This document shows positions 1-64,000 of a DNA stretch of 64,000 nt, one piece after another. Within the stretch, counting starts at the first letter, position 1; each line of letters starts with the position of its first letter. The notes below the pieces were generated by a model. That model was not told the DNA's origin. It ran no database searches and saw nothing but the letters and a program-made list of their open reading frames with translations. A program made the position numbers and the translations under genes. Source of the stretch: Streptomyces sp. P9-A4 (GTDB lineage Bacteria > Actinomycetota > Actinomycetes > Streptomycetales > Streptomycetaceae); assembly GCF_036634195.1 (NCBI RefSeq), contig NZ_JAZIFY010000001.1:930001-994000 (forward strand), read 5' to 3'.

Positions 1-161
1 ATCCGGGCCGCGAGCCCGGCCTCGACGGCCTGCCGGGCCGCCCTTGCCGCCGCGGTGCGGCGCCAGTAGGAGAAGCTCGAGCGGGCCAGGCCGAGGATGT
101 CGCAGAGCCGCTTCACGCCGTGTCGGCGCTGGTGATCTTCAACGAACTGGTAGCGGTTCAC
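1..161 (-). CDS. IS3-family transposase OrfB, N-terminal part (cut by window edge)
   Basis: The frame opens with a GTG whose last bases overlap the stop of OrfA (GTGA). It reads into the start expected of IS3-family OrfB proteins: a VNRYQFVEDHQRR-like stretch, then KRLCDILGLARSSFSYW. This is the helix before the DDE integrase core, which lies outside the window. OrfB normally supplies the catalytic domain and is made as an OrfAB fusion by programmed frameshifting; the overlap fits that or simple translational coupling. Whether the element is intact cannot be judged from here. Confidence 0.75.
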   Translation of the reverse strand, partial: MNRYQFVEDHQRRHGVKRLCDILGLARSSFSYWRRTAAARAARQAVEAGLAAR

Positions 162-463
162 CAGCGCGTCTCCGTCGCGAAATACCGGGCCGCCTTACGG
201 AGGATGTCCCGCTCTTCCTCAAGCTCACGGATCCTCTTGCGGGCCGCGGCCAGCTCCGCCTGCACGGCGTCGCCGCCGGCCCGCGAGGCGGCCAGCGGCT
301 CGGAGTGGGCGCCAGATCGGAGGCCGTCGGCGGCCCGGATCCAGTTGCGCAGCGTCTCGGTGTTCACCCCGAGATCGGCGGCGACCGACTTGATCGTCGC
401 TCCCGGCCTGGACCGGTACAACGCGACCGCGTCCGCCTTGAACTCGGCGGGGTAATGCTTCAT
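158..463 (-). CDS. IS3-family transposase OrfA
   Basis: About 101 residues, the usual OrfA size. The N-terminal half is a helix-turn-helix domain (KHYPAEFKADAVALY, then SVAADLGVNTETLRNWI) that binds the IS ends. The C-terminal half is a leucine-zipper-like coiled coil (ELAAARKRIRELEEERDILRKAARYFA) used for multimerisation. The ATG at 463 is preferred because GGAG and GGGG stretches lie just upstream; an in-frame ATG at 493 is an alternative. The CCAAAACCCGGGGTCAAGG sequence near 518-536 may belong to the element's end, but the second end is not in the window. Confidence 0.8.
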   Translation of the reverse strand: MKHYPAEFKADAVALYRSRPGATIKSVAADLGVNTETLRNWIRAADGLRSGAHSEPLAASRAGGDAVQAELAAARKRIRELEEERDILRKAARYFATETRW

Positions 464-653
464 CCCCACGGGGACTCCGTTCTCCTGGACCATCAAGATC
501 CAAGTGTCTCCGGTGTCCAAAACCCGGGGTCAAGGTCCGTTGTTCTGGTCTGTAGCCCTTTGCGCTGAGGCGGGCATCACATCTGCCGGGCGGATCTTGA
601 TTTCGTGGGGAGTCGCTGATCAAATCCAGCGTTCCGTTGAAGAGGGAGAGACT

Positions 654-770
654 GTGGGATATCTAATCGCGGCGATCGCCACCGGGATACTGTGGGTCGT
701 TATCCACCGGGCCAGCAGGGATGGTGCCACCTGGGGAGCCGTGGCCGACTGGGCACGCTCCCAGCGGTAA
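654..770 (+). CDS. Small single-span membrane peptide, hypothetical
   Basis: A 38-residue frame starts at GTG 654, about four bases after a good Shine-Dalgarno stretch (GAGGGAGAG). The first 17 residues (VGYLIAAIATGILWVVI) are a clear hydrophobic span, followed by a short polar tail ending in ARSQR. No family is recognised. It lies downstream of the IS3 end in an otherwise gene-poor strip, so it could be a remnant. The ribosome site and span argue for translation, but peptides this short are easily spurious. Confidence 0.35.
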   Translation: MGYLIAAIATGILWVVIHRASRDGATWGAVADWARSQR

Positions 771-1157
771 GGCGGCCGGCTGAGGTTCCCCCGAGATGCG
801 GAGTCTTCGCTACTCGTTGGCTGCGTCCGGGTCGCGGAGGGGCCGGAGACCGCCGGGCAGTCAGACGCTGGACCAGCGTCGATGCCACCGACCGTGTTCA
901 GGACGAGGGCCAGGACGCCGCGCTCGCGCTGGCGTGCAGCCTGCACGCAATGGAAATCGTTTGGACCTGGGTGGACTGGTAGCGAGTTCAGGAGGCCTTG
1001 CGCCCATCCCGGCGGTACACCGCCAACTCCTCGACAGCTGCTGGCTGCTCGACAACGCCGCAGCGATCCCGGCACAGCGCAAGGCCCACTGCGAGTACGC
1101 GAACCGCGTCAGCAACCTCGGCCAGTAACCAAGACCACCCCGTGGCCCCTTTTGGGC
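771..1157. other. Gene-poor strip with a possible decayed gene
   Basis: No intact gene is visible. Two protein-like segments lie in different forward frames: one near 880-982 (ALALACSLHAMEIVWTWVDW before a stop), and one near 1014-1128 (RQLLDSCWLLDNAAAIPAQR before a stop). They could be halves of a frameshifted gene. Neither matches a family I recognise, so this is recorded as probable degenerate sequence beside mobile elements. Confidence 0.3.
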
Positions 1158-1727
1158 TTACCTCGGCGATACCCCTGCCTCACGCGTCATCACGTAGGTG
1201 TTCCCGATGTCGGGATCGCCATAGAAGAAGAACAGCTTCAACTCGTCGTGCTGATCGCGGTCCGCATAGAAGGACCACGCGTATGTCGATGGGGGCTCAA
1301 GAGTCAAGGTGTCAGTGGCCGGCGCGGGAGAACGGCTCTCCACCCGGGTCCGGGCTGTCAGTGCGATTCGGACGACCTGTCCGCCGTCGTCGTCAGCCAG
1401 TTGCCAGGTTCCTGTACCGGAGAGGCGCCAGCCGTCCTCAAAGTCGAAGCCCTGCCCGTCGAGCTCTTCGAAAAGAGCCGTACCGTCGTCGCGAAGCACC
1501 ATGCGGGTCCCCTCGACGTTTTCCCAGCCCCCAGCGACTTCGGCCGCCACGGCGTCGTGGATCCCTGTTCCCTCATAGTACTGATAGGGGCCGGCGCACG
1601 CCGTCAGAGCAGCCAAAACCACCATCAAGCCACTGAGCCTTTTCCAACCTGGCGGTAGTGGGCACGAGTTGGACGCTCCTGCACAACGACGAAGCTCTTG
1701 GTAGACGGTGTCACGACCAAGATCCAC
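1158..1727 (-). CDS. Putative lipoprotein with 5' end replaced by an IS terminus
   Basis: The mature part is a soluble domain of about 145 residues with alternating strands (ENVEGTRMVLRDDGTALFEE, then GTGTWQLADDDGGQVVRIAL), like small secreted beta-rich lipoproteins of Streptomyces. A lipobox-like LAALTAC precedes CAGPYQYYEG. The IS5-family element begins at 1635, so every codon upstream of 1634 is IS sequence. The IS end supplies GWKRL, which forms the positively charged n-region before the hydrophobic stretch. The only in-frame ATG upstream is at 1727, inside the IS. Joining the flanks without the IS gives a stop two codons upstream, so the native start is lost or was deleted. Function unknown. 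Confidence 0.55.
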   Translation of the reverse strand: MDLGRDTVYQELRRCAGASNSCPLPPGWKRLSGLMVVLAALTACAGPYQYYEGTGIHDAVAAEVAGGWENVEGTRMVLRDDGTALFEELDGQGFDFEDGWRLSGTGTWQLADDDGGQVVRIALTARTRVESRSPAPATDTLTLEPPSTYAWSFYADRDQHDELKLFFFYGDPDIGNTYVMTREAGVSPR

Positions 1728-1754
1728 CGTGCTGCCAGGAGCCTCGCGTGCTTA

Positions 1755-2921
1755 CTGACTTCGGCTTGTCAGGGTGACGTTGGGGTGTCGAGGGTCAGGC
1801 CGGTGCCGGCTATGAAGCCGTCGAGGGTCTCGGGCCGGTACTGCAGGCGTTTGAGCCGGTTGCGGACGAGGGCCTCGAGTCGGTCGAGGGCGACCACGGC
1901 GAGGTTGGCCAGGCTGCGCTTGACGTGTGCCCAGACCCACTCCACGGGGTTGAGGTCCGGCGAGTAGGCGGGCAGCAGGAACACCGTCAGCCAGGCACGT
2001 TCGGCGATCAAGTCGCGCATGGCGTGGGAGACGTGGGTGTTCAGACGGTCCCAGACCAGCACGATCGGCGCCTTGACCAGCTGGTGGACGCCGTCGATCA
2101 GCGCGATGAAGTCGCGCTCGCCCATGCTGCGGCGCTTGCCTCTGCCCGCGGGATGGGATCGCAGACGGTGGCACAGCCGGGTACGGGAGCCGGGCCGCAT
2201 GGCGATCAGCCCGGCCACCGACAGACGTCCCGAGCGCCGGCCGCTGACCGTCACGACAGGGGTGCGGCCCCGTCGGCCCCAGGTGCGTCCTTTGGGCGGC
2301 CGGCGGGTGAAGCCTGCCTCGTCCTCGAAGCAGATGTAGCCCCCGCAGGCCGCCCGCGCTCTTTTACCTCCGCCCAGGTCGCCTCCTTCCACGCAGTGAC
2401 GGCCTGCTCGTCGCGCTCAGCGACCTTCCGCGCGGGGACCTGCGGGCTGAAGCCGAGCCGGTGCATCAGCCTCGTGGCGCCCGAGACGCTGTAGGAGAAG
2501 TGGAACTTCCGGCTGATCAGCGTGGCCACCCGCGCCGCGGTCCACACCTGGTCCTCCACCCAACCGTGTTCTGCTGGCCCTGTTCCAGGTACACGGCCAG
2601 TTTCTCCAGGCAGCGCGGGGACAGACGGCATCGAGATCCGCTCGGGCCGCGGGAGGCCAGTGCCCCGGCCCCACCCTCCCGCCACAATTGGTGCCACTGG
2701 TAGGCCGACTTCGGGCTCACCCGCAGTCGTCGCGCGACCTCCGGTGCCTTGACTCCCCGCTCGAACAGCTCGGCCGCCTGGATCCGTACCACTTCCCGAC
2801 GCTCACGGCCCGCGGCGGTCAGCCCGCCCCCATTCGCATATCTCACACACCACCGGGTACAGCCACCGCTCCAGACCCATCAGGGCCTTCGCGAAGGTTC
2901 ACCCTGACGAGCCGAAGTCAG
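1755..2921 (-). mobile_element. IS630-family element, near-complete copy
   Basis: The ends are inverted repeats: CTGACTTCGGCTTGTCAGGG from 1755 and, at 2899-2921, the complement of CTGACTTCGGCTCGTCAGGG. The left end abuts a TA dinucleotide (1753-1754), the expected IS630/Tc1 target. The element is 1167 bp and carries one transposase reading frame on the minus strand, broken into three frames. Confidence 0.8.
1769..2846 (-). pseudogene. IS630-family transposase, frameshifted
   Basis: Three overlapping minus-strand pieces read in order as one IS630 transposase. 2846-2517 encodes the N-terminal helix-turn-helix (VVRIQAAELFERGVKAPEVA, then RRLRVSPKSAYQWHQLWREG). 2697-2251 continues (TAARVATLISRKFHFSYSVS, RLMHRLGFSPQVP). 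2392-1769 holds the DDE core, with FEDEAGF, IVLVWDRLNTHVS and PAYSPDLNPVEWVW motifs. Two frame changes separate them, so an intact protein is unlikely, although some IS630 elements do use one programmed frameshift. Intact inverted repeats mean it could still be moved in trans. Confidence 0.8.
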
Positions 2922-2925
2922 GTAG

Positions 2926-3318
2926 TCAATCGTGATGGTTCGGGAACGGCGGCGGAGCGGTGTGGCCGGCGGGGAGGTTCCCGGTGAACATGAACTCCTC
3001 CAGGGCCGTCACGAGCGCGGTCCGGCTCCTGGTGGTCCAGGTGCCGAGAGGGGTGGGCTCGCGGGTGCTCCGTCCCTTCCGTCCGAATCCGGCGAGTCGG
3101 AGGAAGTCGACGCCGTAGGCCCCCTTGGGATCGCCCTCCGGCTCCCAGCGCGCGTCGAAGCAGAGCCCGTCGTGCACCCGGTGGCCGCTCACCAGCGCGG
3201 AGCCGTAGAACCACTCGATGGTCTCCGGTGAAGGGTCCACGGCGTAGAGGCTGTTGATGTCGATCCGCCAGCCGGGTGCCACGCGCAGGGGCTGCAGCCC
3301 TCGCCAGACCTCGCTCAT
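2926..3318 (-). CDS. Hypothetical passenger protein between two IS630 copies
   Basis: 130 residues, starting with ATG 3318 (MSEVWRGLQPLRVAPGWRID). Codon usage is typical of the genome rather than of decayed DNA. Visible features are a NSLYAVDPSPETIEWFYGSA stretch, a GHRVHDGLCFDARWEPEG segment and a C-terminal helix (RSRTALVTALEEFMFTGNLP). It looks like a small soluble alpha/beta protein. No family is recognised with confidence. The gene sits between a near-complete IS630 copy and a truncated one, in the same orientation as the transposase, and ends three bases from the IS end. It is probably cargo. Confidence 0.6.
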   Translation of the reverse strand: MSEVWRGLQPLRVAPGWRIDINSLYAVDPSPETIEWFYGSALVSGHRVHDGLCFDARWEPEGDPKGAYGVDFLRLAGFGRKGRSTREPTPLGTWTTRSRTALVTALEEFMFTGNLPAGHTAPPPFPNHHD

Positions 3319-3402
3319 GCCGTCCGCCGTCCGTTCGTCCGTCCGGCGGCGCGTTCGCGGGCGTCCGCCGTGATCGTCCCGTCCACGGGGACCACCCTCG
3401 CA

Positions 3403-3626
3403 TGGTAGGCCGACTTCGGGCTCACCCGCAGTCGTCGCGCGATCTCCGGTGCCTTGACCTACCGCTCGAACAACTCGGCCGCCTGCCGCCGTACGGCCTC
3501 CCGACGCTGCCGCCCCTCAGCGGTCAGCCCACCCCCATCCGCATATCTCACACAACACGAGATACAGCCCGCACCCCAGGCCCATCAGGCACATCGACAA
3601 AGATCACCCTGACGAGCCGAAGTCAG
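3403..3626 (-). mobile_element. Truncated second IS630 copy (right end only)
   Basis: This stretch is closely similar to 2698-2921, including the same right inverted repeat (3604-3626). It encodes only the start of the transposase (AAELFERYVKAPEIARRLRV). The rest of the element is missing to the left of 3403. The right end is directly followed by TA (3627-3628). With the left end of the first copy, it frames a unit from 1755 to 3626. Confidence 0.75.
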
Positions 3627-4377
3627 TATCTACCCGTCGTCGATCGACCTGTCCAGTCGCACCCTGCGATATCTGGCCGGACATCTCACCTCCCGGCGGC
3701 AGGAGACCGGCACGCGGTGGCGACGACTGACACCAGGGCGCCAAGCCCTGCTCGCCCTCGCCCACCTGCGGTGTGGTGACACCTACGCCCAACTCGCCGC
3801 CGGATTCGGTATCAAGATCGCGACCGCCTTCCGCTACATACGCGAGGCCGTCGACGTACTGGCCGCCCTCGCCCCGTCCCTGGCCGAGGCGATGAAGACG
3901 ATCCAGATGAAGGCGTTCGTGATTCTGGACGGCACCCTGCTGCCGATCGACCGGATCGCCGCCGACACCCCGTACCACTCCGGGAAACACAAACGCCAGG
4001 GCATGAACGTCCAGGTCCTCACCGACCCGTTCGGACGCCTGCTCTGGGCCTCGCCGGCTCTGCCCGGCTCGACTCACGACCTGACCGCCGCACGCCACCA
4101 TGGGATCACCGAAGCCCTCGCCGAGGCGGACCTCAAATGCTGGGCGGACAAGGCGTACCAGGGAGCCGGCGGGCCTGTCCGGGTGCCCTTTCGCGGCCGT
4201 CGCCTCAAGCGATGGAAGCGTCGTCACAACACCACCCACGCCAAGATCCGCTGCCTCGGCGAACGCACCATGGCCACCCTCAAGGGGTGGCGCCTCCTCC
4301 GGAAGCTCCACTGCAGCACGAACCGGATCACGGACGTGGTGAAGGCGGTCGTCGTCCTTCACCACGCCTCAACGTGA
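3627..4377 (+). pseudogene. IS5-family transposase, start separated from body by IS630 unit
   Basis: The body reads without stops from YPSSIDLSSRTLRYLAGHL through a helix-turn-helix (GDTYAQLAAGFGIKIATAFR) to a DDE-type core. The core has FVILDGTLLPIDR with the first Asp, GSTHDLTAARHHG with the second, and a C-terminal RCLGERTMATLKGWR with the glutamate region. The gene's own GTG CTT lies at 1748-1753 beside the left IS630 end. Rejoining at the shared TA gives GTG-CTT-ATC-TAC-CCG in the correct frame and a protein of about 251 residues. As it stands, the start and ribosome site are 1.9 kb away, so it should be silent. Confidence 0.85.
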
Positions 4378-4395
4378 GGTTGGAAAAGGCTCACT

Positions 4396-4738
4396 GACTC
4401 AGATCACTAGTTCAACCACCGATGGCGGCATCGGTCACCGGGGCGTCCTCGGCCGGGCCAGGCGCCGAGGCCTTCCCAGTTCGACAGCTCCTGCTCGGTG
4501 GGGCGCGGGGCGCAGGGGGGCCGGCCGCCCGGCTCTGCCGGGCCGACCTCGGTGAGGACTTCTCCGGCCCGGCCCGTACACGCACTCTGAGTTTGCGGCC
4601 CCCGGGGCGGTCTGTGTCCGGAGGTTCCGGTGCCGTTCCCGGGGCGGGGTGCTGTCGCAGGGGCTCAGAGTGCGTGGGTCACCGGGGTGGCGGCGAGTCG
4701 CTCTTGGTGCGGGCTCGGGAGCCGGGTGGAGCCTCTGG
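4396..4738. other. Intergenic, no gene seen
   Basis: No reading frame with convincing codon structure or ribosome site is visible between the IS5 right end and the stop of the secreted protein. Much of it is low-complexity GC-rich sequence. Confidence 0.5.
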
Positions 4739-5173
4739 TCAGCAGGACACCACGGCCGAGACGGTCGCGGTCGACGGGGGCCAGCCCCACTGGTTCACGG
4801 AGAAGTTGCCGGTGACCGTCGAGCCGCACGGCGCGGTGGTGACGACGCTGCCGACCGAGGTCGTGCCCGCCTGCACGAGCACGGTCGGGTTGATGGGCGC
4901 GATCGGGGCGCCGCCGACGACCGTGCCGGAGACCGTGAAGCCGACCTGCTGGGGCTGCCACCCGGAGTTGGTCGTGGCTGCGACCCCGTAGAAGCGGACC
5001 TGGTTGCCGGTCACCTCGACACAGGCCCTGGTGAGGAGGATCCCGGGCGCACCGGGGGTGCCGCAGGTGACGACGGCGCCGACCGGCCCGGTCGGCGCGG
5101 CGACGGCTTCCTGGCCGGTGGCCAGGGTAGCCAGGGTCGCAGCGGCGACCGCAACAGTGGCAAGACTCTTCAT
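4739..5173 (-). CDS. Small secreted cysteine-containing protein
   Basis: 144 residues from ATG 5173, with a GGAAGAGGGACGG ribosome site upstream. A Sec signal peptide is clear: MKSLATVAVAAATLATLATG then an AVA|APT-like cleavage site near residue 25. The mature part is Gly/Thr/Val-rich and probably all-beta (GFTVSGTVVGG, GSTVTGNFSVNQWGW). Four cysteines (VVTCG, TRACVEV, TAPCGS, C-terminal VVSC) could form two disulfides. It resembles short secreted proteins of unknown function that are common in Streptomyces. It has its own promoter region with a palindrome at 5213-5226. Confidence 0.75.
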   Translation of the reverse strand: MKSLATVAVAAATLATLATGQEAVAAPTGPVGAVVTCGTPGAPGILLTRACVEVTGNQVRFYGVAATTNSGWQPQQVGFTVSGTVVGGAPIAPINPTVLVQAGTTSVGSVVTTAPCGSTVTGNFSVNQWGWPPSTATVSAVVSC

Positions 5174-5212
5174 GGGGTCCGTCCCTCTTCCGTTGCCCTC
5201 ATCTGAGAGCAA

Positions 5213-5226
5213 TGTGAAATGTCACA
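5213..5226. promoter_or_regulatory. Palindrome upstream of the secreted-protein gene
   Basis: TGTGAAATGTCACA is TGTGA-N4-TCACA, a clean inverted repeat 40-53 bp before the ATG at 5173. The half-sites resemble those of CRP-family regulators, although those usually have a six-base spacer. It could be an operator; no regulator gene is adjacent. Confidence 0.35.
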
Positions 5227-5559
5227 TACCTTGCGGGTAGATCATGGCAGTGCACCGAGGTGGGCGCGCCGGATTCCGAGGGGAAAGGTGTTCTTCTACT
5301 GGTTCCGGCCACCGAACGGCCTGAATGCCGTGTCAGTGGCCACGCAAGAAGCTGCCGCACTCGCACCGATGTCGGCGGCGAAGGACGTAGCCGAACTCAG
5401 ACGCGTTCCGGTGACGTGGCCGCCGGCCCGAGCGGTCGGCCTCCCGCGAGATCGGGAGGGTCTGGCCGCGCCGGCGAGTGGTGTGCATCGTGAAGTGGCA
5501 GGTCACGGGCCTGGTGCGATTCCGTGCCGGGGTGCTCGTGCCGGTCGCGCACGGCAGTC

Positions 5560-6092
5560 TGCCGGGCAGATCGTCGGGCAGGGAGTCTTCGCGGGTTCTG
5601 GCGCTCACCAGCACGCGGCGGGGGCCCGAAAGGAGGCTCCGCGACCCGGCCCCCGGTCCGTCCCGAGGCGGTCTGACCAGCAAGATCCCCCTCGCCTGTG
5701 AGGGCCGGGGCCGCCCGCTCGCCTTCGTCGTGACGGGTGGCAACACCAACGACTGCACCCGGTTCACCGCCATGATGGAAGCGATCCGGGTGCCCCGGAT
5801 CAGACCGGGACGACCCCGCATCAGGCCCGATCACGTCCTGGGAGGCAAGGGCTACAGCCAAAGAGCCTTCCGCACCTGGCTCCGCCGCCGTGTCATCCCG
5901 CACACGATTCCCGAGCGGGCCGACCAGGTCCGCAACCGGGCCCGACGAGGCAGCCGAGGAGGCCGCCCACCGGCCGCGAGGTCTACAAGCAGCGGCAACG
6001 TCGTGGGACGGTGCTTCAACCGGCTGAAGCAGTGGCGCGGTATTGCGACCCCGTACGACAAGACCGCCGAGTCCTTCGAAGCAGCCGTCACC
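5560..6092 (+). pseudogene. IS5-type transposase fragment, frameshifted
   Basis: Two forward frames join to give an IS5-type transposase C-terminal half. One has GAHQHAAGARK near 5600-5632. The other, from about 5671, reads GGLTSKIPLACEGRGRPLAF, TGGNTNDCTRF, GGKGYSQRAFRTWLRRRVIP and GRCFNRLKQWRGIATPYDKT. The N-terminal DNA-binding half and both element ends are missing or unrecognisable. It runs without a break into a foreign fragment at about 6093. Confidence 0.75.
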
Positions 6093-6448
6093 CCCGGATA
6101 CGACTTCCCTGATGACCTGGCCGACCTCCAGGTCCGCCTGCACCGCGCCCGCGCCGAGCACGAGGCACTGGCCCGGACCTTGCCGTGGTCGGTTGAACCG
6201 AGCCCGGCCGGGAAACCAAGATCCACGGGACGACCGGCGCGGTCGTCGAGCCGGGCCGCGAAGCGTCCCCCGGCTGCACCCCCGATCAGCTCGCGGAGGA
6301 CACCCGTCTGCGCACCCTGATCCTCGACCTCTCCGAGCAGGTCCTCACTCACCCGCACTGGGCGACGATCGAACGCGGCCCCGCCCTCGTCGACGCCCGG
6401 ACCGCGCTGAAGGCCACGGCCACGGCTACCGTCGCCGCCGCGGCCTAA
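6093..6448 (+). pseudogene. Remnant of a conserved small actinobacterial protein
   Basis: Fused in frame to the transposase remnant, the sequence becomes YDFPDDLADLQVRLHRARAE then HEALARTLPWSVEP. This resembles a small hypothetical protein often seen in Streptomyces. A frameshift near 6210 breaks it. The rest continues in another frame (TPDQLAEDTRLRTLILDLSE, then QVLTHPHWATIERG, ALVDARTALKATA) to a TAA at 6446-6448. The native start is absent. Function unknown; it is a decayed gene joined to an IS scar. Confidence 0.55.
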
Positions 6449-6459
6449 ACCGGGACGGC

Positions 6460-6816
6460 CTTGCCTGACAAACATCTTGGACGGGTTCGCGTAGCCAGAG
6501 GATGAGTGCGGCAAGGTGGGCGTCAGCCTTGTAGCGGGCGGCGATCGGGCGGAACTGCTTGAGACGGTTAAAGCGGCGTTCGACCGCGTTGCGGGCCTTG
6601 TAGAGCCCGCTGTCGAAGGCCGATGGTCGGTCTGCCTCCGGCCTGTCCGCGCCGAAGACCGTTGGCCTTCTGCTCCGTTCGCTCCGGGCTCACTGCCCGG
6701 ATGCCCCGCCTGCGCGGGACCTGGCGGATGGCCTGGGACGAGTACACCTTGCCTGCGATGACCGCGTCAGGCCTGACGCGGGGGCCGCCCGACGCCAGCC
6801 AGGGGCGCCACACCAC
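6460..6816 (-). pseudogene. Second IS5-type transposase fragment, opposite strand
   Basis: The minus strand reads VRPDAVIAGKVYSSQAIRQV, RRRGIRAVSPERTEQKANG, then, after a frame change near 6620, FDSGLYKARNAVERRFNRLK, FRPIAARYKADAHLAALILW and LREPVQ. This is the C-terminal third of an IS5-type transposase, including the Y-x-x-R-N-x-V-E-R-x-F-x-R-L-K signature. The ends are not recognisable. It differs from the fragment at 5560-6092, so it comes from another insertion. Confidence 0.7.
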
Positions 6817-7107
6817 GGCCGATACAGCTGCCGACCACGTCGGTGACAGGTATCGAGCTCAGGTGACAACTATCGCGCTCCGGCACAACAGCCACGGCCT
6901 TCCGGTCTGGCGCACCCCAGAGGCATAGAATCGAACATGTGAACGATGCAGCGGGGTGGGCTGCGCCGCTCACTCCCCCCGGACCTCCCGCGCCTCCTGG
7001 TCGTGGAGACCTACCAATCCGGGTCGTTGATGATCATCACGGGGCCGCCGAGCGCGCTTCCGGCCAAGGACGATCGACCGGCCTTGGAGGTCGCACGCCC
7101 GGACCGG

Positions 7108-8226
7108 TCACAGCCCGGGGATCCCGTTTCGCCGCATGTGCAGTTCGGAGCGGACGAGTTCGAGGAGACGGCCGGTCCAGTTGCGGCCGTGGCCGCCGTT
7201 CTCGCCCCAGAAGGCCGAGTTGATGTCGTCGTAGATCATGGTGGCGTCGTCCGTCGCGAGCAGGATCTCGGCCAGTTGGGGATGCTGGTCGTACTTGACA
7301 CGGAGCAGTCGGGTCATGACGGCGGCGCGGACGTGCTCCCAGCCCTCACGGCGAGCTGCCGCAGCCGCGAGTTCGCGTGCCGCGAATGCCGTGTCCGCCG
7401 CCGCGATCGCACTGCGGACCTCCGGCTGAGCGACCGACAGGGCCCAGTAGGCGTGGGCGACGGAGGGGTAGACGACCTCCCCGACGGTGAGCGGGGCCGG
7501 GTAGTCGTTGCGCAGTCCGCGGTGACCGGGATCGGACACCGCCTCGTTCGGATACGACTCGAAGAGGTGGATCGCCGGGGCGTAAGCGACCTCCGGTCCG
7601 TCTGCCGGGACGCGCTTTTCGTGCTGCGCACGCCAGTGGGCGCGCTCCTCGAAGTACGCGAGGGCCCTGTCGTACGCCTCCGATGAGACCGGCGGATCAC
7701 TCGGCACGTAGGTCCGACCGCCGGGCCCTGCCACCAGCACCCGCAGCGGCCAGTCCTTGCTGTCCATGTCGCCCAGCACGTAGCGGCGGTTGGAGGCCGG
7801 GACGGCCAGGAACGCGGTGTGTGCGGCGGCGCGGTTCTCCTCTGTCCGATCCGCGAGGAAGACGTCGACGGCGGCCAGGCAACGGTCGGTCGAGTCGGGC
7901 CGCTGGTTCAACTGGTCGATGGTGTCACGGACTTCGGCGACCACCAGTTCAGGGGTGAGCCAGCTCCGCGGCTCACTGAACTTCCAGCGCGCCAGATCGT
8001 GCGCGGATGCCTCGGCGCCGTCCGGGAGGGTGGTGGCCACCCGGCCGGTCCGCAGCTTCTCCTCGAACTCCTCGACGGTGACCAGGCCCCAGCAGTCGAT
8101 GAGTCCGTCGGCGTAGATGAACAAGTCGGTGAGGAAGTAGCTGCCGTTACGGATGAAGGCGTGCCGCCAGGTCCCGGGTATACGGACGCCGTCCGCGGTG
8201 CGATAGGTGATACGTCTGCCGATCAT
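7108..8226 (-). CDS. NADAR-domain protein
   Basis: 372 residues from ATG 8226. The C-terminal part (about 225-368) is a NADAR domain (YbiA/RibX-like, formerly DUF1768): NEAVSDPGHRGLRNDYPAPL at its start, VVYPSVAHAYWALS, then a C-terminal WGENGGHGRNWTGRLLELVR. Family members hydrolyse N-glycosidic bonds in riboflavin-pathway intermediates or remove ADP-ribose-type adducts from guanine. The N-terminal 120 residues (GRRITYRTADGVRIPGTWRH, FLTDLFIYADGLIDCWGLVT) form a separate beta-rich domain that often accompanies actinobacterial NADAR proteins. Here the middle region is long. No toxin partner is adjacent, so a role in detoxification or ADP-ribose reversal is only an inference. Confidence 0.8.
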   Translation of the reverse strand: MIGRRITYRTADGVRIPGTWRHAFIRNGSYFLTDLFIYADGLIDCWGLVTVEEFEEKLRTGRVATTLPDGAEASAHDLARWKFSEPRSWLTPELVVAEVRDTIDQLNQRPDSTDRCLAAVDVFLADRTEENRAAAHTAFLAVPASNRRYVLGDMDSKDWPLRVLVAGPGGRTYVPSDPPVSSEAYDRALAYFEERAHWRAQHEKRVPADGPEVAYAPAIHLFESYPNEAVSDPGHRGLRNDYPAPLTVGEVVYPSVAHAYWALSVAQPEVRSAIAAADTAFAARELAAAAARREGWEHVRAAVMTRLLRVKYDQHPQLAEILLATDDATMIYDDINSAFWGENGGHGRNWTGRLLELVRSELHMRRNGIPGL

Positions 8227-8348
8227 CCCGCGATTGTGCCGGAGCGACCGCGGAGCGGACCTTGATTTCCCGGGGGACGAACCGCAGCGAGGCCTGCGCC
8301 GCTCGGGAGGCCCCCCGCCCGCGCGGGTGCCCCGGGCGGGCTTCCGGG

Positions 8349-8654
8349 TCAGGCCGTCCGGCGGCGGCGGGCGCGGAGCAGGCGGGCGCCCTTCACCGCG
8401 TAGACGGCGGTCATGAGCGCGAGACCGGCGAGGCAGAGCCAGGCCCAGGATGCCGTCAGGAAGAGGCTCAGCATCAGACCGACGAACATGAGCAGGCTGC
8501 CGAGGGTGTCCAGCAGGTCGAAACGCCCTTGGGAGCGCAGCGCGGGGTCGGTGTCGCGCATCCGGCGGATGACGGGGACGAGGCCCACGGACTGGAGGGC
8601 CGTCAGGCCGAGCGCGATCCATACGAACCAGTCGGGTATGTCCACGGCGCGCAC
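8349..8654 (-). CDS. Small integral membrane protein
   Basis: 101 residues starting at GTG 8654. Three hydrophobic spans are visible: WFVWIALGLTALQSVGLVPV, LGSLLMFVGLMLSLFLTASW and WLCLAGLALMTAVYAV. A short Arg-rich tail (LLRARRRRTA) marks the cytoplasmic end by the positive-inside rule. No enzyme motif is present. It lies between the NADAR gene and the ABC-F gene, all on the minus strand, with more than 120 bp on each side, so co-transcription is not obvious. Confidence 0.65.
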   Translation of the reverse strand: MRAVDIPDWFVWIALGLTALQSVGLVPVIRRMRDTDPALRSQGRFDLLDTLGSLLMFVGLMLSLFLTASWAWLCLAGLALMTAVYAVKGARLLRARRRRTA

Positions 8655-8824
8655 TGTACCGCCCGCCGATCGCTTCCGGCCTTCGGGTGAACAGAGCCTG
8701 GCGCCGCCCGGACCCGGTGCTCATCCGGCCAACGCCCCACGAGCGAGAGCACATTCGGGGTTGGCGTGCCGTCGAAGGGCCCCCACCGCCTCCGCCGCGC
8801 GGGCCCTTCCTCCTCGCGGCCGGC

Positions 8825-10477
8825 TCAGACCGGGATGCCCGGGCCCCAGTACGGGCCGTCGTGTTCGCGGACCTTGCCGTCGTCGTCGAGGACCACGAAG
8901 CGGTCGAAGGTGCGGGCGAACCAGCGGTCGTGGGTGACCGAGAGGACCGTGCCCTCGAAGAGTTCGAGCGCCGCCTCCAGGGCCTCGGCGCTGTGCAGGT
9001 CCAGGTTGTCCGTGGGTTCGTCGAGCAACAGCAGCGTGGCGCCCTGCAGTTCGAGCAGCAGGATCTGGAAGCGGGCCTGCTGGCCGCCGGACAGCGACTC
9101 GAAGGTCTGATCGGCCTGGGCCTGGAGTTCGTAGCGCCGCAGCGCGGACACCGCCCCGCCGCGTTCCCGGCCGTCCCGGTCCCCGTCGCCCCGGCCCAGG
9201 ATCTCCACCAGGGTGCGTCCGATCAGGTCGGGCCGCTGCTGGGTCTGCGCGAACCAGCCGGGCCGGACCCGCCCGCCGAGGCGGGCGGTGCCCGTGTGGG
9301 CGACCGGCTCGCCGTGCCGGTCCGGTTCGTGAAGCTCCAGATCGCTGCCGCCGGCCGCGAGCAGCCGCAGCAGATGGGACTTGCCGGTGCCGTTGGCGCC
9401 CAGCACCGCGACCCGCTCCCCGAAGAACACCTCCAGATCGAACGGCTTTGTAAGTCCCCGCAGTTCGAGACCCTCGCAGCGGACCGCGCGAAGTGCCGTA
9501 CGGTCGCCGCGCAGCCGCATGCGGACGTTCTGCTCCACCGGGCGCTCCGGCGGTGGGCCGGCCTCCTCGAAGCGGGCCAGCCGGGTCTGCGTCGCCCGGT
9601 ACTTCCCGGCCATCGACGCCGAGATCTTCGCCTGCTGCTGGAGGGTGCGGACCAGGTCCTTGAGCCGCTGGTGCTCCTCGGACCAGCGGCGGTGCAGCTC
9701 GTCGAGACGTTCAAGGCGCGCCGTACGGGCCTCGTGGTAGTCGCGGAAACCGCCGCCGTGCACCCAGACGCCCCCGGCCTCCAGGGTCAGCACCCGGGTG
9801 GCCGTCGCGGCGAGCAGTTCGCGGTCGTGGCTGACGTACAGCACGGTCTTCGGGGAGGCCGCCATGGTCTCCTCCAGCTGCCGCTTTCCCGGTACGTCGA
9901 GGTAGTTGTCCGGTTCGTCCAGGAGCAGCACCTGCGCACTGCCCCGGAACAGCGCCTCCAGGGCGAGCCGCTTCTGCTCTCCGCCGGAGAGGGTGCGCAG
10001 CTCACGGAACCGGGCCTGGTCGAAGGGCAGCCGGAGCGCGGCCTGGGTGACGAGGTCCCATTCGACCTCGGCGTCGTAGCCGCCGGCATCGCCCCACACG
10101 GACAGCGCTTCGGCATATCGGATCTGGACGGCCTCGCTGTCCGACTCCATCATGGCGAGTTCAGCACGTTCCATGTCCGAAAACGCTTGCCGCAATTCCG
10201 GCCGGGCGAGGGACACGAGGAATTCGTGCACCGTGGTCGAATCCCGCACCGAACCGATGAACTGGGGCATCACCCCCAGCCCGCCGACCACCCGGACGGT
10301 TCCGGATTCCGGCTTCAACTCGCCTGTGACCAGGCGCAACAACGTCGTCTTCCCCAGTCCGTTCGCACCGATCAGGGCTACCTTGTCGCCGTCCCCGACC
10401 CGGAAGGACGCATCGTGAAAAAGCATCCGACCGTCGGCCAACCAGTATTCAAGACCGGAAACCTCCAGAAATCCCAT
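8825..10477 (-). CDS. ABC-F family ATPase
   Basis: 550 residues with two ABC domains and no membrane spans, the ABC-F layout. Domain 1 has Walker A GANGLGKT, signature LSGGEQKR and Walker B LLLDEPDNYLD. Domain 2 has GANGTGKS, LSGGQQARF and LLLDEPTDNLD. The linker (about residues 235-310, LHRRWSEEHQRLKDLVRTLQ, ISASMAGKYRATQTRLARFE) is the helical pair that enters the ribosomal E site. ABC-F proteins either act in translation or dislodge ribosome-targeting antibiotics. This one is transcribed away from the RiPP-like cluster that starts 210 bp upstream, which makes a self-protection role possible but unproven. Confidence 0.88.
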   Translation of the reverse strand: MGFLEVSGLEYWLADGRMLFHDASFRVGDGDKVALIGANGLGKTTLLRLVTGELKPESGTVRVVGGLGVMPQFIGSVRDSTTVHEFLVSLARPELRQAFSDMERAELAMMESDSEAVQIRYAEALSVWGDAGGYDAEVEWDLVTQAALRLPFDQARFRELRTLSGGEQKRLALEALFRGSAQVLLLDEPDNYLDVPGKRQLEETMAASPKTVLYVSHDRELLAATATRVLTLEAGGVWVHGGGFRDYHEARTARLERLDELHRRWSEEHQRLKDLVRTLQQQAKISASMAGKYRATQTRLARFEEAGPPPERPVEQNVRMRLRGDRTALRAVRCEGLELRGLTKPFDLEVFFGERVAVLGANGTGKSHLLRLLAAGGSDLELHEPDRHGEPVAHTGTARLGGRVRPGWFAQTQQRPDLIGRTLVEILGRGDGDRDGRERGGAVSALRRYELQAQADQTFESLSGGQQARFQILLLELQGATLLLLDEPTDNLDLHSAEALEAALELFEGTVLSVTHDRWFARTFDRFVVLDDDGKVREHDGPYWGPGIPV

Positions 10478-10620
10478 CGATCTCCCACCCCTCGCCGGCC
10501 GGTGTGACGCGTCTGAATCGGTTCAATCTCTCACGGCGGTCTTGAGCGAGAGAAATTGCCGTGACACCGTCGCCACCGACCGGCCGTTCGGGGCACCTCC
10601 CGTTCGGCTCGGCGACCACT

Positions 10621-10661
10621 GGGTGGTCGGAAACGGGCAACACCCGTGTTCCCGACCGCCC
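10621..10661 (+). promoter_or_regulatory. Strong hairpin in the 5' leader of the precursor gene
   Basis: The arms GGGTGGTCGG (10621-10630) and CCGACCGCCC (10652-10661) pair with one G-T wobble. They enclose a second helix, ACGGG/CCCGT, with a CAACA loop. The structure ends 26 bases before the precursor ATG and just before its ribosome site (GAGAGGGG at 10673-10680). There is no T-run. It could stabilise the mRNA, terminate readthrough or act as a regulator. Confidence 0.5.
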
Positions 10662-10687
10662 GTCCACTCGAAGAGAGGGGAAACACC

Positions 10688-10837
10688 ATGGAGTCCAACG
10701 CTCAGCGTCCGGAGACCCAGGAGACCGCCGAACTGCACCAGGCGGACACGGCCGGCACGCCGGAGCTCGAGACCGACGGTCTCGTCTTCAAGCGTGAACT
10801 GCTCAACGAGTTCCTCGGCAACCGCGTCCGCAGCTGA
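10688..10837 (+). CDS. Putative RiPP precursor peptide
   Basis: 49 residues, from ATG 10688 with a strong ribosome site (GAGAGGGG) seven bases before it. Residues 1-30 are acidic, Glu/Gln/Thr-rich and leader-like (ETQETAELHQADTAGTPELE within it). Residues 31-49 are GLVFKRELLNEFLGNRVRS: hydrophobic and basic, with no Cys and a single C-terminal Ser, so lanthionine or azole chemistry is unlikely. It is followed by oxygenase, radical SAM, ThiF-like, exporter and protease genes, the setting expected of a precursor. Its short length, SD strength and the following hairpin also fit. Which residues are modified is unknown; Glu37, Asn40, Glu41 and aliphatic side chains are candidates. It could instead be an unrelated small protein. 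Confidence 0.7.
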   Translation: MESNAQRPETQETAELHQADTAGTPELETDGLVFKRELLNEFLGNRVRS

Positions 10838-10844
10838 TCACCGC

Positions 10845-10883
10845 CGCCGGGCCCCGGGACCGTACACGGCCCCGGGGCCCGGC
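10845..10883 (+). terminator. Attenuator-like hairpin between precursor and enzymes
   Basis: GCCGGGCCCCGGG (10845-10857) pairs perfectly over 13 bases with CCCGGGGCCCGGC (10871-10883) around a 13-base loop. It starts seven bases after the precursor stop. Such partial terminators are usual in RiPP operons and give more precursor than enzyme message. No T-run follows, as is common in Streptomyces. Confidence 0.7.
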
Positions 10884-10937
10884 CGGCCAGCCGAATCGCC
10901 CGGCGCACCGCCGGCAGCCGACCGACCGGGGGGAGCC

Positions 10938-12437
10938 GTGACCGAAGTGGGCACTCCGTACGCCCGAGCCGAGGGCCGCGTCACCGCCCTCGTGGTGGAC
11001 CTCGACGCCTGGCCGCTCAGCCTGGATCCCTTCCATGTCGTGGACTTCAACCAGGCCACGGTCCTGGACGCCCTGGTCGACCCGCTCACCCGCGACCTCG
11101 CCCACGGTCCCGGCACCGCGCCGTCCGCGCTCGCCTCGCTCACCCCGCTCGACGGGGACCGGGTCTGGCTGCTGCGGCCGGCCCCCGGACAGTGCTGGGA
11201 CGACGGCAGCCCGGTGCGGACCGAGGAGATCGCCGCCGGGGTCCACCGGGCCTGGGGACCCACCGGTCTGCCGCTGCCCGCCGCCTACGATCCCGGCGGC
11301 ACCGGCTCCCCAGTGTCCACCCGGGTCGTGCCCGACCCGGCGGACGGCTCTCCGGCCGTCGAACTGCGCTCCCCGCTGCCGCTGCCCTATCTGCCGCAGC
11401 TCCTCGCCTTCCCCGGCGCCGCGCCCGTCCGGGAGACGCCCGACGGCGGCTGGACCGCGAGCGGCCCCTTCCGGCCGGTCCTGGCCGACCGCGCCCGGGG
11501 CCGGATCGAGCTGCGCCGCAAGCCGTCCCGCCGTACCGGGCCCGGCACCCCCGAACGGCTCGCCTTCCAGGTGTACGCCGACCGCGCCGACGCCTTCGCC
11601 GCCCTGGCCGACGGCCGGCTCGACCTGTCGGTCAACACCGGCCTGAATCCTGATGAGTTCACCGCCGCGTCCGCCCGCCCCGGCGCGACCGTACGCGGCC
11701 TCTCCATGGCCTGCCAGCTCTGGGTGCGCCCCGGCCTCGACAGCCCCCTCGCCACCCCCGCCGGGCGCCGCGCCTTCTCCGCCGGGTTCGACCGGCGGTC
11801 GGCGAGCGCCCTCCTCCGGCGGGCGGCCCTTCCGCTCCCTCGCTACACGGACCTGTGGGAGCCGCGCGGGACGGACCCGGACGGCGAGGGCAGGCCCGTC
11901 GGGCCGCCGCCCCCCGGCCGCCTCCCGCCGCGAGGCCGGCGTGCCGAACTGACCTTGAGTTACGCCGACTTCGCACCGAACAGCGACGCCGCAGCCCTCG
12001 TCGCGGCGGACCTCCGCGAACGCTTCGGCCATCCCATAAGGCTGCGCCCGCTCTCGTACGAACACTTCGCGCGGGCCGCCGCCACGCTCGACTACGAGCT
12101 GCTGTACGGCATCAATCCGGCCCCGCTGGCCCATGTGGCGGGCTTCCTCACCGGCTTCCACAGCACCTCCGGGCAGGCCCGCGCCTTCGGGTTCGCCGAG
12201 CCGGCCGTGGACGCGGCGCTCGACCGGGCGCTGCGTACGGCCGGGGGGCCGGAGGCGGCGCGGGCCTGGCGGGAGGCGGAGGCGGTGGTGCTCGACCACG
12301 CACCGGTGGTGCCGCTGTTCCAGGTCAACAGCGTGACCCTGACCGGACCCGGGTGCCCCGCGCCCACCGTGGCCGCCACCGGCACCCCGCACCTGGACCA
12401 CCCGCCCCGTACCGCCGTGCCCGACCGCGACCACTGA
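10938..12437 (+). CDS. Family-5 solute-binding-like protein without signal peptide
   Basis: 499 residues from GTG 10938, preceded by GGGGGGAG. The fold signals are those of peptide/nickel-binding SBP_bac_5 proteins: PFHVVDFNQATVLDALVDPL near the start, WLLRPAPGQCWDDGSPVRTE with the usual W-x-DG-x-P-x-T-A-x-D-V equivalent, then ERLAFQVYADRADAFAALAD and a C-terminal VVPLFQVNSV. Unlike transport SBPs it has no signal peptide or lipobox, and no ABC transporter genes are present. A cytoplasmic peptide-holding or chaperone role in the modification complex is an inference. It lies between the precursor and oxygenase genes and shares their orientation. Confidence 0.75.
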   Translation: MTEVGTPYARAEGRVTALVVDLDAWPLSLDPFHVVDFNQATVLDALVDPLTRDLAHGPGTAPSALASLTPLDGDRVWLLRPAPGQCWDDGSPVRTEEIAAGVHRAWGPTGLPLPAAYDPGGTGSPVSTRVVPDPADGSPAVELRSPLPLPYLPQLLAFPGAAPVRETPDGGWTASGPFRPVLADRARGRIELRRKPSRRTGPGTPERLAFQVYADRADAFAALADGRLDLSVNTGLNPDEFTAASARPGATVRGLSMACQLWVRPGLDSPLATPAGRRAFSAGFDRRSASALLRRAALPLPRYTDLWEPRGTDPDGEGRPVGPPPPGRLPPRGRRAELTLSYADFAPNSDAAALVAADLRERFGHPIRLRPLSYEHFARAAATLDYELLYGINPAPLAHVAGFLTGFHSTSGQARAFGFAEPAVDAALDRALRTAGGPEAARAWREAEAVVLDHAPVVPLFQVNSVTLTGPGCPAPTVAATGTPHLDHPPRTAVPDRDH

Positions 12438-12450
12438 AGGGCCGTACCGC

Positions 12451-13257
12451 ATGACGCACAGCCCGACCACCACCGCACCCGGCGCGGACGCCTCCGCGAC
12501 ACCCGGCACCGACGCCGCCGGCGCACCCGGCCATGCCCCCTTCCGCCCGGCCGACCGCTCCCCCGACGAACTCGCCGCCCTCGCCGCACTGCTGCGCGCC
12601 GACCCCGCCCGCCCCGTCCACCTCGACGGCTTCCTGCCGGACGAGCAGGCGTGGGCGCTCGGCGAGACGGTGCGGGCCCTGCCCACGTGGGAGGCCTCGG
12701 CCGTCCTGTGGAACCCTGACCGGCTCGCCACCCGACCGGCGACCCCGGAGGAGTGGCGCGCCGCGGCCCCCGAGGAGCGGGCCGCCGTCCGTGAGGTGGC
12801 CCGGGGCATCCCGGCCCTGTTCGACGACGGCTCGCCCTACCCGGCCGAGCACCGCGCCCGGCTCTCCGACTTCTTCGTCTTCGCCGGAATGGGCACGGTG
12901 CTGCGCGAGCTGCTCGACCGGTGGACGGCCCCGGGCGGGCCGCTGACCACCAACATCGAGTTCGCGCGCTACCGGTCCGGCGACACGCTCGGGGAGCACT
13001 CCGACGCCGAGTCGGACACCGTGTTCGTCCTCAACCTGTACCTGGACCCCGCCTACCGGGCGGGCGACGGCGGCGTCCTCGGCTTCCGCGACGAGGAAGG
13101 CCGCGAGCATCTGATGCCGCCCCGCTTCAACAGCGTGTCCGTGATGCCGATCCGGCCCGGCTGCGTGCACTGGGTCACCCCCTGGCGCGCCGACCGCGTC
13201 GGGCGCCACACGATCAGCATCGCCGCCGTTCCCGCGACCCCCGGTGAGGTGAAGTGA
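12451..13257 (+). CDS. Fe(II)/2-oxoglutarate-dependent oxygenase 1
   Basis: 268 residues, ATG 12451. A double-stranded beta-helix iron site is visible: His183-x-Asp185 (LGEHSDAESD), distal His240 (GCVHWVTPW) and a 2-oxoglutarate-binding Arg252 (GRHTISI). FNSVSVMPIR just before the distal His is typical of prolyl-hydroxylase-like oxygenases. Residues 1-40 are Ala/Thr/Pro-rich and probably disordered. Expected chemistry is hydroxylation, or an oxidation derived from it, of the precursor core. It clearly resembles the enzyme at 15520-16278 along its length (HLDGFLPDEQAWAL versus HLRDFLRPDFATDL). The radical SAM gene begins two bases after its stop. Confidence 0.85.
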   Translation: MTHSPTTTAPGADASATPGTDAAGAPGHAPFRPADRSPDELAALAALLRADPARPVHLDGFLPDEQAWALGETVRALPTWEASAVLWNPDRLATRPATPEEWRAAAPEERAAVREVARGIPALFDDGSPYPAEHRARLSDFFVFAGMGTVLRELLDRWTAPGGPLTTNIEFARYRSGDTLGEHSDAESDTVFVLNLYLDPAYRAGDGGVLGFRDEEGREHLMPPRFNSVSVMPIRPGCVHWVTPWRADRVGRHTISIAAVPATPGEVK

Positions 13258-13258
13258 C

Positions 13259-15391
13259 ATGACACCCGGCATCGAATCCGGCCCCGCCGTGCCCGAGGAG
13301 GCCGTGCCCGAGGAGGTCGCGCCCGAGGCGGCCCTGCCCGTACCGACAGAACCCATGTCGCCGGCACCCGTACCCGCCCGGCCCGGCACCCCCGGCCCGA
13401 GCGCCGGCGGCTCCGTCGTCCTGGCCTTCCCCCCGCTGGTCGAGTCCAGCTTCGGCCGCTACTTCCCGTCGAGCGCCGTCCTCGCCGGGTTCCTGCAGAG
13501 CCGCAAGGTCCGCACCCACCAGTGGGACCTCAACGAGGAGTTCGCCCTGCACCTGCTCGACCCCGGCCATCTGGCCGAGGCCGGCGCGGGCCGACTCGTC
13601 GGCCTGGAAGGCTGCTACCCCGAGGAGATGAGCGCCGTCGCGGGCCGCTGGCTCGCCCGCCACCGCGACGCCCTCTTCGACGAGCTCGGCCGGCACATCT
13701 TCGCCGCCGAGTCCGGCCCGGCGTTCCTGCTGTCCGCGCTGGCGCAGCCGTACCTGATCGACCCGGAGGCCGAGTGGCTGACCGATCCGGCGCTGCTGCG
13801 CTCGGACCGCACGCTGGTCTTCCGCTCGTACTACGCCTCGCTCGGCCTGGCCGCCCGGCTGCCCGAGGACGCCCGCCTCCTGGGCGTGTCCGTCCCCATG
13901 GGTCCGCAGCTGGTGCCCGCGCTGCTGCTCGCGGAGGCCGTCAAGCGGATCCGCCCCGACGTACGGATCGTGCTCGGCGGCCCGACGCTCTCCCTGATGA
14001 ACGAGGACGACCTCTCCCGCCTCCTCGACGTCCACCGTCAGGTCGACGCGGTCGTCCGTTTCGACGGCGAGGCCCCGCTGCTCGCCCTGTACCGGCAGGC
14101 CGACAGCGGCGACTGGCGGCCGACCGAGGTCGCGGGCGTCTCCGCCCTCGCCGCCGAAACCGCCGAAACCGCCGGAACCGGCGGAACCGCGGGAACCGCC
14201 GCAACCGCGACGGCCGCCGCGACCGCCGTCCACGCCCCGCCCGCGCCCGGGCTGCACCCCAACGCGCTGCCGCCCGCCGCGTACGACCCCGCGCTGATGG
14301 CCCGGCTCGTCGGCCACGAGATGGGCATCGTCCAGGCGCGCGGCTGCTACTGGGGCAAGTGCGACTACTGCGACTTCGTCGAGCTGTACGACGGCTCCCC
14401 GCCCTACCGGGGGCGTTCCGTGCAGAGCTTCATGGCGGAGCTCGAGCACCAGGTCAGCACGCACGGGGTGCGCCGCTTCGAGCTGATCACCGAGTCCATC
14501 CCGCCCGCGTTCGCCCGCCGTTTCTCCCAGGCGGTCATCGACCGCGGCCTGGACATCACCTGGAACTCCTTCGCCATGGTGGACCGGCGCTTCGACGCCG
14601 AACTGCTCCAGCTGATGGTCCGGGCCGGCTGCGAGTACCTCGTCATCGGCATGGAGACCACCAACACCCGCGTCCTGAAGCTGGTCCACAAGTCCGCGGA
14701 CCGCGAGGAGAACCTCCGCTTCATCCGCGAGGCCCACCAGGCCGGCATGAAGCTGCGGATCAACCTGATCCCCGATCTGCCCTCCACCACTCTGGAGGAG
14801 GCCATGGAGTCGCTGCGGGACGTGGCCGAACTCGCCGACTGCGTGGAGTCCTTCACCGTCTTCCCGTTCGAGGCGACCCGATCCTCCGAGGTCGGCCGCC
14901 GCCCCGAGCGCTTCGGCCTGGTCGTCGGGGACGAGGACTCCGGGCTCGCCAACCAGGCGCAGTACGCGCTCAACCACCTCGGCAACATCGACCCGGCCAT
15001 GACCCGCGAGGAACGCACCGGCGTCCACCGCGCCTTCCAGGACTTCGCCATCGGCCACGGCTCCGCCCATATGCGCCGCACCGGCGACGAGTTCCTGGAC
15101 CGGCTGCCCGGTGAGGAGGAGACGTTCCGGCTGGGCGTCGCGTCCCTGGACGTCCTGCCGCGCGGTGACGAACTGGTCGTCACCCACGTCCTGCGCCGCG
15201 AGCGCACCGTCCTGCCCGCCGCCGTGGCCAGGGGGCTCGCGCCCTGGCTGGACGGGAAGCCCCTGACCCGCCGCGACCTGACGGACGCGTACGGAACGGC
15301 CGGCGGCACGGCGGTGCTTCGGCAGCTCGTCGAGGCCCGGATGCTCACCGCCGTGGCTGCCACCGGACACCCGGAGCCGGCCCTGACCTGA
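13259..15391 (+). CDS. Cobalamin-binding-domain radical SAM enzyme
   Basis: 710 residues, ATG 13259. The N-terminal part (about 50-290) is a B12-binding-like Rossmann domain (LLGVSVPMGPQLVPALLLAE, VRIVLGGPTLSLM, DAVVRFDGEAPL). A low-complexity Ala/Thr/Glu/Gly linker follows at about 298-322. The radical SAM domain carries Cys363-x4-Cys368-x2-Cys371 (ARGCYWGKCDYCDF), one residue longer than the canonical CX3CX2C. ITESIPPAFARRF and IGMETTNTRVLKLVHK are further SAM-barrel strands. Relatives methylate unreactive carbons or form C-C links in RiPPs. The lack of the classical B12 DxHxxG motif means cobalamin use must be tested. Confidence 0.85.
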   Translation: MTPGIESGPAVPEEAVPEEVAPEAALPVPTEPMSPAPVPARPGTPGPSAGGSVVLAFPPLVESSFGRYFPSSAVLAGFLQSRKVRTHQWDLNEEFALHLLDPGHLAEAGAGRLVGLEGCYPEEMSAVAGRWLARHRDALFDELGRHIFAAESGPAFLLSALAQPYLIDPEAEWLTDPALLRSDRTLVFRSYYASLGLAARLPEDARLLGVSVPMGPQLVPALLLAEAVKRIRPDVRIVLGGPTLSLMNEDDLSRLLDVHRQVDAVVRFDGEAPLLALYRQADSGDWRPTEVAGVSALAAETAETAGTGGTAGTAATATAAATAVHAPPAPGLHPNALPPAAYDPALMARLVGHEMGIVQARGCYWGKCDYCDFVELYDGSPPYRGRSVQSFMAELEHQVSTHGVRRFELITESIPPAFARRFSQAVIDRGLDITWNSFAMVDRRFDAELLQLMVRAGCEYLVIGMETTNTRVLKLVHKSADREENLRFIREAHQAGMKLRINLIPDLPSTTLEEAMESLRDVAELADCVESFTVFPFEATRSSEVGRRPERFGLVVGDEDSGLANQAQYALNHLGNIDPAMTREERTGVHRAFQDFAIGHGSAHMRRTGDEFLDRLPGEEETFRLGVASLDVLPRGDELVVTHVLRRERTVLPAAVARGLAPWLDGKPLTRRDLTDAYGTAGGTAVLRQLVEARMLTAVAATGHPEPALT

Positions 15392-15519
15392 GCCCGCGCC
15401 GCCACCGGCCCGAATCGGCGACCCGCCGGACCGATCCGATCCGGGCGCGCCCCGCCCGGTCCGCTCCGGACCTCCCGCGACCCCTCCCCCTCCGCCCCCA
15501 CCCGTCCGTGAGGAGAACC

Positions 15520-16278
15520 ATGTCCAGCACCACCACACGGCCGTCGTCGCCGGTTCCGCCGGCCCTCGCCGGCGCCGCTCCCTACGTCGCGCCGCAGTAC
15601 CTGACCGCGTCCACGGTCGAGCTGCTGCGCGACTGGTACCACGGGGAGGCGGTCCACCCCCTGCACCTGCGGGACTTCCTGCGCCCCGATTTTGCCACGG
15701 ACCTCGCCGCCGCGATGCGCGCCATCCCCACCTGGTCGCGGCACGCCGCCAAGTACGAAGGCCGCCTGGGCAAGACCGAGTTCTGGGACGACGACGTCGA
15801 CGGCCAGGACGAGGTCACCATCGCCCAGTTCGTCGTCAAGGACATCCACGCCCTGCTCGACGAGGGCGCCATGGACCCGGCGTACCAGCGCACCCTTCAG
15901 GATTTCTTCGTCTTCTCGGTGCTCTCCGACGCGCTGCGCGACTGGATCGGCTCCGGCACCGGCCTCGTCCTGCGCAAGCGCACCACCATGGAGCTGGCCG
16001 CGTACCGCCGTTCCGATGCCCTGGGCGCCCACCAGGACCTGGTGCCCGGCCGGGTCCTCGCGGTCAACTTCTACCTCGACGAGGAGTACACCCCCGAGTC
16101 CGGCGGACGGCTCGCCTTCCGCCACGGCGAGGACGAGGAGTTCTTCGTCGAACCCCTCTTCAACAGCGTCTCCCTGATGCCCATCCGCGAGGACTGCTGG
16201 CACCGGGTCGAGCCCTTCACCCGGGACGCCGTCGGCCGCTACACGATCGCCATGGGGCAGCACCTGGAGGGGAGCTGA
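15520..16278 (+). CDS. Fe(II)/2-oxoglutarate-dependent oxygenase 2
   Basis: 252 residues from ATG 15520, preceded by a good site (GTGAGGAGAACC); the longer frame from 15508 is less likely. The metal and co-substrate residues are His171-x-Asp173 (LGAHQDLVPG), His228 (EDCWHRVEPF) and Arg240 (GRYTIAM). The paralogue at 12451-13257 shares FFVF, FNSVS-x-MPIR and the C-x-H-x-V-x-P-F/W block. A 128-bp gap separates it from the radical SAM gene. Its stop overlaps the next frame by four bases. It probably oxidises the precursor at a different residue, or a different step, than oxygenase 1. Confidence 0.85.
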   Translation: MSSTTTRPSSPVPPALAGAAPYVAPQYLTASTVELLRDWYHGEAVHPLHLRDFLRPDFATDLAAAMRAIPTWSRHAAKYEGRLGKTEFWDDDVDGQDEVTIAQFVVKDIHALLDEGAMDPAYQRTLQDFFVFSVLSDALRDWIGSGTGLVLRKRTTMELAAYRRSDALGAHQDLVPGRVLAVNFYLDEEYTPESGGRLAFRHGEDEEFFVEPLFNSVSLMPIREDCWHRVEPFTRDAVGRYTIAMGQHLEGS

Positions 16279-17306
16279 ACACCGTACGCCTGCTGCCCGC
16301 CGTCGCCGTCCACGAGACCCCGGACGAGACGCTGCTGACCCTCGGCCCCCGGCTGCTCCGCATCGGCGGGGCCCGGCCGGGCCTGGGCGAGGCGTTGCGG
16401 CGGCTGCGCGAAGGGACCACACGGGAGGCGCTCGGCGCGGCCTGGCGCCCCGGTGCGGCCACCGCGCTCCTCGCCGAGCTCCGCGAGCTGGGCTGGGTCA
16501 CGGGCGAACCGGCCGCGTACGGTACGGAGTTCGCGGGCGAGTCGTACGAACGACAGGTCGACTACCTCGGCCTGTTCACCCCGGACACCGGCGCGGCCCA
16601 GCACCGGCTGCTCACCGCCCGGGTCGGGGTGATCGGCCTCGGCGGCATCGGGGGCATCGTCGCCCAGCACCTGGCGGCGGCCGGTGTGGGGAGGTTCTGG
16701 CTCGTCGACGACGACCGGGTGGCCCTGCACAACCTCAACCGGCAGTTCACGTACACCCGTTCCGACCTGGGGCGGCCCAAGACCGAGGCCCTGGCCGACT
16801 ATCTGGGCGCGATCCGGGCCGGTGCCGAGATCGTCGGCGTACGGAGGCGGATCGCCACGACCGGTGACCTCGCGGCGTCGCTGCCCGAGGAGCTGGACCT
16901 GGTGGTCGTGGCCGCCGACACCCCGCCCGGACTGCCCGCCGTGGTCGCGGACTGGGCGGCCCGCACCGGCACCCCGACGGCGATCGGCGCGGTCGCCGTC
17001 GGCGTCGGCCTGTGGGGTCCGGTGGTCGACCCGGCCCGGGGCGGCTGCTGGACCTGTTCCGAACGGGCCCGGCGCGCCGGACTCACCGACCACGACCGGG
17101 AGTTCGAGGACCGCTCCACCGAACCCGCCCCCTTCTCCTTCGGTCCCGCCAATACAGTGGTCGCCGCCATGCTCGCGCATGACATCGTCGAGTTCCTGTG
17201 CAGCGGAACGTGCCCCACTCTGGGCCGGCGGGCGGCCCTGGACTTCACGCGTCAGCAGATCACCCACAGCGAAGAGAGCACGTGCACGTGTCCGACGACC
17301 TCATGA
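16275..17306 (+). CDS. ThiF/E1-like adenylating enzyme with leader-binding-like N-terminus
   Basis: About 343 residues if started at CTG 16275. No ATG or GTG exists in frame before residue 41, where TTG 16395 is the first alternative. CTG overlaps the previous stop (CTGA) and follows GGAGGGGAG. The N-terminal 75 residues (LLTLGPRLLRIGGARPGLGE, RRLREGTTREALGAA, LRELGWV) resemble the winged-helix leader-recognition region of RiPP ThiF proteins. The E1 domain has VGVIGLGGIGGIVAQHL, the acidic LVDDDRV, NLNRQF and GRPKTEALADYL. A CWTC pair and later cysteines may hold zinc. PaaA of pantocin and MccB of microcin C7 are known relatives that activate carboxylates or amides on peptides. Confidence 0.8.
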   Translation: MNTVRLLPAVAVHETPDETLLTLGPRLLRIGGARPGLGEALRRLREGTTREALGAAWRPGAATALLAELRELGWVTGEPAAYGTEFAGESYERQVDYLGLFTPDTGAAQHRLLTARVGVIGLGGIGGIVAQHLAAAGVGRFWLVDDDRVALHNLNRQFTYTRSDLGRPKTEALADYLGAIRAGAEIVGVRRRIATTGDLAASLPEELDLVVVAADTPPGLPAVVADWAARTGTPTAIGAVAVGVGLWGPVVDPARGGCWTCSERARRAGLTDHDREFEDRSTEPAPFSFGPANTVVAAMLAHDIVEFLCSGTCPTLGRRAALDFTRQQITHSEESTCTCPTTS

Positions 17307-18838
17307 CCGATCAGCAGCAACTACCGGAGCAGCGGGCGGGCGACAAGCCGCCCCCCCGGGAACAGGCCACCGGCGGACGGCCCGGGGAGAAGCCGAAGAA
17401 GGCTCCGTTCCGGGGCACCGGCTTCCTCCGTCTGTGGACCGGCGAGACCCTGTCCCTCGCCGGCACCGAGATCACCTTCATGGCGATCGGCATCACCGCC
17501 GCGACCACCCTCGCGGCCACCCCGTGGCAGATGGGCGTCCTGGAGGCCGCCGAGTCCGCCGCGGTGCTGCTGCTCGGCCTGTCGGCCGGCGTCTGGGCGG
17601 ACCGGTACGAGCGGCGCGCCCTCATGATCGTGGCCAACGCGGCCCGGGGACTGCTGCTCTTCGCGATCCCGCTGCTCTTCTGGTTCGACGCGCTCACCAT
17701 GCCGGTCCTGTACGGCGTCGTCTTCCTGGTCGGCGCCTTCACCCTGCTCTTCGACAGCGCGATGTCGGCCTATCTGCCCCGGCTGCTGCCGCGCGGGCAA
17801 CTGGAGCGCGCCAACTCCTGGATGGAGGCCAGCACCTCCGTCGGCACCGTCGCCGGACCGGGGCTCGCCGGTCTGCTCATCCAGGTCGTGAGCGCGCCGG
17901 TCGCCCTGGTCGTGGACTGCTTCTCGTACGTGATCAGCTGCTTCACGCTGGCCGGTCTGCCCAAGGCCGCTCCTGCGCCCGCCGATCCGGCGGACGACGG
18001 CGAGCGCGAGGACAAGGGCGGGCACGAGGGCGAAGGCGAGCGCAAGGGCGACGGCGAGGGGGCGGAGGCCGGGGAGCGGGAGCAGCGGGAGTCGCACCGC
18101 AAGGCTGTGCTCAAGGGGCTGCTCGTGCTGCGGGACGACCGCATCCAGCGCCCGATGATCCTGGCCGCCACCCACTTCAACATCTTCCACGCGATGTTCT
18201 TCGCGGTGCACACCCTCTTCGTGCTCCGCGTCCTCGGCTTCAGTCCGGGTCTGCTCGGCGCCACCAGCATGGCGGGCGGCGTCGCCGGTCTGCTCGGCGC
18301 GTCCTCGACCCCGTTCCTCACCCGGCTGTTCGGCCAGGGCCGGGCCCTCGTCCTCGCGTACGCCGCACCCGGCGTCTCGGCGGTCCTCGTCCCGCTCGCC
18401 GTGCAGTGGGACAACCGTGCGCTCTCCATCTTCCTGGTGTCGGCCTCCACCTTCACCTGGACCTTCGCGGTCGTGGTCAACCTGGTCATCAGCGAGACGG
18501 TGAAGCAGAGCCTGGTCCCCGACCACCTGCTCGGCCGGGTCACCGCCACCACCCGCTTCGTCAGCTGGGGGTGCCAGCCGGTGGGCGCGCTGCTCGGCGG
18601 CTGGCTCGGCGGGCGCTTCGGTCTTGCCGAGGTCATGTACGTGTCGGCGGCCGGTCTCCTCACGTCGGCGCTCTGGCCCCTGCTCAGCCCGGTCCGCGCG
18701 CTCCGGGGCACCGAGGGCGACGCCCTCCCGGGCACCGGGGGCGGGGACGGCGACGCGGGCGGCTCGCCGCTCGGGACGGCTGCCGCCCCCGCCGACGACA
18801 CCCCCCACCCGAAGACCGCGCCTCCCACCGAGCCGTAG
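17282..18838 (+). CDS. MFS transporter, probable exporter
   Basis: About 518 residues from GTG 17282, five bases after AGAGAG. GTG 17288 and ATG 17303 (overlapping the ThiF stop as ATGA) are alternatives. Residues 1-40 are charged and disordered. Twelve spans are expected: the first half runs from FLRLWTGETLSLAGTEITFM to VVDCFSYVISCFTLAGL. A charged loop of about 45 residues rich in Glu, Gly and Lys follows, then the second half. The A motif GVWADRYERRALMI is clear. It is like MFS_3 exporters of the enterobactin/macrolide type. Its place inside the operon suggests peptide export and possibly immunity. Confidence 0.85.
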   Translation: MHVSDDLMTDQQQLPEQRAGDKPPPREQATGGRPGEKPKKAPFRGTGFLRLWTGETLSLAGTEITFMAIGITAATTLAATPWQMGVLEAAESAAVLLLGLSAGVWADRYERRALMIVANAARGLLLFAIPLLFWFDALTMPVLYGVVFLVGAFTLLFDSAMSAYLPRLLPRGQLERANSWMEASTSVGTVAGPGLAGLLIQVVSAPVALVVDCFSYVISCFTLAGLPKAAPAPADPADDGEREDKGGHEGEGERKGDGEGAEAGEREQRESHRKAVLKGLLVLRDDRIQRPMILAATHFNIFHAMFFAVHTLFVLRVLGFSPGLLGATSMAGGVAGLLGASSTPFLTRLFGQGRALVLAYAAPGVSAVLVPLAVQWDNRALSIFLVSASTFTWTFAVVVNLVISETVKQSLVPDHLLGRVTATTRFVSWGCQPVGALLGGWLGGRFGLAEVMYVSAAGLLTSALWPLLSPVRALRGTEGDALPGTGGGDGDAGGSPLGTAAAPADDTPHPKTAPPTEP

Positions 18839-18845
18839 GAGCACC

Positions 18846-20144
18846 GTGCCCGTCCTCAGCCCCGTCCGCCACACCCTCTCCAACGGTCTGAGGGTGGTCG
18901 TCTCCCAGGACCCGACCGTGCCGGTGGCCGCGGTCTGCCTCTGGTACGAGGTGGGTTCCTGTGACGAGCCGCGCGGCCGGACCGGTCTCGCGCACCTCTT
19001 CGAGCACCTGATGTTCCAGGGCTCGACGCATGTGCCCGCCGGCGAGCACACCGCGGCCGTCGAGGACGCCGGCGGGCACACCAACGCCGCCACCGGCTTC
19101 GAGCGCACCGTCTTCCACAGCCTCGTCCCGGTCGGCCAGCTGGAACTCGTGCTGTGGCTGGAGGCCGACCGCATGGGCGGCCTGCCCGACGCGCTGACCG
19201 CGGAGAGCCTGGCCACCCAGCGGGACGTGGTCCTGAACGAGCGCCGCGAACGGTTCGACAACGTCCCCTACGGGACGGGCTGGGAGCAGCTGGTCGCCAT
19301 GTCCTTCCCGGCCGGCCACCCCTTCCGGGCCATGCCGGCCGGCAGCCCCGAGGATCTGCGGGCGGTGACCCTCGACGACTGCCGCGCCTTCTTCGGCCGC
19401 CACTACACCCCGGACCGGGCGATCCTCTCCGTCGTCGGCGACGTCTCCCCCGAGGCGGTCGTCGAGCTGGCCGAGCGCCACTTCGGGCACATCCCGCCGT
19501 CCGGTACGGGCCCCGGCGCCGTCGGCGCCCTGACCCGCACCGTCGCGCCAGGCGCGCCTGCGGACCCGGCCGAGGCGCGGCGGCACGTGGTGGAGCCGGT
19601 GCCGGGGCCCGCCTTCATGGCCGCGTACCAGCTCCCCGCGTACGGCGAACCCGGGTGCGCGGCCGCCGACCTGGCCCTGACCCTCCTCGGCGGCATGAGC
19701 AGCCGGGGCCTCCACGACCGGCTGGTGCGGCGCGACCAGCTCGCCCACACGGCGCGCGCGTCGCTGATGCCGCTGCGGCGGGCACCGTCCCTCGGCCAGC
19801 TCAATGTGCGGGCCCCGGCCGGGACCGCTCTCGCGGACATGGAGCGCGCGGTGGACGGGGAGATCGAGCGGCTCGCCGACGGCGGGGTCACCGACGACGC
19901 CCTGGAGGGGGCGCGAGCCCAGATCCGCCGGGACTGGCACGACCGGCTCGCCCACCCGGCCGGCCGCGCCGACGAACTCTGCGCCCAGGAGGCGTACTTC
20001 GGCGACGCCGCCCGCTGCGACCGGCACCTGGCGGGCGTCCTCGACATCGGTGCGGCGGAGGTCGGCGCGGCGGCTGCGGAGCTGCTCGCCCCGGCGCGGC
20101 GCGCGGTCCTGACGTACGAGCCGGCGCGGGAGACGGGGCCTTAG
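18846..20144 (+). CDS. M16 metalloprotease, catalytic subunit
   Basis: 432 residues from GTG 18846, with GGAG just before. The inverted zinc motif HxxEH is intact: His50-Leu-Phe-Glu53-His54, and the downstream zinc ligand is probably Glu132 in LNERRE. The first domain begins with the usual NGLRVVV strand. The second domain (from about 245) has AYQLPAYGEPGCAAADLALT and LGGMSSRGLHDRLVRRDQLA. M16 enzymes work as clamshell dimers on short unfolded peptides. With the inactive partner at 20311-21696 this should form an M16B-type heterodimer that trims the modified peptide or leader, as PqqF/G-like and AlbE/F proteins are thought to do. Confidence 0.88.
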   Translation: MPVLSPVRHTLSNGLRVVVSQDPTVPVAAVCLWYEVGSCDEPRGRTGLAHLFEHLMFQGSTHVPAGEHTAAVEDAGGHTNAATGFERTVFHSLVPVGQLELVLWLEADRMGGLPDALTAESLATQRDVVLNERRERFDNVPYGTGWEQLVAMSFPAGHPFRAMPAGSPEDLRAVTLDDCRAFFGRHYTPDRAILSVVGDVSPEAVVELAERHFGHIPPSGTGPGAVGALTRTVAPGAPADPAEARRHVVEPVPGPAFMAAYQLPAYGEPGCAAADLALTLLGGMSSRGLHDRLVRRDQLAHTARASLMPLRRAPSLGQLNVRAPAGTALADMERAVDGEIERLADGGVTDDALEGARAQIRRDWHDRLAHPAGRADELCAQEAYFGDAARCDRHLAGVLDIGAAEVGAAAAELLAPARRAVLTYEPARETGP

Positions 20145-20156
20145 GAGAACGACCTC

Positions 20157-20219
20157 TAGGGGTACGGCCCGTAGTAGTACGGCCCCCTAGGGGTGCGGCC
20201 CTTGGGGAGACGGCCCGTC
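20157..20219 (+). repeat. Four imperfect 16-bp direct repeats
   Basis: Units with a common TACGGCCC core: TAGGGGTACGGCCCG, TAGTAGTACGGCCCC, TAGGGGTGCGGCCC and GGGGAGACGGCCCG. They recur at 16-bp intervals in the 166-bp gap between the two M16 genes. Confidence 0.6.
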
Positions 20220-20310
20220 AGGCCGTGCCCAGACAGCACCACCTGGCCCCGCATCCGAAGCCGTCTCCGATCCCCCGCCCGCCCGCCGGTCCTTCGCGAA
20301 GGGTCCCCGT

Positions 20311-21696
20311 ATGAACGCGCCCGTCTCCACCTCCCCCACCCACCCGGCCGCCGCCGCCCGGCCGAAGCGGCCCCTTCCGGTGCCGGCCGAGCCCTGGCTG
20401 TTCCCCGCGCTGCGCGAGGAACTGCTCGCCAACGGCGTGACCCTGCTGACCTGTGACCGTCCCGGCCAGGAGGTGCTGAGCGTCGAGATCGTCGTGGCCG
20501 CGCCGCTCGCCCTCGAACCCCGTGACCTGGAGGGTGTCCTCGGCATCACCACCAGCGCCCTCGTCGAAGGCGTACCGGGGCTGAGTTCGCTCGACTTCAT
20601 CCGGGAGCTGGAGAACTGCGGCGCGACCCTCGGGGTCGGCGCCGAGCACGCGGGCCTGCGGATCACCTTGGACGTTCCCGTCCCGCACCTCGCCCGCGCC
20701 CTGTCCCTGCTGGTCCGCGCCATGCGCGAACCGCTGCTCCCGGCCGCCTCCGTGGACCGGCTGGTCCGCTCGCGCGTCCACGCCCTGGTCCGTCACCGGA
20801 CGGACCCGGAGCGTCGGGCCGCGCTGGAACTGCACGGCGCGGTCTTCGACGCCTCGGACCGGCGCAGCCGTCCCGCGCGCGGCACGGAGGAGACGGTCCG
20901 CCGGATCGACCGGGACGCGGTCGTCGCCTGCCACCGCCGGTTCCTGCGCCCCGCCGTCACCACCGTGGTGGTCGCCGGCGACCTCTCGGGGAACGGTACC
21001 GAGGCGGCACTTCGCCGGGTCCTGTCCACGTGGGAGGGCGAGCCCGGGACGCTGCCGGAGCCGCCCGCCCCTCCCGTGAGGGACGACCCGGCGGTGATCG
21101 TGGTCGACCGGCCAGGGGCCGTCCAGACCCGGCTGGTCCTCGGCCGCGCGGCGACCGCGCGCACGGCGCCCGGCTGGGACGCGCTGCTCATCGGGAACCA
21201 CAGTCTCGGCGGCTCGGTCAACGCCCGCCTCGACCGGGAACTGCGGGAGGCCAAGGGGTACACGTACGGCTTCCACAGCCGGCTGCTCGCGGTCGTGGGG
21301 CATTCGCTCGCGGTGGTGACCGGTGCGGTGGAGACCTCGGTGACGGGTGAGGCGCTCGGTGACATCCGGCGCATCCTGCGGGAGGTGGCCGAGCACGGGA
21401 TCAGCGCGCGCGAGCGCTCGGCGGCGGTCGCGCAGATCGTCGACGCCGCGCCGCTGCGCTATCTCAAGGCCTCCGCCGTCGCGGACGAGATCGCCATGCT
21501 GGTACTCGACGGGCGCGCGCCGGCCTCGCTGCCGGGCGCGTTCCGGCGGGCCGCGGCCGTCACCACGGAGCAGGCCTCGGCGGCGCTGCGGGAGGCGTTC
21601 GCGCCGGACCGGCTGGTGACGGTGGCGGTCGGCGACGCCTCGCGGATCGGCGAGGCCGTCGAGGAGGCGGCGGGGTCGGCGCCCCGTACGGTCTGA
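20311..21696 (+). CDS. M16 family protein, non-catalytic partner subunit
   Basis: 461 residues, ATG 20311. The fold matches M16 (NGVTLLTCDR at the first strand, FLRPAVTTVVVAGDLSG, LIGNHSLGGSVNARLDRELR). The zinc motif is missing: the HxxEH position reads ITTSALVEGV. It keeps the Arg/Tyr pair in REAKGYTYG, which in M16B heterodimers sits on the non-zinc subunit and binds substrate. This is the textbook split of labour with the upstream zinc subunit. The 166-bp repeat-containing gap separates the two genes. Confidence 0.85.
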   Translation: MNAPVSTSPTHPAAAARPKRPLPVPAEPWLFPALREELLANGVTLLTCDRPGQEVLSVEIVVAAPLALEPRDLEGVLGITTSALVEGVPGLSSLDFIRELENCGATLGVGAEHAGLRITLDVPVPHLARALSLLVRAMREPLLPAASVDRLVRSRVHALVRHRTDPERRAALELHGAVFDASDRRSRPARGTEETVRRIDRDAVVACHRRFLRPAVTTVVVAGDLSGNGTEAALRRVLSTWEGEPGTLPEPPAPPVRDDPAVIVVDRPGAVQTRLVLGRAATARTAPGWDALLIGNHSLGGSVNARLDRELREAKGYTYGFHSRLLAVVGHSLAVVTGAVETSVTGEALGDIRRILREVAEHGISARERSAAVAQIVDAAPLRYLKASAVADEIAMLVLDGRAPASLPGAFRRAAAVTTEQASAALREAFAPDRLVTVAVGDASRIGEAVEEAAGSAPRTV

Positions 21697-21823
21697 GCAC
21701 CGTCCTGGGAGACCCCGGACGGACGCGCGGCCGGTGCACACCGTGGCGGTGGACGGTCCGCCCGTCCCCGCGAGGTCGTGCACGACCCTTGGCCCGGGGC
21801 GGGCGCTGCCGGAGACTGAGGCG

Positions 21824-22267
21824 ATGACGCAGCGCGTGGACCTCGCGACCGTGATGGACCGGCTCGCTCTCGACGATCTCATCACCGGCTACGCGACCGC
21901 CGTGGACGACGGCGACTGGACCGCCTACCGGGCCCTGTTCACCCCCGACGGCCGGGCCGACTACCGGGGCTCGGGCGGGATCGAGGGGTCCGCCGCCGAA
22001 GTCGTGGAGTGGCTGGCCTCGACGATGCCCCTCTTTCCCGTACGCCAGCACCTCATCGTGAACCGCCGCGTCCTGTTCCGGGAGCCGGGCGGCTATCCGC
22101 TGACCGGCGACCTGGCCGACATCGGCGCCGACTACGTGAACCCGATGCGCTTCGCCTCCGGCGAGGACTTCGTCTGCGGCGGTCGCTACGCCTTCGCCGC
22201 GCGCCGCACCGCCGACGGCTGGCGGCTCCGCTCGGTCGCCGTCGACGAACGGTGGCGGCGCGCCTGA
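21824..22267 (+). CDS. SnoaL-like / NTF2-fold protein
   Basis: 147 residues from ATG 21824; longer upstream starts lack a ribosome site. The sequence fits the SnoaL_4/NTF2 fold: the opening helix VMDRLALDDLITGYATAVDD, then WTAYRALFTPDGRADYRGSG, with strands YAFAARRTADGWRLRSVAVD and a terminal WRR. Proteins of this fold act as cyclases, isomerases, dehydratases or non-catalytic domains. It is 128 bp after the M16 pair on the same strand, so it could be the last gene of the RiPP-like cluster, but nothing in the sequence requires it. Confidence 0.7.
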   Translation: MTQRVDLATVMDRLALDDLITGYATAVDDGDWTAYRALFTPDGRADYRGSGGIEGSAAEVVEWLASTMPLFPVRQHLIVNRRVLFREPGGYPLTGDLADIGADYVNPMRFASGEDFVCGGRYAFAARRTADGWRLRSVAVDERWRRA

Positions 22268-22278
22268 GCCGACCGCGT

Positions 22279-22347
22279 CGGACCCGGCCGGCTCAGGACC
22301 CTCGGACCCGGCGGGCTCAGGTCCCCAGGGACCCGGCCGGCTCAGGA
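22279..22347. repeat. Three imperfect direct repeats, about 24 bp each
   Basis: The block GGACCCGGCCGGCTCAGGA occurs three times with small changes between the SnoaL-like and oxidoreductase genes. The last copy overlaps the 3' end of the oxidoreductase gene. The genes converge here, and the tract has no obvious terminator stem. Confidence 0.55.
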
Positions 22348-23247
22348 CGCCTGGGTCAGCGCCTCGCTGACCACGCGCTCGCACAGTTCGTGGGTGAGCA
22401 GGGCGTCGCGCGCGCTGAGGACCCGCCCCTCGCGTACGGCGTCGAGGAAGGCCAGTACGGCCTGCTCGATACCGCGCTGACGGGCCACCGGCACCCAGTC
22501 GCCGCGCCGCCGCAGGGTCGGCTGGCCCTTGTGGTCAATGACGTCGGAGAGGTTGAGGACCTGGCGCTTGGTGTCCTGCCCCGAGACCTCCAGGATCTCC
22601 TCGGTGGAGCCGTTCATCCGGTTCATCATGCCGATGGCGGTGAATCCGTCGCCGGAGAGCTGGAGCACGACGTGGTGCATGAGCCCTTCGCGGATCCTGG
22701 CCCGCACGTCGACGTGCTCGACCTCGCCGGGGAGGAGGAACCGGAGGGTGTCGACGACGTGGATGAAGTCGTCGAGCACGAGCGTGCGCGGGTCCTCGGG
22801 CAGGCCGACCCGGTTCTTCTGGAGGAGGATCAGTTCGCGCGGGTGCTCGACGCACTGGGCGTACGAGGGGGCCAGACGCCGGTTGAAGCCGACGGCGAGG
22901 CCCACCGAACGCTTCTCCGCCAGCTCCACGATCCGCTCGGAGTCGGCGTACTCGTACGCGAGGGGCTTGTCGACGTACGTGGGAACGCCCGCTTCGATGA
23001 GCCGTTCGGCGATCTCAGCGTGGACGGCGGTCGGCGCGTGGACGAACGCGGCGTCGAGTCCGGCGGAGAGCAGCGAGTCGAGGTCGCGGTGGCGCTGCGC
23101 GGCGGGCAGGTGGAGGGTGTCGGCGACCCGGTCGAGGGTCACGGCGGTACGCGTCTGGAGGTGGAGTTCGACCCCGGGGAGCGTGGCGAGGACGGGGAGG
23201 TAGGCCTTCTGCGCGATGTCGCCGAGTCCGATGCAGCCAACCTTCAC
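22342..23247 (-). CDS. Gfo/Idh/MocA-family oxidoreductase
   Basis: 301 residues, ATG 23247. The N-terminal Rossmann domain begins VGCIGLGDIAQKAYLPVLA (GxGxxA-like). It continues with AAFVHAPTAVHAEIAERLIE and the family signature EAGVPTYVDKPLAYEYADSE, where Lys of DKP is the conserved catalytic/structural residue. The C-terminal alpha/beta domain follows (LDDFIHVVDTLRFLLPG with the typical Asp/His). At 301 residues it is on the short side. Substrate unknown; relatives oxidise sugars, inositols or reduce biliverdin. It converges on the SnoaL-like gene and does not belong to the same operon. Confidence 0.85.
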   Translation of the reverse strand: MKVGCIGLGDIAQKAYLPVLATLPGVELHLQTRTAVTLDRVADTLHLPAAQRHRDLDSLLSAGLDAAFVHAPTAVHAEIAERLIEAGVPTYVDKPLAYEYADSERIVELAEKRSVGLAVGFNRRLAPSYAQCVEHPRELILLQKNRVGLPEDPRTLVLDDFIHVVDTLRFLLPGEVEHVDVRARIREGLMHHVVLQLSGDGFTAIGMMNRMNGSTEEILEVSGQDTKRQVLNLSDVIDHKGQPTLRRRGDWVPVARQRGIEQAVLAFLDAVREGRVLSARDALLTHELCERVVSEALTQAS

Positions 23248-23472
23248 GGGGTCTCCCTTGTCGTGTCCACAGGCCCCGCTCGTGTGGGCCGTTCGCGCTG
23301 GTCAGCTTACGCGGGCCGGTCCGGGGCGACCGGCGCGCGCCGGTCCGCGCTGCCGTCGAAGGAACGGGGCAGGCGGGCGGCGGTGTACGCGGCGAGCGCG
23401 CGGCCCGGGACGGAATCGGGCGCGGAGCGCGCGTGGTGGGCGAGGACGGCGGCGGGGTCGGCGGCGCCGAAG

Positions 23473-23631
23473 CGGCACGCGCTCTCCCTCGTCGCCCGGT
23501 GCGAGGGCCTGATGTTCTGCTGCGCGGCCGGCTCCCTCCACTCGGCCGTGCCGAGCCGCGCGGAACTGCGCGCCGGCTTCGACGAATTGCTCCGGGGCAT
23601 GCTCGGGGGCAGGTCGTCCGCGCGGCCGTGA
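23473..23631 (+). pseudogene. Possible TetR-family regulator C-terminal remnant
   Basis: A short forward frame ends HALSLVARCEGLMFCCAAGS, LHSAVPSRAELRAGFDELLR then GMLGGRSSARP and stop. The pattern resembles the last helices of actinobacterial TetR proteins. No helix-turn-helix or start precedes it, so it is at most a gene end left by a deletion. On the other strand 23307-23480 also shows a protein-like end (VPGRALAAYTAARLPR) of unknown identity. Confidence 0.35.
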
Positions 23632-23664
23632 AAGCGGTGGCGCCGCCGGTGATCCTGGGGCACG

Positions 23665-24201
23665 ATGCCGCCCATGACCACCGAACGCACCGAACCCGTC
23701 CCCCGCGTCGACCCGTCCACCACCTCGGGTGAGCGCGAGGCACTGGAGCAGTGGCTCGACTTCCATCGCGCGACCCTCGCGACGAAGTGCGAGGGGCTCG
23801 ACGACGCCCAGCTGCGCACCCCCACCGCCCCGCCCTCCGACCTGAATCTGCTGGGCCTGGTCCGGCACATGGCCGAGGTGGAGCGCGGCTGGTTCCGCAA
23901 CGTCCTGGCAGGCGAGAAGGCCGAGTGGATCTACTCGACGCAGGAGGACCGCGACCGGGACATCCACGCCACGGAGGAGGACACCTACGAGGAGGCCTTC
24001 GCCACCTGGCAGGCGGAGATCGCCCACGCGCGCGCCCTGGCCGCCCCGCACGGTCTCGACGACCTCGGCGTGGGTGTGCACCGCAGCGGGGAGAGCTTCA
24101 ACCTGCGCTGGATCTACCTCCACATGATCGAGGAGTACGCCCGCCACAACGGCCACGCGGACCTCCTCCGGGAGCGCATCGACGGCGCGACCGGCGACTG
24201 A
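23665..24201 (+). CDS. DinB-superfamily (DUF664) protein
   Basis: 178 residues; ATG 23665 follows CTGGGGCACG, with ATG 23674 also possible. This is the four-helix DinB/YfiT-like fold: EREALEQWLDFHRATLATKC, NLLGLVRHMAEVERGWFRNV with the first conserved metal His, and a C-terminal RWIYLHMIEEYARHNGHADL with two more His. The three histidines usually bind a divalent metal. Known relatives include thiol-dependent transferases (bacillithiol or mycothiol S-transferases), so mycothiol-linked detoxification is a reasonable but unproven guess. It stands alone between unrelated genes. Confidence 0.8.
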   Translation: MPPMTTERTEPVPRVDPSTTSGEREALEQWLDFHRATLATKCEGLDDAQLRTPTAPPSDLNLLGLVRHMAEVERGWFRNVLAGEKAEWIYSTQEDRDRDIHATEEDTYEEAFATWQAEIAHARALAAPHGLDDLGVGVHRSGESFNLRWIYLHMIEEYARHNGHADLLRERIDGATGD

Positions 24202-24287
24202 CCGGTCAAGGCCGGTCCCGCGAGGCCTCACCCGTGCGGGGCATTCCCCGCCGGTAGGGGCGCGAAGATCGTCGTGGGGCCACCAGA

Positions 24288-24776
24288 GTGACGCGGGTGC
24301 ATGGAACCCGAACCACAGCGAAGATCCTGGTCGGGGCGGCCGTCGCCGCCCTCGCGGGCTGCGTCTCGGTGGACGTCCCGCCGACGGCCCCCGTCACCGC
24401 GCCCGCCGCGGAGACCGTACGCCCCGCCCAGGACGTGGCGCCGCAGATCGTCGAGGGCCCGGCCCGCGAGGCCCTCGAAGCGGCGCTCCCCGCTCCCCCG
24501 CCGTCCGCCGCGCCCCGCGCGTCGCCCACCGCCGGGCCACGCCGGCGGGCGGCTCCGCCGAAGAGCGAGGCGCCGCGCCCGGAGGCCGTACCCCGGCAGC
24601 GGGAGCGCCCGCGCCCGGCGACCCGGCCGCCGCTGCCCGAACTGCCGAGCCTGAGCGACCTGCGCAAGAAGCCACCGGTCTCACGGGCGGACGTCTGCGA
24701 TCTGGGCGAGCGGTACGGCGGCTGGGGCCCCGGCAGCGACCCGTCCCGCATCTGCCACGGCACCTACGGCCACTGA
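24288..24776 (+). CDS. Proline-rich lipoprotein
   Basis: 162 residues from GTG 24288. The signal is lipoprotein-type: a basic start (VHGTRTTAK), hydrophobic ILVGAAVAAL and lipobox LAGC near residue 25. The middle (about 30-115) is low-complexity Pro/Ala/Arg and probably spans the cell wall. The C-terminal 50 residues are more conserved-looking (ELPSLSDLRKKPPVSRADVC, DLGERYGGWGPGSDPSRICH) with two cysteines that may pair. Function unknown. The next 140 bp up to 24917 are repetitive GC-rich sequence without a gene. Confidence 0.7.
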   Translation: MTRVHGTRTTAKILVGAAVAALAGCVSVDVPPTAPVTAPAAETVRPAQDVAPQIVEGPAREALEAALPAPPPSAAPRASPTAGPRRRAAPPKSEAPRPEAVPRQRERPRPATRPPLPELPSLSDLRKKPPVSRADVCDLGERYGGWGPGSDPSRICHGTYGH

Positions 24777-24917
24777 CGAACCGGCCCGGTCGAACCGAGC
24801 CAGAACAGACCGGCCCCGCCCAGCCGAACCGAGCCCGGACGGTCCGTCCCGGACGAACCCGCCCGGCCGGACGAGCTCAGGGCCGGCCCCGCCCGAAGCC
24901 GGATCCGGTCCGCCCCC

Positions 24918-25391
24918 TCACTCCCCCCTGAGCCGCAGCTCCAGTCGCTCGATCGCCGCCCTGACCCCGTTGCCGTAGCCGTCGTCGTCCAGGTGGTCCG
25001 AGGCCGTGCGGGCCCGGTCGAGGTGGGTCCGTGCGGCGTCGGGCCGCTGGAGCTTCAGATAGTCGGCGGCGAGGTTGAGGTGGAGCGAGGGGTACAGCGC
25101 GCGGAGCGCCGCCGTCGAGTCATGGGCGGCGAGCCGCTCCTCCGCCAGTCCCTCGGCGGCGCTCAGGGCCCGCAGGTCCCAGGCCAGCTCCGTGTCGGGG
25201 TCGTCCTGCGCGTCCGCCATGTAGTGGGCGAGGGTGCAGCGGTGGAGGGGGTCCCCGTCCGGGCCGATCTGCTGCCACAGCAGCCCGAAGCGGTTGCGGG
25301 CCTCCTCACGGTCGCCGCCGTGGAGCAGCATCATGGCCTGCCCGATCCTGGTCATGACCCCGTCGTCCGACACCTGCTGCTGCTCGGTCAC
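24918..25391 (-). CDS. Helical-repeat (TPR-like) protein
   Basis: 157 residues. GTG 25391 is chosen because GGAGGTCGC lies right before it; frame continues upstream without a better start. It is built of helix pairs: MTRIGQAMMLLHGGDREEAR, FGLLWQQIGPDGDPLHRCTL, YPSLHLNLAADYLKLQRPDA and ARTHLDRARTASDHL, a TPR-like rhythm. Such Streptomyces proteins are usually annotated as tetratricopeptide or hypothetical. It probably binds another protein. It is downstream of ung on the same strand, with a 70-bp gap. Confidence 0.7.
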   Translation of the reverse strand: MTEQQQVSDDGVMTRIGQAMMLLHGGDREEARNRFGLLWQQIGPDGDPLHRCTLAHYMADAQDDPDTELAWDLRALSAAEGLAEERLAAHDSTAALRALYPSLHLNLAADYLKLQRPDAARTHLDRARTASDHLDDDGYGNGVRAAIERLELRLRGE

Positions 25392-25461
25392 CGCGACCTC
25401 CACCGCCTCACCCACTGGGAGTGCCGACGCTAGCCGCACCCGCCCCCGATCGGGCCGAGGC

Positions 25462-26145
25462 TCAGCCGAGGTCCGGGACGCGCCAGTCGATCGGCTCGTG
25501 TCCCTGTGCCGCGACGGCCGCGTCGATCTGGGTGAACGGCTGCGATCCGAAGAACTTCTTCGCGGAGAGCGGCGAGGGGTGGGCGCCCTTCACGACCACG
25601 TGCCGCTCCTCGTCGATGAGCGGCAGCTTCTTCTGGGCGTAGTTGCCCCAGAGGACGAAGACGGCGGGGTCGGGCCGCGAGGCGACGGCGGTGATCACCG
25701 CGTCGGTGAACTTCTCCCAGCCCTTGCCCTTGTGCGAGTTCGCCTCGCCGGAGCGGACCGTCAGCACGGCGTTGAGCAGGAGGACGCCCTGCTCGGCCCA
25801 GGGCATCAGATAGCCGTTGTCCGGGATCGGGTGGCCGAGCTCGGCCTGCATCTCCTTGTAGATGTTCCGCAGGGAGGGCGGGGTCTTGACCCCGGGCCGG
25901 ACGGAGAAGCAGAGGCCGTGCCCCTGCCCCTCGCCGTGGTACGGGTCCTGACCGAGGATCAGGACCTTGACCTTGTCGTACGGCGTGGCGTCGAGGGCGG
26001 CGAAGACCTCGTCCTTCGGGGGGAAGACCGGTCCCTTGGCCCGCTCCTCCTCGACGAACTCGGTGAGCTGCGCGAAGTAGGGCTTGCGCAGTTCCTCGCC
26101 GAGAACGCCCCGCCAGGACTCGGGCAGCATGCTGGTGTCGGTCAC
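25462..26145 (-). CDS. ung: Uracil-DNA glycosylase, family 1
   Basis: 227 residues from GTG 26145, preceded by GGAGGTTGTTGACC. It removes uracil from DNA as the first step of base-excision repair. Motif A GQDPYHG contains the catalytic Asp67. The Phe stacking position is in GLCFSVRPG. Leu-loop motif B is HPSPLS. LLNAVLTVRSGEANSHKGKG and WGNYAQKK are family blocks. Full length for family 1. Start at the longer upstream ATG is not supported by a ribosome site. Confidence 0.95.
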   Translation of the reverse strand: MTDTSMLPESWRGVLGEELRKPYFAQLTEFVEEERAKGPVFPPKDEVFAALDATPYDKVKVLILGQDPYHGEGQGHGLCFSVRPGVKTPPSLRNIYKEMQAELGHPIPDNGYLMPWAEQGVLLLNAVLTVRSGEANSHKGKGWEKFTDAVITAVASRPDPAVFVLWGNYAQKKLPLIDEERHVVVKGAHPSPLSAKKFFGSQPFTQIDAAVAAQGHEPIDWRVPDLG

Positions 26146-26193
26146 GGTCAACAACCTCCGGTGGACGTTCCTGTCTACGTCCCAGAACCTACC

Positions 26194-26216
26194 GGGGGCC
26201 ACTGACAGTGGCCCCC
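26194..26216 (-). terminator. Hairpin terminator after the solute-binding lipoprotein gene
   Basis: GGGGGCCACT and AGTGGCCCCC form a perfect ten-base stem around GAC. It begins ten bases after the lipoprotein stop on the minus strand and before ung. Confidence 0.75.
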
Positions 26217-26225
26217 GCAGGCCGT

Positions 26226-27803
26226 CTACCAGCTGGCCCGGCGCTCCAGCTCCCAGAGCTGCATGACCGTCTGCGGGTCGAGCGCGCGCTCGCCGCCGCC
26301 GATGTCCTCACGGGCCGCGAGGTACAGCTTGCCCTGCCACAGCGGCAGCAGCCGGACGTCCTGGACCATGATCTCCTGGGCCTCCACGAACTCGTTCGTG
26401 ACGCCCCCCCGGTCGCTCTCGCGACGGGACTTCGGGATCAGCACGTCAGTGATCCTGGGGCTCACGTACGGGGTGCCGAGGACGTTCTCCTTGCCCATGA
26501 AGGGCGCGACGAAGTTGTCCGGGTCCGGGAAGTCGGGGAACCAGCCGCGGCCGAAGACCGGGTACTCGCCCTTCTGGAAGCCCGCCGTGAACTCCTTCCA
26601 GGGCTTTCCGTGCAGGGTGATCTTGAAGAGGCCGGACTCCTCGAGCTGCCGCTTGAGCTCGGCGAACTCGGCGGCCGTGGAGGAGCCGTACCGGTCCGTC
26701 GTGTACCAGAAGGTCAGCTCGACGGGATCGGTGATGTCGGCGTCGCGGAGGATCTCCTTGGCCTTGGCGGCGTCGGGCGAACCGAAGCGGTCGAAGAACT
26801 TGGTGGTGTGGGCGGCGATGCCCTTGGGCACCATCGAGTACAGGGGCTCGGCGGTGCCCTGGTAGACCCTGTTGACCAGTTCGTCGCGGTCGACGAGCTG
26901 GGCGATGGCCTTGCGGACGGCGAGCTTGGCGACCGAGGGGTCCTGGGTGTTGAAGACCAGGTAGCGGATGTCCGCGCCCGTCGACTCGACGAGCTGGAGG
27001 CCCTTGTTCTCGGGCTTGTCGTCCTGGAGCGCGACGACCTCCTCGGCGGTGAGGCCGCGGTAGGTGGCGTCGATCTCGCTCTTCTTGAGCGCGGCGACCA
27101 TCGCGTCGGACTGGTCGTAGTACCGGATGGTCACGCCGCCGTTCTTGCGGTCGGCGAACCCCTTGTACGTCGGGTTCTTCGTCAGCTCCGCCGTCTTGCG
27201 CTCGGAGTAGGAGTCGAGGACGTACGGTCCCGAGCCGGTGATCTTGCCGTCCTTGCGGAGGGCGTTGGCCGGGTAGTCGGCCGGGTCCACGAGGGACATC
27301 GCCGGGGTGGCCAGGATGAACGGGAACGTGGCGTCCGACTTGTTGAGCCGGAAGACGACGGTACGGTCGCCGACGGTCTCGATCTTGTCGAGGGAGCCGA
27401 GCATCCCGTTGGGGCCGCCCTTGAAGTTGATCGTGCGGATGCGCTCGATCGAGTACTGCACGGCCTTGGCGTCCAGCTTGTGCCCGTTGGAGAACACGAG
27501 GCCCTCCAGGAGCTTGCATTCGAAGACCCGGCTCGAGGTGTCGGTGAACTTGCAGTCGGCGGCGTCCGACTGTGGAGTCGTACTTCCCGTCGGGAAACTC
27601 ACCAGGGTCTGGAAGACATTCCGGAAGAGCTCCCAGGAATTGTCCCAGGCGGCGGCCGGGTCAAGCGTGGTGGGAGAACTCGTCGTACCGATGACGATTC
27701 TCTGATCCCCGGCGGAATCACTGTCCGAGAAGACACTGCATCCGGTTACCAGGGATATGGACACAAGGGCTGCAGCGGCCTGCAGACTGGTCCGGTTGAA
27801 CAC
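26226..27803 (-). CDS. ABC-transporter solute-binding lipoprotein, family 5
   Basis: 525 residues from GTG 27803, eight bases after GAGGAG. A lipoprotein signal (FNRTSLQAAAALVSISLVTG then Cys) anchors it outside the membrane. Family-5 features follow: IVIGTTSSPTTLDPAAAWDN, the signature FECKLLEGLVFSNGHKLDAK with AVQYSIERI, and FGRGWFPDFPDPDNFVAPFM near the end. These proteins deliver oligopeptides or similar ligands. No permease or ATPase genes adjoin it, so it is an orphan that must use a transporter encoded elsewhere. Compare the unexported relative in the RiPP-like cluster. Confidence 0.9.
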   Translation of the reverse strand: MFNRTSLQAAAALVSISLVTGCSVFSDSDSAGDQRIVIGTTSSPTTLDPAAAWDNSWELFRNVFQTLVSFPTGSTTPQSDAADCKFTDTSSRVFECKLLEGLVFSNGHKLDAKAVQYSIERIRTINFKGGPNGMLGSLDKIETVGDRTVVFRLNKSDATFPFILATPAMSLVDPADYPANALRKDGKITGSGPYVLDSYSERKTAELTKNPTYKGFADRKNGGVTIRYYDQSDAMVAALKKSEIDATYRGLTAEEVVALQDDKPENKGLQLVESTGADIRYLVFNTQDPSVAKLAVRKAIAQLVDRDELVNRVYQGTAEPLYSMVPKGIAAHTTKFFDRFGSPDAAKAKEILRDADITDPVELTFWYTTDRYGSSTAAEFAELKRQLEESGLFKITLHGKPWKEFTAGFQKGEYPVFGRGWFPDFPDPDNFVAPFMGKENVLGTPYVSPRITDVLIPKSRRESDRGGVTNEFVEAQEIMVQDVRLLPLWQGKLYLAAREDIGGGERALDPQTVMQLWELERRASW

Positions 27804-27916
27804 GTGCACGCTCCTCGTTCGGCCGGGGGTCGGCCGACGATACCGCAGCACCCCGTCAGGTCAATCGTCGAGCCCGACGGGGCACTTGAGTCATTCGACG
27901 TATAACCGGGCCCAAT

Positions 27917-27944
27917 CCGGACACTGTTTCCGGAAAGTGTCCGG
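27917..27944 (-). terminator. Hairpin terminator after the SDR pair
   Basis: CCGGACACT (27917-27925) pairs perfectly with AGTGTCCGG (27936-27944), with a ten-base loop. It lies just downstream of the SDR stop at 27952 on the minus strand. Confidence 0.7.
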
Positions 27945-27951
27945 TTATCGG

Positions 27952-28719
27952 TCACCCCACTCCGGCGTTCAGGAAAATCCCGCCGTCGACGACGAGCGTC
28001 TGGCCGGTGATCCACTCCGACTGCGAGGAGGTCAGGAACGCCGCAGCGCCACCGATGTCCTCGGGCTCGCCGAGCCGGCCGAGCGGATAGGAGGCGGCCG
28101 CCTCCGCTTCCCGGCCCTCGTAGAGCGCCTGGGCGAATTTCGTCTTGACGACGGCGGGCGCGATGGCGTTGACCCGCACGAGCGGCGCGAATTCATGCGC
28201 CAGCTGAAGGGTCAGATTGACCATCGCGGCCTTGCTCATTCCGTACGCACCGATGAAAGGCGAGGCGGAGACGCCGGCGATCGAGGCGATGTTCACGATC
28301 GCGCCGCCGTGTTCCTTCTGCCAGGCGTGCCAGCTGCGCTGGGCGAAACCGAGCGCCGAGACCACGTTCGTCTCGAAGACCTTCCGGGCCACCCCGAGGT
28401 CCAGGTCCGCGATGGGGCCGAAGACCGGATTCGTCCCGGCGTTGTTGACCAGGAAGTCGAGACGGCCGAAGCCGTCCATCGCCGCCTCGACGGCGGCGGC
28501 CTGGTGGACCTCGTCGTGGGCCTTGCCGGGGACGGCGATCGCCCGGTCGGCCCCGAGGCGCTCGACGGCCTCCTTGAGGGCCTCCTCGCCGCGTCCGGTG
28601 ATGACGACCCGGTCGCCGCGCGCGACGAGCGCCTCGGCGATCCCGTAGCCGATGCCCCGGCTCGCGCCGGTGACGAGGGCGACCTTGCCGGACAGCTCCG
28701 GCCGTGCCTGTGCGGTCAT
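27952..28719 (-). CDS. Short-chain dehydrogenase/reductase (SDR)
   Basis: 255 residues, ATG 28719. Classical SDR: cofactor motif TGASRGIGYG, an Arg at the end of the second strand (VVITGRG) favouring NADP, the NNAG motif (FLVNNAGTNPVFG), then Ser in IVNIASIAGVSA and YGMSK (Tyr-x-x-x-Lys) as active site. Substrate unknown. It follows the FabG-like gene at 28749-29510 by 29 bases on the same strand, so the two are co-transcribed and may act on one pathway, for example fatty-acid or ketone metabolism. Confidence 0.9.
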   Translation of the reverse strand: MTAQARPELSGKVALVTGASRGIGYGIAEALVARGDRVVITGRGEEALKEAVERLGADRAIAVPGKAHDEVHQAAAVEAAMDGFGRLDFLVNNAGTNPVFGPIADLDLGVARKVFETNVVSALGFAQRSWHAWQKEHGGAIVNIASIAGVSASPFIGAYGMSKAAMVNLTLQLAHEFAPLVRVNAIAPAVVKTKFAQALYEGREAEAAASYPLGRLGEPEDIGGAAAFLTSSQSEWITGQTLVVDGGIFLNAGVG

Positions 28720-28748
28720 GTCTGCCGTGCTCCTCTCGCTGCCGGGCG

Positions 28749-29510
28749 TCAGTTGAGCGGGCCGCCGGCCACGTACATGACCTGACCGGAGACGAAGCCG
28801 GCGTCGTCGCCCGCAAAGAAGGCGATCGCGTTCGCGACGTCCTCGGGGCGGCCGACCCGCTGCACCGGGATCATGGAGGCGGCGGCGGCCTGGAACTCCT
28901 CGAAGCCCATGCCCACGCGCTCGGCTGTCTGCGCGGTCATCTCGGTGACGATGAAGCCCGGGGCGACGGCGTTGGCGGTGATGCCGAACTTGCCGAGCTC
29001 CTTGGCGAGCGTCTTGGTCAGACCCTGCAGACCGGCCTTCACGGCCGAGTAGTTCGCCTGGCCCCGGTTGCCGAGGGCCGAGGAGGAGGAGAGCGAGACG
29101 ATCCGGCCGAAGCCCGCGTCCACCATGTGCTTCTGGCAGGCCTTCGCCATCAGGAAGGCACCCTTGAGGTGCACGTTCATGACGAGGTCCCAGTCGGACT
29201 CGGACATCTTGAAGAGCAGGTTGTCGCGGAGCACGCCCGCGTTGTTGACGAGGATCGTCGGCGCGCCGAGTTCGGCGGCGACGCGCGCGACGGCGGCCTC
29301 CACCTGGGCGCTGTCGGAGACGTCGCAGCCGACCGCGAGGGCGGTGCCGCCCGCGGCGGTGATCTTCTCGACGGTGTCCTTGCAGGCCGCCTCGTCGAGG
29401 TCGAGTACGGCGACGGCGCGGCCCTCGGCCGCGAGGCGCAGCGCGGTGGCGGCGCCGATTCCCCGTGCGGCACCCGTGACGACGGCTACGCGCTGCTCGG
29501 TGGTGGACAT
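28749..29510 (-). CDS. SDR, 3-oxoacyl-ACP reductase (FabG)-like
   Basis: 253 residues, ATG 29510. TGAARGIGAA binds the cofactor; an Asp at the end of strand two (AVLDLD) suggests NAD rather than NADP. NNAGVLRDN is the FabG-type loop, the active site is Ser in VSLSSSSALGNRG with YSAVK. The end GDDAGFVSGQVMYVAGG is typical FabG. It is the first gene of a two-SDR operon. An operator-like sequence at 29584-29594 lies upstream. Confidence 0.9.
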   Translation of the reverse strand: MSTTEQRVAVVTGAARGIGAATALRLAAEGRAVAVLDLDEAACKDTVEKITAAGGTALAVGCDVSDSAQVEAAVARVAAELGAPTILVNNAGVLRDNLLFKMSESDWDLVMNVHLKGAFLMAKACQKHMVDAGFGRIVSLSSSSALGNRGQANYSAVKAGLQGLTKTLAKELGKFGITANAVAPGFIVTEMTAQTAERVGMGFEEFQAAAASMIPVQRVGRPEDVANAIAFFAGDDAGFVSGQVMYVAGGPLN

Positions 29511-29583
29511 GCTTGGTTCTCCTCGCCCTTGGATCGTCCCTGGTCGCGGCCGAACCGGTCACCCGCTCCTGCGTCCCGCACAT

Positions 29584-29602
29584 GAGCGACCGCTTAGTAT
29601 CG
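29584..29602 (-). promoter_or_regulatory. TetR-type operator-like sequence upstream of the SDR operon
   Basis: GAGCGACCGCTTAGTATCG contains AGCG-ACC-CGCT-type symmetry and lies about 75 bp before the FabG-like start. Similar GACCGCTNAGT-type sites precede acyl metabolism genes controlled by TetR proteins in actinobacteria. No regulator gene adjoins it. Confidence 0.35.
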
Positions 29603-29630
29603 TCCGCAGAACGAGACGCTAGAAGCACGG

Positions 29631-29659
29631 GCACCCGGTGTCAACGGCCCACCGGGTGC
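29631..29659 (-). terminator. Hairpin terminator after the DUF3037 gene
   Basis: GCACCCGGTG and CACCGGGTGC form a perfect ten-base stem with a nine-base loop. It lies 34 bp past the DUF3037 stop on the minus strand. Confidence 0.75.
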
Positions 29660-29692
29660 ACCTGGTCACTCCCCGTCCCCGGGCGCGTGCGC

Positions 29693-30076
29693 TCAGCGCA
29701 CCAGCAGGTCGAGGAGCCGCTCCACCTCGGCCTCGGGATCGGCGGTGAGGCCCGTGTGCACGGGGCCGGGCTGGACGACCGTGGAGCGCGGGGCGATGAG
29801 CCAGCGGAAGCGGCGCCCGGCGTCGTCACCGGCGGCCTGGCCGGCGGCGTCACCCCCGAGGCAGACCCCCTCGACGGCGCGCAGCGCGGCCCGGACACCG
29901 GTCACGTCGGCCGCCGGGTCCAGAACCGAGAGCTTCGCCTCGTCCAGATGGGTCCGGGCGGCCACGTAGGACCGGGCGCGGCAGTAGACGACCACTCCGG
30001 CGTTGAAGCACTCACCGCGCTCGACCCGGGGCACCACGCGCAGCAGCGCGTACTCGAAGACGTCGCGGTCGGTCAC
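29693..30076 (-). CDS. DUF3037-domain protein
   Basis: 127 residues. The GTG at 30076 overlaps the stop of the HipA-like gene (GTGA), so translation is coupled. DUF3037 features: FEYALLRVVPRVERGECFNA, then GVVVYCRARSYVAARTHLDE. The remainder is helical, and FRWLIAPRSTVVQPGPVHTG is the second conserved block. Function unknown. It is commonly encoded beside a HipA-like kinase, as here, which suggests that the two work together. Confidence 0.85.
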   Translation of the reverse strand: MTDRDVFEYALLRVVPRVERGECFNAGVVVYCRARSYVAARTHLDEAKLSVLDPAADVTGVRAALRAVEGVCLGGDAAGQAAGDDAGRRFRWLIAPRSTVVQPGPVHTGLTADPEAEVERLLDLLVR

Positions 30077-30918
30077 GGGGTGCTGTCCTTCTCGGTGGTG
30101 TGCGGCCGGGGCGCGAGGCGCTCGGCGAGCCAGCCGGGCGGCTGCTGGGGCCGGTTCTCGGTACGCGGTCCGAGCGTGATCCGCTCGTGGATGGTGGCGG
30201 CGCGCGGGAGCAGCGCCTCGACGTAGGCGGCGCGCACCTCGTCGGTGCTCGCGAACCCGGGCTCGTCGACGAGCCACTCGTCGGGCACGTCGGCAGCAAC
30301 CTCGTCGAGGAGTTCGCGGGTGACGAGCGGCGCGAGCTCGGCGGCGGCCGCGGCCACGTCCGGTGCGAAGCGGGCGAGGACGTGGTCGGAGGCGTCGTAC
30401 GGCTTGGCCGCGGAGGCCTGGGCACCGGGCCAGTTGTGGTGCCAGATCATGGTGGCGCCGTGGTCGATGAGCCACAGGTCGCCGTGCCAGACGAGCATGT
30501 TCGGGTTCCGCCAGGACCGGTCGACGTTGTTGATGACCGCGTCGAACCAGACGACCCGGCCGGCCTCGACCGGGTCCACCTCGTACGCCAGCGGGTCGAA
30601 GCCCAGCGAACCGGGCAGGAAGTCCATGCCCAGGTTGAGCCCGCCGCTCGCCTTCAGCAGCTCCTGCACCTCCTGGTCGGGCTCGGAGAGCCCGATGACC
30701 GGGTCGAGCTGGATGGTCACCAGCTCCGGCACCCGCAGGCCGAGCCTCCGGCCGAGCTGCCCGCAGATGACCTCGGCGACCAGCGTCTTGCGCCCCTGCC
30801 CGGCGCCGGTGAACTTCATGACGTATGTGCCGTAATCGTCCGCCTCGACGATCCCGGGGAGCGAGCCGCCCTCACGCAGGGGCGTGACATAGCGGGTCGC
30901 GACTACCTCTGTGAGCAC
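30073..30918 (-). CDS. HipA-like kinase-fold protein
   Basis: 281 residues from GTG 30918; the frame is open upstream as far as 31596, so a longer form cannot be excluded. HipA-like blocks: YVMKFTGAGQGRKTLVAEVI with the nucleotide-binding Lys, then VELVTIQLDP-like strand, VVWFDAVINNVDRSWRNPNM (Asp/Asn metal site region) and DLWLIDHGATMIWHHNWPGA, which resembles the kinase DFG-like segment. HipA proteins are Ser/Thr kinases, toxins in hipBA, but this shorter actinobacterial form has no HipB partner and is paired with DUF3037. Activity unknown. Confidence 0.8.
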   Translation of the reverse strand: MLTEVVATRYVTPLREGGSLPGIVEADDYGTYVMKFTGAGQGRKTLVAEVICGQLGRRLGLRVPELVTIQLDPVIGLSEPDQEVQELLKASGGLNLGMDFLPGSLGFDPLAYEVDPVEAGRVVWFDAVINNVDRSWRNPNMLVWHGDLWLIDHGATMIWHHNWPGAQASAAKPYDASDHVLARFAPDVAAAAAELAPLVTRELLDEVAADVPDEWLVDEPGFASTDEVRAAYVEALLPRAATIHERITLGPRTENRPQQPPGWLAERLAPRPHTTEKDSTP

Positions 30919-31235
30919 TTTCCCAGGCCACCCATCTCTTCCATGGAAGGTGCATCGTAACCGAGGGTGATCACGGGCGAGGTGGACCCGAACCACGACC
31001 GGCGGCGCCCCTCGCCGGAGGCGGGACGGACCCGAAACTCCCCCGGCGGCGCCCGTCGCCGGGCAGCCGGCAGCCAGATCGGGCGCGAGCCCGGAACTGA
31101 GGCGCGTGGGCGCTCCGATCACCAGGCCGTCGCACATGCCGTCCGCGAACCGCTCGGCGTACGCGGGGTCCCACGGCTCGCCGGTCACGAACATCTCGGA
31201 CCGTCCGCCGCGCCGGCGGGTGATCTTCACACCGG
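30919..31235 (-). other. Gap with a possible gene remnant or N-terminal extension
   Basis: The HipA-like frame stays open upstream and reads protein-like: from GTG 31230 it gives KITRRRGGRSEMFVTGEPWD and AERFADGMCDGLVIGAPTRL, then less convincing Gly/Pro/Arg-rich sequence. This may be the start of a decayed gene or an extension of the HipA-like protein. No ribosome site settles it. Confidence 0.3.
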
Positions 31236-32219
31236 CTACCCCGGGGAGATGTGCACGCCGTCGAGGGCCCGTTGGGAGCCGCGGTCCGACTTCTCCGCCA
31301 TCTGCCCCGGCACGGCCCGCGGTTCGGCCTTCGGCACGAACCTCTGCGCGGCTCCCGGAACGGAACCCGGCGCGCCTTTCGGGTCCTTCTTCGGCCCGTT
31401 CCCCTTGTCCTGACCCTGACCCTGACCCTGACCCTGCCCCTGCCCCAGACCCGGGTACGACGGCACGGGGTCGTGCCCGTGCTCGTCGCAGGGCGTGTCC
31501 TTCGGAGGCTCGCCCTTCCCCTTCGCCCCGGGCTTGCCCTTGGCCTTGCCCTCCGCCTTCTTCCCCACCCCGTACGCGCGGCACGCAGGCTCCCACCCGT
31601 CGGCCGGGGGCGACCCGGGCCGCCCCGCCGGACTCGCCGGAACGGGCTTCGCCTCGGGCGGAGTCGTACCGCCGGACGGCCGGACGGTCCCCCCGTCGAA
31701 CGCGGGAACGGGCGTCGCCGGTACGGGAGCGGGCTCCTCGTCGAAGCGGCGGGGCAGGTCCACGGCGGCGATGGCCACGCCGCCGAGCGTCACGCTCGCG
31801 AGGAGCGCGGCGAGGCTCGTCCTCAGGGAGCGCCGACGGAACCGTCGTACGCCACCGGGGGCCCAGTCGTCGCGGCGGCGCGTCCGCCGGGTCCCGTGCA
31901 GGCCTGCGTCACGCGCCGCACGGAAGGCGGCGAGCGCACCCTCCTCACCCCCGAGGCCGCCGCGCCCACCGAGGTCACCGAGGTCACCGAGGTCACCGAG
32001 GTCACCGAGATCACCAAGGCCCCCGCCCGGCCCCGCGCCCGTGATGTCGCCGGCCCCGTCCGCCCGGCGACTCCGATCGGCACCATCCACCCGATCGGTC
32101 CCCTCGGCTCTCCGGGTCCCCCCGTCGGCCGTGGCCTCCCCCGTCCCGCCCCGGTCGCCGCGCAGCGCGGCCCGCAGCGCCTGCTCCAGGCCGTCGTGCC
32201 CGCGCTCGTCGGACGTCAT
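31236..32219 (-). CDS. Single-span membrane protein partner of ECF sigma factor
   Basis: 327 residues; ATG 32219 follows GGAGGTGACGGG and lies four bases from the sigma stop. The N-terminal 140 residues are cytoplasmic and low-complexity, with a Gly-Asp-Leu tandem repeat. One span is clear (LRTSLAALLASVTLGGVAIA). The outer part is Pro/Lys/Gly-rich with a Gly-Gln tandem and two Cys (EPACRAYG, DTPCDEHG). Its position directly after a sigma factor suggests an anti-sigma role, but a zinc-binding anti-sigma motif is not present. It could be a regulated surface protein instead. Confidence 0.65.
   Translation of the reverse strand: MTSDERGHDGLEQALRAALRGDRGGTGEATADGGTRRAEGTDRVDGADRSRRADGAGDITGAGPGGGLGDLGDLGDLGDLGDLGGRGGLGGEEGALAAFRAARDAGLHGTRRTRRRDDWAPGGVRRFRRRSLRTSLAALLASVTLGGVAIAAVDLPRRFDEEPAPVPATPVPAFDGGTVRPSGGTTPPEAKPVPASPAGRPGSPPADGWEPACRAYGVGKKAEGKAKGKPGAKGKGEPPKDTPCDEHGHDPVPSYPGLGQGQGQGQGQGQDKGNGPKKDPKGAPGSVPGAAQRFVPKAEPRAVPGQMAEKSDRGSQRALDGVHISPG
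31409..31446 (-). repeat. Six-base tandem repeat coding Gly-Gln
   Basis: GACCCT is repeated about six times within the membrane-protein gene and encodes alternating Gly and Gln. Slippage here would change protein length in steps of two residues. Confidence 0.7.
31971..32015 (-). repeat. Nine-base tandem repeat coding Gly-Asp-Leu
   Basis: GAGGTCACC is repeated five times with one variant, encoding Gly-Asp-Leu units in the cytoplasmic part of the membrane protein. Length can vary without frameshifts. Confidence 0.75.
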
Positions 32220-32223
32220 CCCG

Positions 32224-32805
32224 TCACCTCCCTCTTCCCCCGAGTTCCCGGGCCAGCCGCTTCAGACCCCGGTGCGCGGCGGACCGTACCGCACCGGGAC
32301 GCTTGCCCAGAACCCGGGCGGCGGTCGGACCGTCGAGACCGACGACGACCCGGAGCAGCACGGCCTCGGCCTGTTCGCGCGGCAGGCCCATGACCAGCGC
32401 GACCGCCTGCTCGGTCGAGAGGGCCTCCAACGCCTCCCCCGCGGTGTCGGCGGGGGAGGGAAATTCGAGTTCGTCGGGTACGAGCAGGGCCGGGCGGGGC
32501 CGTGACCGCGCCCTGCGCAGGTGGTCGAGGGCCCGGTGCCTGGCTATGGTCGCGGTCCAGCCCCGGAACCCCACGCCGTCGCCCCGGAAGCGGCCGAGGT
32601 CGCGGGCTATCTCGAGCCACGCCTCGGAGGCGACGTCCTCGGCGTCCTCCCCGACGATGCCCCGGAGGTAGCCGAGAAGTCCCGGGTAGACGGCCCGATA
32701 GGCGTGGGCGAACGCCTCCTCGTCGCCCTCCTGGGCCCGTGCGACGGCCGAGGCGAGTTCCACGTCGCGCGCGGTGGTGGGCGTGTGCCCCGTCCCCTCG
32801 TCCAC
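32224..32805 (-). CDS. ECF-type RNA polymerase sigma factor
   Basis: 193 residues from GTG 32805 with AAGAGG upstream. Region 2 is visible as EEAFAHAYRAVYPGLLGYLR, VGEDAEDVASEAWLEIARDL and GFRGWTATIARHRALDHLRR. Region 4 is LSTEQAVALVMGLPREQAEA with LGKRPGAVRSAAHRGLKRLA. The linker is short, as in ECF factors. The downstream membrane protein is co-transcribed and probably connected with its control. Cognate promoters are unknown. Confidence 0.9.
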   Translation of the reverse strand: MDEGTGHTPTTARDVELASAVARAQEGDEEAFAHAYRAVYPGLLGYLRGIVGEDAEDVASEAWLEIARDLGRFRGDGVGFRGWTATIARHRALDHLRRARSRPRPALLVPDELEFPSPADTAGEALEALSTEQAVALVMGLPREQAEAVLLRVVVGLDGPTAARVLGKRPGAVRSAAHRGLKRLARELGGRGR

Positions 32806-32884
32806 GCGATCCTCTTCACAGCCCGTGCGTTCGTCGACCTCCGGTCGCCACCGCGTACCGGAACACGGTCATCCTGTCAGACAG

Positions 32885-33361
32885 TCAACATCTGCCCGCC
32901 ACACGTCCGTCAGGTGCGCAGACCCTCCGTGTGCGGGTACGCGGCGGGCGCCGCCCGTGCAGGGTGAGGAAGTACGTCTGCAGGGACTCCCCCGGTCCGA
33001 TCTCGAAGCGGTTCACCGTCCGGCCGAGCGGGTTCCACACCCGGCCGTCCGGCATCCGCGAGCCGACGGGGTGGGTGAAGACGGTGCGGAGCAGATGGTC
33101 CGGCGGGAGATCCACCCAGACCGCCCCGGCCTCGCGGACCAGTACCTCGCCGACGTACGCGCCGATCGCCAGCAGCGGTCCCGCGACCTCCTCGCGGCCC
33201 GCGCCGCCGCGTCTCAGTCCGTCGACGAGCCGGTCGACGACGCGGAGACTCTCCGCGGTGTAGTCCAACGGAAGCCGTGCCCTCGCGGTGGCGCGCTCCA
33301 CGAACGCGGCTGCGTGACCTTCCATTTCGGCCGCGGACACCGTCAGGTTCTCGCACTCCAT
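32885..33361 (-). CDS. Hypothetical protein
   Basis: 158 residues from ATG 33361, with GAGGAAGGTGATC upstream. The N-terminal part is helical (ESLRVVDRLVDGLRRGG). GPLLAIGAYVGEVLVREAGA then VWVDL resembles a motif of DUF3806-like proteins, where a conserved GAYVGE precedes a strand. FTHPVGSRMPDGRVWNPLGR and TVNRFEIGPGESLQTYFLTL follow. The resemblance is weak, so no function is given. It is a single gene upstream of the sigma operon. Confidence 0.65.
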   Translation of the reverse strand: MECENLTVSAAEMEGHAAAFVERATARARLPLDYTAESLRVVDRLVDGLRRGGAGREEVAGPLLAIGAYVGEVLVREAGAVWVDLPPDHLLRTVFTHPVGSRMPDGRVWNPLGRTVNRFEIGPGESLQTYFLTLHGRRPPRTRTRRVCAPDGRVAGRC

Positions 33362-33524
33362 ACGTGATCACCTTCCTCTTCGTAGCGGCGTCGTTCGCCG
33401 GATGATCAAGCGGATGCGGGGCCCGGGACATCACGGCAGGAGCGAGTGACGCTGGTCACAGGGCCGGGGGCGTAAGCCCGATGACGGCCCCTGCCGTCGA
33501 TACGACACCCCCTAGGGTGAGGGG

Positions 33525-34208
33525 GTGCCTTCGCGATCCCTCCTGACCAGCGCCTCCCTCGACGACACGGCTCTCCTCACGCACACCGAGCAGGGCCGTG
33601 CCTGGCCGCTCCTGGTGTGGGTGCCGGGGCCGGGCGTGCGGATGGTGTCGAGCGCGGTGCTCGGCGGAGGCATCGGCACGCGCGCGTGGGTACTCAACGC
33701 CCAGGTCCCGCCCGGCTACGACCGTCTCGACCCGGTCGCCCATCTGCGTGAACTGGCCGCCGGGGCGGGGCTCGAAGGTACGGGCGTGGGCCTGATGACG
33801 GCGGCCTCCGTCGCGGACCGCCGCCACGCGGTGGACGGCGGGGTGCGGGCCGTGGTGACCGCCGGGATCGGGGTACGGGGCTGGGCGGCCGCCCCCGGGA
33901 CCGGCGGTGTCATGGTGCCGCGTCCCGGCACGATCAACATCATCGTGTCGCTGCCCGTACCCCTCACGGACGCCGCCCTCGTCAACGCGGTCGCCACCGC
34001 CACCGAGGCCAAGGTGCAGGCCCTGGTCGAGCTGGGCGCCGACGCCTCCGGCACGCCCACGGACGCGGTGTGCGTGGCCGCGCCCACGGCCGCCCCGGGC
34101 ACCGCCGCCGAGCCCTTCGCGGGACCCCGCTCCCTGTGGGGTGCCCGTCTGGCCCGCGCGGTCCACACGGCGACCCGGGCGGCCTGCGCGGGACTGCTCG
34201 CCGCCTGA
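33525..34208 (+). CDS. cbiZ: Adenosylcobinamide amidohydrolase
   Basis: 227 residues from GTG 33525. CbiZ cleaves the aminopropanol side chain of adenosylcobinamide to adenosylcobyric acid so that salvaged corrinoids can be rebuilt. Family blocks are visible: MVSSAVLGGGIGTRAWVLNA, VGLMTAASVADRRHA, VRAVVTAGIGVRGWA, TINIIVSLPVPLTDAALVNA and EAKVQALVELG. A hairpin (CACCCCCT/AGGGGGTG, 33506-33527) overlaps its ribosome site and start. No cobalamin riboswitch is visible. Other cobalamin genes are not adjacent. The radical SAM enzyme in this window might need cobalamin, but a link is speculative. Confidence 0.9.
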   Translation: MPSRSLLTSASLDDTALLTHTEQGRAWPLLVWVPGPGVRMVSSAVLGGGIGTRAWVLNAQVPPGYDRLDPVAHLRELAAGAGLEGTGVGLMTAASVADRRHAVDGGVRAVVTAGIGVRGWAAAPGTGGVMVPRPGTINIIVSLPVPLTDAALVNAVATATEAKVQALVELGADASGTPTDAVCVAAPTAAPGTAAEPFAGPRSLWGARLARAVHTATRAACAGLLAA

Positions 34209-34256
34209 GGCGGGCCGCTCACGTCCTCGGCCGCGGATCAACTCATGGGCGGCGCC

Positions 34257-34913
34257 TCAGCCGTGGGAGAGCAGGGCGGCCGTGAGTTCGGCGGCGCGGC
34301 GGTGCCAGAGGTGGGCTCCGCGCAGCATGGCGTGCCCTCCCGTGGGCATCGGGATGCCCGCCGCGTCCGCACCCGCCGCTCGCGCCCTGCGGACGAAGGC
34401 CCAGGAGGCGCGGGCCGAGGTCACTCGGTCGGCCTCGTCGTGGAGCAGGTAGAGGCGCCGGCCTCCGAGGTGGTCCACGGGCTCGTCGGTGGGGCACCAG
34501 GGCGCGAGGGCGACGACGCCCCGGACGGCGGGAGCGCCGGCGGCGCGGAGGGCGGCGCGACCGCCCATGGAGTGGCCGAGGAGGACGACGGGCACGGGCC
34601 CGGCCAGTTCACGCAGGCGCAGGAGCGCGGCCTCGGCGTCCCGGGCGGCGTCGGCGCTCGCGCCGTTCCAGCCCCGGTGGCGGTAGCGGACCTCGGCGAT
34701 GAGGACGCCCCGCCCCCGCACGGCGCGGGAGACGGCGGCGGCGAAGGGCCGCATCCGCAGCGCGGGGAGGTTGAGGGCGGGCGGCGGCTCGGGGCCGTCG
34801 GCCCGGCCACCGTGCAGCAGCAGGACGGCCGCGGCCGGTGCGGCGGCCTCGGCGGGCGCGCTGCGGACGAGGAGGGTGTCGGGGTCGGCACGCCGGGTGC
34901 GGCACAGCGTCAT
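34257..34913 (-). CDS. Alpha/beta hydrolase
   Basis: 218 residues, ATG 34913. Alpha/beta hydrolase pattern: AVLLLHGGRAD (oxyanion HGG), the nucleophile elbow GHSMGG with Ser, then RLYLLHDEADRVTS with the acid Asp, and a late His in PTGGHAMLRGAHLWH. It is compact, with little cap insertion. Substrate unknown. It is divergent from the Rieske lipoprotein gene, with a 311-bp gap (34914-35224) in which no gene is visible. Confidence 0.85.
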   Translation of the reverse strand: MTLCRTRRADPDTLLVRSAPAEAAAPAAAVLLLHGGRADGPEPPPALNLPALRMRPFAAAVSRAVRGRGVLIAEVRYRHRGWNGASADAARDAEAALLRLRELAGPVPVVLLGHSMGGRAALRAAGAPAVRGVVALAPWCPTDEPVDHLGGRRLYLLHDEADRVTSARASWAFVRRARAAGADAAGIPMPTGGHAMLRGAHLWHRRAAELTAALLSHG

Positions 34914-35224
34914 CGGGCGCCCGTCCCGCTCCGGCGCCGCCGGGGTGGTCGCGGGCGGGGGCACCTGCTCGGGTGGGCCGTGTGTCCGGGCCGCTGCGCC
35001 ATGGAGGCCTCCAGGAGTCGCTTGCCGCTTCCCCGGTCGAGCGGTCCGCTCACGTGTGGGGGGAGGCGGCAGTGAGGCCCGCAGTCTGCCAGGTCGAGGT
35101 GGCGATCCGGTACGGACCCCGAACTGCAGGGCTCCCGAAGTACGCATCCTGCGAACGGGACACGGCTCACGGCCGTACCGTCGGGTGCCGACACACCAGT
35201 GCACCGAGGGAAGAGGGGCAGTAC

Positions 35225-35626
35225 ATGAGTGGAGTGGCACGCCGGACGGTGGTCGCGGCGGCGGGAGGCGCGGGCCTGGCGGCGGCGCTCACCGCGTGCG
35301 GGGGCGGCGGCGCCGACGACAAGGACCCGGCCGCGCGGGGCGGCACGCTCGCGCGTACCGGGGACATCCCGGTGGGCGGCGGGAAGGTCCTCGCCGACAA
35401 GGGCCTGGTGATCACCCAGCCGAGGGCCGGCGAGTTCAAGGCCTTCTCCTCCAAGTGCACCCACGCGGGCTGCGCCGTGAGCGACGTCAAGGACGGCGTC
35501 ATCGTCTGCCCGTGCCACCAGAGCCACTTCGACGTGTCGGACGGCAGCGTGAAGTCCGGCCCGGCGACCGCGCCACTGCCGCCGGAGCCGATCCAGGTGG
35601 TGGGCGAGGAGATCAGCCTCGGGTGA
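35225..35626 (+). CDS. Rieske [2Fe-2S] lipoprotein
   Basis: 133 residues from ATG 35225, preceded by GGGAAGAGGGG. A twin-arginine-like start (ARRTVVAAAGGAGLAAALTA) ends in lipobox LTAC with Cys25, so it should be Tat-exported after cluster assembly and lipid-anchored. The cluster ligands are Cys78-x-His80 and Cys95-x-x-His98, with Cys83 and Cys97 forming the usual disulfide (CTHAGC and CPCHQSHFD). This minimal protein, without a redox partner gene nearby, is common in Streptomyces. Its 3' end overlaps the convergent isochorismatase gene by 14 bp. Confidence 0.92.
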   Translation: MSGVARRTVVAAAGGAGLAAALTACGGGGADDKDPAARGGTLARTGDIPVGGGKVLADKGLVITQPRAGEFKAFSSKCTHAGCAVSDVKDGVIVCPCHQSHFDVSDGSVKSGPATAPLPPEPIQVVGEEISLG

Positions 35627-36311
35627 CGGCGCCCCCCGCACCTCCCGCGCTGCCCGCGCTCCCTGCGCGCCGGGGCGCCTTCCAGCAGGCGAGCACCTCG
35701 TCGGTCGTGGCGATCGTGGCGACGAGCGCGAGGGTGTGACGGATCATCGCGGGGGTGTAGTCGGCCGGCACCCCCGCGATGGCGTCCCCGGGGACGACCA
35801 CCGTGTAGCCGAGGTTCACCGCGTCGAAGACGGCGTTGGGCACGGCCACGTTGGCCGAGACGCCGGTGACGATCAGGGTCCGGCAGCCCAGGTTGCGGAG
35901 CAGTGCGTCGACATCGGTCCCGGCGAGCGGCGAGAGCCCGTGCAGGCGCCGTACGACGAGGTCCTCGTCCGCGACCTGGATCGGTTCGGCGATCCGTACC
36001 GCCGTGCTGCCGCTGTGCTGCTGCACGGGCAGCCGTGCGGCGGCCCGGAACAGCCGGGCGTTGCTGTTGGCGCCGCGTCCGTCGGGGCGCCGTTCCGCGA
36101 CGGCGTGGATCACCTGGACGTCGGCCTCGTGGGCGGCGGCCACGAGCCGGGCGACGTTCCCCAACGCTCCCGACGCGCGGGCGACGGCGGCCAGTTCGGG
36201 CAGTGCGCTGTCCGGGCCGACGACTCCCTGCTGGCACTCGACGGTGAGCAGTGCGACCCCGCCGTCCGGCCGTATCCACTCTCCGAGCCGTTCTCTCGCA
36301 CTCTGTCCCAT
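35613..36311 (-). CDS. Isochorismatase-fold hydrolase
   Basis: 232 residues, ATG 36311. Isochorismatase family: VALLTVECQQGVVGPDSALP, where the usual first-strand Asp is Glu, then Lys-equivalent region and TLIVTGVSANVAVPNAVFDA. The cysteine normally found after the GVV-TNVC position is not present (VSANVAV). So cysteine-hydrolase chemistry (nicotinamidase type) is not expected, and an isochorismatase-like or altered activity is possible. The C-terminal 25 residues are Ala/Gly-rich. It converges on the Rieske gene. Confidence 0.8.
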   Translation of the reverse strand: MGQSARERLGEWIRPDGGVALLTVECQQGVVGPDSALPELAAVARASGALGNVARLVAAAHEADVQVIHAVAERRPDGRGANSNARLFRAAARLPVQQHSGSTAVRIAEPIQVADEDLVVRRLHGLSPLAGTDVDALLRNLGCRTLIVTGVSANVAVPNAVFDAVNLGYTVVVPGDAIAGVPADYTPAMIRHTLALVATIATTDEVLACWKAPRRAGSAGSAGGAGGAVTRG

Positions 36312-36388
36312 GGCTCTCCCCTTGCACGCGCGCGAATGGCCCCCCATGCTTTCTGACGTCTCATCAGAAATCCAGAAGGGTGCGGACG

Positions 36389-36850
36389 ATGACCGTCGCA
36401 CAGCGCCGTGGACGCCGGATCATGATGACCCCGGCCGAGCTCGACTCCTTCCTCGCCGAACAGCGCACCTGCCGGGTCGCGACCGTCTCCGCCGACGGCC
36501 GCCCGCATGTGAGCGCGTTGTGGTTCGCCTGGGACGGCTCCTCCCTGTGGCTGTACTCCCTGACCCGCAGCCGGCGTTGGGCGGAGCTGCGCGCCGACCC
36601 GAGGATCGCCGTCGTGGTGGACGACGGCGAGGAGTACGGGGAGCTGCGCGGGGCGGAGCTCTCGGGCACGGTCGACTTCGTCGGCGAGGCACCCCGCACG
36701 GGCGAGCCGTGCCCCGAACTCGACGTGATCGAGCGGCTCTTCGCCGCCAAGAACTTCGGCCTCGACGCGATGCCGCACGACGGCCGGCACGCCTGGATGC
36801 GGCTGACACCGGACGCGGTCGCGTCCTGGGACTTCCGCAAGCTGGGGTGA
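36389..36850 (+). CDS. PPOX-class FMN/F420-binding protein
   Basis: 153 residues, ATG 36389. Split-barrel flavin-binding fold: RTCRVATVSADGRPHVSALW, FAWDGSSLWLYSLTRSRRWA, ELRADPRIAVVVDDGEEYGE and LRGAELSGTVDFVGEAP. These residues match the PPOX (pyridoxamine oxidase-like) family, of which many actinobacterial members use F420. The specific substrate is unknown. It is divergent from the isochorismatase-fold gene and may share its promoter region. Confidence 0.85.
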   Translation: MTVAQRRGRRIMMTPAELDSFLAEQRTCRVATVSADGRPHVSALWFAWDGSSLWLYSLTRSRRWAELRADPRIAVVVDDGEEYGELRGAELSGTVDFVGEAPRTGEPCPELDVIERLFAAKNFGLDAMPHDGRHAWMRLTPDAVASWDFRKLG

Positions 36851-36881
36851 CCCCGGGCCGCGCCCGGAAGGTCCCAGCACG

Positions 36882-37784
36882 TCAGCTCGCCAGTGGCTCC
36901 GCCGCCGTCCGCAGCGCCGACACCACGGCCCGTACGGAAGGGCGGCGCCCGGCGTCGGCGCGCCAGGTGGCGTGGATGTGCCGCCGCACCTGCTGCCGTA
37001 CGGGCACGAACACCACACCGTCCGGCACCGGCCGGCCGAGCCGGGGCGTCACGCACACCCCGAGCCCGGCGGCGACGAGCGCGAGCTGCGTGTGGTGCTC
37101 GCCCGCCAGGTGCCCGATGCGGGGCTCGATGCCCTGGGAGCGCAGGGTGAACATCAGCCAGTCGTGGCAGAACTCACCCTCGGGCCAGGACACCCACTCC
37201 TCGTCGGCGAAGTCCACCAGGTCCACCGCTTCCCGCCCCGCGAGCCGGTGCCCGGCGGGCAGGGCGACATCGGCGGAGTCGTCGAGGAGATGGGCGCGCT
37301 CCAGACCGCCCGGCACCGGCGCCCGCTTGTTGCTCCAGTCCAGGACGATCGCGAGGTCCGCGTCGCCGCGCAGCACCGCGCGCACGCCCTGCTCCGGTTC
37401 CAGTTCCGCCGTACGGACCCGGAGGTCGGGATGGCCCGCGCGCAGGGCGGCGAGCGCGGCCGGGAAGAGTCCCCGGGCCGCCGTCGGGAAGGCCGCGGCG
37501 CGCACCTCGCCCACCACCTGGCCGCGCTGGGCCTCGATGTCGGCCTGGGCCAGCTGGACCTGGGAGAGGATGCGGGCGGCGTGCTCGGCGAGCAGCAGCC
37601 CGGCGTCGGTGAGGCGGACGCCCCGCCCGTTCTTGGCGAGCAGCTGCTGCCCCACCTCGCGCTCCAGCTTGGACAGCTGCTGGGAGACGGCCGAGGTGGT
37701 GACGTGCAGCCCGTCGGCCGCCCCGCTGACCGAACCGTGCCGGGCGAAGGCGTCGAGGGTGCGCAGGCGCTCCAGGTTCAACAT
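36882..37784 (-). CDS. LysR-family transcriptional regulator
   Basis: 300 residues, ATG 37784. The N-terminal winged helix is clear (LERLRTLDAFARHGSVSGAA, VTTSAVSQQLSKLEREVGQQ, GVRLTDAGLLLAEHAARIL), followed by the linker helix and a periplasmic-binding-like effector domain (VRAAAFPTAARGLFPAALAA). It is divergent from the EamA transporter at 37859, the usual arrangement in which a LysR protein controls its neighbour. The 74-bp gap holds CTTA-TTC-TAAG, a possible site. Confidence 0.92.
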   Translation of the reverse strand: MLNLERLRTLDAFARHGSVSGAADGLHVTTSAVSQQLSKLEREVGQQLLAKNGRGVRLTDAGLLLAEHAARILSQVQLAQADIEAQRGQVVGEVRAAAFPTAARGLFPAALAALRAGHPDLRVRTAELEPEQGVRAVLRGDADLAIVLDWSNKRAPVPGGLERAHLLDDSADVALPAGHRLAGREAVDLVDFADEEWVSWPEGEFCHDWLMFTLRSQGIEPRIGHLAGEHHTQLALVAAGLGVCVTPRLGRPVPDGVVFVPVRQQVRRHIHATWRADAGRRPSVRAVVSALRTAAEPLAS

Positions 37785-37858
37785 GTAAGCGATGCTAAGG
37801 GAAGGGGTCGAGGAATTCTCGCTTATTCTAAGAGATCGCGGCCGTCACCCTGAGTGTC

Positions 37859-38866
37859 ATGAGCCCCGCAGCCCCATCCCTCCCGTCCCCCGCCCGCACC
37901 TCACGCCTGCTCGACTGGCGCGTCAGGTTCGGCGTCCTGGCCCTCATCTGGGGCTTCAGCTTCGTCTTCATCAAGGTCGGCACGGAGGGCTTCGCCCCCT
38001 TCCAGGTCACCTTCGGACGACTCCTGTTCGGTACGGCGGTGCTGGCCGTAGCGCTGGCCGTGAAGCGCGACCGGCTGCCGCGCGGCGCCCGCGTCTGGGG
38101 CCACCTGACGGTCGCGGCCTTCCTCCTCAACGCCCTGCCGTTCTCGCTCTTCGCGTACGCGGAACTGACGATCCCCTCGACCCTGGCGGGCATCTGCAAC
38201 GCGACGACCCCCCTGTGGGGCATGCTGCTCTCCCTCGTCGCGCTCTCCGAGGACCGCCCGACCCGGGTCCGCGCGGCCGGGCTCGGCATCGGCTTCATGG
38301 GCGTGCTCACCGTCCTCGGCGCCTGGCAGGGCTTCTCCGGGCTCGACGTGACGGGTACGGCCCTGGCACTGCTCGCCTCGTTCAGTTACGCGGTCGGCTG
38401 GATCTACGTCCGCAGGACCCTCAGCGGCAGCGGCGTCTCGAACCTCTCGCTGGCCACGTCGCAGGTGGGGCTCGCGACGCTGCAACTGGCCGTGGTCACA
38501 CCGCTGTTCACTTCGGTCCCGACCTCGGTGGAGCTGCTGCCGCTGCTCGCCGTGATCGCGCTCGGCGCGCTCGGCACCGGCTACGCGATGCTGCTCCAGT
38601 ACGGCGTGGTCGCGGAGGTCGGCCCGACGACGGCCTCCATGGTCACGTACTTCATCCCGGTGATCGCCACGACGGCGGGCGTCGCGCTCCTGGACGAGGG
38701 CCTGACCTGGAACACCCCGGTCGGAGCGGTCGTGGTCCTGGCGGGCGCGGCCCTCACCCAGACCCGCACCTCCCGGCGCAGCGCCGGGAATCCGCCCCAG
38801 GGGGACCCGGCCGCCGTCACGCCACAGCCCCCGGCACCCCAGGAGCCCCGGCCCGCCTCCCTCTGA
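37859..38866 (+). CDS. EamA-family (DMT) transporter
   Basis: 335 residues, ATG 37859. Ten hydrophobic spans in two EamA repeats: FGVLALIWGFSFVFIKVGTE at the first, and LLASFSYAVGWIYVRRTLSG opening the second. The conserved EamA sequence near the end of each repeat (ALSEDRPTRVRAAGLGIGFM, LLDEGLTWNTPVGAVVVLAG) is present. DMT carriers move amino acids, nucleosides or other small metabolites, mostly outward. The divergent LysR gene suggests effector-induced expression. Residues 305-335 are a Pro-rich tail. Confidence 0.9.
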   Translation: MSPAAPSLPSPARTSRLLDWRVRFGVLALIWGFSFVFIKVGTEGFAPFQVTFGRLLFGTAVLAVALAVKRDRLPRGARVWGHLTVAAFLLNALPFSLFAYAELTIPSTLAGICNATTPLWGMLLSLVALSEDRPTRVRAAGLGIGFMGVLTVLGAWQGFSGLDVTGTALALLASFSYAVGWIYVRRTLSGSGVSNLSLATSQVGLATLQLAVVTPLFTSVPTSVELLPLLAVIALGALGTGYAMLLQYGVVAEVGPTTASMVTYFIPVIATTAGVALLDEGLTWNTPVGAVVVLAGAALTQTRTSRRSAGNPPQGDPAAVTPQPPAPQEPRPASL

Positions 38867-38882
38867 CCACGGCGCGCGCCCC

Positions 38883-40217
38883 CTACCCGTAACTCCGCGC
38901 CACCACAGGCCCCGTCGCCCGCGCCACCGCCTCCGCCAGGGGTTCGACGTCCTCGGCGGCGAGGCCGGAGACGGTGAGCCGGACGGCCGGCCCGGTGTCC
39001 ATCCGGAACCGCGCGCCCGGGGCCACCGCCCACCCGGCGGCGAGGAGCCCCGTCACCGCGCCGGTCTCGTCGGCGACCGGCACCCATACGTTCATGCCGC
39101 CCCGGCCGTGCGCCTCGACGCCCCGCCGGGCCAGCGCCCGTACGAGGCCGTCGCGGCGCTTCCCGTACGCGCGGGCGACGGCGGCGGGGTCCACGGCCTC
39201 CGTGCTCCAGAGGTGCGCGACGACCCCCTGGAGGAGACGGCTGACCCAGCCGGGGCCGAGCCGCTGCCGCCCGAGCACCCGGTCGACGGTCTCGGCGTCG
39301 CCGGTGAAGGCGGCGATCCGCAGATCGGGCCCGTAGGCCTTGGCGACGGAACGGATCAGCACCCAGTGGTCGGTGCCGCCGGCCACCGGGTGGAGCGGCT
39401 GAGCGACGATGCCGTGCCCGTGGTCGTCCTCGACGAGCAGCACGCCCGGGTGCGCGGCGAGGACCCGCCGCAGCTCCCGCGCCCGGCCCTCGGTCACACA
39501 CGCCCCGGTCGGGTTCTGCGCCCGGTCGGTCACGATGACCGCCCGCGCCCCGTCCTTGCGGATCGCCCGCTCGATCTCTTCCGGCAGCGGCCCCTCGTCG
39601 TCGACGGCGACCGGCACGGGGCGCAGCCCGAGGGCGGGCACCAGGTCGAGGAGGCTGCCCCAGCCCGGGTCCTCGACGGCGACGGCGTCGCCCGGCCTGA
39701 GGTGGACGGCGAGCACCCGTTCGACGGCGTCGAGGGAGCCCGAGGTGACGCCGATGGGCCCGGCGGGCACCCCGTCCGCGTCGAAGGCGGCGCGCGCGAG
39801 GCGCCCGAACTCCTCGTCGACGGGGGCCTCCCCGTACATGCCGGGCCGCTCGGCGTACCTCCGCGCGACCTCGGCGAAGGCCTCCCCGAGCGGGGGCAGC
39901 AGGGCGGGATCGGGGCTGCCGTTGCTCACGTCCCTGACCCCGGCGGGGGCCGCCACCCGGATCGAGCCGCGCGCGGTGGTGGCGGGACGCGGGCGCACCC
40001 GGCTGCCCCGCCGCCCGTCGGTCTCGATGACCCCGCGTTCGCGCAGGGTGCGGTAGGCGGCGGCCACGGTATTGGGGTTCACGCCGAGCGTCGCCGCCAA
40101 CTCCCTCATGGGCGGAAGGAGTTGGCCGGGCTGCAATGCCCCGGCGGCCACCCCCCGCTCCACGCTCGCGGCGATGTCCGATGCGCGACGACCTTCGATC
40201 CGATACTCTCCTAGCAC
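38883..40217 (-). CDS. MocR-type GntR/aminotransferase regulator
   Basis: 444 residues from GTG 40217. The N-terminal winged helix is GntR-type (RASDIAASVERGVAAGALQP, GQLLPPMRELAATLGVNPNT, VAAAYRTLRERGVIETDGRR). The rest is a fold-type I aminotransferase domain that binds PLP: EDPGWGSLLDLVPA, DRAQNPTGACV and RSVAKAYGPDLRIAAF with the Schiff-base Lys. MocR proteins sense PLP or related amines. It diverges from two PPOX-type genes, the first related to pyridoxine oxidase, with a 12-bp perfect palindrome between. The 5' leader is very short. Confidence 0.92.
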   Translation of the reverse strand: MLGEYRIEGRRASDIAASVERGVAAGALQPGQLLPPMRELAATLGVNPNTVAAAYRTLRERGVIETDGRRGSRVRPRPATTARGSIRVAAPAGVRDVSNGSPDPALLPPLGEAFAEVARRYAERPGMYGEAPVDEEFGRLARAAFDADGVPAGPIGVTSGSLDAVERVLAVHLRPGDAVAVEDPGWGSLLDLVPALGLRPVPVAVDDEGPLPEEIERAIRKDGARAVIVTDRAQNPTGACVTEGRARELRRVLAAHPGVLLVEDDHGHGIVAQPLHPVAGGTDHWVLIRSVAKAYGPDLRIAAFTGDAETVDRVLGRQRLGPGWVSRLLQGVVAHLWSTEAVDPAAVARAYGKRRDGLVRALARRGVEAHGRGGMNVWVPVADETGAVTGLLAAGWAVAPGARFRMDTGPAVRLTVSGLAAEDVEPLAEAVARATGPVVARSYG

Positions 40218-40228
40218 AAACTCAAGTA

Positions 40229-40240
40229 TGCACTAGTGCA
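40229..40240. promoter_or_regulatory. Palindromic operator between the MocR and PPOX genes
   Basis: TGCACTAGTGCA is a perfect 12-bp palindrome in the 35-bp gap between the divergent starts, within reach of both promoters. A MocR operator that controls both genes is the simplest reading. Confidence 0.6.
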
Positions 40241-40252
40241 ATGGAGTGCGCA

Positions 40253-40924
40253 ATGACCGCCGCCGCCGACACGTACGCACCGACCGACCGGACCGTCCCC
40301 ACCCGCGCCCGCCAGCGCGCTTCGTACGACAAGGCACTCGTCCACTCGATACTCGACGAGGCCTACGTCTGCCACCTCGGCTTCGTCCGTGACGGCGCGC
40401 CCGTCGTCCTGCCGACGCTCTTCGGCCGCGTCGGCGACCGGCTCTACGTGCACGGCTCCACCGGCTCCCGGCCGCTGCGCGCCGCCGGGGACGGCGTGGC
40501 CTCGCCCGGCCTGCCCGTCTGCCTGACCGTGACGCACGTCGACGGCCTCGTCCTCGCCCGCTCCGCCTTCCACCACTCCCTCAACTACCGCTCCGTCGTG
40601 GTCCACGGCACGGCCCACCAGGTCACCGATCCCGAGGAGCTGCGCATCGCCCTCGACGCGCTCGTCGACCACGTCGTCCCCGGCCGCGCCGCCGACTCGC
40701 GCCCCGCGAACGCCAAGGAACTCGCCGCCACGGCCGTGCTCCGGCTCGACCTGGACGAGGTCTCGGCGAAGGTCCGCGACGCCGGCCCCAACGACGACGC
40801 CGAGGACCTCGGCCTGCCCCACTGGTCGGGCGTCGTCCCGGTGCGCGGCGGCTACGGCACCCCGGTCCCGGCCGACGACCTGGACCCGGCCGTCCCGCTG
40901 CCCGGCTACCTCGCCGCGCTCTGA
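40253..40924 (+). CDS. Pyridoxamine 5'-phosphate oxidase-family (PPOX) protein
   Basis: 223 residues. ATG 40253 has GGAG six bases upstream; ATG 40241 is the other choice. FMN split-barrel blocks: HSILDEAYVCHLGFVRDGAP, VVLPTLFGRVGDRLYVHGST, SRPLRAAGDGVA and NYRSVVVHGTAHQV. This subgroup resembles nitroimidazole-resistance-like flavin proteins. The neighbour MocR suggests links to vitamin B6 or amino-compound stress. It is followed 48 bp later by a second flavin-fold gene in the same direction. Confidence 0.88.
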   Translation: MTAAADTYAPTDRTVPTRARQRASYDKALVHSILDEAYVCHLGFVRDGAPVVLPTLFGRVGDRLYVHGSTGSRPLRAAGDGVASPGLPVCLTVTHVDGLVLARSAFHHSLNYRSVVVHGTAHQVTDPEELRIALDALVDHVVPGRAADSRPANAKELAATAVLRLDLDEVSAKVRDAGPNDDAEDLGLPHWSGVVPVRGGYGTPVPADDLDPAVPLPGYLAAL

Positions 40925-40972
40925 GCCGTACGGCCGCCGAAGACCGCCGAACGACGGAGGTAAGGACCGACG

Positions 40973-41617
40973 ATGCTGATCCACCCCTGGGACGCCGCAC
41001 ACGACGACGGCGAGTGGCGCGACTGGCTCTCCCGGCACGACTTCGGGCAGCTCGCCGTCAACGGCCTGCCCGGAGAACCGCCGTGGGTCCAGCCGACCCA
41101 TTTCCGGTACGAGGCCGATCCGGGCCCCTACGGGCAGGCCCTGGTCCATCTGGCCCGGCCCAACCCGCTCTGGCGCGCCCTGGAGGCGAACCCGGCGGTG
41201 CTGCTCAGCGTGGTCGACGACCATGTCTTCGTACCGGGCTCGTGGACGGCACCCGAGGGCACCCCGTCCGCGCACGGCACCCCCACCTCGTACTACGCCG
41301 CCGTCCAGCTGCGCTGCACCGCGCACGTGGTCGACGACCCGGCGGAGAAGGCGGAACTCCTCAACCGCCAGGTCGCCCACTTCCAGCCGGACGGGGGCAC
41401 GGCTCCTGTGGTCCCGGGCGAGGCTCCGTTCGGCCGTCTCCTGTCGGGGATCAGGGTGCTGCGCCTTCAGGTGACCGAGGTACGGGCCAAGTTCAAGTAC
41501 GCGGGCAACAAACCGCCGGAGGTCCAGGACCGCGTCATGGACCGGCTGGCGGAGCGGGCCGGCCCCGGCGACCTGGCCGCACGGGCCCACCAGCTGCGCC
41601 GCCGCGCCGGGGACTGA
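40973..41617 (+). CDS. FMN-binding negative regulator (PaiB-like)
   Basis: 214 residues, ATG 40973, with GGAGGTAAGGACCG upstream. PaiB-like features: HDFGQLAVNGLPGEPPWVQP, THFRYEADPGPYGQALVHLA, WRALEANPAVLLSVVDDHVF, TSYYAAVQLRCTAHVVDDPA and the C-terminal LRLQVTEVRAKFKYAGNKPP. PaiB proteins bind FMN or heme and repress protease or sporulation genes in Bacillus, but most relatives are uncharacterised. It is probably co-transcribed with the preceding PPOX gene. Confidence 0.88.
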   Translation: MLIHPWDAAHDDGEWRDWLSRHDFGQLAVNGLPGEPPWVQPTHFRYEADPGPYGQALVHLARPNPLWRALEANPAVLLSVVDDHVFVPGSWTAPEGTPSAHGTPTSYYAAVQLRCTAHVVDDPAEKAELLNRQVAHFQPDGGTAPVVPGEAPFGRLLSGIRVLRLQVTEVRAKFKYAGNKPPEVQDRVMDRLAERAGPGDLAARAHQLRRRAGD

Positions 41618-41630
41618 CCCGCCCGGAGGC

Positions 41631-42599
41631 CTACACCGGCACGACCTCCTCCTGCCTGCGCACCGCCGCCGCCGCGCGCGCCTCCGCGAACGCGAGGCCC
41701 GTGACGGCGGCGAGCAGCAGCAGGGTGCCGAGCACGATCGCGTTGGTGAGCCGCTCCCCCAGCAGCGACACGGCGATGACCGCCGCGCTCACCGGCTCCA
41801 GGAGCATGATCACGGAGACGGTGGCGGCCCGGACGACCGCCGCACCGGCAAAGTACAGCGCGTACGCGAGGGCGGTCGGCACGGCGGCCACGTACACGAG
41901 CAGCAGCAGAACGCTCACCGGCGCGTCGGTCCGCGGGACGAGCCCCTCGGCGAGCGCGGCGGGCAGCAGCCCGGCCGCCCCGATCGCGAAGGCCCAGGTG
42001 GTGGTGGCCAGGGCGTCCGTGCGCCCGCCGTCGCGGCCGAGCCACCGGGTGAGCAGGGTGATCGCCGCGTACCCGGCCGCCGAGACGACCGCGAGCACGA
42101 CGCCGAGCGGCCGCACCTCCGTCGCGCCGCCGCCCAGGACCAGGACGACGAGCCCGGCGAGCGCTCCGGTGACGGCGGCGACACCGCCGCGGCCGAGGCG
42201 TTCGCCCATGGTGAGCCGGGCCCCGACCGCGATGAGAACGGGTCCCGCGCCGAGGGTGACGACGGTGCCGACCGCGAGGCCGGTGGCCTGGACGGCGGCG
42301 AAGTAGGCGCTCTGGAAGACGGTCAGGCCGATCCCCGTTCCGAGGATGCGGGCGGTCCGGCGACCGCGCGTCTCCCCGGCGGTACGGGCGACCGCGCGCC
42401 GGGGCCGCAGGGCGAGCGCGCCGAGCAGCAGGGCGAGCCCGCCGACGCACCGCCAGAAGGAGAGCGCGAGGGGGCCCATGTCGCTGATCCGGAAGATCAG
42501 CGAGGCGGCGGCACCGGCCGTGCCCCAGGCGACTCCGGCGACGATCAGATAGAGCAGGCTCCGCCCGACGGGCAGGGCGGATTCCGAAGAGTTCGACAC
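41631..42599 (-). CDS. EamA-family (DMT) transporter
   Basis: 322 residues, ATG 42599. Ten spans in two EamA repeats: [60 protein letters not shown] and, in the second half, [20 protein letters not shown] and [20 protein letters not shown]. Likely exporter of small metabolites; ligand unknown. A 176-bp leader with a small upstream frame and strong stem precedes it, which suggests post-transcriptional control. Confidence 0.9.
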
Positions 42600-42729
42600 G
42601 TGACTTCTCCGTGGAAGACAGGAGGGAAAGGTGGTCGCTCGGCTCCGCGCGCGGGCAGCGACGAACCGCTCGGGGGCGAGGAGTCGCCCGGCCGAGCCCG
42701 GTCTTCGTCGAGGAGTGTCTCCGCGCGCG

Positions 42730-42765
42730 CTAGGCGGCGGGAGGCGGAAGCACGGTCGAATGCAT
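42730..42765 (-). CDS. Possible 11-residue leader peptide (uORF)
   Basis: ATG to TAG on the minus strand encodes [11 protein letters not shown], with three consecutive prolines. It ends 130 bases before the EamA start. A possible ribosome site, AGGGTGCGG, lies three bases upstream. Downstream, GCGCGCGG near 42722-42731 can pair with CCGCGCGC near 42650. A leader whose translation stalls at prolines could set the folding. Confidence 0.35.
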
Positions 42766-42775
42766 GAACCGCACC

Positions 42776-43867
42776 CTAGGGGGCGTTCCGTCCGGCGGGC
42801 AACCCGGCGTCCCGGCCCTCGGAATCGGAATCGGAGCCTTCCACCTCCCGGCCCTCAGGGGAGCCCTCCGCCTCACCTGTCGGAGAAACCGCCCCTGAAC
42901 CCGCCCCTGAATCCGTCCCGGAGCCCGCCCCGGACCCCGCCACCGGCCCCGCCGCCGGCGCCTTCGGCGTCGAGGACTGGGCGATGAAGGCCCCGACGAG
43001 TACCACCGCGCCGCCGATGATCTGCGGCGCGTCGAGGTGCTCGCCGAGCAGGACCCAGGCGAGGACGGTCGCGATGACGGCCTCCAGGCAGGCCACGACA
43101 CCCGCGACCTGCGGAGAGAGGCGGCGCACCGAGATGACCCCGGTGACGTACGCGAGGACGGTCGCGATCAGCACGATCCAGCCGAGCAGCAGCCACGCGG
43201 GCACGTCGCTGCCGTCCATGTCGGCGCTGCCGCCGAGCAGGGACCAGTCCATGCCCCACGGGCGGGCGATCACGGTGAGGACGAGCGCGCCGATGAGCAG
43301 TCCGTAGGCGATGACGCCGATCGGGTCGGCCTGCTCCGCCTCGTCGGCGCCCTGGTCGGAGAGGACGAAGTAGCCGACCTGGCAGCAGGCGGCGGCGAGC
43401 GCCAGGAGCAGCCCGACGAGGTCGAAGGTGAGCCCGGACCAGATCTGGACGACGCAGGCGAGCCCGCCGACGGCCAGGACGACGCCGAGGGCGGCGGCGC
43501 GGGTGACCGGCCGGCGCTGGACGAAGCGGACCCAGCCGAGGACGAGCGCCGGGGCGAGGTACTCGATGAGCAGCGCGACGCCGACGGGGATACGGGAGAT
43601 GGAGGCGAAGTAGAACGCCTGGACCCCGGCGACGGCGAGCAGGCCGAAGCCGACGAGGAGGGCGGGTTTGCGGCGCAGGAGGTCGCGGTGGCGCCAGGCC
43701 ACCGGGAGCATGACGAGCGCGGCGCCGGCGACCCGGAGCCACACCACATGGAGCGGGTCGAGTCCCGCCTCGATGAGCGGCTTGGCCGCCACTCCTGAAC
43801 CACCGAATGCGAAGGCCGAGGCCAGGGCTAGTCCCAGGCCGGCGCTTCTCCCCTGAGACGCGTGCAT
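42776..43867 (-). CDS. EamA-family (DMT) transporter, RhtA-like
   Basis: 363 residues, ATG 43867. Ten spans: [20 protein letters not shown] at the start, and [40 protein letters not shown] with [20 protein letters not shown] towards the end. The pattern is that of RhtA-like exporters of threonine/homoserine. The last 60 residues are a Gly/Ser/Asp/Glu-rich cytoplasmic tail without membrane character. It ends ten bases before the small leader frame of the next EamA gene, and the two may share one transcript. Confidence 0.88.
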
Positions 43868-43933
43868 CGGGCCATGATGACAGGACGCGGTCAGGCGCGT
43901 AACCCCCGTTACACCTGTTGAGACGGCTCCCCG

Positions 43934-44530
43934 TCAGACACCCGGAACCGGTGCCTCCTCCAGGGCGTCGGGACCGGCTTCGAGCCCGCCGGCGATCCGC
44001 GCGACCAGGGCGTCCGTGTCGACCCCCGCGCGGCGCAGCACCTCGGCGGCCCGGCTGCCGGGGTCGGCCGCGACGGCGGCGAGCACGTCGACGGCGCGGG
44101 CCCGGGCGTCACCCCGGCCGGCGGCCCGGCGGAAGGCTTCCTCGAAGGCGGCCGACGCGGCCGGCGACCAGCCCGAGGGCCGCGAGCCCTGGGGCTCGGC
44201 CCCGCGCACGGCGGGCAGCAGCCGCCCGGCGGGCGAGTCTTCGACCGAGCGCTGCCAGCGCAGCCCGTAGCCGATGGACCGCTGGACGAGGTAGCCGAGG
44301 ACGCGGGCGAGCTCGTGGCGGCCCTCGAAGGCGGCGCCGGCCTCGGGGTCGGACTCGATGAGCGAGTGCAGCAGGTGCGCGGTGTCGATCTGCCGGTCGC
44401 CGTCCCTGAGGGCTCTTCGGCGCGCGCCCGTCACGACCATCGCGAGTGACGGCGTCAGGAGGGGCGCGAGCTCCGCGCGCGGGGCGACGGGCTGCCGGAG
44501 CGGCTGAGGGAACGGGACGGGACGGTGCAC
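43934..44530 (-). CDS. Clp N-terminal-domain protein
   Basis: 198 residues from GTG 44530. It contains two Clp_N-like repeats: TPSLAMVVTGARRRALRDGD with DRQIDTAHLLHSLIESDPEA, and, in the second, WSPAASAAFEEAFRRAAGRG with AVDVLAAVAADPGSRAAEVL. This is the N-terminal adaptor domain of ClpA/ClpC without any AAA+ module. Stand-alone Clp_N proteins are common in Streptomyces and may bind substrates or inhibit. Its partner is unknown. Confidence 0.85.
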   Translation of the reverse strand: MHRPVPFPQPLRQPVAPRAELAPLLTPSLAMVVTGARRRALRDGDRQIDTAHLLHSLIESDPEAGAAFEGRHELARVLGYLVQRSIGYGLRWQRSVEDSPAGRLLPAVRGAEPQGSRPSGWSPAASAAFEEAFRRAAGRGDARARAVDVLAAVAADPGSRAAEVLRRAGVDTDALVARIAGGLEAGPDALEEAPVPGV

Positions 44531-44726
44531 CCTCTCACCTCATCAGGCCGGGGCGCCCTGGGCATCACCGAGGAGAAGCATGTCCGCATCCCACCGGAGT
44601 TGGGCACGCACGCACGGTTCCTCCTCCTTACGGATGAGATCGCGTGCGTTGCCCTCAGGGGGCGCGCGCCGCCTTGCCACACGACCCTGATGCAACCACG
44701 GGCACGTCTCCGTACGTCCTCCGATC

Positions 44727-44951
44727 ATGTTCTGGATGGTGGCTCTGCTCGCGCTCGACGGGCGGCAGTACGTCTACCGGGTGTACGCACCCCGGGAGGC
44801 GCTGCCGGCCGATCTGTTCTGGGCGGCCTTCCACTGCCATGAGGAAGACGGCGCTCCGCGTGCCTCGGACAGCTTCGACGCGGCGGAGATCTGGTGGATC
44901 GGCGACGGGACCGGCCCGGCCGTCACAGAACTGACGGTTCATCAGTATTGA
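44727..44951 (+). CDS. Small hypothetical protein
   Basis: 74 residues, ATG 44727. It opens FWMVALLALDGRQYVYRVYA and contains DLFWAAFHCHEEDGAPRASD, then FDAAEIWWIGDGTGPAVTEL. The codon pattern is typical of the genome, so it is probably real. The first 12 residues are hydrophobic but too short for a normal span. No family is recognised. A TA-like frame on the other strand is not convincing. Confidence 0.5.
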   Translation: MFWMVALLALDGRQYVYRVYAPREALPADLFWAAFHCHEEDGAPRASDSFDAAEIWWIGDGTGPAVTELTVHQY

Positions 44952-45020
44952 ATGTTCACCGCCATCCGGCTACGTTCCGCGACACCGGAACCCAGTTGGC
45001 ACGCGTGAAGGGGTGGTCTC

Positions 45021-45449
45021 ATGGCCGAAGTCAGCGCGGAGGCACGGATCGAGGCACCGGCCGGAAAGGTCTGGGCCCAGCTCATGGACTTCCCCTCGTA
45101 CGGCGAGTGGAACGCCACCCACACCAACTTCCCGAACGGCGGCCCGGAAACCCTGGCGGCGGGTGGCACCTTCACCGAGAACATGAAGCTGATGGGCTTC
45201 CCCGCCGAGGTGCTCTGGACGATCGAGGAGCTGGAGTCGGAGCGCGCCCTCGCGATCAAGGGCAAGGGCCCGATGGGGGTGCTCGTCACCACCCGCTACT
45301 CGCTCACGGCGGACGGGGACGCGACGAACGTGCGGATCGACGGCGAGTTCACCGGCGCGGCGGTCTCGCTGATGGCGGGCAAGCTCAAGGACTCGGCGAC
45401 GGCGGCCCTCACGGAGTCGCTGCGCAAGCTCTCGGGTCTGGTCGCCTGA
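45021..45449 (+). CDS. SRPBCC-family (START-fold) protein
   Basis: 142 residues, ATG 45021, preceded by GAAGGGGTGG. SRPBCC fold: EVSAEARIEAPAGKVWAQLM, DFPSYGEWNATHTNFPNGGP, then beta strands and a long C-terminal helix (LMAGKLKDSATAALTESLRK). These proteins bind hydrophobic ligands or act as cyclases (polyketide cyclase-like); the ligand is not predictable. It is a single gene with a clear terminator after it. Confidence 0.88.
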   Translation: MAEVSAEARIEAPAGKVWAQLMDFPSYGEWNATHTNFPNGGPETLAAGGTFTENMKLMGFPAEVLWTIEELESERALAIKGKGPMGVLVTTRYSLTADGDATNVRIDGEFTGAAVSLMAGKLKDSATAALTESLRKLSGLVA

Positions 45450-45475
45450 GCATCCCGACCCCCTGACGTACCGAA

Positions 45476-45503
45476 GGGCCCCGTGGCACACGCCACGGGG
45501 CCC
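45476..45503. terminator. Bidirectional terminator
   Basis: GGGCCCCGTGGC and GCCACGGGGCCC form a perfect 12-base stem with loop ACAC. It lies between the convergent SRPBCC and PadR genes. Confidence 0.85.
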
Positions 45504-45533
45504 TCGGGCGACCTCCGGCCGAGCGGGCACCGC

Positions 45534-46145
45534 TCAGTCCTCGTCGGCCAGGATCAGGTACAGCTTCTTGCGGGCCTCATTGATCACGCCGACCGCCTTC
45601 TGCCGCTGCTCGGCGCTGCCGGTCTTCCAGACCTGCCCGAACGCCTCCATCAGACCGAAGCCGGCCTGCCGGATCTCGTTCACGGCCTCCCAGTCGACCC
45701 CGCGCCCGGCCTCTTCCCACGGCGCCTCGGGGCCGGCCTCGGCCTCGGTACGCCCGGTGTCGGTGAGCGTGAACAGCTTCTTGCCGCCCTCGCTCGCGCT
45801 GACGATCAGCCCCTCGTCCTCCAGCATCTGGAGGGTCGGGTAGACCGAGCCGGGACTGGGCTTCCAGGCCCCGTCGCTGCGCTCGCCGATCTCCCGGATC
45901 ATCTCGTATCCGTGCATGGGGCGGTCCTTCAGGAGGGCCAGGATCGAGGCCCGCACATCACCGCGCCTGGCCCGCCCCCGGCCACCACCACGACCGCGCC
46001 CGCCCCCGAAGGGCCCGCCGCCGAATCCCGGCCCGAACGGCCCGAACGCGGCCCGCCGCCCTTCGAAGTCCCCACGAGCCCCGGGGCCACAGCCTCCACG
46101 CCCGGCTCCGTGTCCGCTTCCGTACTCGTGCCCATGTGAACGCAT
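45534..46145 (-). CDS. PadR-family transcriptional regulator
   Basis: 203 residues, ATG 46145. The winged helix is at about 60-140: RASILALLKDRPMHGYEMIR, EIGERSDGAWKPSPGSVYPT, LQMLEDEGLIVSASEGGKKL with TLTDTGR. Residues 1-58 are a Gly/Arg-rich low-complexity extension not needed for DNA binding. A C-terminal helix supports dimerisation. PadR repressors answer to phenolics or drugs. The divergent PhzF gene and palindrome CGATATATCG between them are likely targets. Confidence 0.88.
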   Translation of the reverse strand: MRSHGHEYGSGHGAGRGGCGPGARGDFEGRRAAFGPFGPGFGGGPFGGGRGRGGGRGRARRGDVRASILALLKDRPMHGYEMIREIGERSDGAWKPSPGSVYPTLQMLEDEGLIVSASEGGKKLFTLTDTGRTEAEAGPEAPWEEAGRGVDWEAVNEIRQAGFGLMEAFGQVWKTGSAEQRQKAVGVINEARKKLYLILADED

Positions 46146-46197
46146 CGCAACGCTCCTTCCATCGGGATCACATCGTCGAACTGTCGCGATACCTCAA

Positions 46198-46207
46198 CGA
46201 TATATCG
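46198..46207. promoter_or_regulatory. Palindrome in the PadR-PhzF gap
   Basis: CGATATATCG is a perfect ten-base AT-rich palindrome in a very GC-rich region, 53 bp from the PadR start. It fits a PadR operator or a promoter element. Confidence 0.4.
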
Positions 46208-46357
46208 GAACCATTCACCGAGCAACACTCCCGACTGCTTCGCGCCGCCCGCCCGAGCCACCGCCCCGCTCCCGCCCCAGGTCCGGGTCCGGGTCCGGGT
46301 CCAGTTCCCCGCGATTGGCCTTGGTCCGCCCGATCCGGGCCCCGGTACGGTCGCCCC

Positions 46358-47176
46358 ATGCGCATCCGAATCGTCGACGCCTTCACGGACCGGCCCTTCT
46401 CCGGGAACCCGGCCGGCGTCCTCCTCCTGGACTCCTTCCCCGACGACGACTGGCTCCAGAAGGTCGCCGCCGAGGTCAACCTCTCCGAGACGGCCTTCGC
46501 CCACCCCCTGCCCGCCGGGGAGGACGGCGGCGCGGCGGACTGGGCCCTGCGCTGGTTCACCCCGACCACCGAGGTCGACATGTGCGGCCACGCCACCCTG
46601 GCGACCGCCCACGTCCTGCACTCCACCGGCACGGCGACCGGCACTGTCCGCTTCGCGGCGCGCTGCGGCATCCTCAGCGCCATCGCCGAGGCCGACGGCA
46701 CCATCACCATGGACTTCCCGACCTCGTCTCTCACCGCCGTCCCGGTCCCCGACGGCCTGGAGAAGGCGCTCGGCGCCGAGGTCGTCGCGGTCCACGACAC
46801 CGCCGCCCACATCGGGGACCTCCTCGTCGAGCTGCGCGACGAGTCCACCGTGCGCGCGCTCCGGCCCGACTTCGCCGCTTTGAAGGGGCTCTCCTCGCGC
46901 GGCGTCATCGCGACCGCCGCCGCCGAGGACCCCGCCGGCGGCCATGACTTCGTCTCCCGCGGCTTCTTCCCCGCCGTCGGCATCGACGAGGACCCGGTGA
47001 CCGGCAGCGCCCACACCGCGCTCGCCCCCTACTGGTCGGCCCGCTTCGGCCGCGACGACCTCGTCGGCTTCCAGGGCGGCGCCCGTACCGGCATCGTCCG
47101 CACCCGCCTGCGCGGCGACCGCACCCTCCTCAACGGCCACGCGGTCACGGTCATGGAGGGCGACCTGTACGCCTAG
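46358..47176 (+). CDS. PhzF-family isomerase-like protein
   Basis: 272 residues, ATG 46358. PhzF fold: IVDAFTDRPFSGNPAGVLLL, VNLSETAFAHPL with the catalytic Glu, LRWFTPTTEVDMCGHATLAT and GIDEDPVTGSAHTALAPYWS. PhzF isomerises a dihydro-anthranilate in phenazine synthesis, but most PhzF-like proteins act in other, unknown pathways; no phenazine genes are present. Its stop codon TAG (47174-47176) is part of the left end of a MITE, so the natural C-terminus may have been shifted slightly. Confidence 0.9.
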   Translation: MRIRIVDAFTDRPFSGNPAGVLLLDSFPDDDWLQKVAAEVNLSETAFAHPLPAGEDGGAADWALRWFTPTTEVDMCGHATLATAHVLHSTGTATGTVRFAARCGILSAIAEADGTITMDFPTSSLTAVPVPDGLEKALGAEVVAVHDTAAHIGDLLVELRDESTVRALRPDFAALKGLSSRGVIATAAAEDPAGGHDFVSRGFFPAVGIDEDPVTGSAHTALAPYWSARFGRDDLVGFQGGARTGIVRTRLRGDRTLLNGHAVTVMEGDLYA

Positions 47177-47352
47177 GACCTGTCGTCAAACTCCCGCCTG
47201 CCCCACGACGCCTGGCACGCGCTCTCGCCGCACCGGGCGAAAGCCCGAGTACGGTCCAGTACGAGGGCTTCCGCCCGGCACGCCGAGAGCACGCACCAGA
47301 CGCCGCAGGGCCGCCCTTCGGGCGACGACGGGAATGTGACGACAGGCCCTAG
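47173..47352. mobile_element. MITE-like inverted-repeat element at the 3' end of the PhzF gene
   Basis: About 172 bp between two CTAG copies (47173-47176, 47349-47352). The terminal sequences GGACCTGTCGTCAAACTCCCG and the complement of GGCCTGTCGTCACATTCCCG match at most positions. The interior forms a long imperfect hairpin (arms 47215-47254 and 47257-47294). There is no transposase gene. CTAG target repeats and these ends are those of IS5-like elements in Streptomyces. Confidence 0.75.
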
Positions 47353-47441
47353 CGAAGCCGGCCACGCCGGACGGCCGCACAGGAGCGGAATCGCGAGCAG
47401 GGGCGTACGGAGAACCCGTACGCCCCTGCTGATGGCACGCG

Positions 47442-48242
47442 TCAGACCGTGGGCAGCCAGTCCACCCGGCCCGCGAGCAGCCCGTACCCGACGAAGGCCA
47501 CGATGTCGAGCAGCGCGTGCGCCACCACCAGCGGTCCGACCCGGCCCCAGCGCCGGTACAGCAGGACGAAGACCGCACCCATCACGACGTTGCCGACGAA
47601 GCCGCCGATCCCCTGGTACAGGTGGTAGGAGCCGCGCAGCACCGAACTCGCCACCAGCGCGGCCATCGGCGTCCACCCCAACTGCCCCAGCCTGCGGAGC
47701 AGATAGCCGACGACGACGACCTCCTCCAGGACGGAGTTCTGCACCGCCGAGAGGATCAGCACCGGGTACTTCCACCACACGTCCGGCAGCGACTCGGGAA
47801 CCACCGTCAGGTTGAAGCCGGTCGCCCTGGCCGCCAGGTAGAAGGCGAGTCCCGCGCTCCCGATGCCCGCGGCGACCAGCGCCCCCCGCCCGAGGTCCGG
47901 CCACGGCCGGGTCCGGTCGAAGCCGATGGCCCGCAGTCCGGAGCCCTCGCGCATCAGCAGGTGGGCGACGAGGAGCACGGGGACGAGGGCCGTGGCGATG
48001 CCGAAGAGCTGCCAGGACAGGTCGAGCCACGGCCGGCCGGGCGCGTACGAGCCGTTGAGCGTCGCCGCCTGCTCCTTCAGCGCCCCGGTCCTGGTGAGCG
48101 AGCCGATGAAGCTGATGAGGGACGAGACCCCGCTCGCCCCGAGGGAGAGCGCCAGGACGATGAACGTCTCGGAGCGCAGCACCCGGCGCGACAGACCGTC
48201 GGGGGGCAGGGAAGCGTCACTGACTCGTTGCTCCGACACCAC
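47442..48242 (-). CDS. CPBP-family intramembrane protease
   Basis: 266 residues from GTG 48242, with GGAG seven bases before. About seven spans. CPBP motif 1 is LEEVVVVGYLLRRLGQLGW with the double Glu, motif 2 is the His of YHLYQGIGGFVGN, and a third conserved His-Asp region is VVAHALLDIVAFVGYG. Family members are prenyl-protein endopeptidases or unknown membrane proteases. Substrate unknown. The first 25 residues are polar. It is not in an evident operon with the flanking genes. Confidence 0.85.
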   Translation of the reverse strand: MVSEQRVSDASLPPDGLSRRVLRSETFIVLALSLGASGVSSLISFIGSLTRTGALKEQAATLNGSYAPGRPWLDLSWQLFGIATALVPVLLVAHLLMREGSGLRAIGFDRTRPWPDLGRGALVAAGIGSAGLAFYLAARATGFNLTVVPESLPDVWWKYPVLILSAVQNSVLEEVVVVGYLLRRLGQLGWTPMAALVASSVLRGSYHLYQGIGGFVGNVVMGAVFVLLYRRWGRVGPLVVAHALLDIVAFVGYGLLAGRVDWLPTV

Positions 48243-48339
48243 GCCTGTCTCCACTTCCCGGTCACCGACGGCCGCCCTTCCGGCGGCCCCGACCACTTTG
48301 TCATGATCGGCCGCGACACCGGGCGCCGGGAATCCGGAC

Positions 48340-49839
48340 TCAGTCGATCCCCACCGGCCAGGTGTGCACCGGCTCCCCGGCCCGCATCAGCGTGCGGTAG
48401 CGGCGGGTGGTCGCCGCGAGCGCCGCCGCGCGGTCGAGGCCCGACTCCACAGCCTGGTGGAAGGTGTCGGCCTGCCAGGAGGCACCGTTCACCCGCCGCA
48501 GACAGCGCTGTTCGATCACCCCGAGGTAGAAGTCCCGGTCGGCGGGCTCGATGTGCCAGGCGTCGAGCCCCGCCGCGGCGAGCGGCAGCAGTTCGTCGAG
48601 GACCAGCCGTACCGCAGGCAGGGTCGCGACGCCCCCGGCGCGGCCGGCCCGGGGCCACCGCAGCTCCGCCTCGATGCCGTGGCGGCAGGCCGCGTCGAAG
48701 TTGGCCTCGGCGTCCTCGAAGGCCAGCCGCTTCCAGACCGGCCGCGGGTCGTCGGCGAGCGAGCGCACCAGCCCGTAGTAGAAGGCCGCGTTGGCGATGA
48801 CATCGGTGACGGTCGGCCCCGCGGGCAGCACCCGGTTCTCGACGCGCAGGTGCGGGACCCCGTCGACCCAGCCGTACACGGGCCTGTTCCAGCGGTAGAC
48901 CGTGCCGTTGTGCAGGACGAGTTCCTGGAGGCGCGGCACCTCGCCCCGGTCCAGGACGAGCAGCGGGTCCTCCTCGTCGCAGATGGGCAGCAGCGCGGGG
49001 AAGTAGCGCACGTTCTCCTCGAAGAGGTCGTACACCGAGTCCACCCACCGCTCCCCGAACCAGGTGCGCGGCCGGACGCCCTGGGACTGCAGCTCGGGCG
49101 GCCGGGTGTCGGTGGCCTGCTGGAACAGCGGCGGCCGGGACTCCCGCCACACCTCGCGCCCGAAGACGAAGGGCGCGTTGGCGCCCAGCGCGATCTGTAC
49201 GCCCGAGACGGCCTGCGCCGCGTTCCACACGGAGGCGAACCGGGCGGGCGTCACCTGGAGATGGAGCTGCACCGAGGTGCAGGCGGCTTCGGGAACGATC
49301 GACTCCGAGGTGCAGAGCAGCCGTTCGACGCCGTGGATGTCGAGGGTGAAGTCCTCGCCCCGGGCGGCGAGGATCTGGTCGTTGAGGAGCGCGTAGCGGT
49401 CGGCGGCCGACAGGTTCTCCAGGACCAGGTCGTCCTGGGTGAGCGTGGGCAGTATGCCGATCATGACGACGCCCGCGTCGAGTTCGGCCGCCTTGCGGTC
49501 GGCGTATCCGATTCCGGTTCCGATCTCCTCGGCGAGCCGGTCGAATACACGTCCGCCGAGCTGGTGGGGCGCGATGTTCACTTCGAGGTTGAACATTCCG
49601 AGTTCCGTCTGGAAATCGGGGCTCGCGATCTTTTCCAGAACCGGCCCGTTCAGCATGCGGGGCAGTCCGTCCGCCCCCGCGAGATTGAGTTCGATCTCCA
49701 CGCCCATGAGATTGCGCGGCCGGTCGAACCTCTTCTCCGCGAGGAGCCTCGCGAGTCCCGCGAGGCACTGCTGGAGCTTTCTCCGGTAGTGCTGCCGGTC
49801 GGACGGGCCGAACCCGTCGGCCACGACCTTCTCGCCCAT
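48340..49839 (-). CDS. Glutamate-cysteine ligase-family protein
   Basis: 499 residues, ATG 49839, preceded by GGAGGGACG. GCS2-type fold: NLMGVEIELNLAGADGLPRM with the Glu nucleotide-metal site, NLEVNIAPHQLGG, LCTSESIVPEAACTSVQLHL and GWVDGVPHLRVENRVLPAGP. Such proteins in actinobacteria form gamma-glutamyl amides (EgtA-like) or are of unknown specificity; no ergothioneine genes are adjacent. It could make a glutamyl conjugate. It has a long 5' region of about 480 bp. Confidence 0.85.
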   Translation of the reverse strand: MGEKVVADGFGPSDRQHYRRKLQQCLAGLARLLAEKRFDRPRNLMGVEIELNLAGADGLPRMLNGPVLEKIASPDFQTELGMFNLEVNIAPHQLGGRVFDRLAEEIGTGIGYADRKAAELDAGVVMIGILPTLTQDDLVLENLSAADRYALLNDQILAARGEDFTLDIHGVERLLCTSESIVPEAACTSVQLHLQVTPARFASVWNAAQAVSGVQIALGANAPFVFGREVWRESRPPLFQQATDTRPPELQSQGVRPRTWFGERWVDSVYDLFEENVRYFPALLPICDEEDPLLVLDRGEVPRLQELVLHNGTVYRWNRPVYGWVDGVPHLRVENRVLPAGPTVTDVIANAAFYYGLVRSLADDPRPVWKRLAFEDAEANFDAACRHGIEAELRWPRAGRAGGVATLPAVRLVLDELLPLAAAGLDAWHIEPADRDFYLGVIEQRCLRRVNGASWQADTFHQAVESGLDRAAALAATTRRYRTLMRAGEPVHTWPVGID

Positions 49840-50320
49840 CGAAGCGTCCCTCCCCGAGTGGGCGGCCGCCCACGGCGGCCGCGCGTCACGGACGATGATG
49901 CCCGGCCGACTGATCCACAACGCCTGCGGAGGAGACCTCTCGGAGGATAGGCTGATTGCAGAGCCCCACCGGCACATTCCGAAGGCAAGGAACAAGCGAC
50001 ATATACCAATGCCCTATTGCCCGGTGACCGGGGGTCGGAATTCAGCCGTCCGCCTCTGCGAGGAATATGCAGGTGGGGGCGGCACCGGACAGGAGTTCCG
50101 CTTCGACTGCCGTTGTTCTACGGCTCGATGACGCCTTGTCAGGAATACCGGCGCGGTCTAGCGGAAACACTGTGTGAACACGTGTCGTATAAACTCCGCG
50201 GACGAGGCAGAGTGTTGGCGCCCGGCCGCGGCCGTACGGCCCACCTCCGGCCCCGCCGCCGACAGCGCCGTCGTACCTGCCCACGCTTCACCGTGTCTCC
50301 TGAGTGAGAGGCGACCCATC
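49840..50320. other. Long intergenic region, no gene seen
   Basis: Divergent promoters of the ligase and the next gene are expected here. TATCCT-like (49946-49951 on the minus strand) is a candidate -10 for the ligase. Short frames have no good ribosome site. No structured RNA is recognised. Confidence 0.5.
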
Positions 50321-50911
50321 ATGCTCCGACCCTCCCCGGCCCCTGCGCCGGCCCTCCGCAGCGTCCTCGCGGCCCTCGGCTCGCCGACCGCCGTCCGCGA
50401 GGCGCGAACGCCCGCCCTCAGGGCCGCGCAGGGACCGCTGAGCCCCGAACACCCGCTGCCCGTGCACATCCTCGGAGTCGCCGGAGCACCGGGCCACGCG
50501 CCCCTCACCCGGCTCGCCGGCTGGCGATTCCTGATCCGGAGCGGAGACCGGGCCATCGCCGCCGCGGACACCATGCTCACCCCCGACGGCTGGTCCTTCT
50601 CGCACTTCTTCGAGGGTCCGTACGTCGCCGCCACCGAGCGCGCGCTGCTCCAGGCCGAGGCCCTGCCCGGCGCCTACCAGCCGAGGCTGCTCTCCGTGCC
50701 GCAGCTCTACATGCTGACCCTCTGGCTGCACGCGGAGCCGGAGGAGGAGGGCGCGACCGCGGCCCCGCCCGCCGCCGATCTGATGGTGCCGCTGGCCCCC
50801 GCGCCGCCGGGGATCGCCGCCCACCGGGCCTACCGGGTCGCCGATCTCCTGCCCGTCCTCCGTACGCGCCTCGCGCCGCCGCCCCTCCTGGGCTCGGCGG
50901 CGTCCGCCTGA
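50321..50911 (+). CDS. Hypothetical protein
   Basis: 196 residues, ATG 50321, with GAGAGGCGACC upstream. The central part (LTRLAGWRFLIRSGDRAIAA, DTMLTPDGWSFSHFFEGPYV and RLLSVPQLYMLTLWLHAEPE) looks like a folded alpha/beta domain. The N-terminal 60 residues and the C-terminus are Ala/Pro-rich. I know similar Streptomyces proteins only as hypothetical. A loop-free palindrome terminator follows. Confidence 0.7.
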   Translation: MLRPSPAPAPALRSVLAALGSPTAVREARTPALRAAQGPLSPEHPLPVHILGVAGAPGHAPLTRLAGWRFLIRSGDRAIAAADTMLTPDGWSFSHFFEGPYVAATERALLQAEALPGAYQPRLLSVPQLYMLTLWLHAEPEEEGATAAPPAADLMVPLAPAPPGIAAHRAYRVADLLPVLRTRLAPPPLLGSAASA

Positions 50912-50934
50912 TCCACCGCACACGCGTCACCACC

Positions 50935-50962
50935 GCCCCGTGACCCGGCCGGGTCACGGGGC
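50935..50962. terminator. Terminator palindrome
   Basis: GCCCCGTGACCCGG and CCGGGTCACGGGGC form a perfect 14-base inverted repeat with no spacer, 24 bp after the stop of the hypothetical gene. Confidence 0.75.
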
Positions 50963-51246
50963 GCACCGCTGTCCTGGGAACGCGCCCGAACACGCCGCCC
51001 GAACACCCCTCCCGGACGGACTAGCCCACTCGGGCTACCCCGAACCACCCGAAGAGACGGTGCAGTTGAGCTGAACCGCCCCTGCGGGTGACACGTCCTA
51101 CCAGGAGAGGACGAGCTGCCGCGAAATCCCTGCGGAAGACCGTCCATGGGGCAAGACTGGGACCGGAACCGAACCGACCGACGGGGGCGGCCATGAGCGC
51201 CAAGAGCCGCAGGACATCCACCACGACGCAGCGAAAGAACCCACCC

Positions 51247-51453
51247 ATGTGCCAGCACCAGCCCGCCTGTCCCACCGCCGACTCCGCCGACCGGGAGGCC
51301 GCCCGACCGACGGCACACCACCCGGAGCAGGGCTGGAGCCTGCTGTGCAACGGCGTCCTGCTCTTCGAGGACACCGGTGAACTGCTGCCGGACGGGCAGA
51401 TCATCGCCCCGCACCGGCCGCTGATGACGGGCCGGGTGACGACGGCCGCCTGA
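51247..51453 (+). CDS. DUF5999-family small protein
   Basis: 68 residues, ATG 51247; the frame opens earlier (51193) but MCQHQPACPTADSADREAAR is the usual start of this family. HHPEQGWSLLCNGVLLFEDT and GELLPDGQIIAPHRP complete the typical sequence, with three Cys and several His that may bind metal. The family is a small Streptomyces protein of unknown role. It converges on gcvP and shares a terminator. Confidence 0.85.
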   Translation: MCQHQPACPTADSADREAARPTAHHPEQGWSLLCNGVLLFEDTGELLPDGQIIAPHRPLMTGRVTTAA

Positions 51454-51488
51454 AGGCGCCGGTGAGGACACCGTACGAGGGAAACGCC

Positions 51489-51527
51489 GAGGGCCGGTCC
51501 GGAGGAAGATCCTCCGAACCGGCCCTC
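51489..51527. terminator. Bidirectional terminator between DUF5999 and gcvP
   Basis: GAGGGCCGGT-C-CGGAGGA pairs with TCCTCCG-A-ACCGGCCCTC around AGA, one mismatch in an 18-base stem. Confidence 0.8.
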
Positions 51528-51563
51528 GTTCGATGCCCGGGGCCGCTCACGGCCCCGCCCGGC

Positions 51564-54449
<2,886 letters not shown>

Positions 54450-54514
54450 GTACGGAGGCCTCCTGGTCGTCACGACCTGCGAGGGGCACCGCGGCGCGGG
54501 TACCCGGACGGCCT

Positions 54515-54722
54515 CCCCCTCTGTCATCTCAACCTGAGAGTTTCACCGGCACGCCTCACGGCACGCCGGCTTTCACCGTCGGTGAGAGCGCATGCCGTCT
54601 GACACCGCTCTGCTTTCCAGAGTGACCTCGTCCGCGCGGTACAGGGGCCTGAGAGATTCCGGGGAGGATTTGCTCCTTCGGCGTCCACCGGAAGGTTTCT
54701 CCGGAGGACTCTCCCGCACGGG
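54515..54722 (-). promoter_or_regulatory. Tandem glycine riboswitch
   Basis: The 5' aptamer (about 54722-54634) has GGGAGAGTCC, GCCGAAGGAGCAA and CTCTCAGGCCCC; the second (54633-54515) has GGTCACTCTGGAAAGCAGAG and GAAACTCTCAGGTTGAGATG, then ACAGAGGGGG. These are the conserved GCV-aptamer core pieces, in two copies as in most glycine riboswitches. It ends about 65 bases before the gcvP ATG. Confidence 0.93.
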
Positions 54723-54839
54723 GTCGACAGCCACAGCCAGCCTACCAGCGCGGTTGCGGCTGCCATCGCTCAAGTGGCCGACATCCCAGTTGTGCACTTT
54801 CGTAGGGGTGTAGAGCAGTTGCGACCAGTTGGAGGGACC

Positions 54840-55214
54840 GTGCAGACCGACATCGATCCGCGCAGCCTGATCGGCCGCAAGGCGTTCGACCGGAAGGGAC
54901 ACAAGATCGGAACCGTGGACGAGGTGTACCTGGACGACGCGACCGGCATCCCGGAATGGGCCGCGGTCCGCACCGGCCTGTTCAGCCGGGACGCCTTCGT
55001 CCCGCTGGAGCCGAGCGAGCTGGCCGGTGACGGCCTCCACGTCCCCTACGAACGCGCCCTCATCAAGGACGCGCCCGACTTCGGCGTGGGCCGCCACCTC
55101 TCCCCGGAACAGGAACTCCAGCTCTACCGCCACTACAGCATGGCCCTCCCGCCGCCCCCCACGGACACCCCGGACACGGACTTCGGCCGCCTGGCGGGCC
55201 AGGACGGCACCTGA
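54840..55214 (+). CDS. PRC-barrel-domain protein
   Basis: 124 residues from GTG 54840, right after GGAGGGACC. PRC-barrel: SLIGRKAFDRKGHKIGTVDE, VYLDDATGIPEWAAVRTGLF, FVPLEPSELAGDGLHVPYER. The short C-terminal part is Pro/Asp-rich. PRC barrels act in RNA processing (RimM) and photosynthetic reaction centres; in Streptomyces the role is unknown. It is divergent from gcvP. Confidence 0.9.
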   Translation: MQTDIDPRSLIGRKAFDRKGHKIGTVDEVYLDDATGIPEWAAVRTGLFSRDAFVPLEPSELAGDGLHVPYERALIKDAPDFGVGRHLSPEQELQLYRHYSMALPPPPTDTPDTDFGRLAGQDGT

Positions 55215-55328
55215 CCGAGAAGCCCGGCCCGCCGGGCGGGCCCGCCTCCCCGGCACGCCACGACATACCCGCACCGAGCCGCACGGGGCGGTGCGGGCCC
55301 AGCCGGGGCCGGCGGCCGGGCGCACCCC

Positions 55329-56768
55329 TCACGCCCCCACGTCACGACGCACCAGCGGCAACGGCTCCGACGGCTCCAGCTCCGGGTCGTCCACGGAGAA
55401 CGTCCGCACCCGCCCCGGCCCGGACCACGGCTCCTCGAACCGCACCGTGACCCGCCCGACCCCGCTCCCCTGGACCCACCCGGCCCCGTACACCGCGTGC
55501 CGTACGTCATGGCCGGGCGACCAGTGCCGCTCCACGGCCCCCTCGGCCCCTCCGGAGCCCGCCTTCCCGCCCGTCACGGCCCCTGCGCCGGCGGGCGCCG
55601 ACACGGCATCCTCCGCGGCCCCCTCCGCCACGCGGTCACCGGCTTCGGCGCCACCCCCCGCCTCCCCCTCCACGCGGGCTTCGGCCGCGCCCCGCGCCTC
55701 CGCCTGAGCGAACAGATCCTCCTGCGTGTAGTCCGCGAGCCCGCTCACCCCCACTCCGAGCAGCCGCACGCCCCCGGTCGTGTCCACGCCCTCCAGCAGC
55801 CGCCCCACCGCCTCCCGCACCACCCCCGGGTCGTCAGTGGGCCCCCGGAGCGTCTCGGACCGGGTCAGCGTGGAGAAGTCGTAGCGCCGCACCTTCAGGA
55901 CGATGGTCCGCCCGGAGTGCCCCGAGGCCCGCAGCCGCCCGACGCAGCGCTCGGCGAGCCGCTCGACCTCGACCCGGATGCGTACCCGGTCGTGCAGGTC
56001 GACGTCGAAGGTGTCCTCGACGGACACCGACTTGGCGTCCCGCTCGGCCACCACGGGCCGGTCGTCGTGCCCCTGGGCCATCCTGTACAGCGAGGCCCCG
56101 TGCGCCCGCCCCAGCAGCCGTACGAGCTCGTCCTCGCCCGCCTCCGCGAGGTCGGTCACGGTGGTCATCCCGGCCCGCCGCAGATGCTCCCCGGTGGCCG
56201 GCCCCACCCCGGGCAGGATCCGCACCGACCGAGGGCCGAGCAGCTCGCGCTCGGTGCCGGGCTCGATCAGGACGAGCCCGTCGGGCTTGGCCTCCTCGGA
56301 GGCGATCTTCGCGATCATCTTGGAACCGGCGAGCCCCACGGAACCGGTGAGTCCCGTCGTCGCCAGGATGTCGACCCGCAGCCGCTCCCCGGCCGCCCGC
56401 GCGCTCGCGCCGTCGTCGGCCACGCCCCCGGCCTCAAGGTCGACGAAGGCCTCGTCGAGGCTGAGCGGCTCGACGAGCGGGGAGAGCCGGCCGAGCAGTT
56501 CCATGACCTGCTCGCTGATCGACCGGTAGAAGGCGAAGCGGGGCACGAGGTAGGCGGCGTTCGGTGCGAGCCGCCGGGCCTGGCCCATCGGCATGGCCGA
56601 GTGCACGCCGAAGCGGCGTGCCTCGTACGAGGCGGTGGCGACCACCCCGCGCGGCCCGAGGCCTCCGACGACCACGGGTTTTCCGCGCAGGCTGGGCTTC
56701 GCCGCCTGCTCGGCGGCGGCGAAGAACGCATCCATGTCGAGATGCAGGATCGTCGGCGCGGCTCTCAC
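55329..56768 (-). CDS. dinB: DNA polymerase IV (Y family) with C-terminal extension
   Basis: 479 residues, GTG 56768. Y-family catalytic motifs: LHLDMDAFFAAAEQ (Asp11) and PLSLDEAFVDLEA near 100-112. HhH region is VRILPGVGPATGEHLRRAGM; the little-finger domain is FDVDLHDRVRIRVEVERLAE and IVLKVRRYDFSTLTRS. A low-complexity stretch (about 368-415) precedes WSPGHDVRHAVYGAGWVQGS with GRVTVRFEEPW, a barrel domain not present in the E. coli enzyme. Expected role is translesion synthesis. Confidence 0.94.
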   Translation of the reverse strand: MRAAPTILHLDMDAFFAAAEQAAKPSLRGKPVVVGGLGPRGVVATASYEARRFGVHSAMPMGQARRLAPNAAYLVPRFAFYRSISEQVMELLGRLSPLVEPLSLDEAFVDLEAGGVADDGASARAAGERLRVDILATTGLTGSVGLAGSKMIAKIASEEAKPDGLVLIEPGTERELLGPRSVRILPGVGPATGEHLRRAGMTTVTDLAEAGEDELVRLLGRAHGASLYRMAQGHDDRPVVAERDAKSVSVEDTFDVDLHDRVRIRVEVERLAERCVGRLRASGHSGRTIVLKVRRYDFSTLTRSETLRGPTDDPGVVREAVGRLLEGVDTTGGVRLLGVGVSGLADYTQEDLFAQAEARGAAEARVEGEAGGGAEAGDRVAEGAAEDAVSAPAGAGAVTGGKAGSGGAEGAVERHWSPGHDVRHAVYGAGWVQGSGVGRVTVRFEEPWSGPGRVRTFSVDDPELEPSEPLPLVRRDVGA

Positions 56769-56876
56769 ACGTCCGATGCTGCCCTACGCCACTGACAACG
56801 CCGCCCCGGCACGACCCGAGCCCGCCCCGACACGGCGCGGAACCCGCCCCGGCACGGAGCGGGCCCCGCCCACGAC

Positions 56877-57506
56877 CTAGACGGCCTTGTCCCGCCGCCG
56901 CCGCGCCAGCTCGTCCCCCGGGTTGTTCCCGACCAGCGTCTCGCCGGTGTCGACCCGCTCCCCGTGCAGCTGCGAGAGCGCCGCCTCGACGTCCCTCCAC
57001 ACCACTCCGACGGCGATGCCGAAGACACCCTGCCCGCCCTGGAGCAGGCTGACGACCTCGTCGGGCGAGGAGCACTCGTACACGGTGGCCCCGTCGCTCA
57101 TGAGCGTCATCCGCTCCAGGTCGCGGAAGCCCCGCGCGCGCAGATGCTGCACCGCGGCCCGGATGTTCTGAAGGGCGACCCCGGTGTCGAGGAACCTCTT
57201 GACGATCTTCAACACGACGACGTCGCGGAAGCTGTAGAGCCGCTGGGTCCCCGATCCGTACGCGGGCCGCACGCTCGGCTCCACGAGCCCCGTGCGTGCC
57301 CAGTAGTCCAGCTGTCGATAGGTGATCCCGGCAGCCGCGCAGGCCGTCGGGCCTCGATAGCCGACCACCTCGCCCGCCTCGCCCGGCCCGGTGCCCGCAC
57401 CGGCTTCCGTACCGAAGTCGCCCACACTGCCGTGAAGCGGATACGGACCGCTCTCTCCGGACACGCGTCCGAGCGAGCTCCCTGCCGTACCGTCCGCGCT
57501 GCTCAT
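56877..57506 (-). CDS. MerR-family regulator (Rv1830-like)
   Basis: 209 residues, ATG 57506. MerR wing-helix: VGYRGPTACAAAGITYRQLD, YWARTGLVEPSVRPAYGSGT and QRLYSFRDVVVLKIVKRFLD. The order FHA - MerR - bifunctional nuclease - MerR matches the mycobacterial garA - Rv1828 - Rv1829 - Rv1830 region, so this is the Rv1830-like member. The C-terminal half (LMSDGATVYECSSPDEVVSL and VFGIAVGVVWRDVEAALSQL) is a ligand or dimer domain. Targets are unknown. Confidence 0.92.
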   Translation of the reverse strand: MSSADGTAGSSLGRVSGESGPYPLHGSVGDFGTEAGAGTGPGEAGEVVGYRGPTACAAAGITYRQLDYWARTGLVEPSVRPAYGSGTQRLYSFRDVVVLKIVKRFLDTGVALQNIRAAVQHLRARGFRDLERMTLMSDGATVYECSSPDEVVSLLQGGQGVFGIAVGVVWRDVEAALSQLHGERVDTGETLVGNNPGDELARRRRDKAV

Positions 57507-57698
57507 CACGCCGACCCTCCGTCCTTGACCTGCCCACACGAAGGTAGGCAGTCACTCGGGGTGCGTCAACGATCGCCACACTCGGCACGCCGAGTGATAA
57601 TCACCCTGAGAGTGGTTTCCCGTGTCTCTCTCCGGGGAAAGGCTACTCGAATGCCCTGACGACACCCCGCGAACGGCCCTCGGCCGCGCCGCTGCGCC

Positions 57699-58172
57699 TC
57701 ACTGACTGTTGGTCCCGAAATCCTCCGGTGAGATCTGGTCGAGGAACTCGCGGAACTTCTCCACCTCGTCCTCCTGCTCGTCCGGGATCGCGATGCCGGC
57801 ATCGTCCAGCACACCGTCACTGCCGAAGATCGGCGTGCCGGTCCGGAGGGCCAGGGCTATCGCGTCCGACGGGCGCGCGCTCACCTCGACGCCGCTGGCG
57901 AAGACCAGCTCGGCGTAGAAGACCCCGTCACGCAGATCCGTGATGCGGACTTCGGTGAGTTCCTGTCCCACGGCCTCCAGCACGTCCTTGAACAGGTCGT
58001 GCGTCAGCGGCCGCGGAGGGGCCATCCCCTGCTGGGCGAAGGCAATGGCGGTCGCCTCCCCCGGTCCGATCCAGATGGGGAGGTACCGATCGCCTCCCAC
58101 TTCACGCAGGAGCACGATCGGCTGGTTGGAGGGCATTTCCACCCGGACACCCACAACGTCGAGCTCGTTCAC
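57699..58172 (-). CDS. Bifunctional nuclease-family protein
   Basis: 157 residues, GTG 58172. Bifunctional nuclease (DUF151) fold: VGVRVEMPSNQPIVLLREVG, RYLPIWIGPGEATAIAFAQQ, THDLFKDVLEAVGQEL and SARPSDAIALALRTGTPIFG. The C-terminal Asp/Glu-rich tail (DEQEDEVEKFREFLDQISPE) is usual. The mycobacterial counterpart is Rv1829. Nuclease activity has been shown for plant and archaeal relatives only; the bacterial role is unclear. Confidence 0.92.
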   Translation of the reverse strand: MNELDVVGVRVEMPSNQPIVLLREVGGDRYLPIWIGPGEATAIAFAQQGMAPPRPLTHDLFKDVLEAVGQELTEVRITDLRDGVFYAELVFASGVEVSARPSDAIALALRTGTPIFGSDGVLDDAGIAIPDEQEDEVEKFREFLDQISPEDFGTNSQ

Positions 58173-58315
58173 ACAGCAACCCTAGGACGTGCCCGACCGG
58201 TTTGGATAGTCGGGCCCCCTCCCGAGGCCACCGCCGAACCGACTCCGCGCCACCCCGGAGCCGCCTCCCTGCCGCCCCGGAGCCGCCTCCGTGCCACCGC
58301 CCAGCCCCTACGGGG

Positions 58316-59056
58316 TCACTGGAGCCGAATCCCCAGCGCGGTCTGCACGAGGGCGGCGTGGAGCCGCACCGACTGCGCGGCGAGGTCCCGCGCGGTCTCC
58401 TCCGCATGGGCCCTGGTCTGCGGATTACGGTGCCGGCGCAGCGGCGCGACGACCTGCTCGATCAGCCCGGCCTCCCGGTCCGCCGCCGCCTTCACGGCCC
58501 GCAGGTGCCGGGGTTCGAGGCCGAAGCGGCCCAGATCCGCGACGAGCCGGGCGACGGTGACGGTCTCGGCGTCGTAGCCGCCCTCCGTCGCGGAGATCAG
58601 ACCGTACGACTCCCACTCGGCGAGTTCGGTCTCGGTGACCTCGGCCGCCGCCAGCAGCTCGGCCCGCCCGAGGCGCGCCGCGGTGGGCGGCTCGGGGTCC
58701 GTCTCCCATGCCCCCTCGATCAGGTCCCGCCGCCGCCCGGGGGCCGGGAGCGGGATCTGCTCCCCCCGGGCCAGGGCGTCGAGGTGCTCGCGGATGACCT
58801 TGAGCGGAAGGTAGTGGTCCCGCTGCATCCGCAGGATCTGAGCGAGCCGCTCCACGTCCTGCGGGCTGAACTTGCGATATCCGGAGGCCGTGCGCCGGGG
58901 CTCGACGAGCCCCTCGGCCTCGAGGAACCGGATCTTGGAGATGGTCACTTCGGGAAATTCGTCGCGCAGCTGGTTCAGCACCGTGCCGATGCTCACCAGC
59001 CGGTCGCCCGCGGAGGCGGTGCCGGTTCCGGCACCGCCCGTCGGTGTTCGCAGCAT
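58316..59056 (-). CDS. ftsR: MerR-family regulator FtsR
   Basis: 246 residues, GTG or ATG-frame start at 59056. The MerR motif VSIGTVLNQLRDEFPEVTIS, KIRFLEAEGLVEPRRTASGY, FSPQDVERLAQILRMQRDHY is clear. It is the counterpart of mycobacterial Rv1828, and of corynebacterial FtsR, which activates the cell-division gene ftsZ. Whether the Streptomyces protein has the same target is an inference from synteny. The C-terminal half (AELLAAAEVTETELAEWESY and RFGLEPRHLRAVKAAADREA) is a dimer domain. Confidence 0.9.
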   Translation of the reverse strand: MLRTPTGGAGTGTASAGDRLVSIGTVLNQLRDEFPEVTISKIRFLEAEGLVEPRRTASGYRKFSPQDVERLAQILRMQRDHYLPLKVIREHLDALARGEQIPLPAPGRRRDLIEGAWETDPEPPTAARLGRAELLAAAEVTETELAEWESYGLISATEGGYDAETVTVARLVADLGRFGLEPRHLRAVKAAADREAGLIEQVVAPLRRHRNPQTRAHAEETARDLAAQSVRLHAALVQTALGIRLQ

Positions 59057-59086
59057 GGACCTTCCCTGAAGGGCTTCTCCGAGGCG

Positions 59087-59920
59087 TCACACGCCTCGCT
59101 GGCTCGAGTAGAAGACCAGCCGGTACTTGCCGATCTGCACCTCGTCGCCGTTGGACAGAACGGCCGAGTCGATCGGCTCACGGTTGACGTACGTGCCGTT
59201 GAGGCTGCCGACATCGGCAACGGTGAAACTGCCGTCCTGGGCCCGCCGGAACTCGACATGCCGCCGGGAGACCGTGAAGTCGTCCAGGAAGATGTCGCTC
59301 TGGGGGTGACGGCCGGCCGTCGTCAGCTCGCCGTCGAGCAGGAAACGACTGCCGGAGTTGGGACCCCTGCGCACCACGAGGAGTGCGGAGCCGGAAGGCA
59401 GCGCCTCCACGGCGGCCAGCGCCTCCGGAGAGAGCGAGGGCAGCTGCGTCTGGCCGGTGATCTCCGCCTCGTAGGCCTCAAGCCCGGAGATGGAGATCGT
59501 GGAGGTCGTCTCCGAAGCGCGCTCGGGAGCCACCCCGCCCCGCAGCGGCGTACCGCAGTGGGAGCAGAAACGGCTGTCGGCCGTGTTGCGGTGACCGCAC
59601 CTCGTGCACACCGGCATGGACGCATCCTCCTGCCGCGGCTGACCCGCCGAGGTCTGTGTCGCGTACGGATCGGGGGTAAACCCTCCACCCGTACTTGAGG
59701 TTGATGGTTCTCCGAAACCTATGGGGGCGGCACCGGCGGGGTCAACAGAAGACGCGCCCTGAGTGCCCGGAATGTCACCACCCTGGCCACCGACCTCGTC
59801 GCGGAAGAGCGGGCGCTCGCCGCCCTGCTCCTCGCTCTGGGCATGGCGCGACGCGCGGTGCCTGGCGTTGCCGCCGTCCTCGCGTGCGCTCTTGCCGAAC
59901 AACTTCGCAAACAACTTCAC
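59087..59920 (-). CDS. FHA-domain protein, GarA-like, with zinc ribbon
   Basis: 277 residues, GTG 59920. A charged N-terminal region is followed by a zinc ribbon (Cys105, Cys108, Cys119, Cys122), the phospho-acceptor motif ETTS at 137-140, and an FHA domain (about 180-265: TTAGRHPQSDIFLDDFTVSR, VADVGSLNGTYVNREPI). GarA/OdhI binds 2-oxoglutarate dehydrogenase and glutamate dehydrogenase unless phosphorylated on ETTS by Pkn kinases. Mycobacterial GarA has about 160 residues and lacks a zinc ribbon. Confidence 0.9.
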   Translation of the reverse strand: MKLFAKLFGKSAREDGGNARHRASRHAQSEEQGGERPLFRDEVGGQGGDIPGTQGASSVDPAGAAPIGFGEPSTSSTGGGFTPDPYATQTSAGQPRQEDASMPVCTRCGHRNTADSRFCSHCGTPLRGGVAPERASETTSTISISGLEAYEAEITGQTQLPSLSPEALAAVEALPSGSALLVVRRGPNSGSRFLLDGELTTAGRHPQSDIFLDDFTVSRRHVEFRRAQDGSFTVADVGSLNGTYVNREPIDSAVLSNGDEVQIGKYRLVFYSSQRGV

Positions 59921-60107
59921 GGGCGATTCCCCTTGACCGAAACAGACCCGCCCGTGGGGCAGGACGAACCGAGATCCATCACACCTGCCGACCCGGACAC
60001 CTTCACAACGTCCGTATCCTCCGGACAGTTTCCACCACGCACCACCGTTGTGGTGCGCCGACCCCCCGCAACGCCGTGCGCTTGTCGCGGGACCCCTTCG
60101 TCCCCCC

Positions 60108-61037
60108 TCACGGGGAGGACGACTGAGCGTAGTCAGGCCGCTTCGCGGGTCGCAAGGCATCGACGACGATCTTCGGCGCCCGCTCCACCGTGGCTGTGGC
60201 CTGCTCCTTCTCCAGGGTCTGCACGACACCGCCGGGGATGTTGAGCGCGGGCTCGAGATCCTCCGGCTTGCCGATGACCTTGAAGACGTACGGAGCGGCC
60301 ACCTTCGTTCCATCGATCCGCATGTCATCACCGCTACCGGTGAAATAACTGTCCGCGACGACCCGCACACCGTTGACCTGGATCGCCTCGGCACCGGCGG
60401 CGCGCAGCTCCTGGATGGCGTCGAGGAGCATGTCGGACTCGACGGCCCCGGTGGGATCGCCGACGGTCAGGGTGATGCCGGGCCCCTCGGCGGCGACCGT
60501 GCCGGCCAGGATGCCGAGCTGCTGCTCCTTCTCCTGGGTCTGCTTGCGCGCCTCCTCGGCCTGGTCCGAGCTGCTCTCCAGCTCGGAGCGCTGCTTCTCC
60601 AGCCGCGCCTTCTCGTCCTCCAGGCGCTGGGTGCGGTCGTCGAGCTCGTCGAGGATGCGGACGAGGTCCTCCTGCCGCGCCCCGCGCAGGGCGCTGTTGT
60701 CGCTGGTCGAGGAGACCTGGATGGCCAGACCGAGACCGAGGACGAACAGCAGCAGCGCGACGACGAGTTGGGCCCGGGTCACCCGAGGCGGCCAGAGCGC
60801 GGAGGCCAGCCTCCGCCGTCCGCTCGGCTCGGTGCCGGGGGCGCCGGCCGGCGTCACGGCCACCCGGACGTCGTGGTCCGCGGTCCCGTCGTAGACGGCC
60901 TCCGGGGTCCCCTCGGGCTCGCCGGCCTCAGCAGCACGTCCGGGCTTCCCGAGGTCCTCGGGCTCCTGGGGACGCTGCGGGCCCTGCGGCTCCTGGGGGC
61001 GCTTCGGATCCTGCGGATCCTGTGGGTTCTCGCTCAT
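60108..61037 (-). CDS. DUF881-family membrane protein
   Basis: 309 residues from ATG 61037; GTG 61046, overlapping the Sbp stop, is an alternative. N-terminal 90 residues are charged and low-complexity; one span (AQLVVALLLFVLGLGLAI), then coiled coil (LDDRTQRLEDEKARLEKQRS) and the conserved DUF881 domain (GPGITLTVGDPTGAVESDML, AIQVNGVRVVADSYFTG, PYVFKVIGKPEDLEPALNIP). DUF881 proteins occur in pairs around Sbp, and are topologically like cell-wall or division proteins. Function unknown. Confidence 0.9.
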   Translation of the reverse strand: MSENPQDPQDPKRPQEPQGPQRPQEPEDLGKPGRAAEAGEPEGTPEAVYDGTADHDVRVAVTPAGAPGTEPSGRRRLASALWPPRVTRAQLVVALLLFVLGLGLAIQVSSTSDNSALRGARQEDLVRILDELDDRTQRLEDEKARLEKQRSELESSSDQAEEARKQTQEKEQQLGILAGTVAAEGPGITLTVGDPTGAVESDMLLDAIQELRAAGAEAIQVNGVRVVADSYFTGSGDDMRIDGTKVAAPYVFKVIGKPEDLEPALNIPGGVVQTLEKEQATATVERAPKIVVDALRPAKRPDYAQSSSP

Positions 61038-61042
61038 CGGCC

Positions 61043-61375
61043 TCACGCCCGGAAGACATGGCGCCGGATGGCGGCCGCGTTGGAGAAGATCCGGATGCCG
61101 AGCACGACGACGACACCCGTCGACAGCTGCGCGCCCACGCCCAGCTTGTCGCCGAGGAAGACGATCAGCGCGGCCACGACCACGTTCGAGAGGAACGAGA
61201 CCACGAACACCTTGTCGACGAAGATCCCGTCGAGCATGGCCCGCAGGCCGCCGAAGACCGCGTCGAGGGCGGCGACCACGGCGATCGGAAGATAGGGCTC
61301 GACCACCGCCGGAACTTCGGGGCGGACCAACAGTCCGACCACGACTCCGACGATCAGGCCCAGTACGGCGATCAC
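61043..61375 (-). CDS. sbp: Small basic family protein (Sbp, DUF1290)
   Basis: 110 residues, GTG 61375, overlapping the preceding DUF881 stop (GTGA). Three spans: IAVLGLIVGVVVGLLV, PYLPIAVVAALDAVFGGLRA and FVVSFLSNVVVAALIVFLGD, then a fourth, TGVVVVLGIRIFSNAAAIRR. The basic C-terminus RRHVFRA is typical. In Bacillus the sbp gene sits in the division cluster upstream of ftsA-ftsZ; function is not known. It is flanked by two DUF881 genes in one operon. Confidence 0.93.
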   Translation of the reverse strand: MIAVLGLIVGVVVGLLVRPEVPAVVEPYLPIAVVAALDAVFGGLRAMLDGIFVDKVFVVSFLSNVVVAALIVFLGDKLGVGAQLSTGVVVVLGIRIFSNAAAIRRHVFRA

Positions 61376-62310
61376 GATGTGCCCTTCCCTGTGTCGGCCG
61401 TGGCCCGACCGGACGGCGTCGCCGCCCCGGCCCCCCTCGGCTCTGCGGTACGTACGGTCAGGCTCGGCGCGGCCGGCAGGCGTACGTCGCCCTCGGCCGA
61501 GATGCTGCTCCTGATCCCGAAGTTCTCCACCAGCGCGTGCAGGTACTGCCCGTCGGCGCTGTCCTGGAACGTGGTGCTCAGCCGCTGCCCGTCCCCGACC
61601 GCGAGGATCGTGTAGGGCGGTACCAGCGGCTTGTTGTCGACCAGTACGGCGTCGCCCGCGGCCCGGATCGCGGACAGTGAGGTGAGCCGCTGGCCGTTGA
61701 TGGCGACCGCCTCGGCGCCCGACTCCCACAGTCCGTTGATCAGGCGCTGCATGTCCCGGTCGCGTACCCGGCCCGTGTCGGAGAAGCCGCTGCTCTCGCG
61801 CGGACCCCCTCCCCCGGTGTCGGTGCCCTTGGCGTCGTCGACGACGAGCTTCACCCCGGGGCCGTGGACCGGCGTCGCGCCCGAGAGGAGCGCGACCAGC
61901 TCGGCCTGGTCGCCGCCGTGCTGCTGGAGTGCCTGCCGCTGGCGTTCGCCGACCTCGGACCTGATCCGCTCGACGTCCTGTTCCAGCTGATCGGCCGTGG
62001 ACGTCTCCGTCTCGATCCGGTCGATCAGCTCCTGGCGTTCCTTGGCGACGACCGGCGCGGAGATCCGCGCCTCGGCCGCACCCACGGTCACCACGGCGGC
62101 GGCGAGCACGAGGCCCGCGGCGACACCGAGTTTGGCCCGCAGGCTACGGGGCAGTCCACGGCCCTCGGCGGCCCGCCGGGCGGTCGCCTCCGCGTAGCCG
62201 TCGTCGAGCGCGTGGTCGATCACGTTGTTCAGCAGCGACATGGACGCGTCCGGACGCGGCGGTGGCGATCCGGTGCTCCGAACGGGGGGCTGCTGCGACA
62301 TGCCGCACAT
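61372..62310 (-). CDS. DUF881-family membrane protein
   Basis: 312 residues from ATG 62310; ATG 62301 (MSQQPP) is as likely. A basic stretch leads into one span (LGVAAGLVLAAAVVTVGAAE), then a coiled coil (QELIDRIETETSTADQLEQD, VERIRSEVGERQRQALQQHG) and the DUF881 domain (GPGVKLVVDDAKG, LWESGAEAVAINGQRLTSLS, PPYTILAVGDGQRLSTTFQD). It is the first gene of the DUF881-Sbp-DUF881 operon; its stop overlaps the Sbp start. Confidence 0.9.
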   Translation of the reverse strand: MCGMSQQPPVRSTGSPPPRPDASMSLLNNVIDHALDDGYAEATARRAAEGRGLPRSLRAKLGVAAGLVLAAAVVTVGAAEARISAPVVAKERQELIDRIETETSTADQLEQDVERIRSEVGERQRQALQQHGGDQAELVALLSGATPVHGPGVKLVVDDAKGTDTGGGGPRESSGFSDTGRVRDRDMQRLINGLWESGAEAVAINGQRLTSLSAIRAAGDAVLVDNKPLVPPYTILAVGDGQRLSTTFQDSADGQYLHALVENFGIRSSISAEGDVRLPAAPSLTVRTAEPRGAGAATPSGRATADTGKGTS

Positions 62311-62402
62311 CGTCGCACGTCGAACGGGATACCGCCGAATGGCCCCTCCGTCCTGCGCGGAGGCGCCTCTCGGGCGTCTCCCCGCAGGACGGCCGCGTCA
62401 GG

Positions 62403-64000
62403 TCAGCGACCTGCGCTGTCGACCACCTCGGCCCACTCGTCGAGCAGGCTCTGCGCGGAGGCGTCGTCGGGCCCCTCGGCCCACAGATGGGTGACGGCCT
62501 CCGCGGGGTCGGGCAGCACCATCACCCAGCGCCCGTCGGCCTCGACCACCCGCACGCCGTCGGTGGTGTCGACGGACCGGCTGCCCGCCGCCTCGACGAC
62601 CCGGCGCATCACCAGCCCCTTCACGGCCCACGGGGTCGCGATGTCCTTCTTGAGGACATGCGCCCGCGGAATCCGCGCGTCGATCTGGCTCAGGGTGAGC
62701 TGTGTCCGCGCGACGAGCCCGATGAGTCGGACGAAGGCGGCGGCACCGTCGAAGACGCTGCTGAACTCGGGCACGATGAACCCGCCGCGCCCGTCGCCGC
62801 CGAAGATCGTCGACTCCTCGCGTCCGACCCTGGTGAGGTCGTCGGGCGAGGTGGTCGTCCACTCCACCTGAGTGCCGTGGTAGGCGGCGACCTGCTCGGC
62901 GATCCGTGTCGTGGTCACGGGCAGCGCCACCCGCCCCGACCGCCGCTCGGCGGCCACCAGGTCCAGCATGACGAGGAGCGCGCGGTCGTCCTCGATGATC
63001 CGCCCGCGCTCGTCCACGAGCGAGAGCCGCTCGCCGACGGGGTCGAACCGCACTCCGAAGGCGGCCCGCGCCGAGGCCACGATCTCCCCGAGCCGTACGA
63101 GCCCGGCCCGCCGGCTCTCGGCCGACTCGGTGGGCCTCGACTCGTCGAGCCCGGGGTTGATCGTCAGCGAGTCCACCTGGAGCCGCCCGAGCAGGCTGGG
63201 CAGTACGAGCCCGGCGCTGCCGTTGGAGGCGTCCACGACGACCTTCAGACCGGCTTCCGCGATCCCGGAGGTGTCGACGTTCCGCAGCAGCGAGCCGGTG
63301 TACGAGTCGAAGACGCTCGCCGGGAAGGACAGGTCGCCGATCTCCCCGGGGAAGGCTCTCCGGTACTCCTGCCGAGCGAACACCCGGTCGAGCTTGCGCT
63401 GCCCGCCCTGTGAGAGGTCGGCCCCACGCTCGTCGAAGAACATGATGTCGACGGAGTCGGGCACGCCGGGCGAGGTCCGCACCATGATGCCGCCGGCGCT
63501 TCCCCGCGCGGTCTGCTGCCGCGCCACCGGCAGCGGCACGTTCTCCAGGTCCCGTACGTTGATGGCGCTGGCCTGCAGGGCCGAGATGACCGCCCTCTTG
63601 AGCGCCCGTGCACCTCGTGAGTGGTCTCGGGCGGTGGTGACGGTCGAGCCCTTCTTGAGGGTCGTGGCGTACGCCCCCGCGAGCCGAACGGCCAGCTCGG
63701 GCGTGATCTCCACGTTCAGGATGCCGGAGACCCCGCGCGCCCCGAAGAGATGGGCCTGCCCGCGGGACTCCCAGATGACGGAGGTGTTGACGAAGGCGCC
63801 GGCCTCGATCGTCTTGAAGGGGTAGACGCGCACATTCCCCTGGACGATCGATTCCTCCCCGACGAGGCACTCGTCCCCGATGACGGCCCCGTCCTCGATC
63901 CGGGCGGCCCGCATGATGTCGGTGTTCTTCCCGATGACACAGCCGCGCAGATTGCACTGCTGGCCGATGTACACGTTGTCGTGGACGACGGCCTTGTGCA
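62403..64000 (-). CDS. Mannose-1-phosphate guanylyltransferase / phosphomannomutase-like protein (5' end cut)
   Basis: About 532 C-terminal residues are in the window. The visible start is the left-handed beta-helix (hexapeptide) region (VYIGQQCNLRGCVIGKNTDI, EDGAVIGDECLVGEESIVQG). The phosphohexomutase-like part follows (SRGARALKRAVISALQASAI, PGVPDSVDIMFFDERGADLS, VVDASNGSAGLVLPSLLGRL). The catalytic phosphoserine loop TASHNP is not seen, so mutase activity is doubtful. The nucleotidyltransferase domain lies outside. Such ManB-like proteins supply GDP-mannose for cell-wall glycans. Confidence 0.88.
   Translation of the reverse strand, partial: HKAVVHDNVYIGQQCNLRGCVIGKNTDIMRAARIEDGAVIGDECLVGEESIVQGNVRVYPFKTIEAGAFVNTSVIWESRGQAHLFGARGVSGILNVEITPELAVRLAGAYATTLKKGSTVTTARDHSRGARALKRAVISALQASAINVRDLENVPLPVARQQTARGSAGGIMVRTSPGVPDSVDIMFFDERGADLSQGGQRKLDRVFARQEYRRAFPGEIGDLSFPASVFDSYTGSLLRNVDTSGIAEAGLKVVVDASNGSAGLVLPSLLGRLQVDSLTINPGLDESRPTESAESRRAGLVRLGEIVASARAAFGVRFDPVGERLSLVDERGRIIEDDRALLVMLDLVAAERRSGRVALPVTTTRIAEQVAAYHGTQVEWTTTSPDDLTRVGREESTIFGGDGRGGFIVPEFSSVFDGAAAFVRLIGLVARTQLTLSQIDARIPRAHVLKKDIATPWAVKGLVMRRVVEAAGSRSVDTTDGVRVVEADGRWVMVLPDPAEAVTHLWAEGPDDASAQSLLDEWAEVVDSAGR

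Follow-up and report, generated by a model that had tools for sequence, protein, structure and literature searches.

The gene block at positions 10688-21696 of the window (the whole 64,000-nucleotide stretch of Streptomyces sp. P9-A4 DNA analysed here) is best read as encoding a RiPP that belongs to the ThiF-like adenylyltransferase type, is matured together with a cytosolic oligopeptide-binding protein and is probably aimed at the ribosome. A family-5 oligopeptide-binding protein (SBP) paired with an RRE-fused E1 was found in 22 loci including the window, which fall into five gene-content groups (I-V). Only the genes for a short peptide, the SBP and the E1 are universal in these loci, whereas the oxygenases, the radical SAM enzyme and the M16 pair vary between groups. 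The unusual enzyme set remarked on in the preliminary description is therefore present, but its Fe/2OG, radical SAM and M16 enzymes are not the defining parts. Our literature searches did not find a description of this cluster family.

All genes of the block lie on the plus strand, with a third-position GC content of 86-95%. The gene of the 49-aa precursor peptide (10688-10837; C-terminus LVFKRELLNEFLGNRVRS) is followed by those of the SBP (10938-12437, 499 aa), Fe(II)/2OG oxygenase 1 (12451-13257, 268 aa; HxD motif EHSDAE in the translation), a B12-binding radical SAM enzyme (13259-15391, 710 aa; motif RGCYWGKCDYCDF), Fe(II)/2OG oxygenase 2 (15520-16278, 252 aa; HxD motif AHQDLV in the translation), the RRE-fused E1/ThiF-like adenylyltransferase (16275-17306, 343 aa, from an inferred CTG start), an MFS exporter (17303-18838; Pfam MFS_1 at 112.4 bits, also MFS_3), the catalytic subunit of an M16 metallopeptidase (18846-20144, with HLFEH) and its partner subunit without HxxEH (20311-21696). 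Pfam searches and the translations confirmed every gene named in the preliminary description, and together they constitute one block. The cluster also includes a divergent gene that had been left out, although it is the only clue to a target: on the minus strand at 8825-10477, it encodes a 550-aa ABC-F ATPase, a candidate ribosome-protection self-resistance protein. The downstream SnoaL-like gene (21824-22267) was excluded, since among 11 loci only L003 has one, and L039 does not.

In all 22 loci the block opens with a short gene encoding a peptide of 37-54 aa, and each of these peptides ends in Arg-[Ser/Cys/Thr]-COOH. The last residue is Cys in 13 of them, so that the Cys-free core, confirmed for the window, does not hold across the family. 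Within groups I-III the precursors are clearly homologous, with no gaps across the last 18 residues; homology of the group IV and V precursors to these was not demonstrable by sequence. Residues L32, F34, L39, N40, L43 and R48 are invariant in an alignment of 20 precursors. For the last 18 codons, comparison of the window precursor with those of L008 and L005 gave pN values of 0.025 and 0.076 and pS values of 0.37 and 0.41, respectively, indicating purifying selection on the C-terminal end. Judged by this low pN relative to pS, and because a short gene heads the block in 22/22 loci, the 49-aa peptide gene is a genuine precursor gene and no chance ORF. Its presence in the same block as the E1 gene in every locus bears out the RiPP-type reading proposed earlier. 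The preliminary description had named related clusters that lack a small conserved ORF here as grounds for refuting that reading. The loci did not refute it: the sole such case, L004, is a truncated relative of group I in which the peptide, the SBP and the first part of oxygenase 1 are lost, and it was left out of the 22. Among 30 database precursors, six lack the Arg-[Ser/Cys/Thr] end: three end in RP and three carry a C-terminal extension, all variants of one sequence from the source 'ena'. Leader-peptide attenuation of the ABC-F gene was rejected as a function of the peptide, which lies on the opposite strand and is kept in loci without ABC-F; in L010, moreover, ABC-F is located at the operon's distal end.

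As a control, ORFs of 30-60 aa ending in Arg-[Ser/Cys/Thr], with an ATG start and purine-rich upstream sequence, were sought within 6.5 kb of the E1. This strict scan gave one or more hits in 20 of the 22 SBP loci and recovered the precursor itself in 19, missing those of L009, L042 and L134, probably because of their upstream sequence. Such ORFs were also present in 6 of 20 E1 loci without SBP (a non-random set taken from the better-scoring E1 hits), where they share neither sequence nor place except in the near-identical pair L046/L111. Counted per ORF, the frequencies were 28/405 in the SBP loci and 11/320 in the SBP-less loci. An ORF of this kind near an E1 is thus not rare, so that its bare occurrence is weak evidence and the argument is carried by position and conservation.

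The E1 matches Pfam ThiF with 133.9 bits. Its frame contains no ATG, GTG or TTG between the previous stop and position 16395, so the conserved leader-binding N-terminus probably begins at the CTG at 16275, which overlaps the upstream stop as CTGA; the overlap was present in all six loci inspected (five of group I and the truncated L004). In the predicted model, strands within residues 3-31 and helices within residues 37-72 precede the E1 domain, and the model aligns to MccB over residues 2-342. The leader-binding-like start described earlier corresponds to an RRE-like domain in this model. GxGGxG, D145, NLNRQ, K169 and D215 are invariant among 11 E1s representing all five groups. Against PDB profiles, the enzyme is closer to MccB of microcin C (E-value 8e-40) than to PaaA of pantocin (1.5e-22). 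The core motif of pantocin A is Glu-Glu-Asn, which is absent from the window precursor and from the sequences of the 20-precursor alignment. Since the E1 is nearer to MccB and the precursor has neither this motif nor a C-terminal Asn, the pantocin-type chemistry suggested in the preliminary description finds no specific support. In a tree calculated without L112, one of the 20 SBP-less loci, the SBP-linked E1s all fall on one side of a 99/98 branch. A defence-system reading of the E1 was discarded, as its matches there were generic E1-E2 ones.

The SBP belongs to family 5 by profile (Pfam SBP_bac_5, 35.3 bits, cut-off 32.4) and by predicted fold. Neither an export signal nor a lipobox was found: the highest mean Kyte-Doolittle hydropathy over 14 residues, within the first 50, was 0.24-1.71 in 12 locus members (the start positions of L005, L007 and L010 being uncertain) and 0.35-1.54 in 19 database proteins, none of which shows the lipobox pattern. 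The protein is accordingly taken as cytosolic. We know of no earlier case of an oligopeptide-binding protein as a RiPP maturation partner. OppA2, which ranks with the top sequence matches of the SBP, is described as a family-5 oligopeptide-binding protein working inside the clavulanic acid pathway (PMC7830376); clavulanic acid, however, is not a RiPP, and the cluster SBP differs in having no export signal and in lying in one gene block with the E1 in the loci studied.

Among the tailoring enzymes, oxygenase 1 matches 2OG-FeII_Oxy_3 with 25.9 bits, just below the cut-off of 27, and oxygenase 2 with 36.2 bits. The radical SAM enzyme scored 46.0 bits for Pfam Radical_SAM and 31.4 for B12-binding (under the cut-off of 32.1); the best of 23 families was TIGR03975, a RiPP C-methyltransferase family, at 81.8 bits, where the curated cut-off of 281.85 is not reached. 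Homologues in L012 and L013 (54% and 45% identical) lack matches to the SBP, the E1 or the precursor motif, so that the radical SAM enzyme also occurs elsewhere and was rejected as a family marker on its own. A plasmid location was likewise not adopted: 46 plasmid records match this enzyme weakly, none covering at least 80% of it. Of the M16 pair, the first member carries both M16 domains together with HxxEH (HLFEH), and the second matches only M16_C. No M16 match was found in the fetched stretches of groups other than I, which leaves leader removal there unexplained. A YcaO/azole pathway was rejected, since Pfam detected no YcaO among the nine cluster proteins and 12 other window proteins scanned.

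The best of 172 NCBIfam families for the ABC-F protein was NF000355, ribosomal-protection ABC-F, followed by the TlrC/CarA/OleB/SrmB family; as its 260 bits stay below the curated cut-off of 380, we infer a ribosome-protecting function. The same genome carries a 63% identical paralogue at 4.53 Mb, which makes the gene a second copy. An ABC-F gene was found in 13 of the 22 clusters; nine genomes carry a second copy elsewhere, and in two genomes it is the sole such gene. It was not found in the fetched DNA of nine loci (2/3 of group II and 7/8 of group V). This absence and the two genomes with a single copy mean that the link to the cluster could be partly incidental. The adjacent gene gives a direct target hypothesis, the ribosome, suggesting protein synthesis as the process that the compound may affect.

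On balance, we consider it rather probable that the C-terminal end of the 49-aa precursor becomes a small RiPP by the whole of the following pathway. The observations behind it are the gene content, the conservation, the predicted folds of E1 and SBP and their constant association; every chemical step, the order, the cleavage site, the product, its target and the role of the SBP are proposed. The N-terminal RRE of the E1 would bind the acidic leader with its L-x-F-x4-L-N-[ED]-x-L segment, and the E1 part would adenylate the C-terminal carboxylate of Arg-[Ser/Cys/Thr]. The adenylate would then be captured, most likely within the peptide, closing a ring or leaving an ester-type terminus (expected -18 Da). 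The succinimide route of MccB is not open to a C-terminal Ser, Thr or Cys, which speaks against the proposal. Over the last ~11 positions, residues would be C-methylated (+14) by the B12 radical SAM enzyme and hydroxylated by the two 2OG enzymes (+16 each), while the cytosolic SBP would hold the Arg-containing end as a carrier or chaperone. Finally, the M16 pair would remove the leader, the MFS protein would export the product, and the ABC-F protein would protect the producer's ribosomes.

The closest solved relative of the cluster E1, RRE included, is MccB of the microcin C system (MccA/MccB/MccC), which shares with the cluster a short precursor and an E1 acting on its C-terminal end; microcin C export is also of the MFS type. 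A Trojan-horse product of this type, in which the E1 would add a nucleotide to the C-terminus and processing would release a non-hydrolysable Ser/Thr/Cys-adenylate mimic inhibiting the matching aminoacyl-tRNA synthetase, would agree with the MccB-like sequence and full-length predicted fold of the E1, with the exporter in the block and with the last residue being S, C or T in 22/22 loci, as the last residue of microcin C sets its target. We regard it as unlikely, because MccB chemistry uses a C-terminal Asn to form the P-N bond and the precursors, ending in Arg-Ser/Cys/Thr, do not have one. Furthermore, a Pfam scan of the cluster and part of its neighbours revealed no synthetase, and the ABC-F gene speaks for the ribosome as target. 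To our knowledge, the microcin C pathway has no counterpart of the SBP, B12 radical SAM, 2OG oxygenases, M16 pair or ABC-F.

E1-type enzymes with ATP-dependent cyclisation are also described for pantocin A (PaaA) and the GRC thiolactone (GrcB), and the GRC pathway is reported to include radical SAM enzymes as well (PMC12250964, PMC12150305). According to PMC12250964, GrcB links an internal Glu with a Cys at the C-terminus. By analogy, the E1 could activate the acidic residue 41 (E/D), with the C-terminal Ser/Cys/Thr side chain closing a 9-residue (thio)lactone, and position -9 is indeed E or D in the 20 aligned precursors and in L041; in groups I-III this acidic residue goes with S, T or C as the last residue. 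This route seems improbable to us, as group V has no acidic residue near -9, that of group IV is one place off, and the invariant Arg would be left unexplained. It has to be considered too that the peptide could be a signal or regulator sensed by the SBP, with the enzymes acting on another small molecule; the SBP matches include the pheromone receptor PrgZ and AapF, whose solved structure contains a signalling molecule. We give this very little credence: the RRE-fused E1 enzymes in the accounts available to us act on an adjacent peptide, neither the peptide nor the SBP has an evident export signal, and the best family of the radical SAM enzyme is one of RiPP methyltransferases. The ind pathway of Streptococcus pneumoniae (IndF, indolylamide macrocycle) shares with the preferred RiPP pathway a precursor, a ThiF-like enzyme, an M16-family peptidase and a transporter (PMC12150305); the cluster as described there has no SBP, radical SAM, 2OG enzyme or ABC-F, and its product has a Trp-Ile cross-link, whereas the window precursor contains no Trp.

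More tentatively, and with some doubt prevailing, the loci may represent a RiPP class of their own, directed at translation. In it, a cytosolic family-5 SBP, derived from a nutrient-uptake receptor, would be the obligatory partner of the RRE-E1 and offer the invariant Arg-[Ser/Cys/Thr] terminus to it for activation, with interchangeable methylating and oxidising enzymes acting on a core of few residues. If confirmed, an oligopeptide-binding protein would be acting as a RiPP maturation partner and the known E1 chemistry would be extended. The analysis defines a coherent family of small, likely bioactive ribosomal peptides, and an Arg-[Ser/Cys/Thr] terminus combined with SBP and RRE-E1 provides a testable search rule for further members. 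The neighbourhoods of 14 of 19 E1 hits from one search and 19 of 35 from another were inspected. Among 392 genomes sampled from the genus of the window, 16 carry an E1 of the SBP-linked type, one of them truncated.

All genes that the preliminary description had assigned to a RiPP-like cluster were found in place on the + strand of the window. The precursor peptide gene (10688-10837) is followed by genes, assigned with Pfam, for a family-5 oligopeptide-binding protein without export signal (SBP, 10938-12437), a first Fe/2OG oxygenase (12451-13257), a B12 radical SAM enzyme (13259-15391), a second Fe/2OG oxygenase (15520-16278), an RRE-fused, ThiF-like and MccB-like adenylyltransferase (E1, 16275-17306), an MFS protein (17303-18838) and an M16 pair (18846-20144 and 20311-21696). 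The ten cluster genes contain no TTA codon. In the 7.5-Mb genome, which belongs to a genus including named Streptomyces (the source of locus L003 among others), the cluster radical SAM enzyme occurs once, the second match being remote (E 7.5e-4). A second family-5 SBP gene (231 bits) lies 4.5 kb downstream of the cluster (26226-27851, -), and past the ABC-F gene a NADAR-domain protein with DUF7638/DUF7639 is encoded (7108-8226, -).

The ORF listing starts the E1 gene at TTG 16395, a reading in which the N-terminal domain is lost. Between the previous stop and this TTG there is no ATG, GTG or TTG, either in the window or in the matching stretch of the related loci L004, L005 and L008; in L003, a single GTG was found within 272 codons upstream (the scan covered these five loci). 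In the longer reading, R5, L6, V10, L20, G24, L28 and R29 are invariant among ten aligned E1 proteins. In six out of six loci (window, L003, L004, L005, L008 and L039), the conserved part opens with a CTG that follows GGAGGG(G/A)AG and shares bases with the upstream stop (CTGA). The E1 gene of the window thus probably starts at the CTG at 16275.

A search of genome contigs with the window radical SAM protein yielded 11 loci: eight with peptide, SBP, radical SAM and E1 genes (L003, L005-L011), one truncated (L004) and two with the radical SAM gene alone (L012, L013). E1 searches of further genomes, sampled at one per species, added L039, L041-L044, L094, L110 and L130-L135. The E1 profile threshold of 1e-58 was fixed after the best SBP-less E1 examined had scored 1e-55; surroundings were viewed for 14 of 19 matches in one search and 19 of 35 in another, and weaker matches may hold more SBP loci. 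Genes of the relatives were called with our own codon-usage caller and tblastn. Both SBP and E1 are present in 22 loci, window included, which fall into five gene-content groups whose counts are not independent, the members of group V being mostly near-identical.

Group I (window, L003, L005, L008, L039) has the order peptide, SBP, 2OG, radical SAM, 2OG, E1, MFS, M16a, M16b, the L005 contig ending inside M16a. Group II (L006, L011, L041) has one 2OG, radical SAM, E1, MFS and a 471-476 aa protein; the L006 copy of the latter has no Pfam match, that of L011 is 78% identical to it, and that of L041 is a 30% tblastn match. Group III (L007, L009, L010) has radical SAM, E1, MFS, a NodU-type carbamoyltransferase (70-73% pairwise identity) and a GDSL-like protein (49-54%), the last two assigned with Pfam and NCBIfam on the L009 proteins. 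Group IV (L042, L134, L135) comprises peptide, E1, SBP, a PF08241 methyltransferase (Pfam scan of the L042 copy), a divergent ABC-F gene, 2OG and MFS, and radical SAM queries gave no match there. Group V (L043, L044, L094, L110, L130-L133) has the peptide, a different B12 radical SAM enzyme (~25% identical to that of the window), SBP and E1; at least L094, L110, L130 and L132 also have P450 genes of a single kind close by. The five groups have nothing but peptide, SBP and E1 in common as genes; methylation and oxidation recur as themes, with the enzymes concerned differing between groups.

Outside these groups, the truncated L004 (7045-10077, Streptomyces sp. SPB074) has lost the peptide, the SBP and the start of the first oxygenase; an MFS gene occupies their place, and the remaining cluster genes are still open. 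L007 has, next to its group III cluster, a second B12 radical SAM gene (9965-11947), placed divergently, whose product belongs to the same family and is 50% identical to that of the window. In L013, an Acidobacteria MAG (3715-7483), the genes beside a 45% identical radical SAM enzyme encode a protein kinase and a JmjC/cupin-type protein, and no SBP or E1 match was obtained.

The small gene immediately precedes the SBP gene in groups I-III, the E1 gene in IV and the radical SAM gene in V. All 22 peptides end in Arg-[Ser/Cys/Thr] (13 RC, 8 RS, 1 RT). In groups I-III, an ungapped L-x-F-x4-L-N-[ED]-x-L-x4-R-[S/C/T] was found in an alignment made without L041, whose peptide has G in place of N in this pattern, whereas the peptides of groups IV and V share little with the others beyond acidic character and the C-terminal end. 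A profile search of a large protein set returned 30 proteins at E <= 10, the window peptide included; 24 have the R-[SCT] end, three end in RP and three carry an extension, these six being variants of one sequence. Between the window and L005, pN is 0.076 and pS 0.41 over the last 18 codons, against 0.29 and 0.34 over the N-terminal rest, which indicates that the C-terminal end is the part kept by selection. The window and L003 peptides are too close for such a test (one synonymous difference, no other). The group II pair L006/L011 gave pN 0.030 and pS 0.29, and the group III pairs 0.18-0.28 and 0.49-0.79.

Since a selected peptide C-terminus, an RRE-E1, a RiPP-type radical SAM enzyme, 2OG oxygenases, M16 proteins and an exporter occur together, a RiPP pathway is by far the best reading. 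The E1 would likely activate the C-terminal carboxylate of the Arg-[S/C/T] end, since no other element is retained in every case where this E1 clade accompanies its SBP. Products described for ThiF-like enzymes include phosphoramidate, bicyclic, thiolactone, imide and indolylamide compounds (PMC12250964, PMC12150305), and M16 leader proteases have precedents in PMC10885120 and the IndF paper PMC12150305. A literature search of titles and abstract starts, with most subscription papers outside its coverage, found no description of the cluster, which does not prove absence. The words Streptomyces, actinobacter and ABC-F are absent from the main text of a review of ThiF-like RiPP enzymes, as are Streptomyces and Actino from the IndF paper (PMC12150305).

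The ABC-F gene, a candidate for self-resistance by ribosome protection, is present in 13 of the 22 loci (group I 5/5, II 1/3, in L006, III 3/3, IV 3/3, V 1/8, in L094), that of L007 lying just outside the fetched stretch and being placed by search coordinates; in all five group I loci, the ABC-F and peptide genes are divergently oriented. By our own arithmetic, with one or two such genes per 8-Mb genome, the chance of finding one within 10 kb is ~0.5% per locus. The copy count, made at E <= 1e-100, covered 16 different genomes (G357 and G398 being one genome) but not those of L134, L135 and four group V loci (L130-L133). Nine genomes (the window's own, G304, G188, G394-G397, G170 and G583) have the cluster gene and a second copy elsewhere, and in G357/G398 (L009) and MAG G399 (L010) the cluster gene is the sole copy. 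Both copies in G122 lie away from its cluster; in G362, G400, G339 and G064 there is a single copy each, located outside the fetched cluster DNA. In a tree, a well-supported pairing of cluster copies was obtained only for the window and L003 (100/100), four group I copies grouped together at 91/96, and the relation of cluster copies to the general copy was not resolved. The ABC-F gene, as the one basis for it, suggests the ribosome as a candidate target.

Among the E1 loci without an SBP gene, L112 encodes, on the minus strand downstream of a 580 aa E1-like gene (6458-8200), a short Lys-rich peptide with a C-terminal Asn in repeated copies; this looks like a microcin-C-like arrangement, here in an actinobacterium. 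In eight SBP-less loci (L045, L101, L103, L104, L105, L106, L108 and L109), the E1 gene is accompanied by a basic ORF of 24-43 aa and a protein of 397-441 aa, and these loci look like another undescribed E1-type RiPP family. The basic ORF carries an E-T-T motif in L045, L101, L103, L106 and L109.
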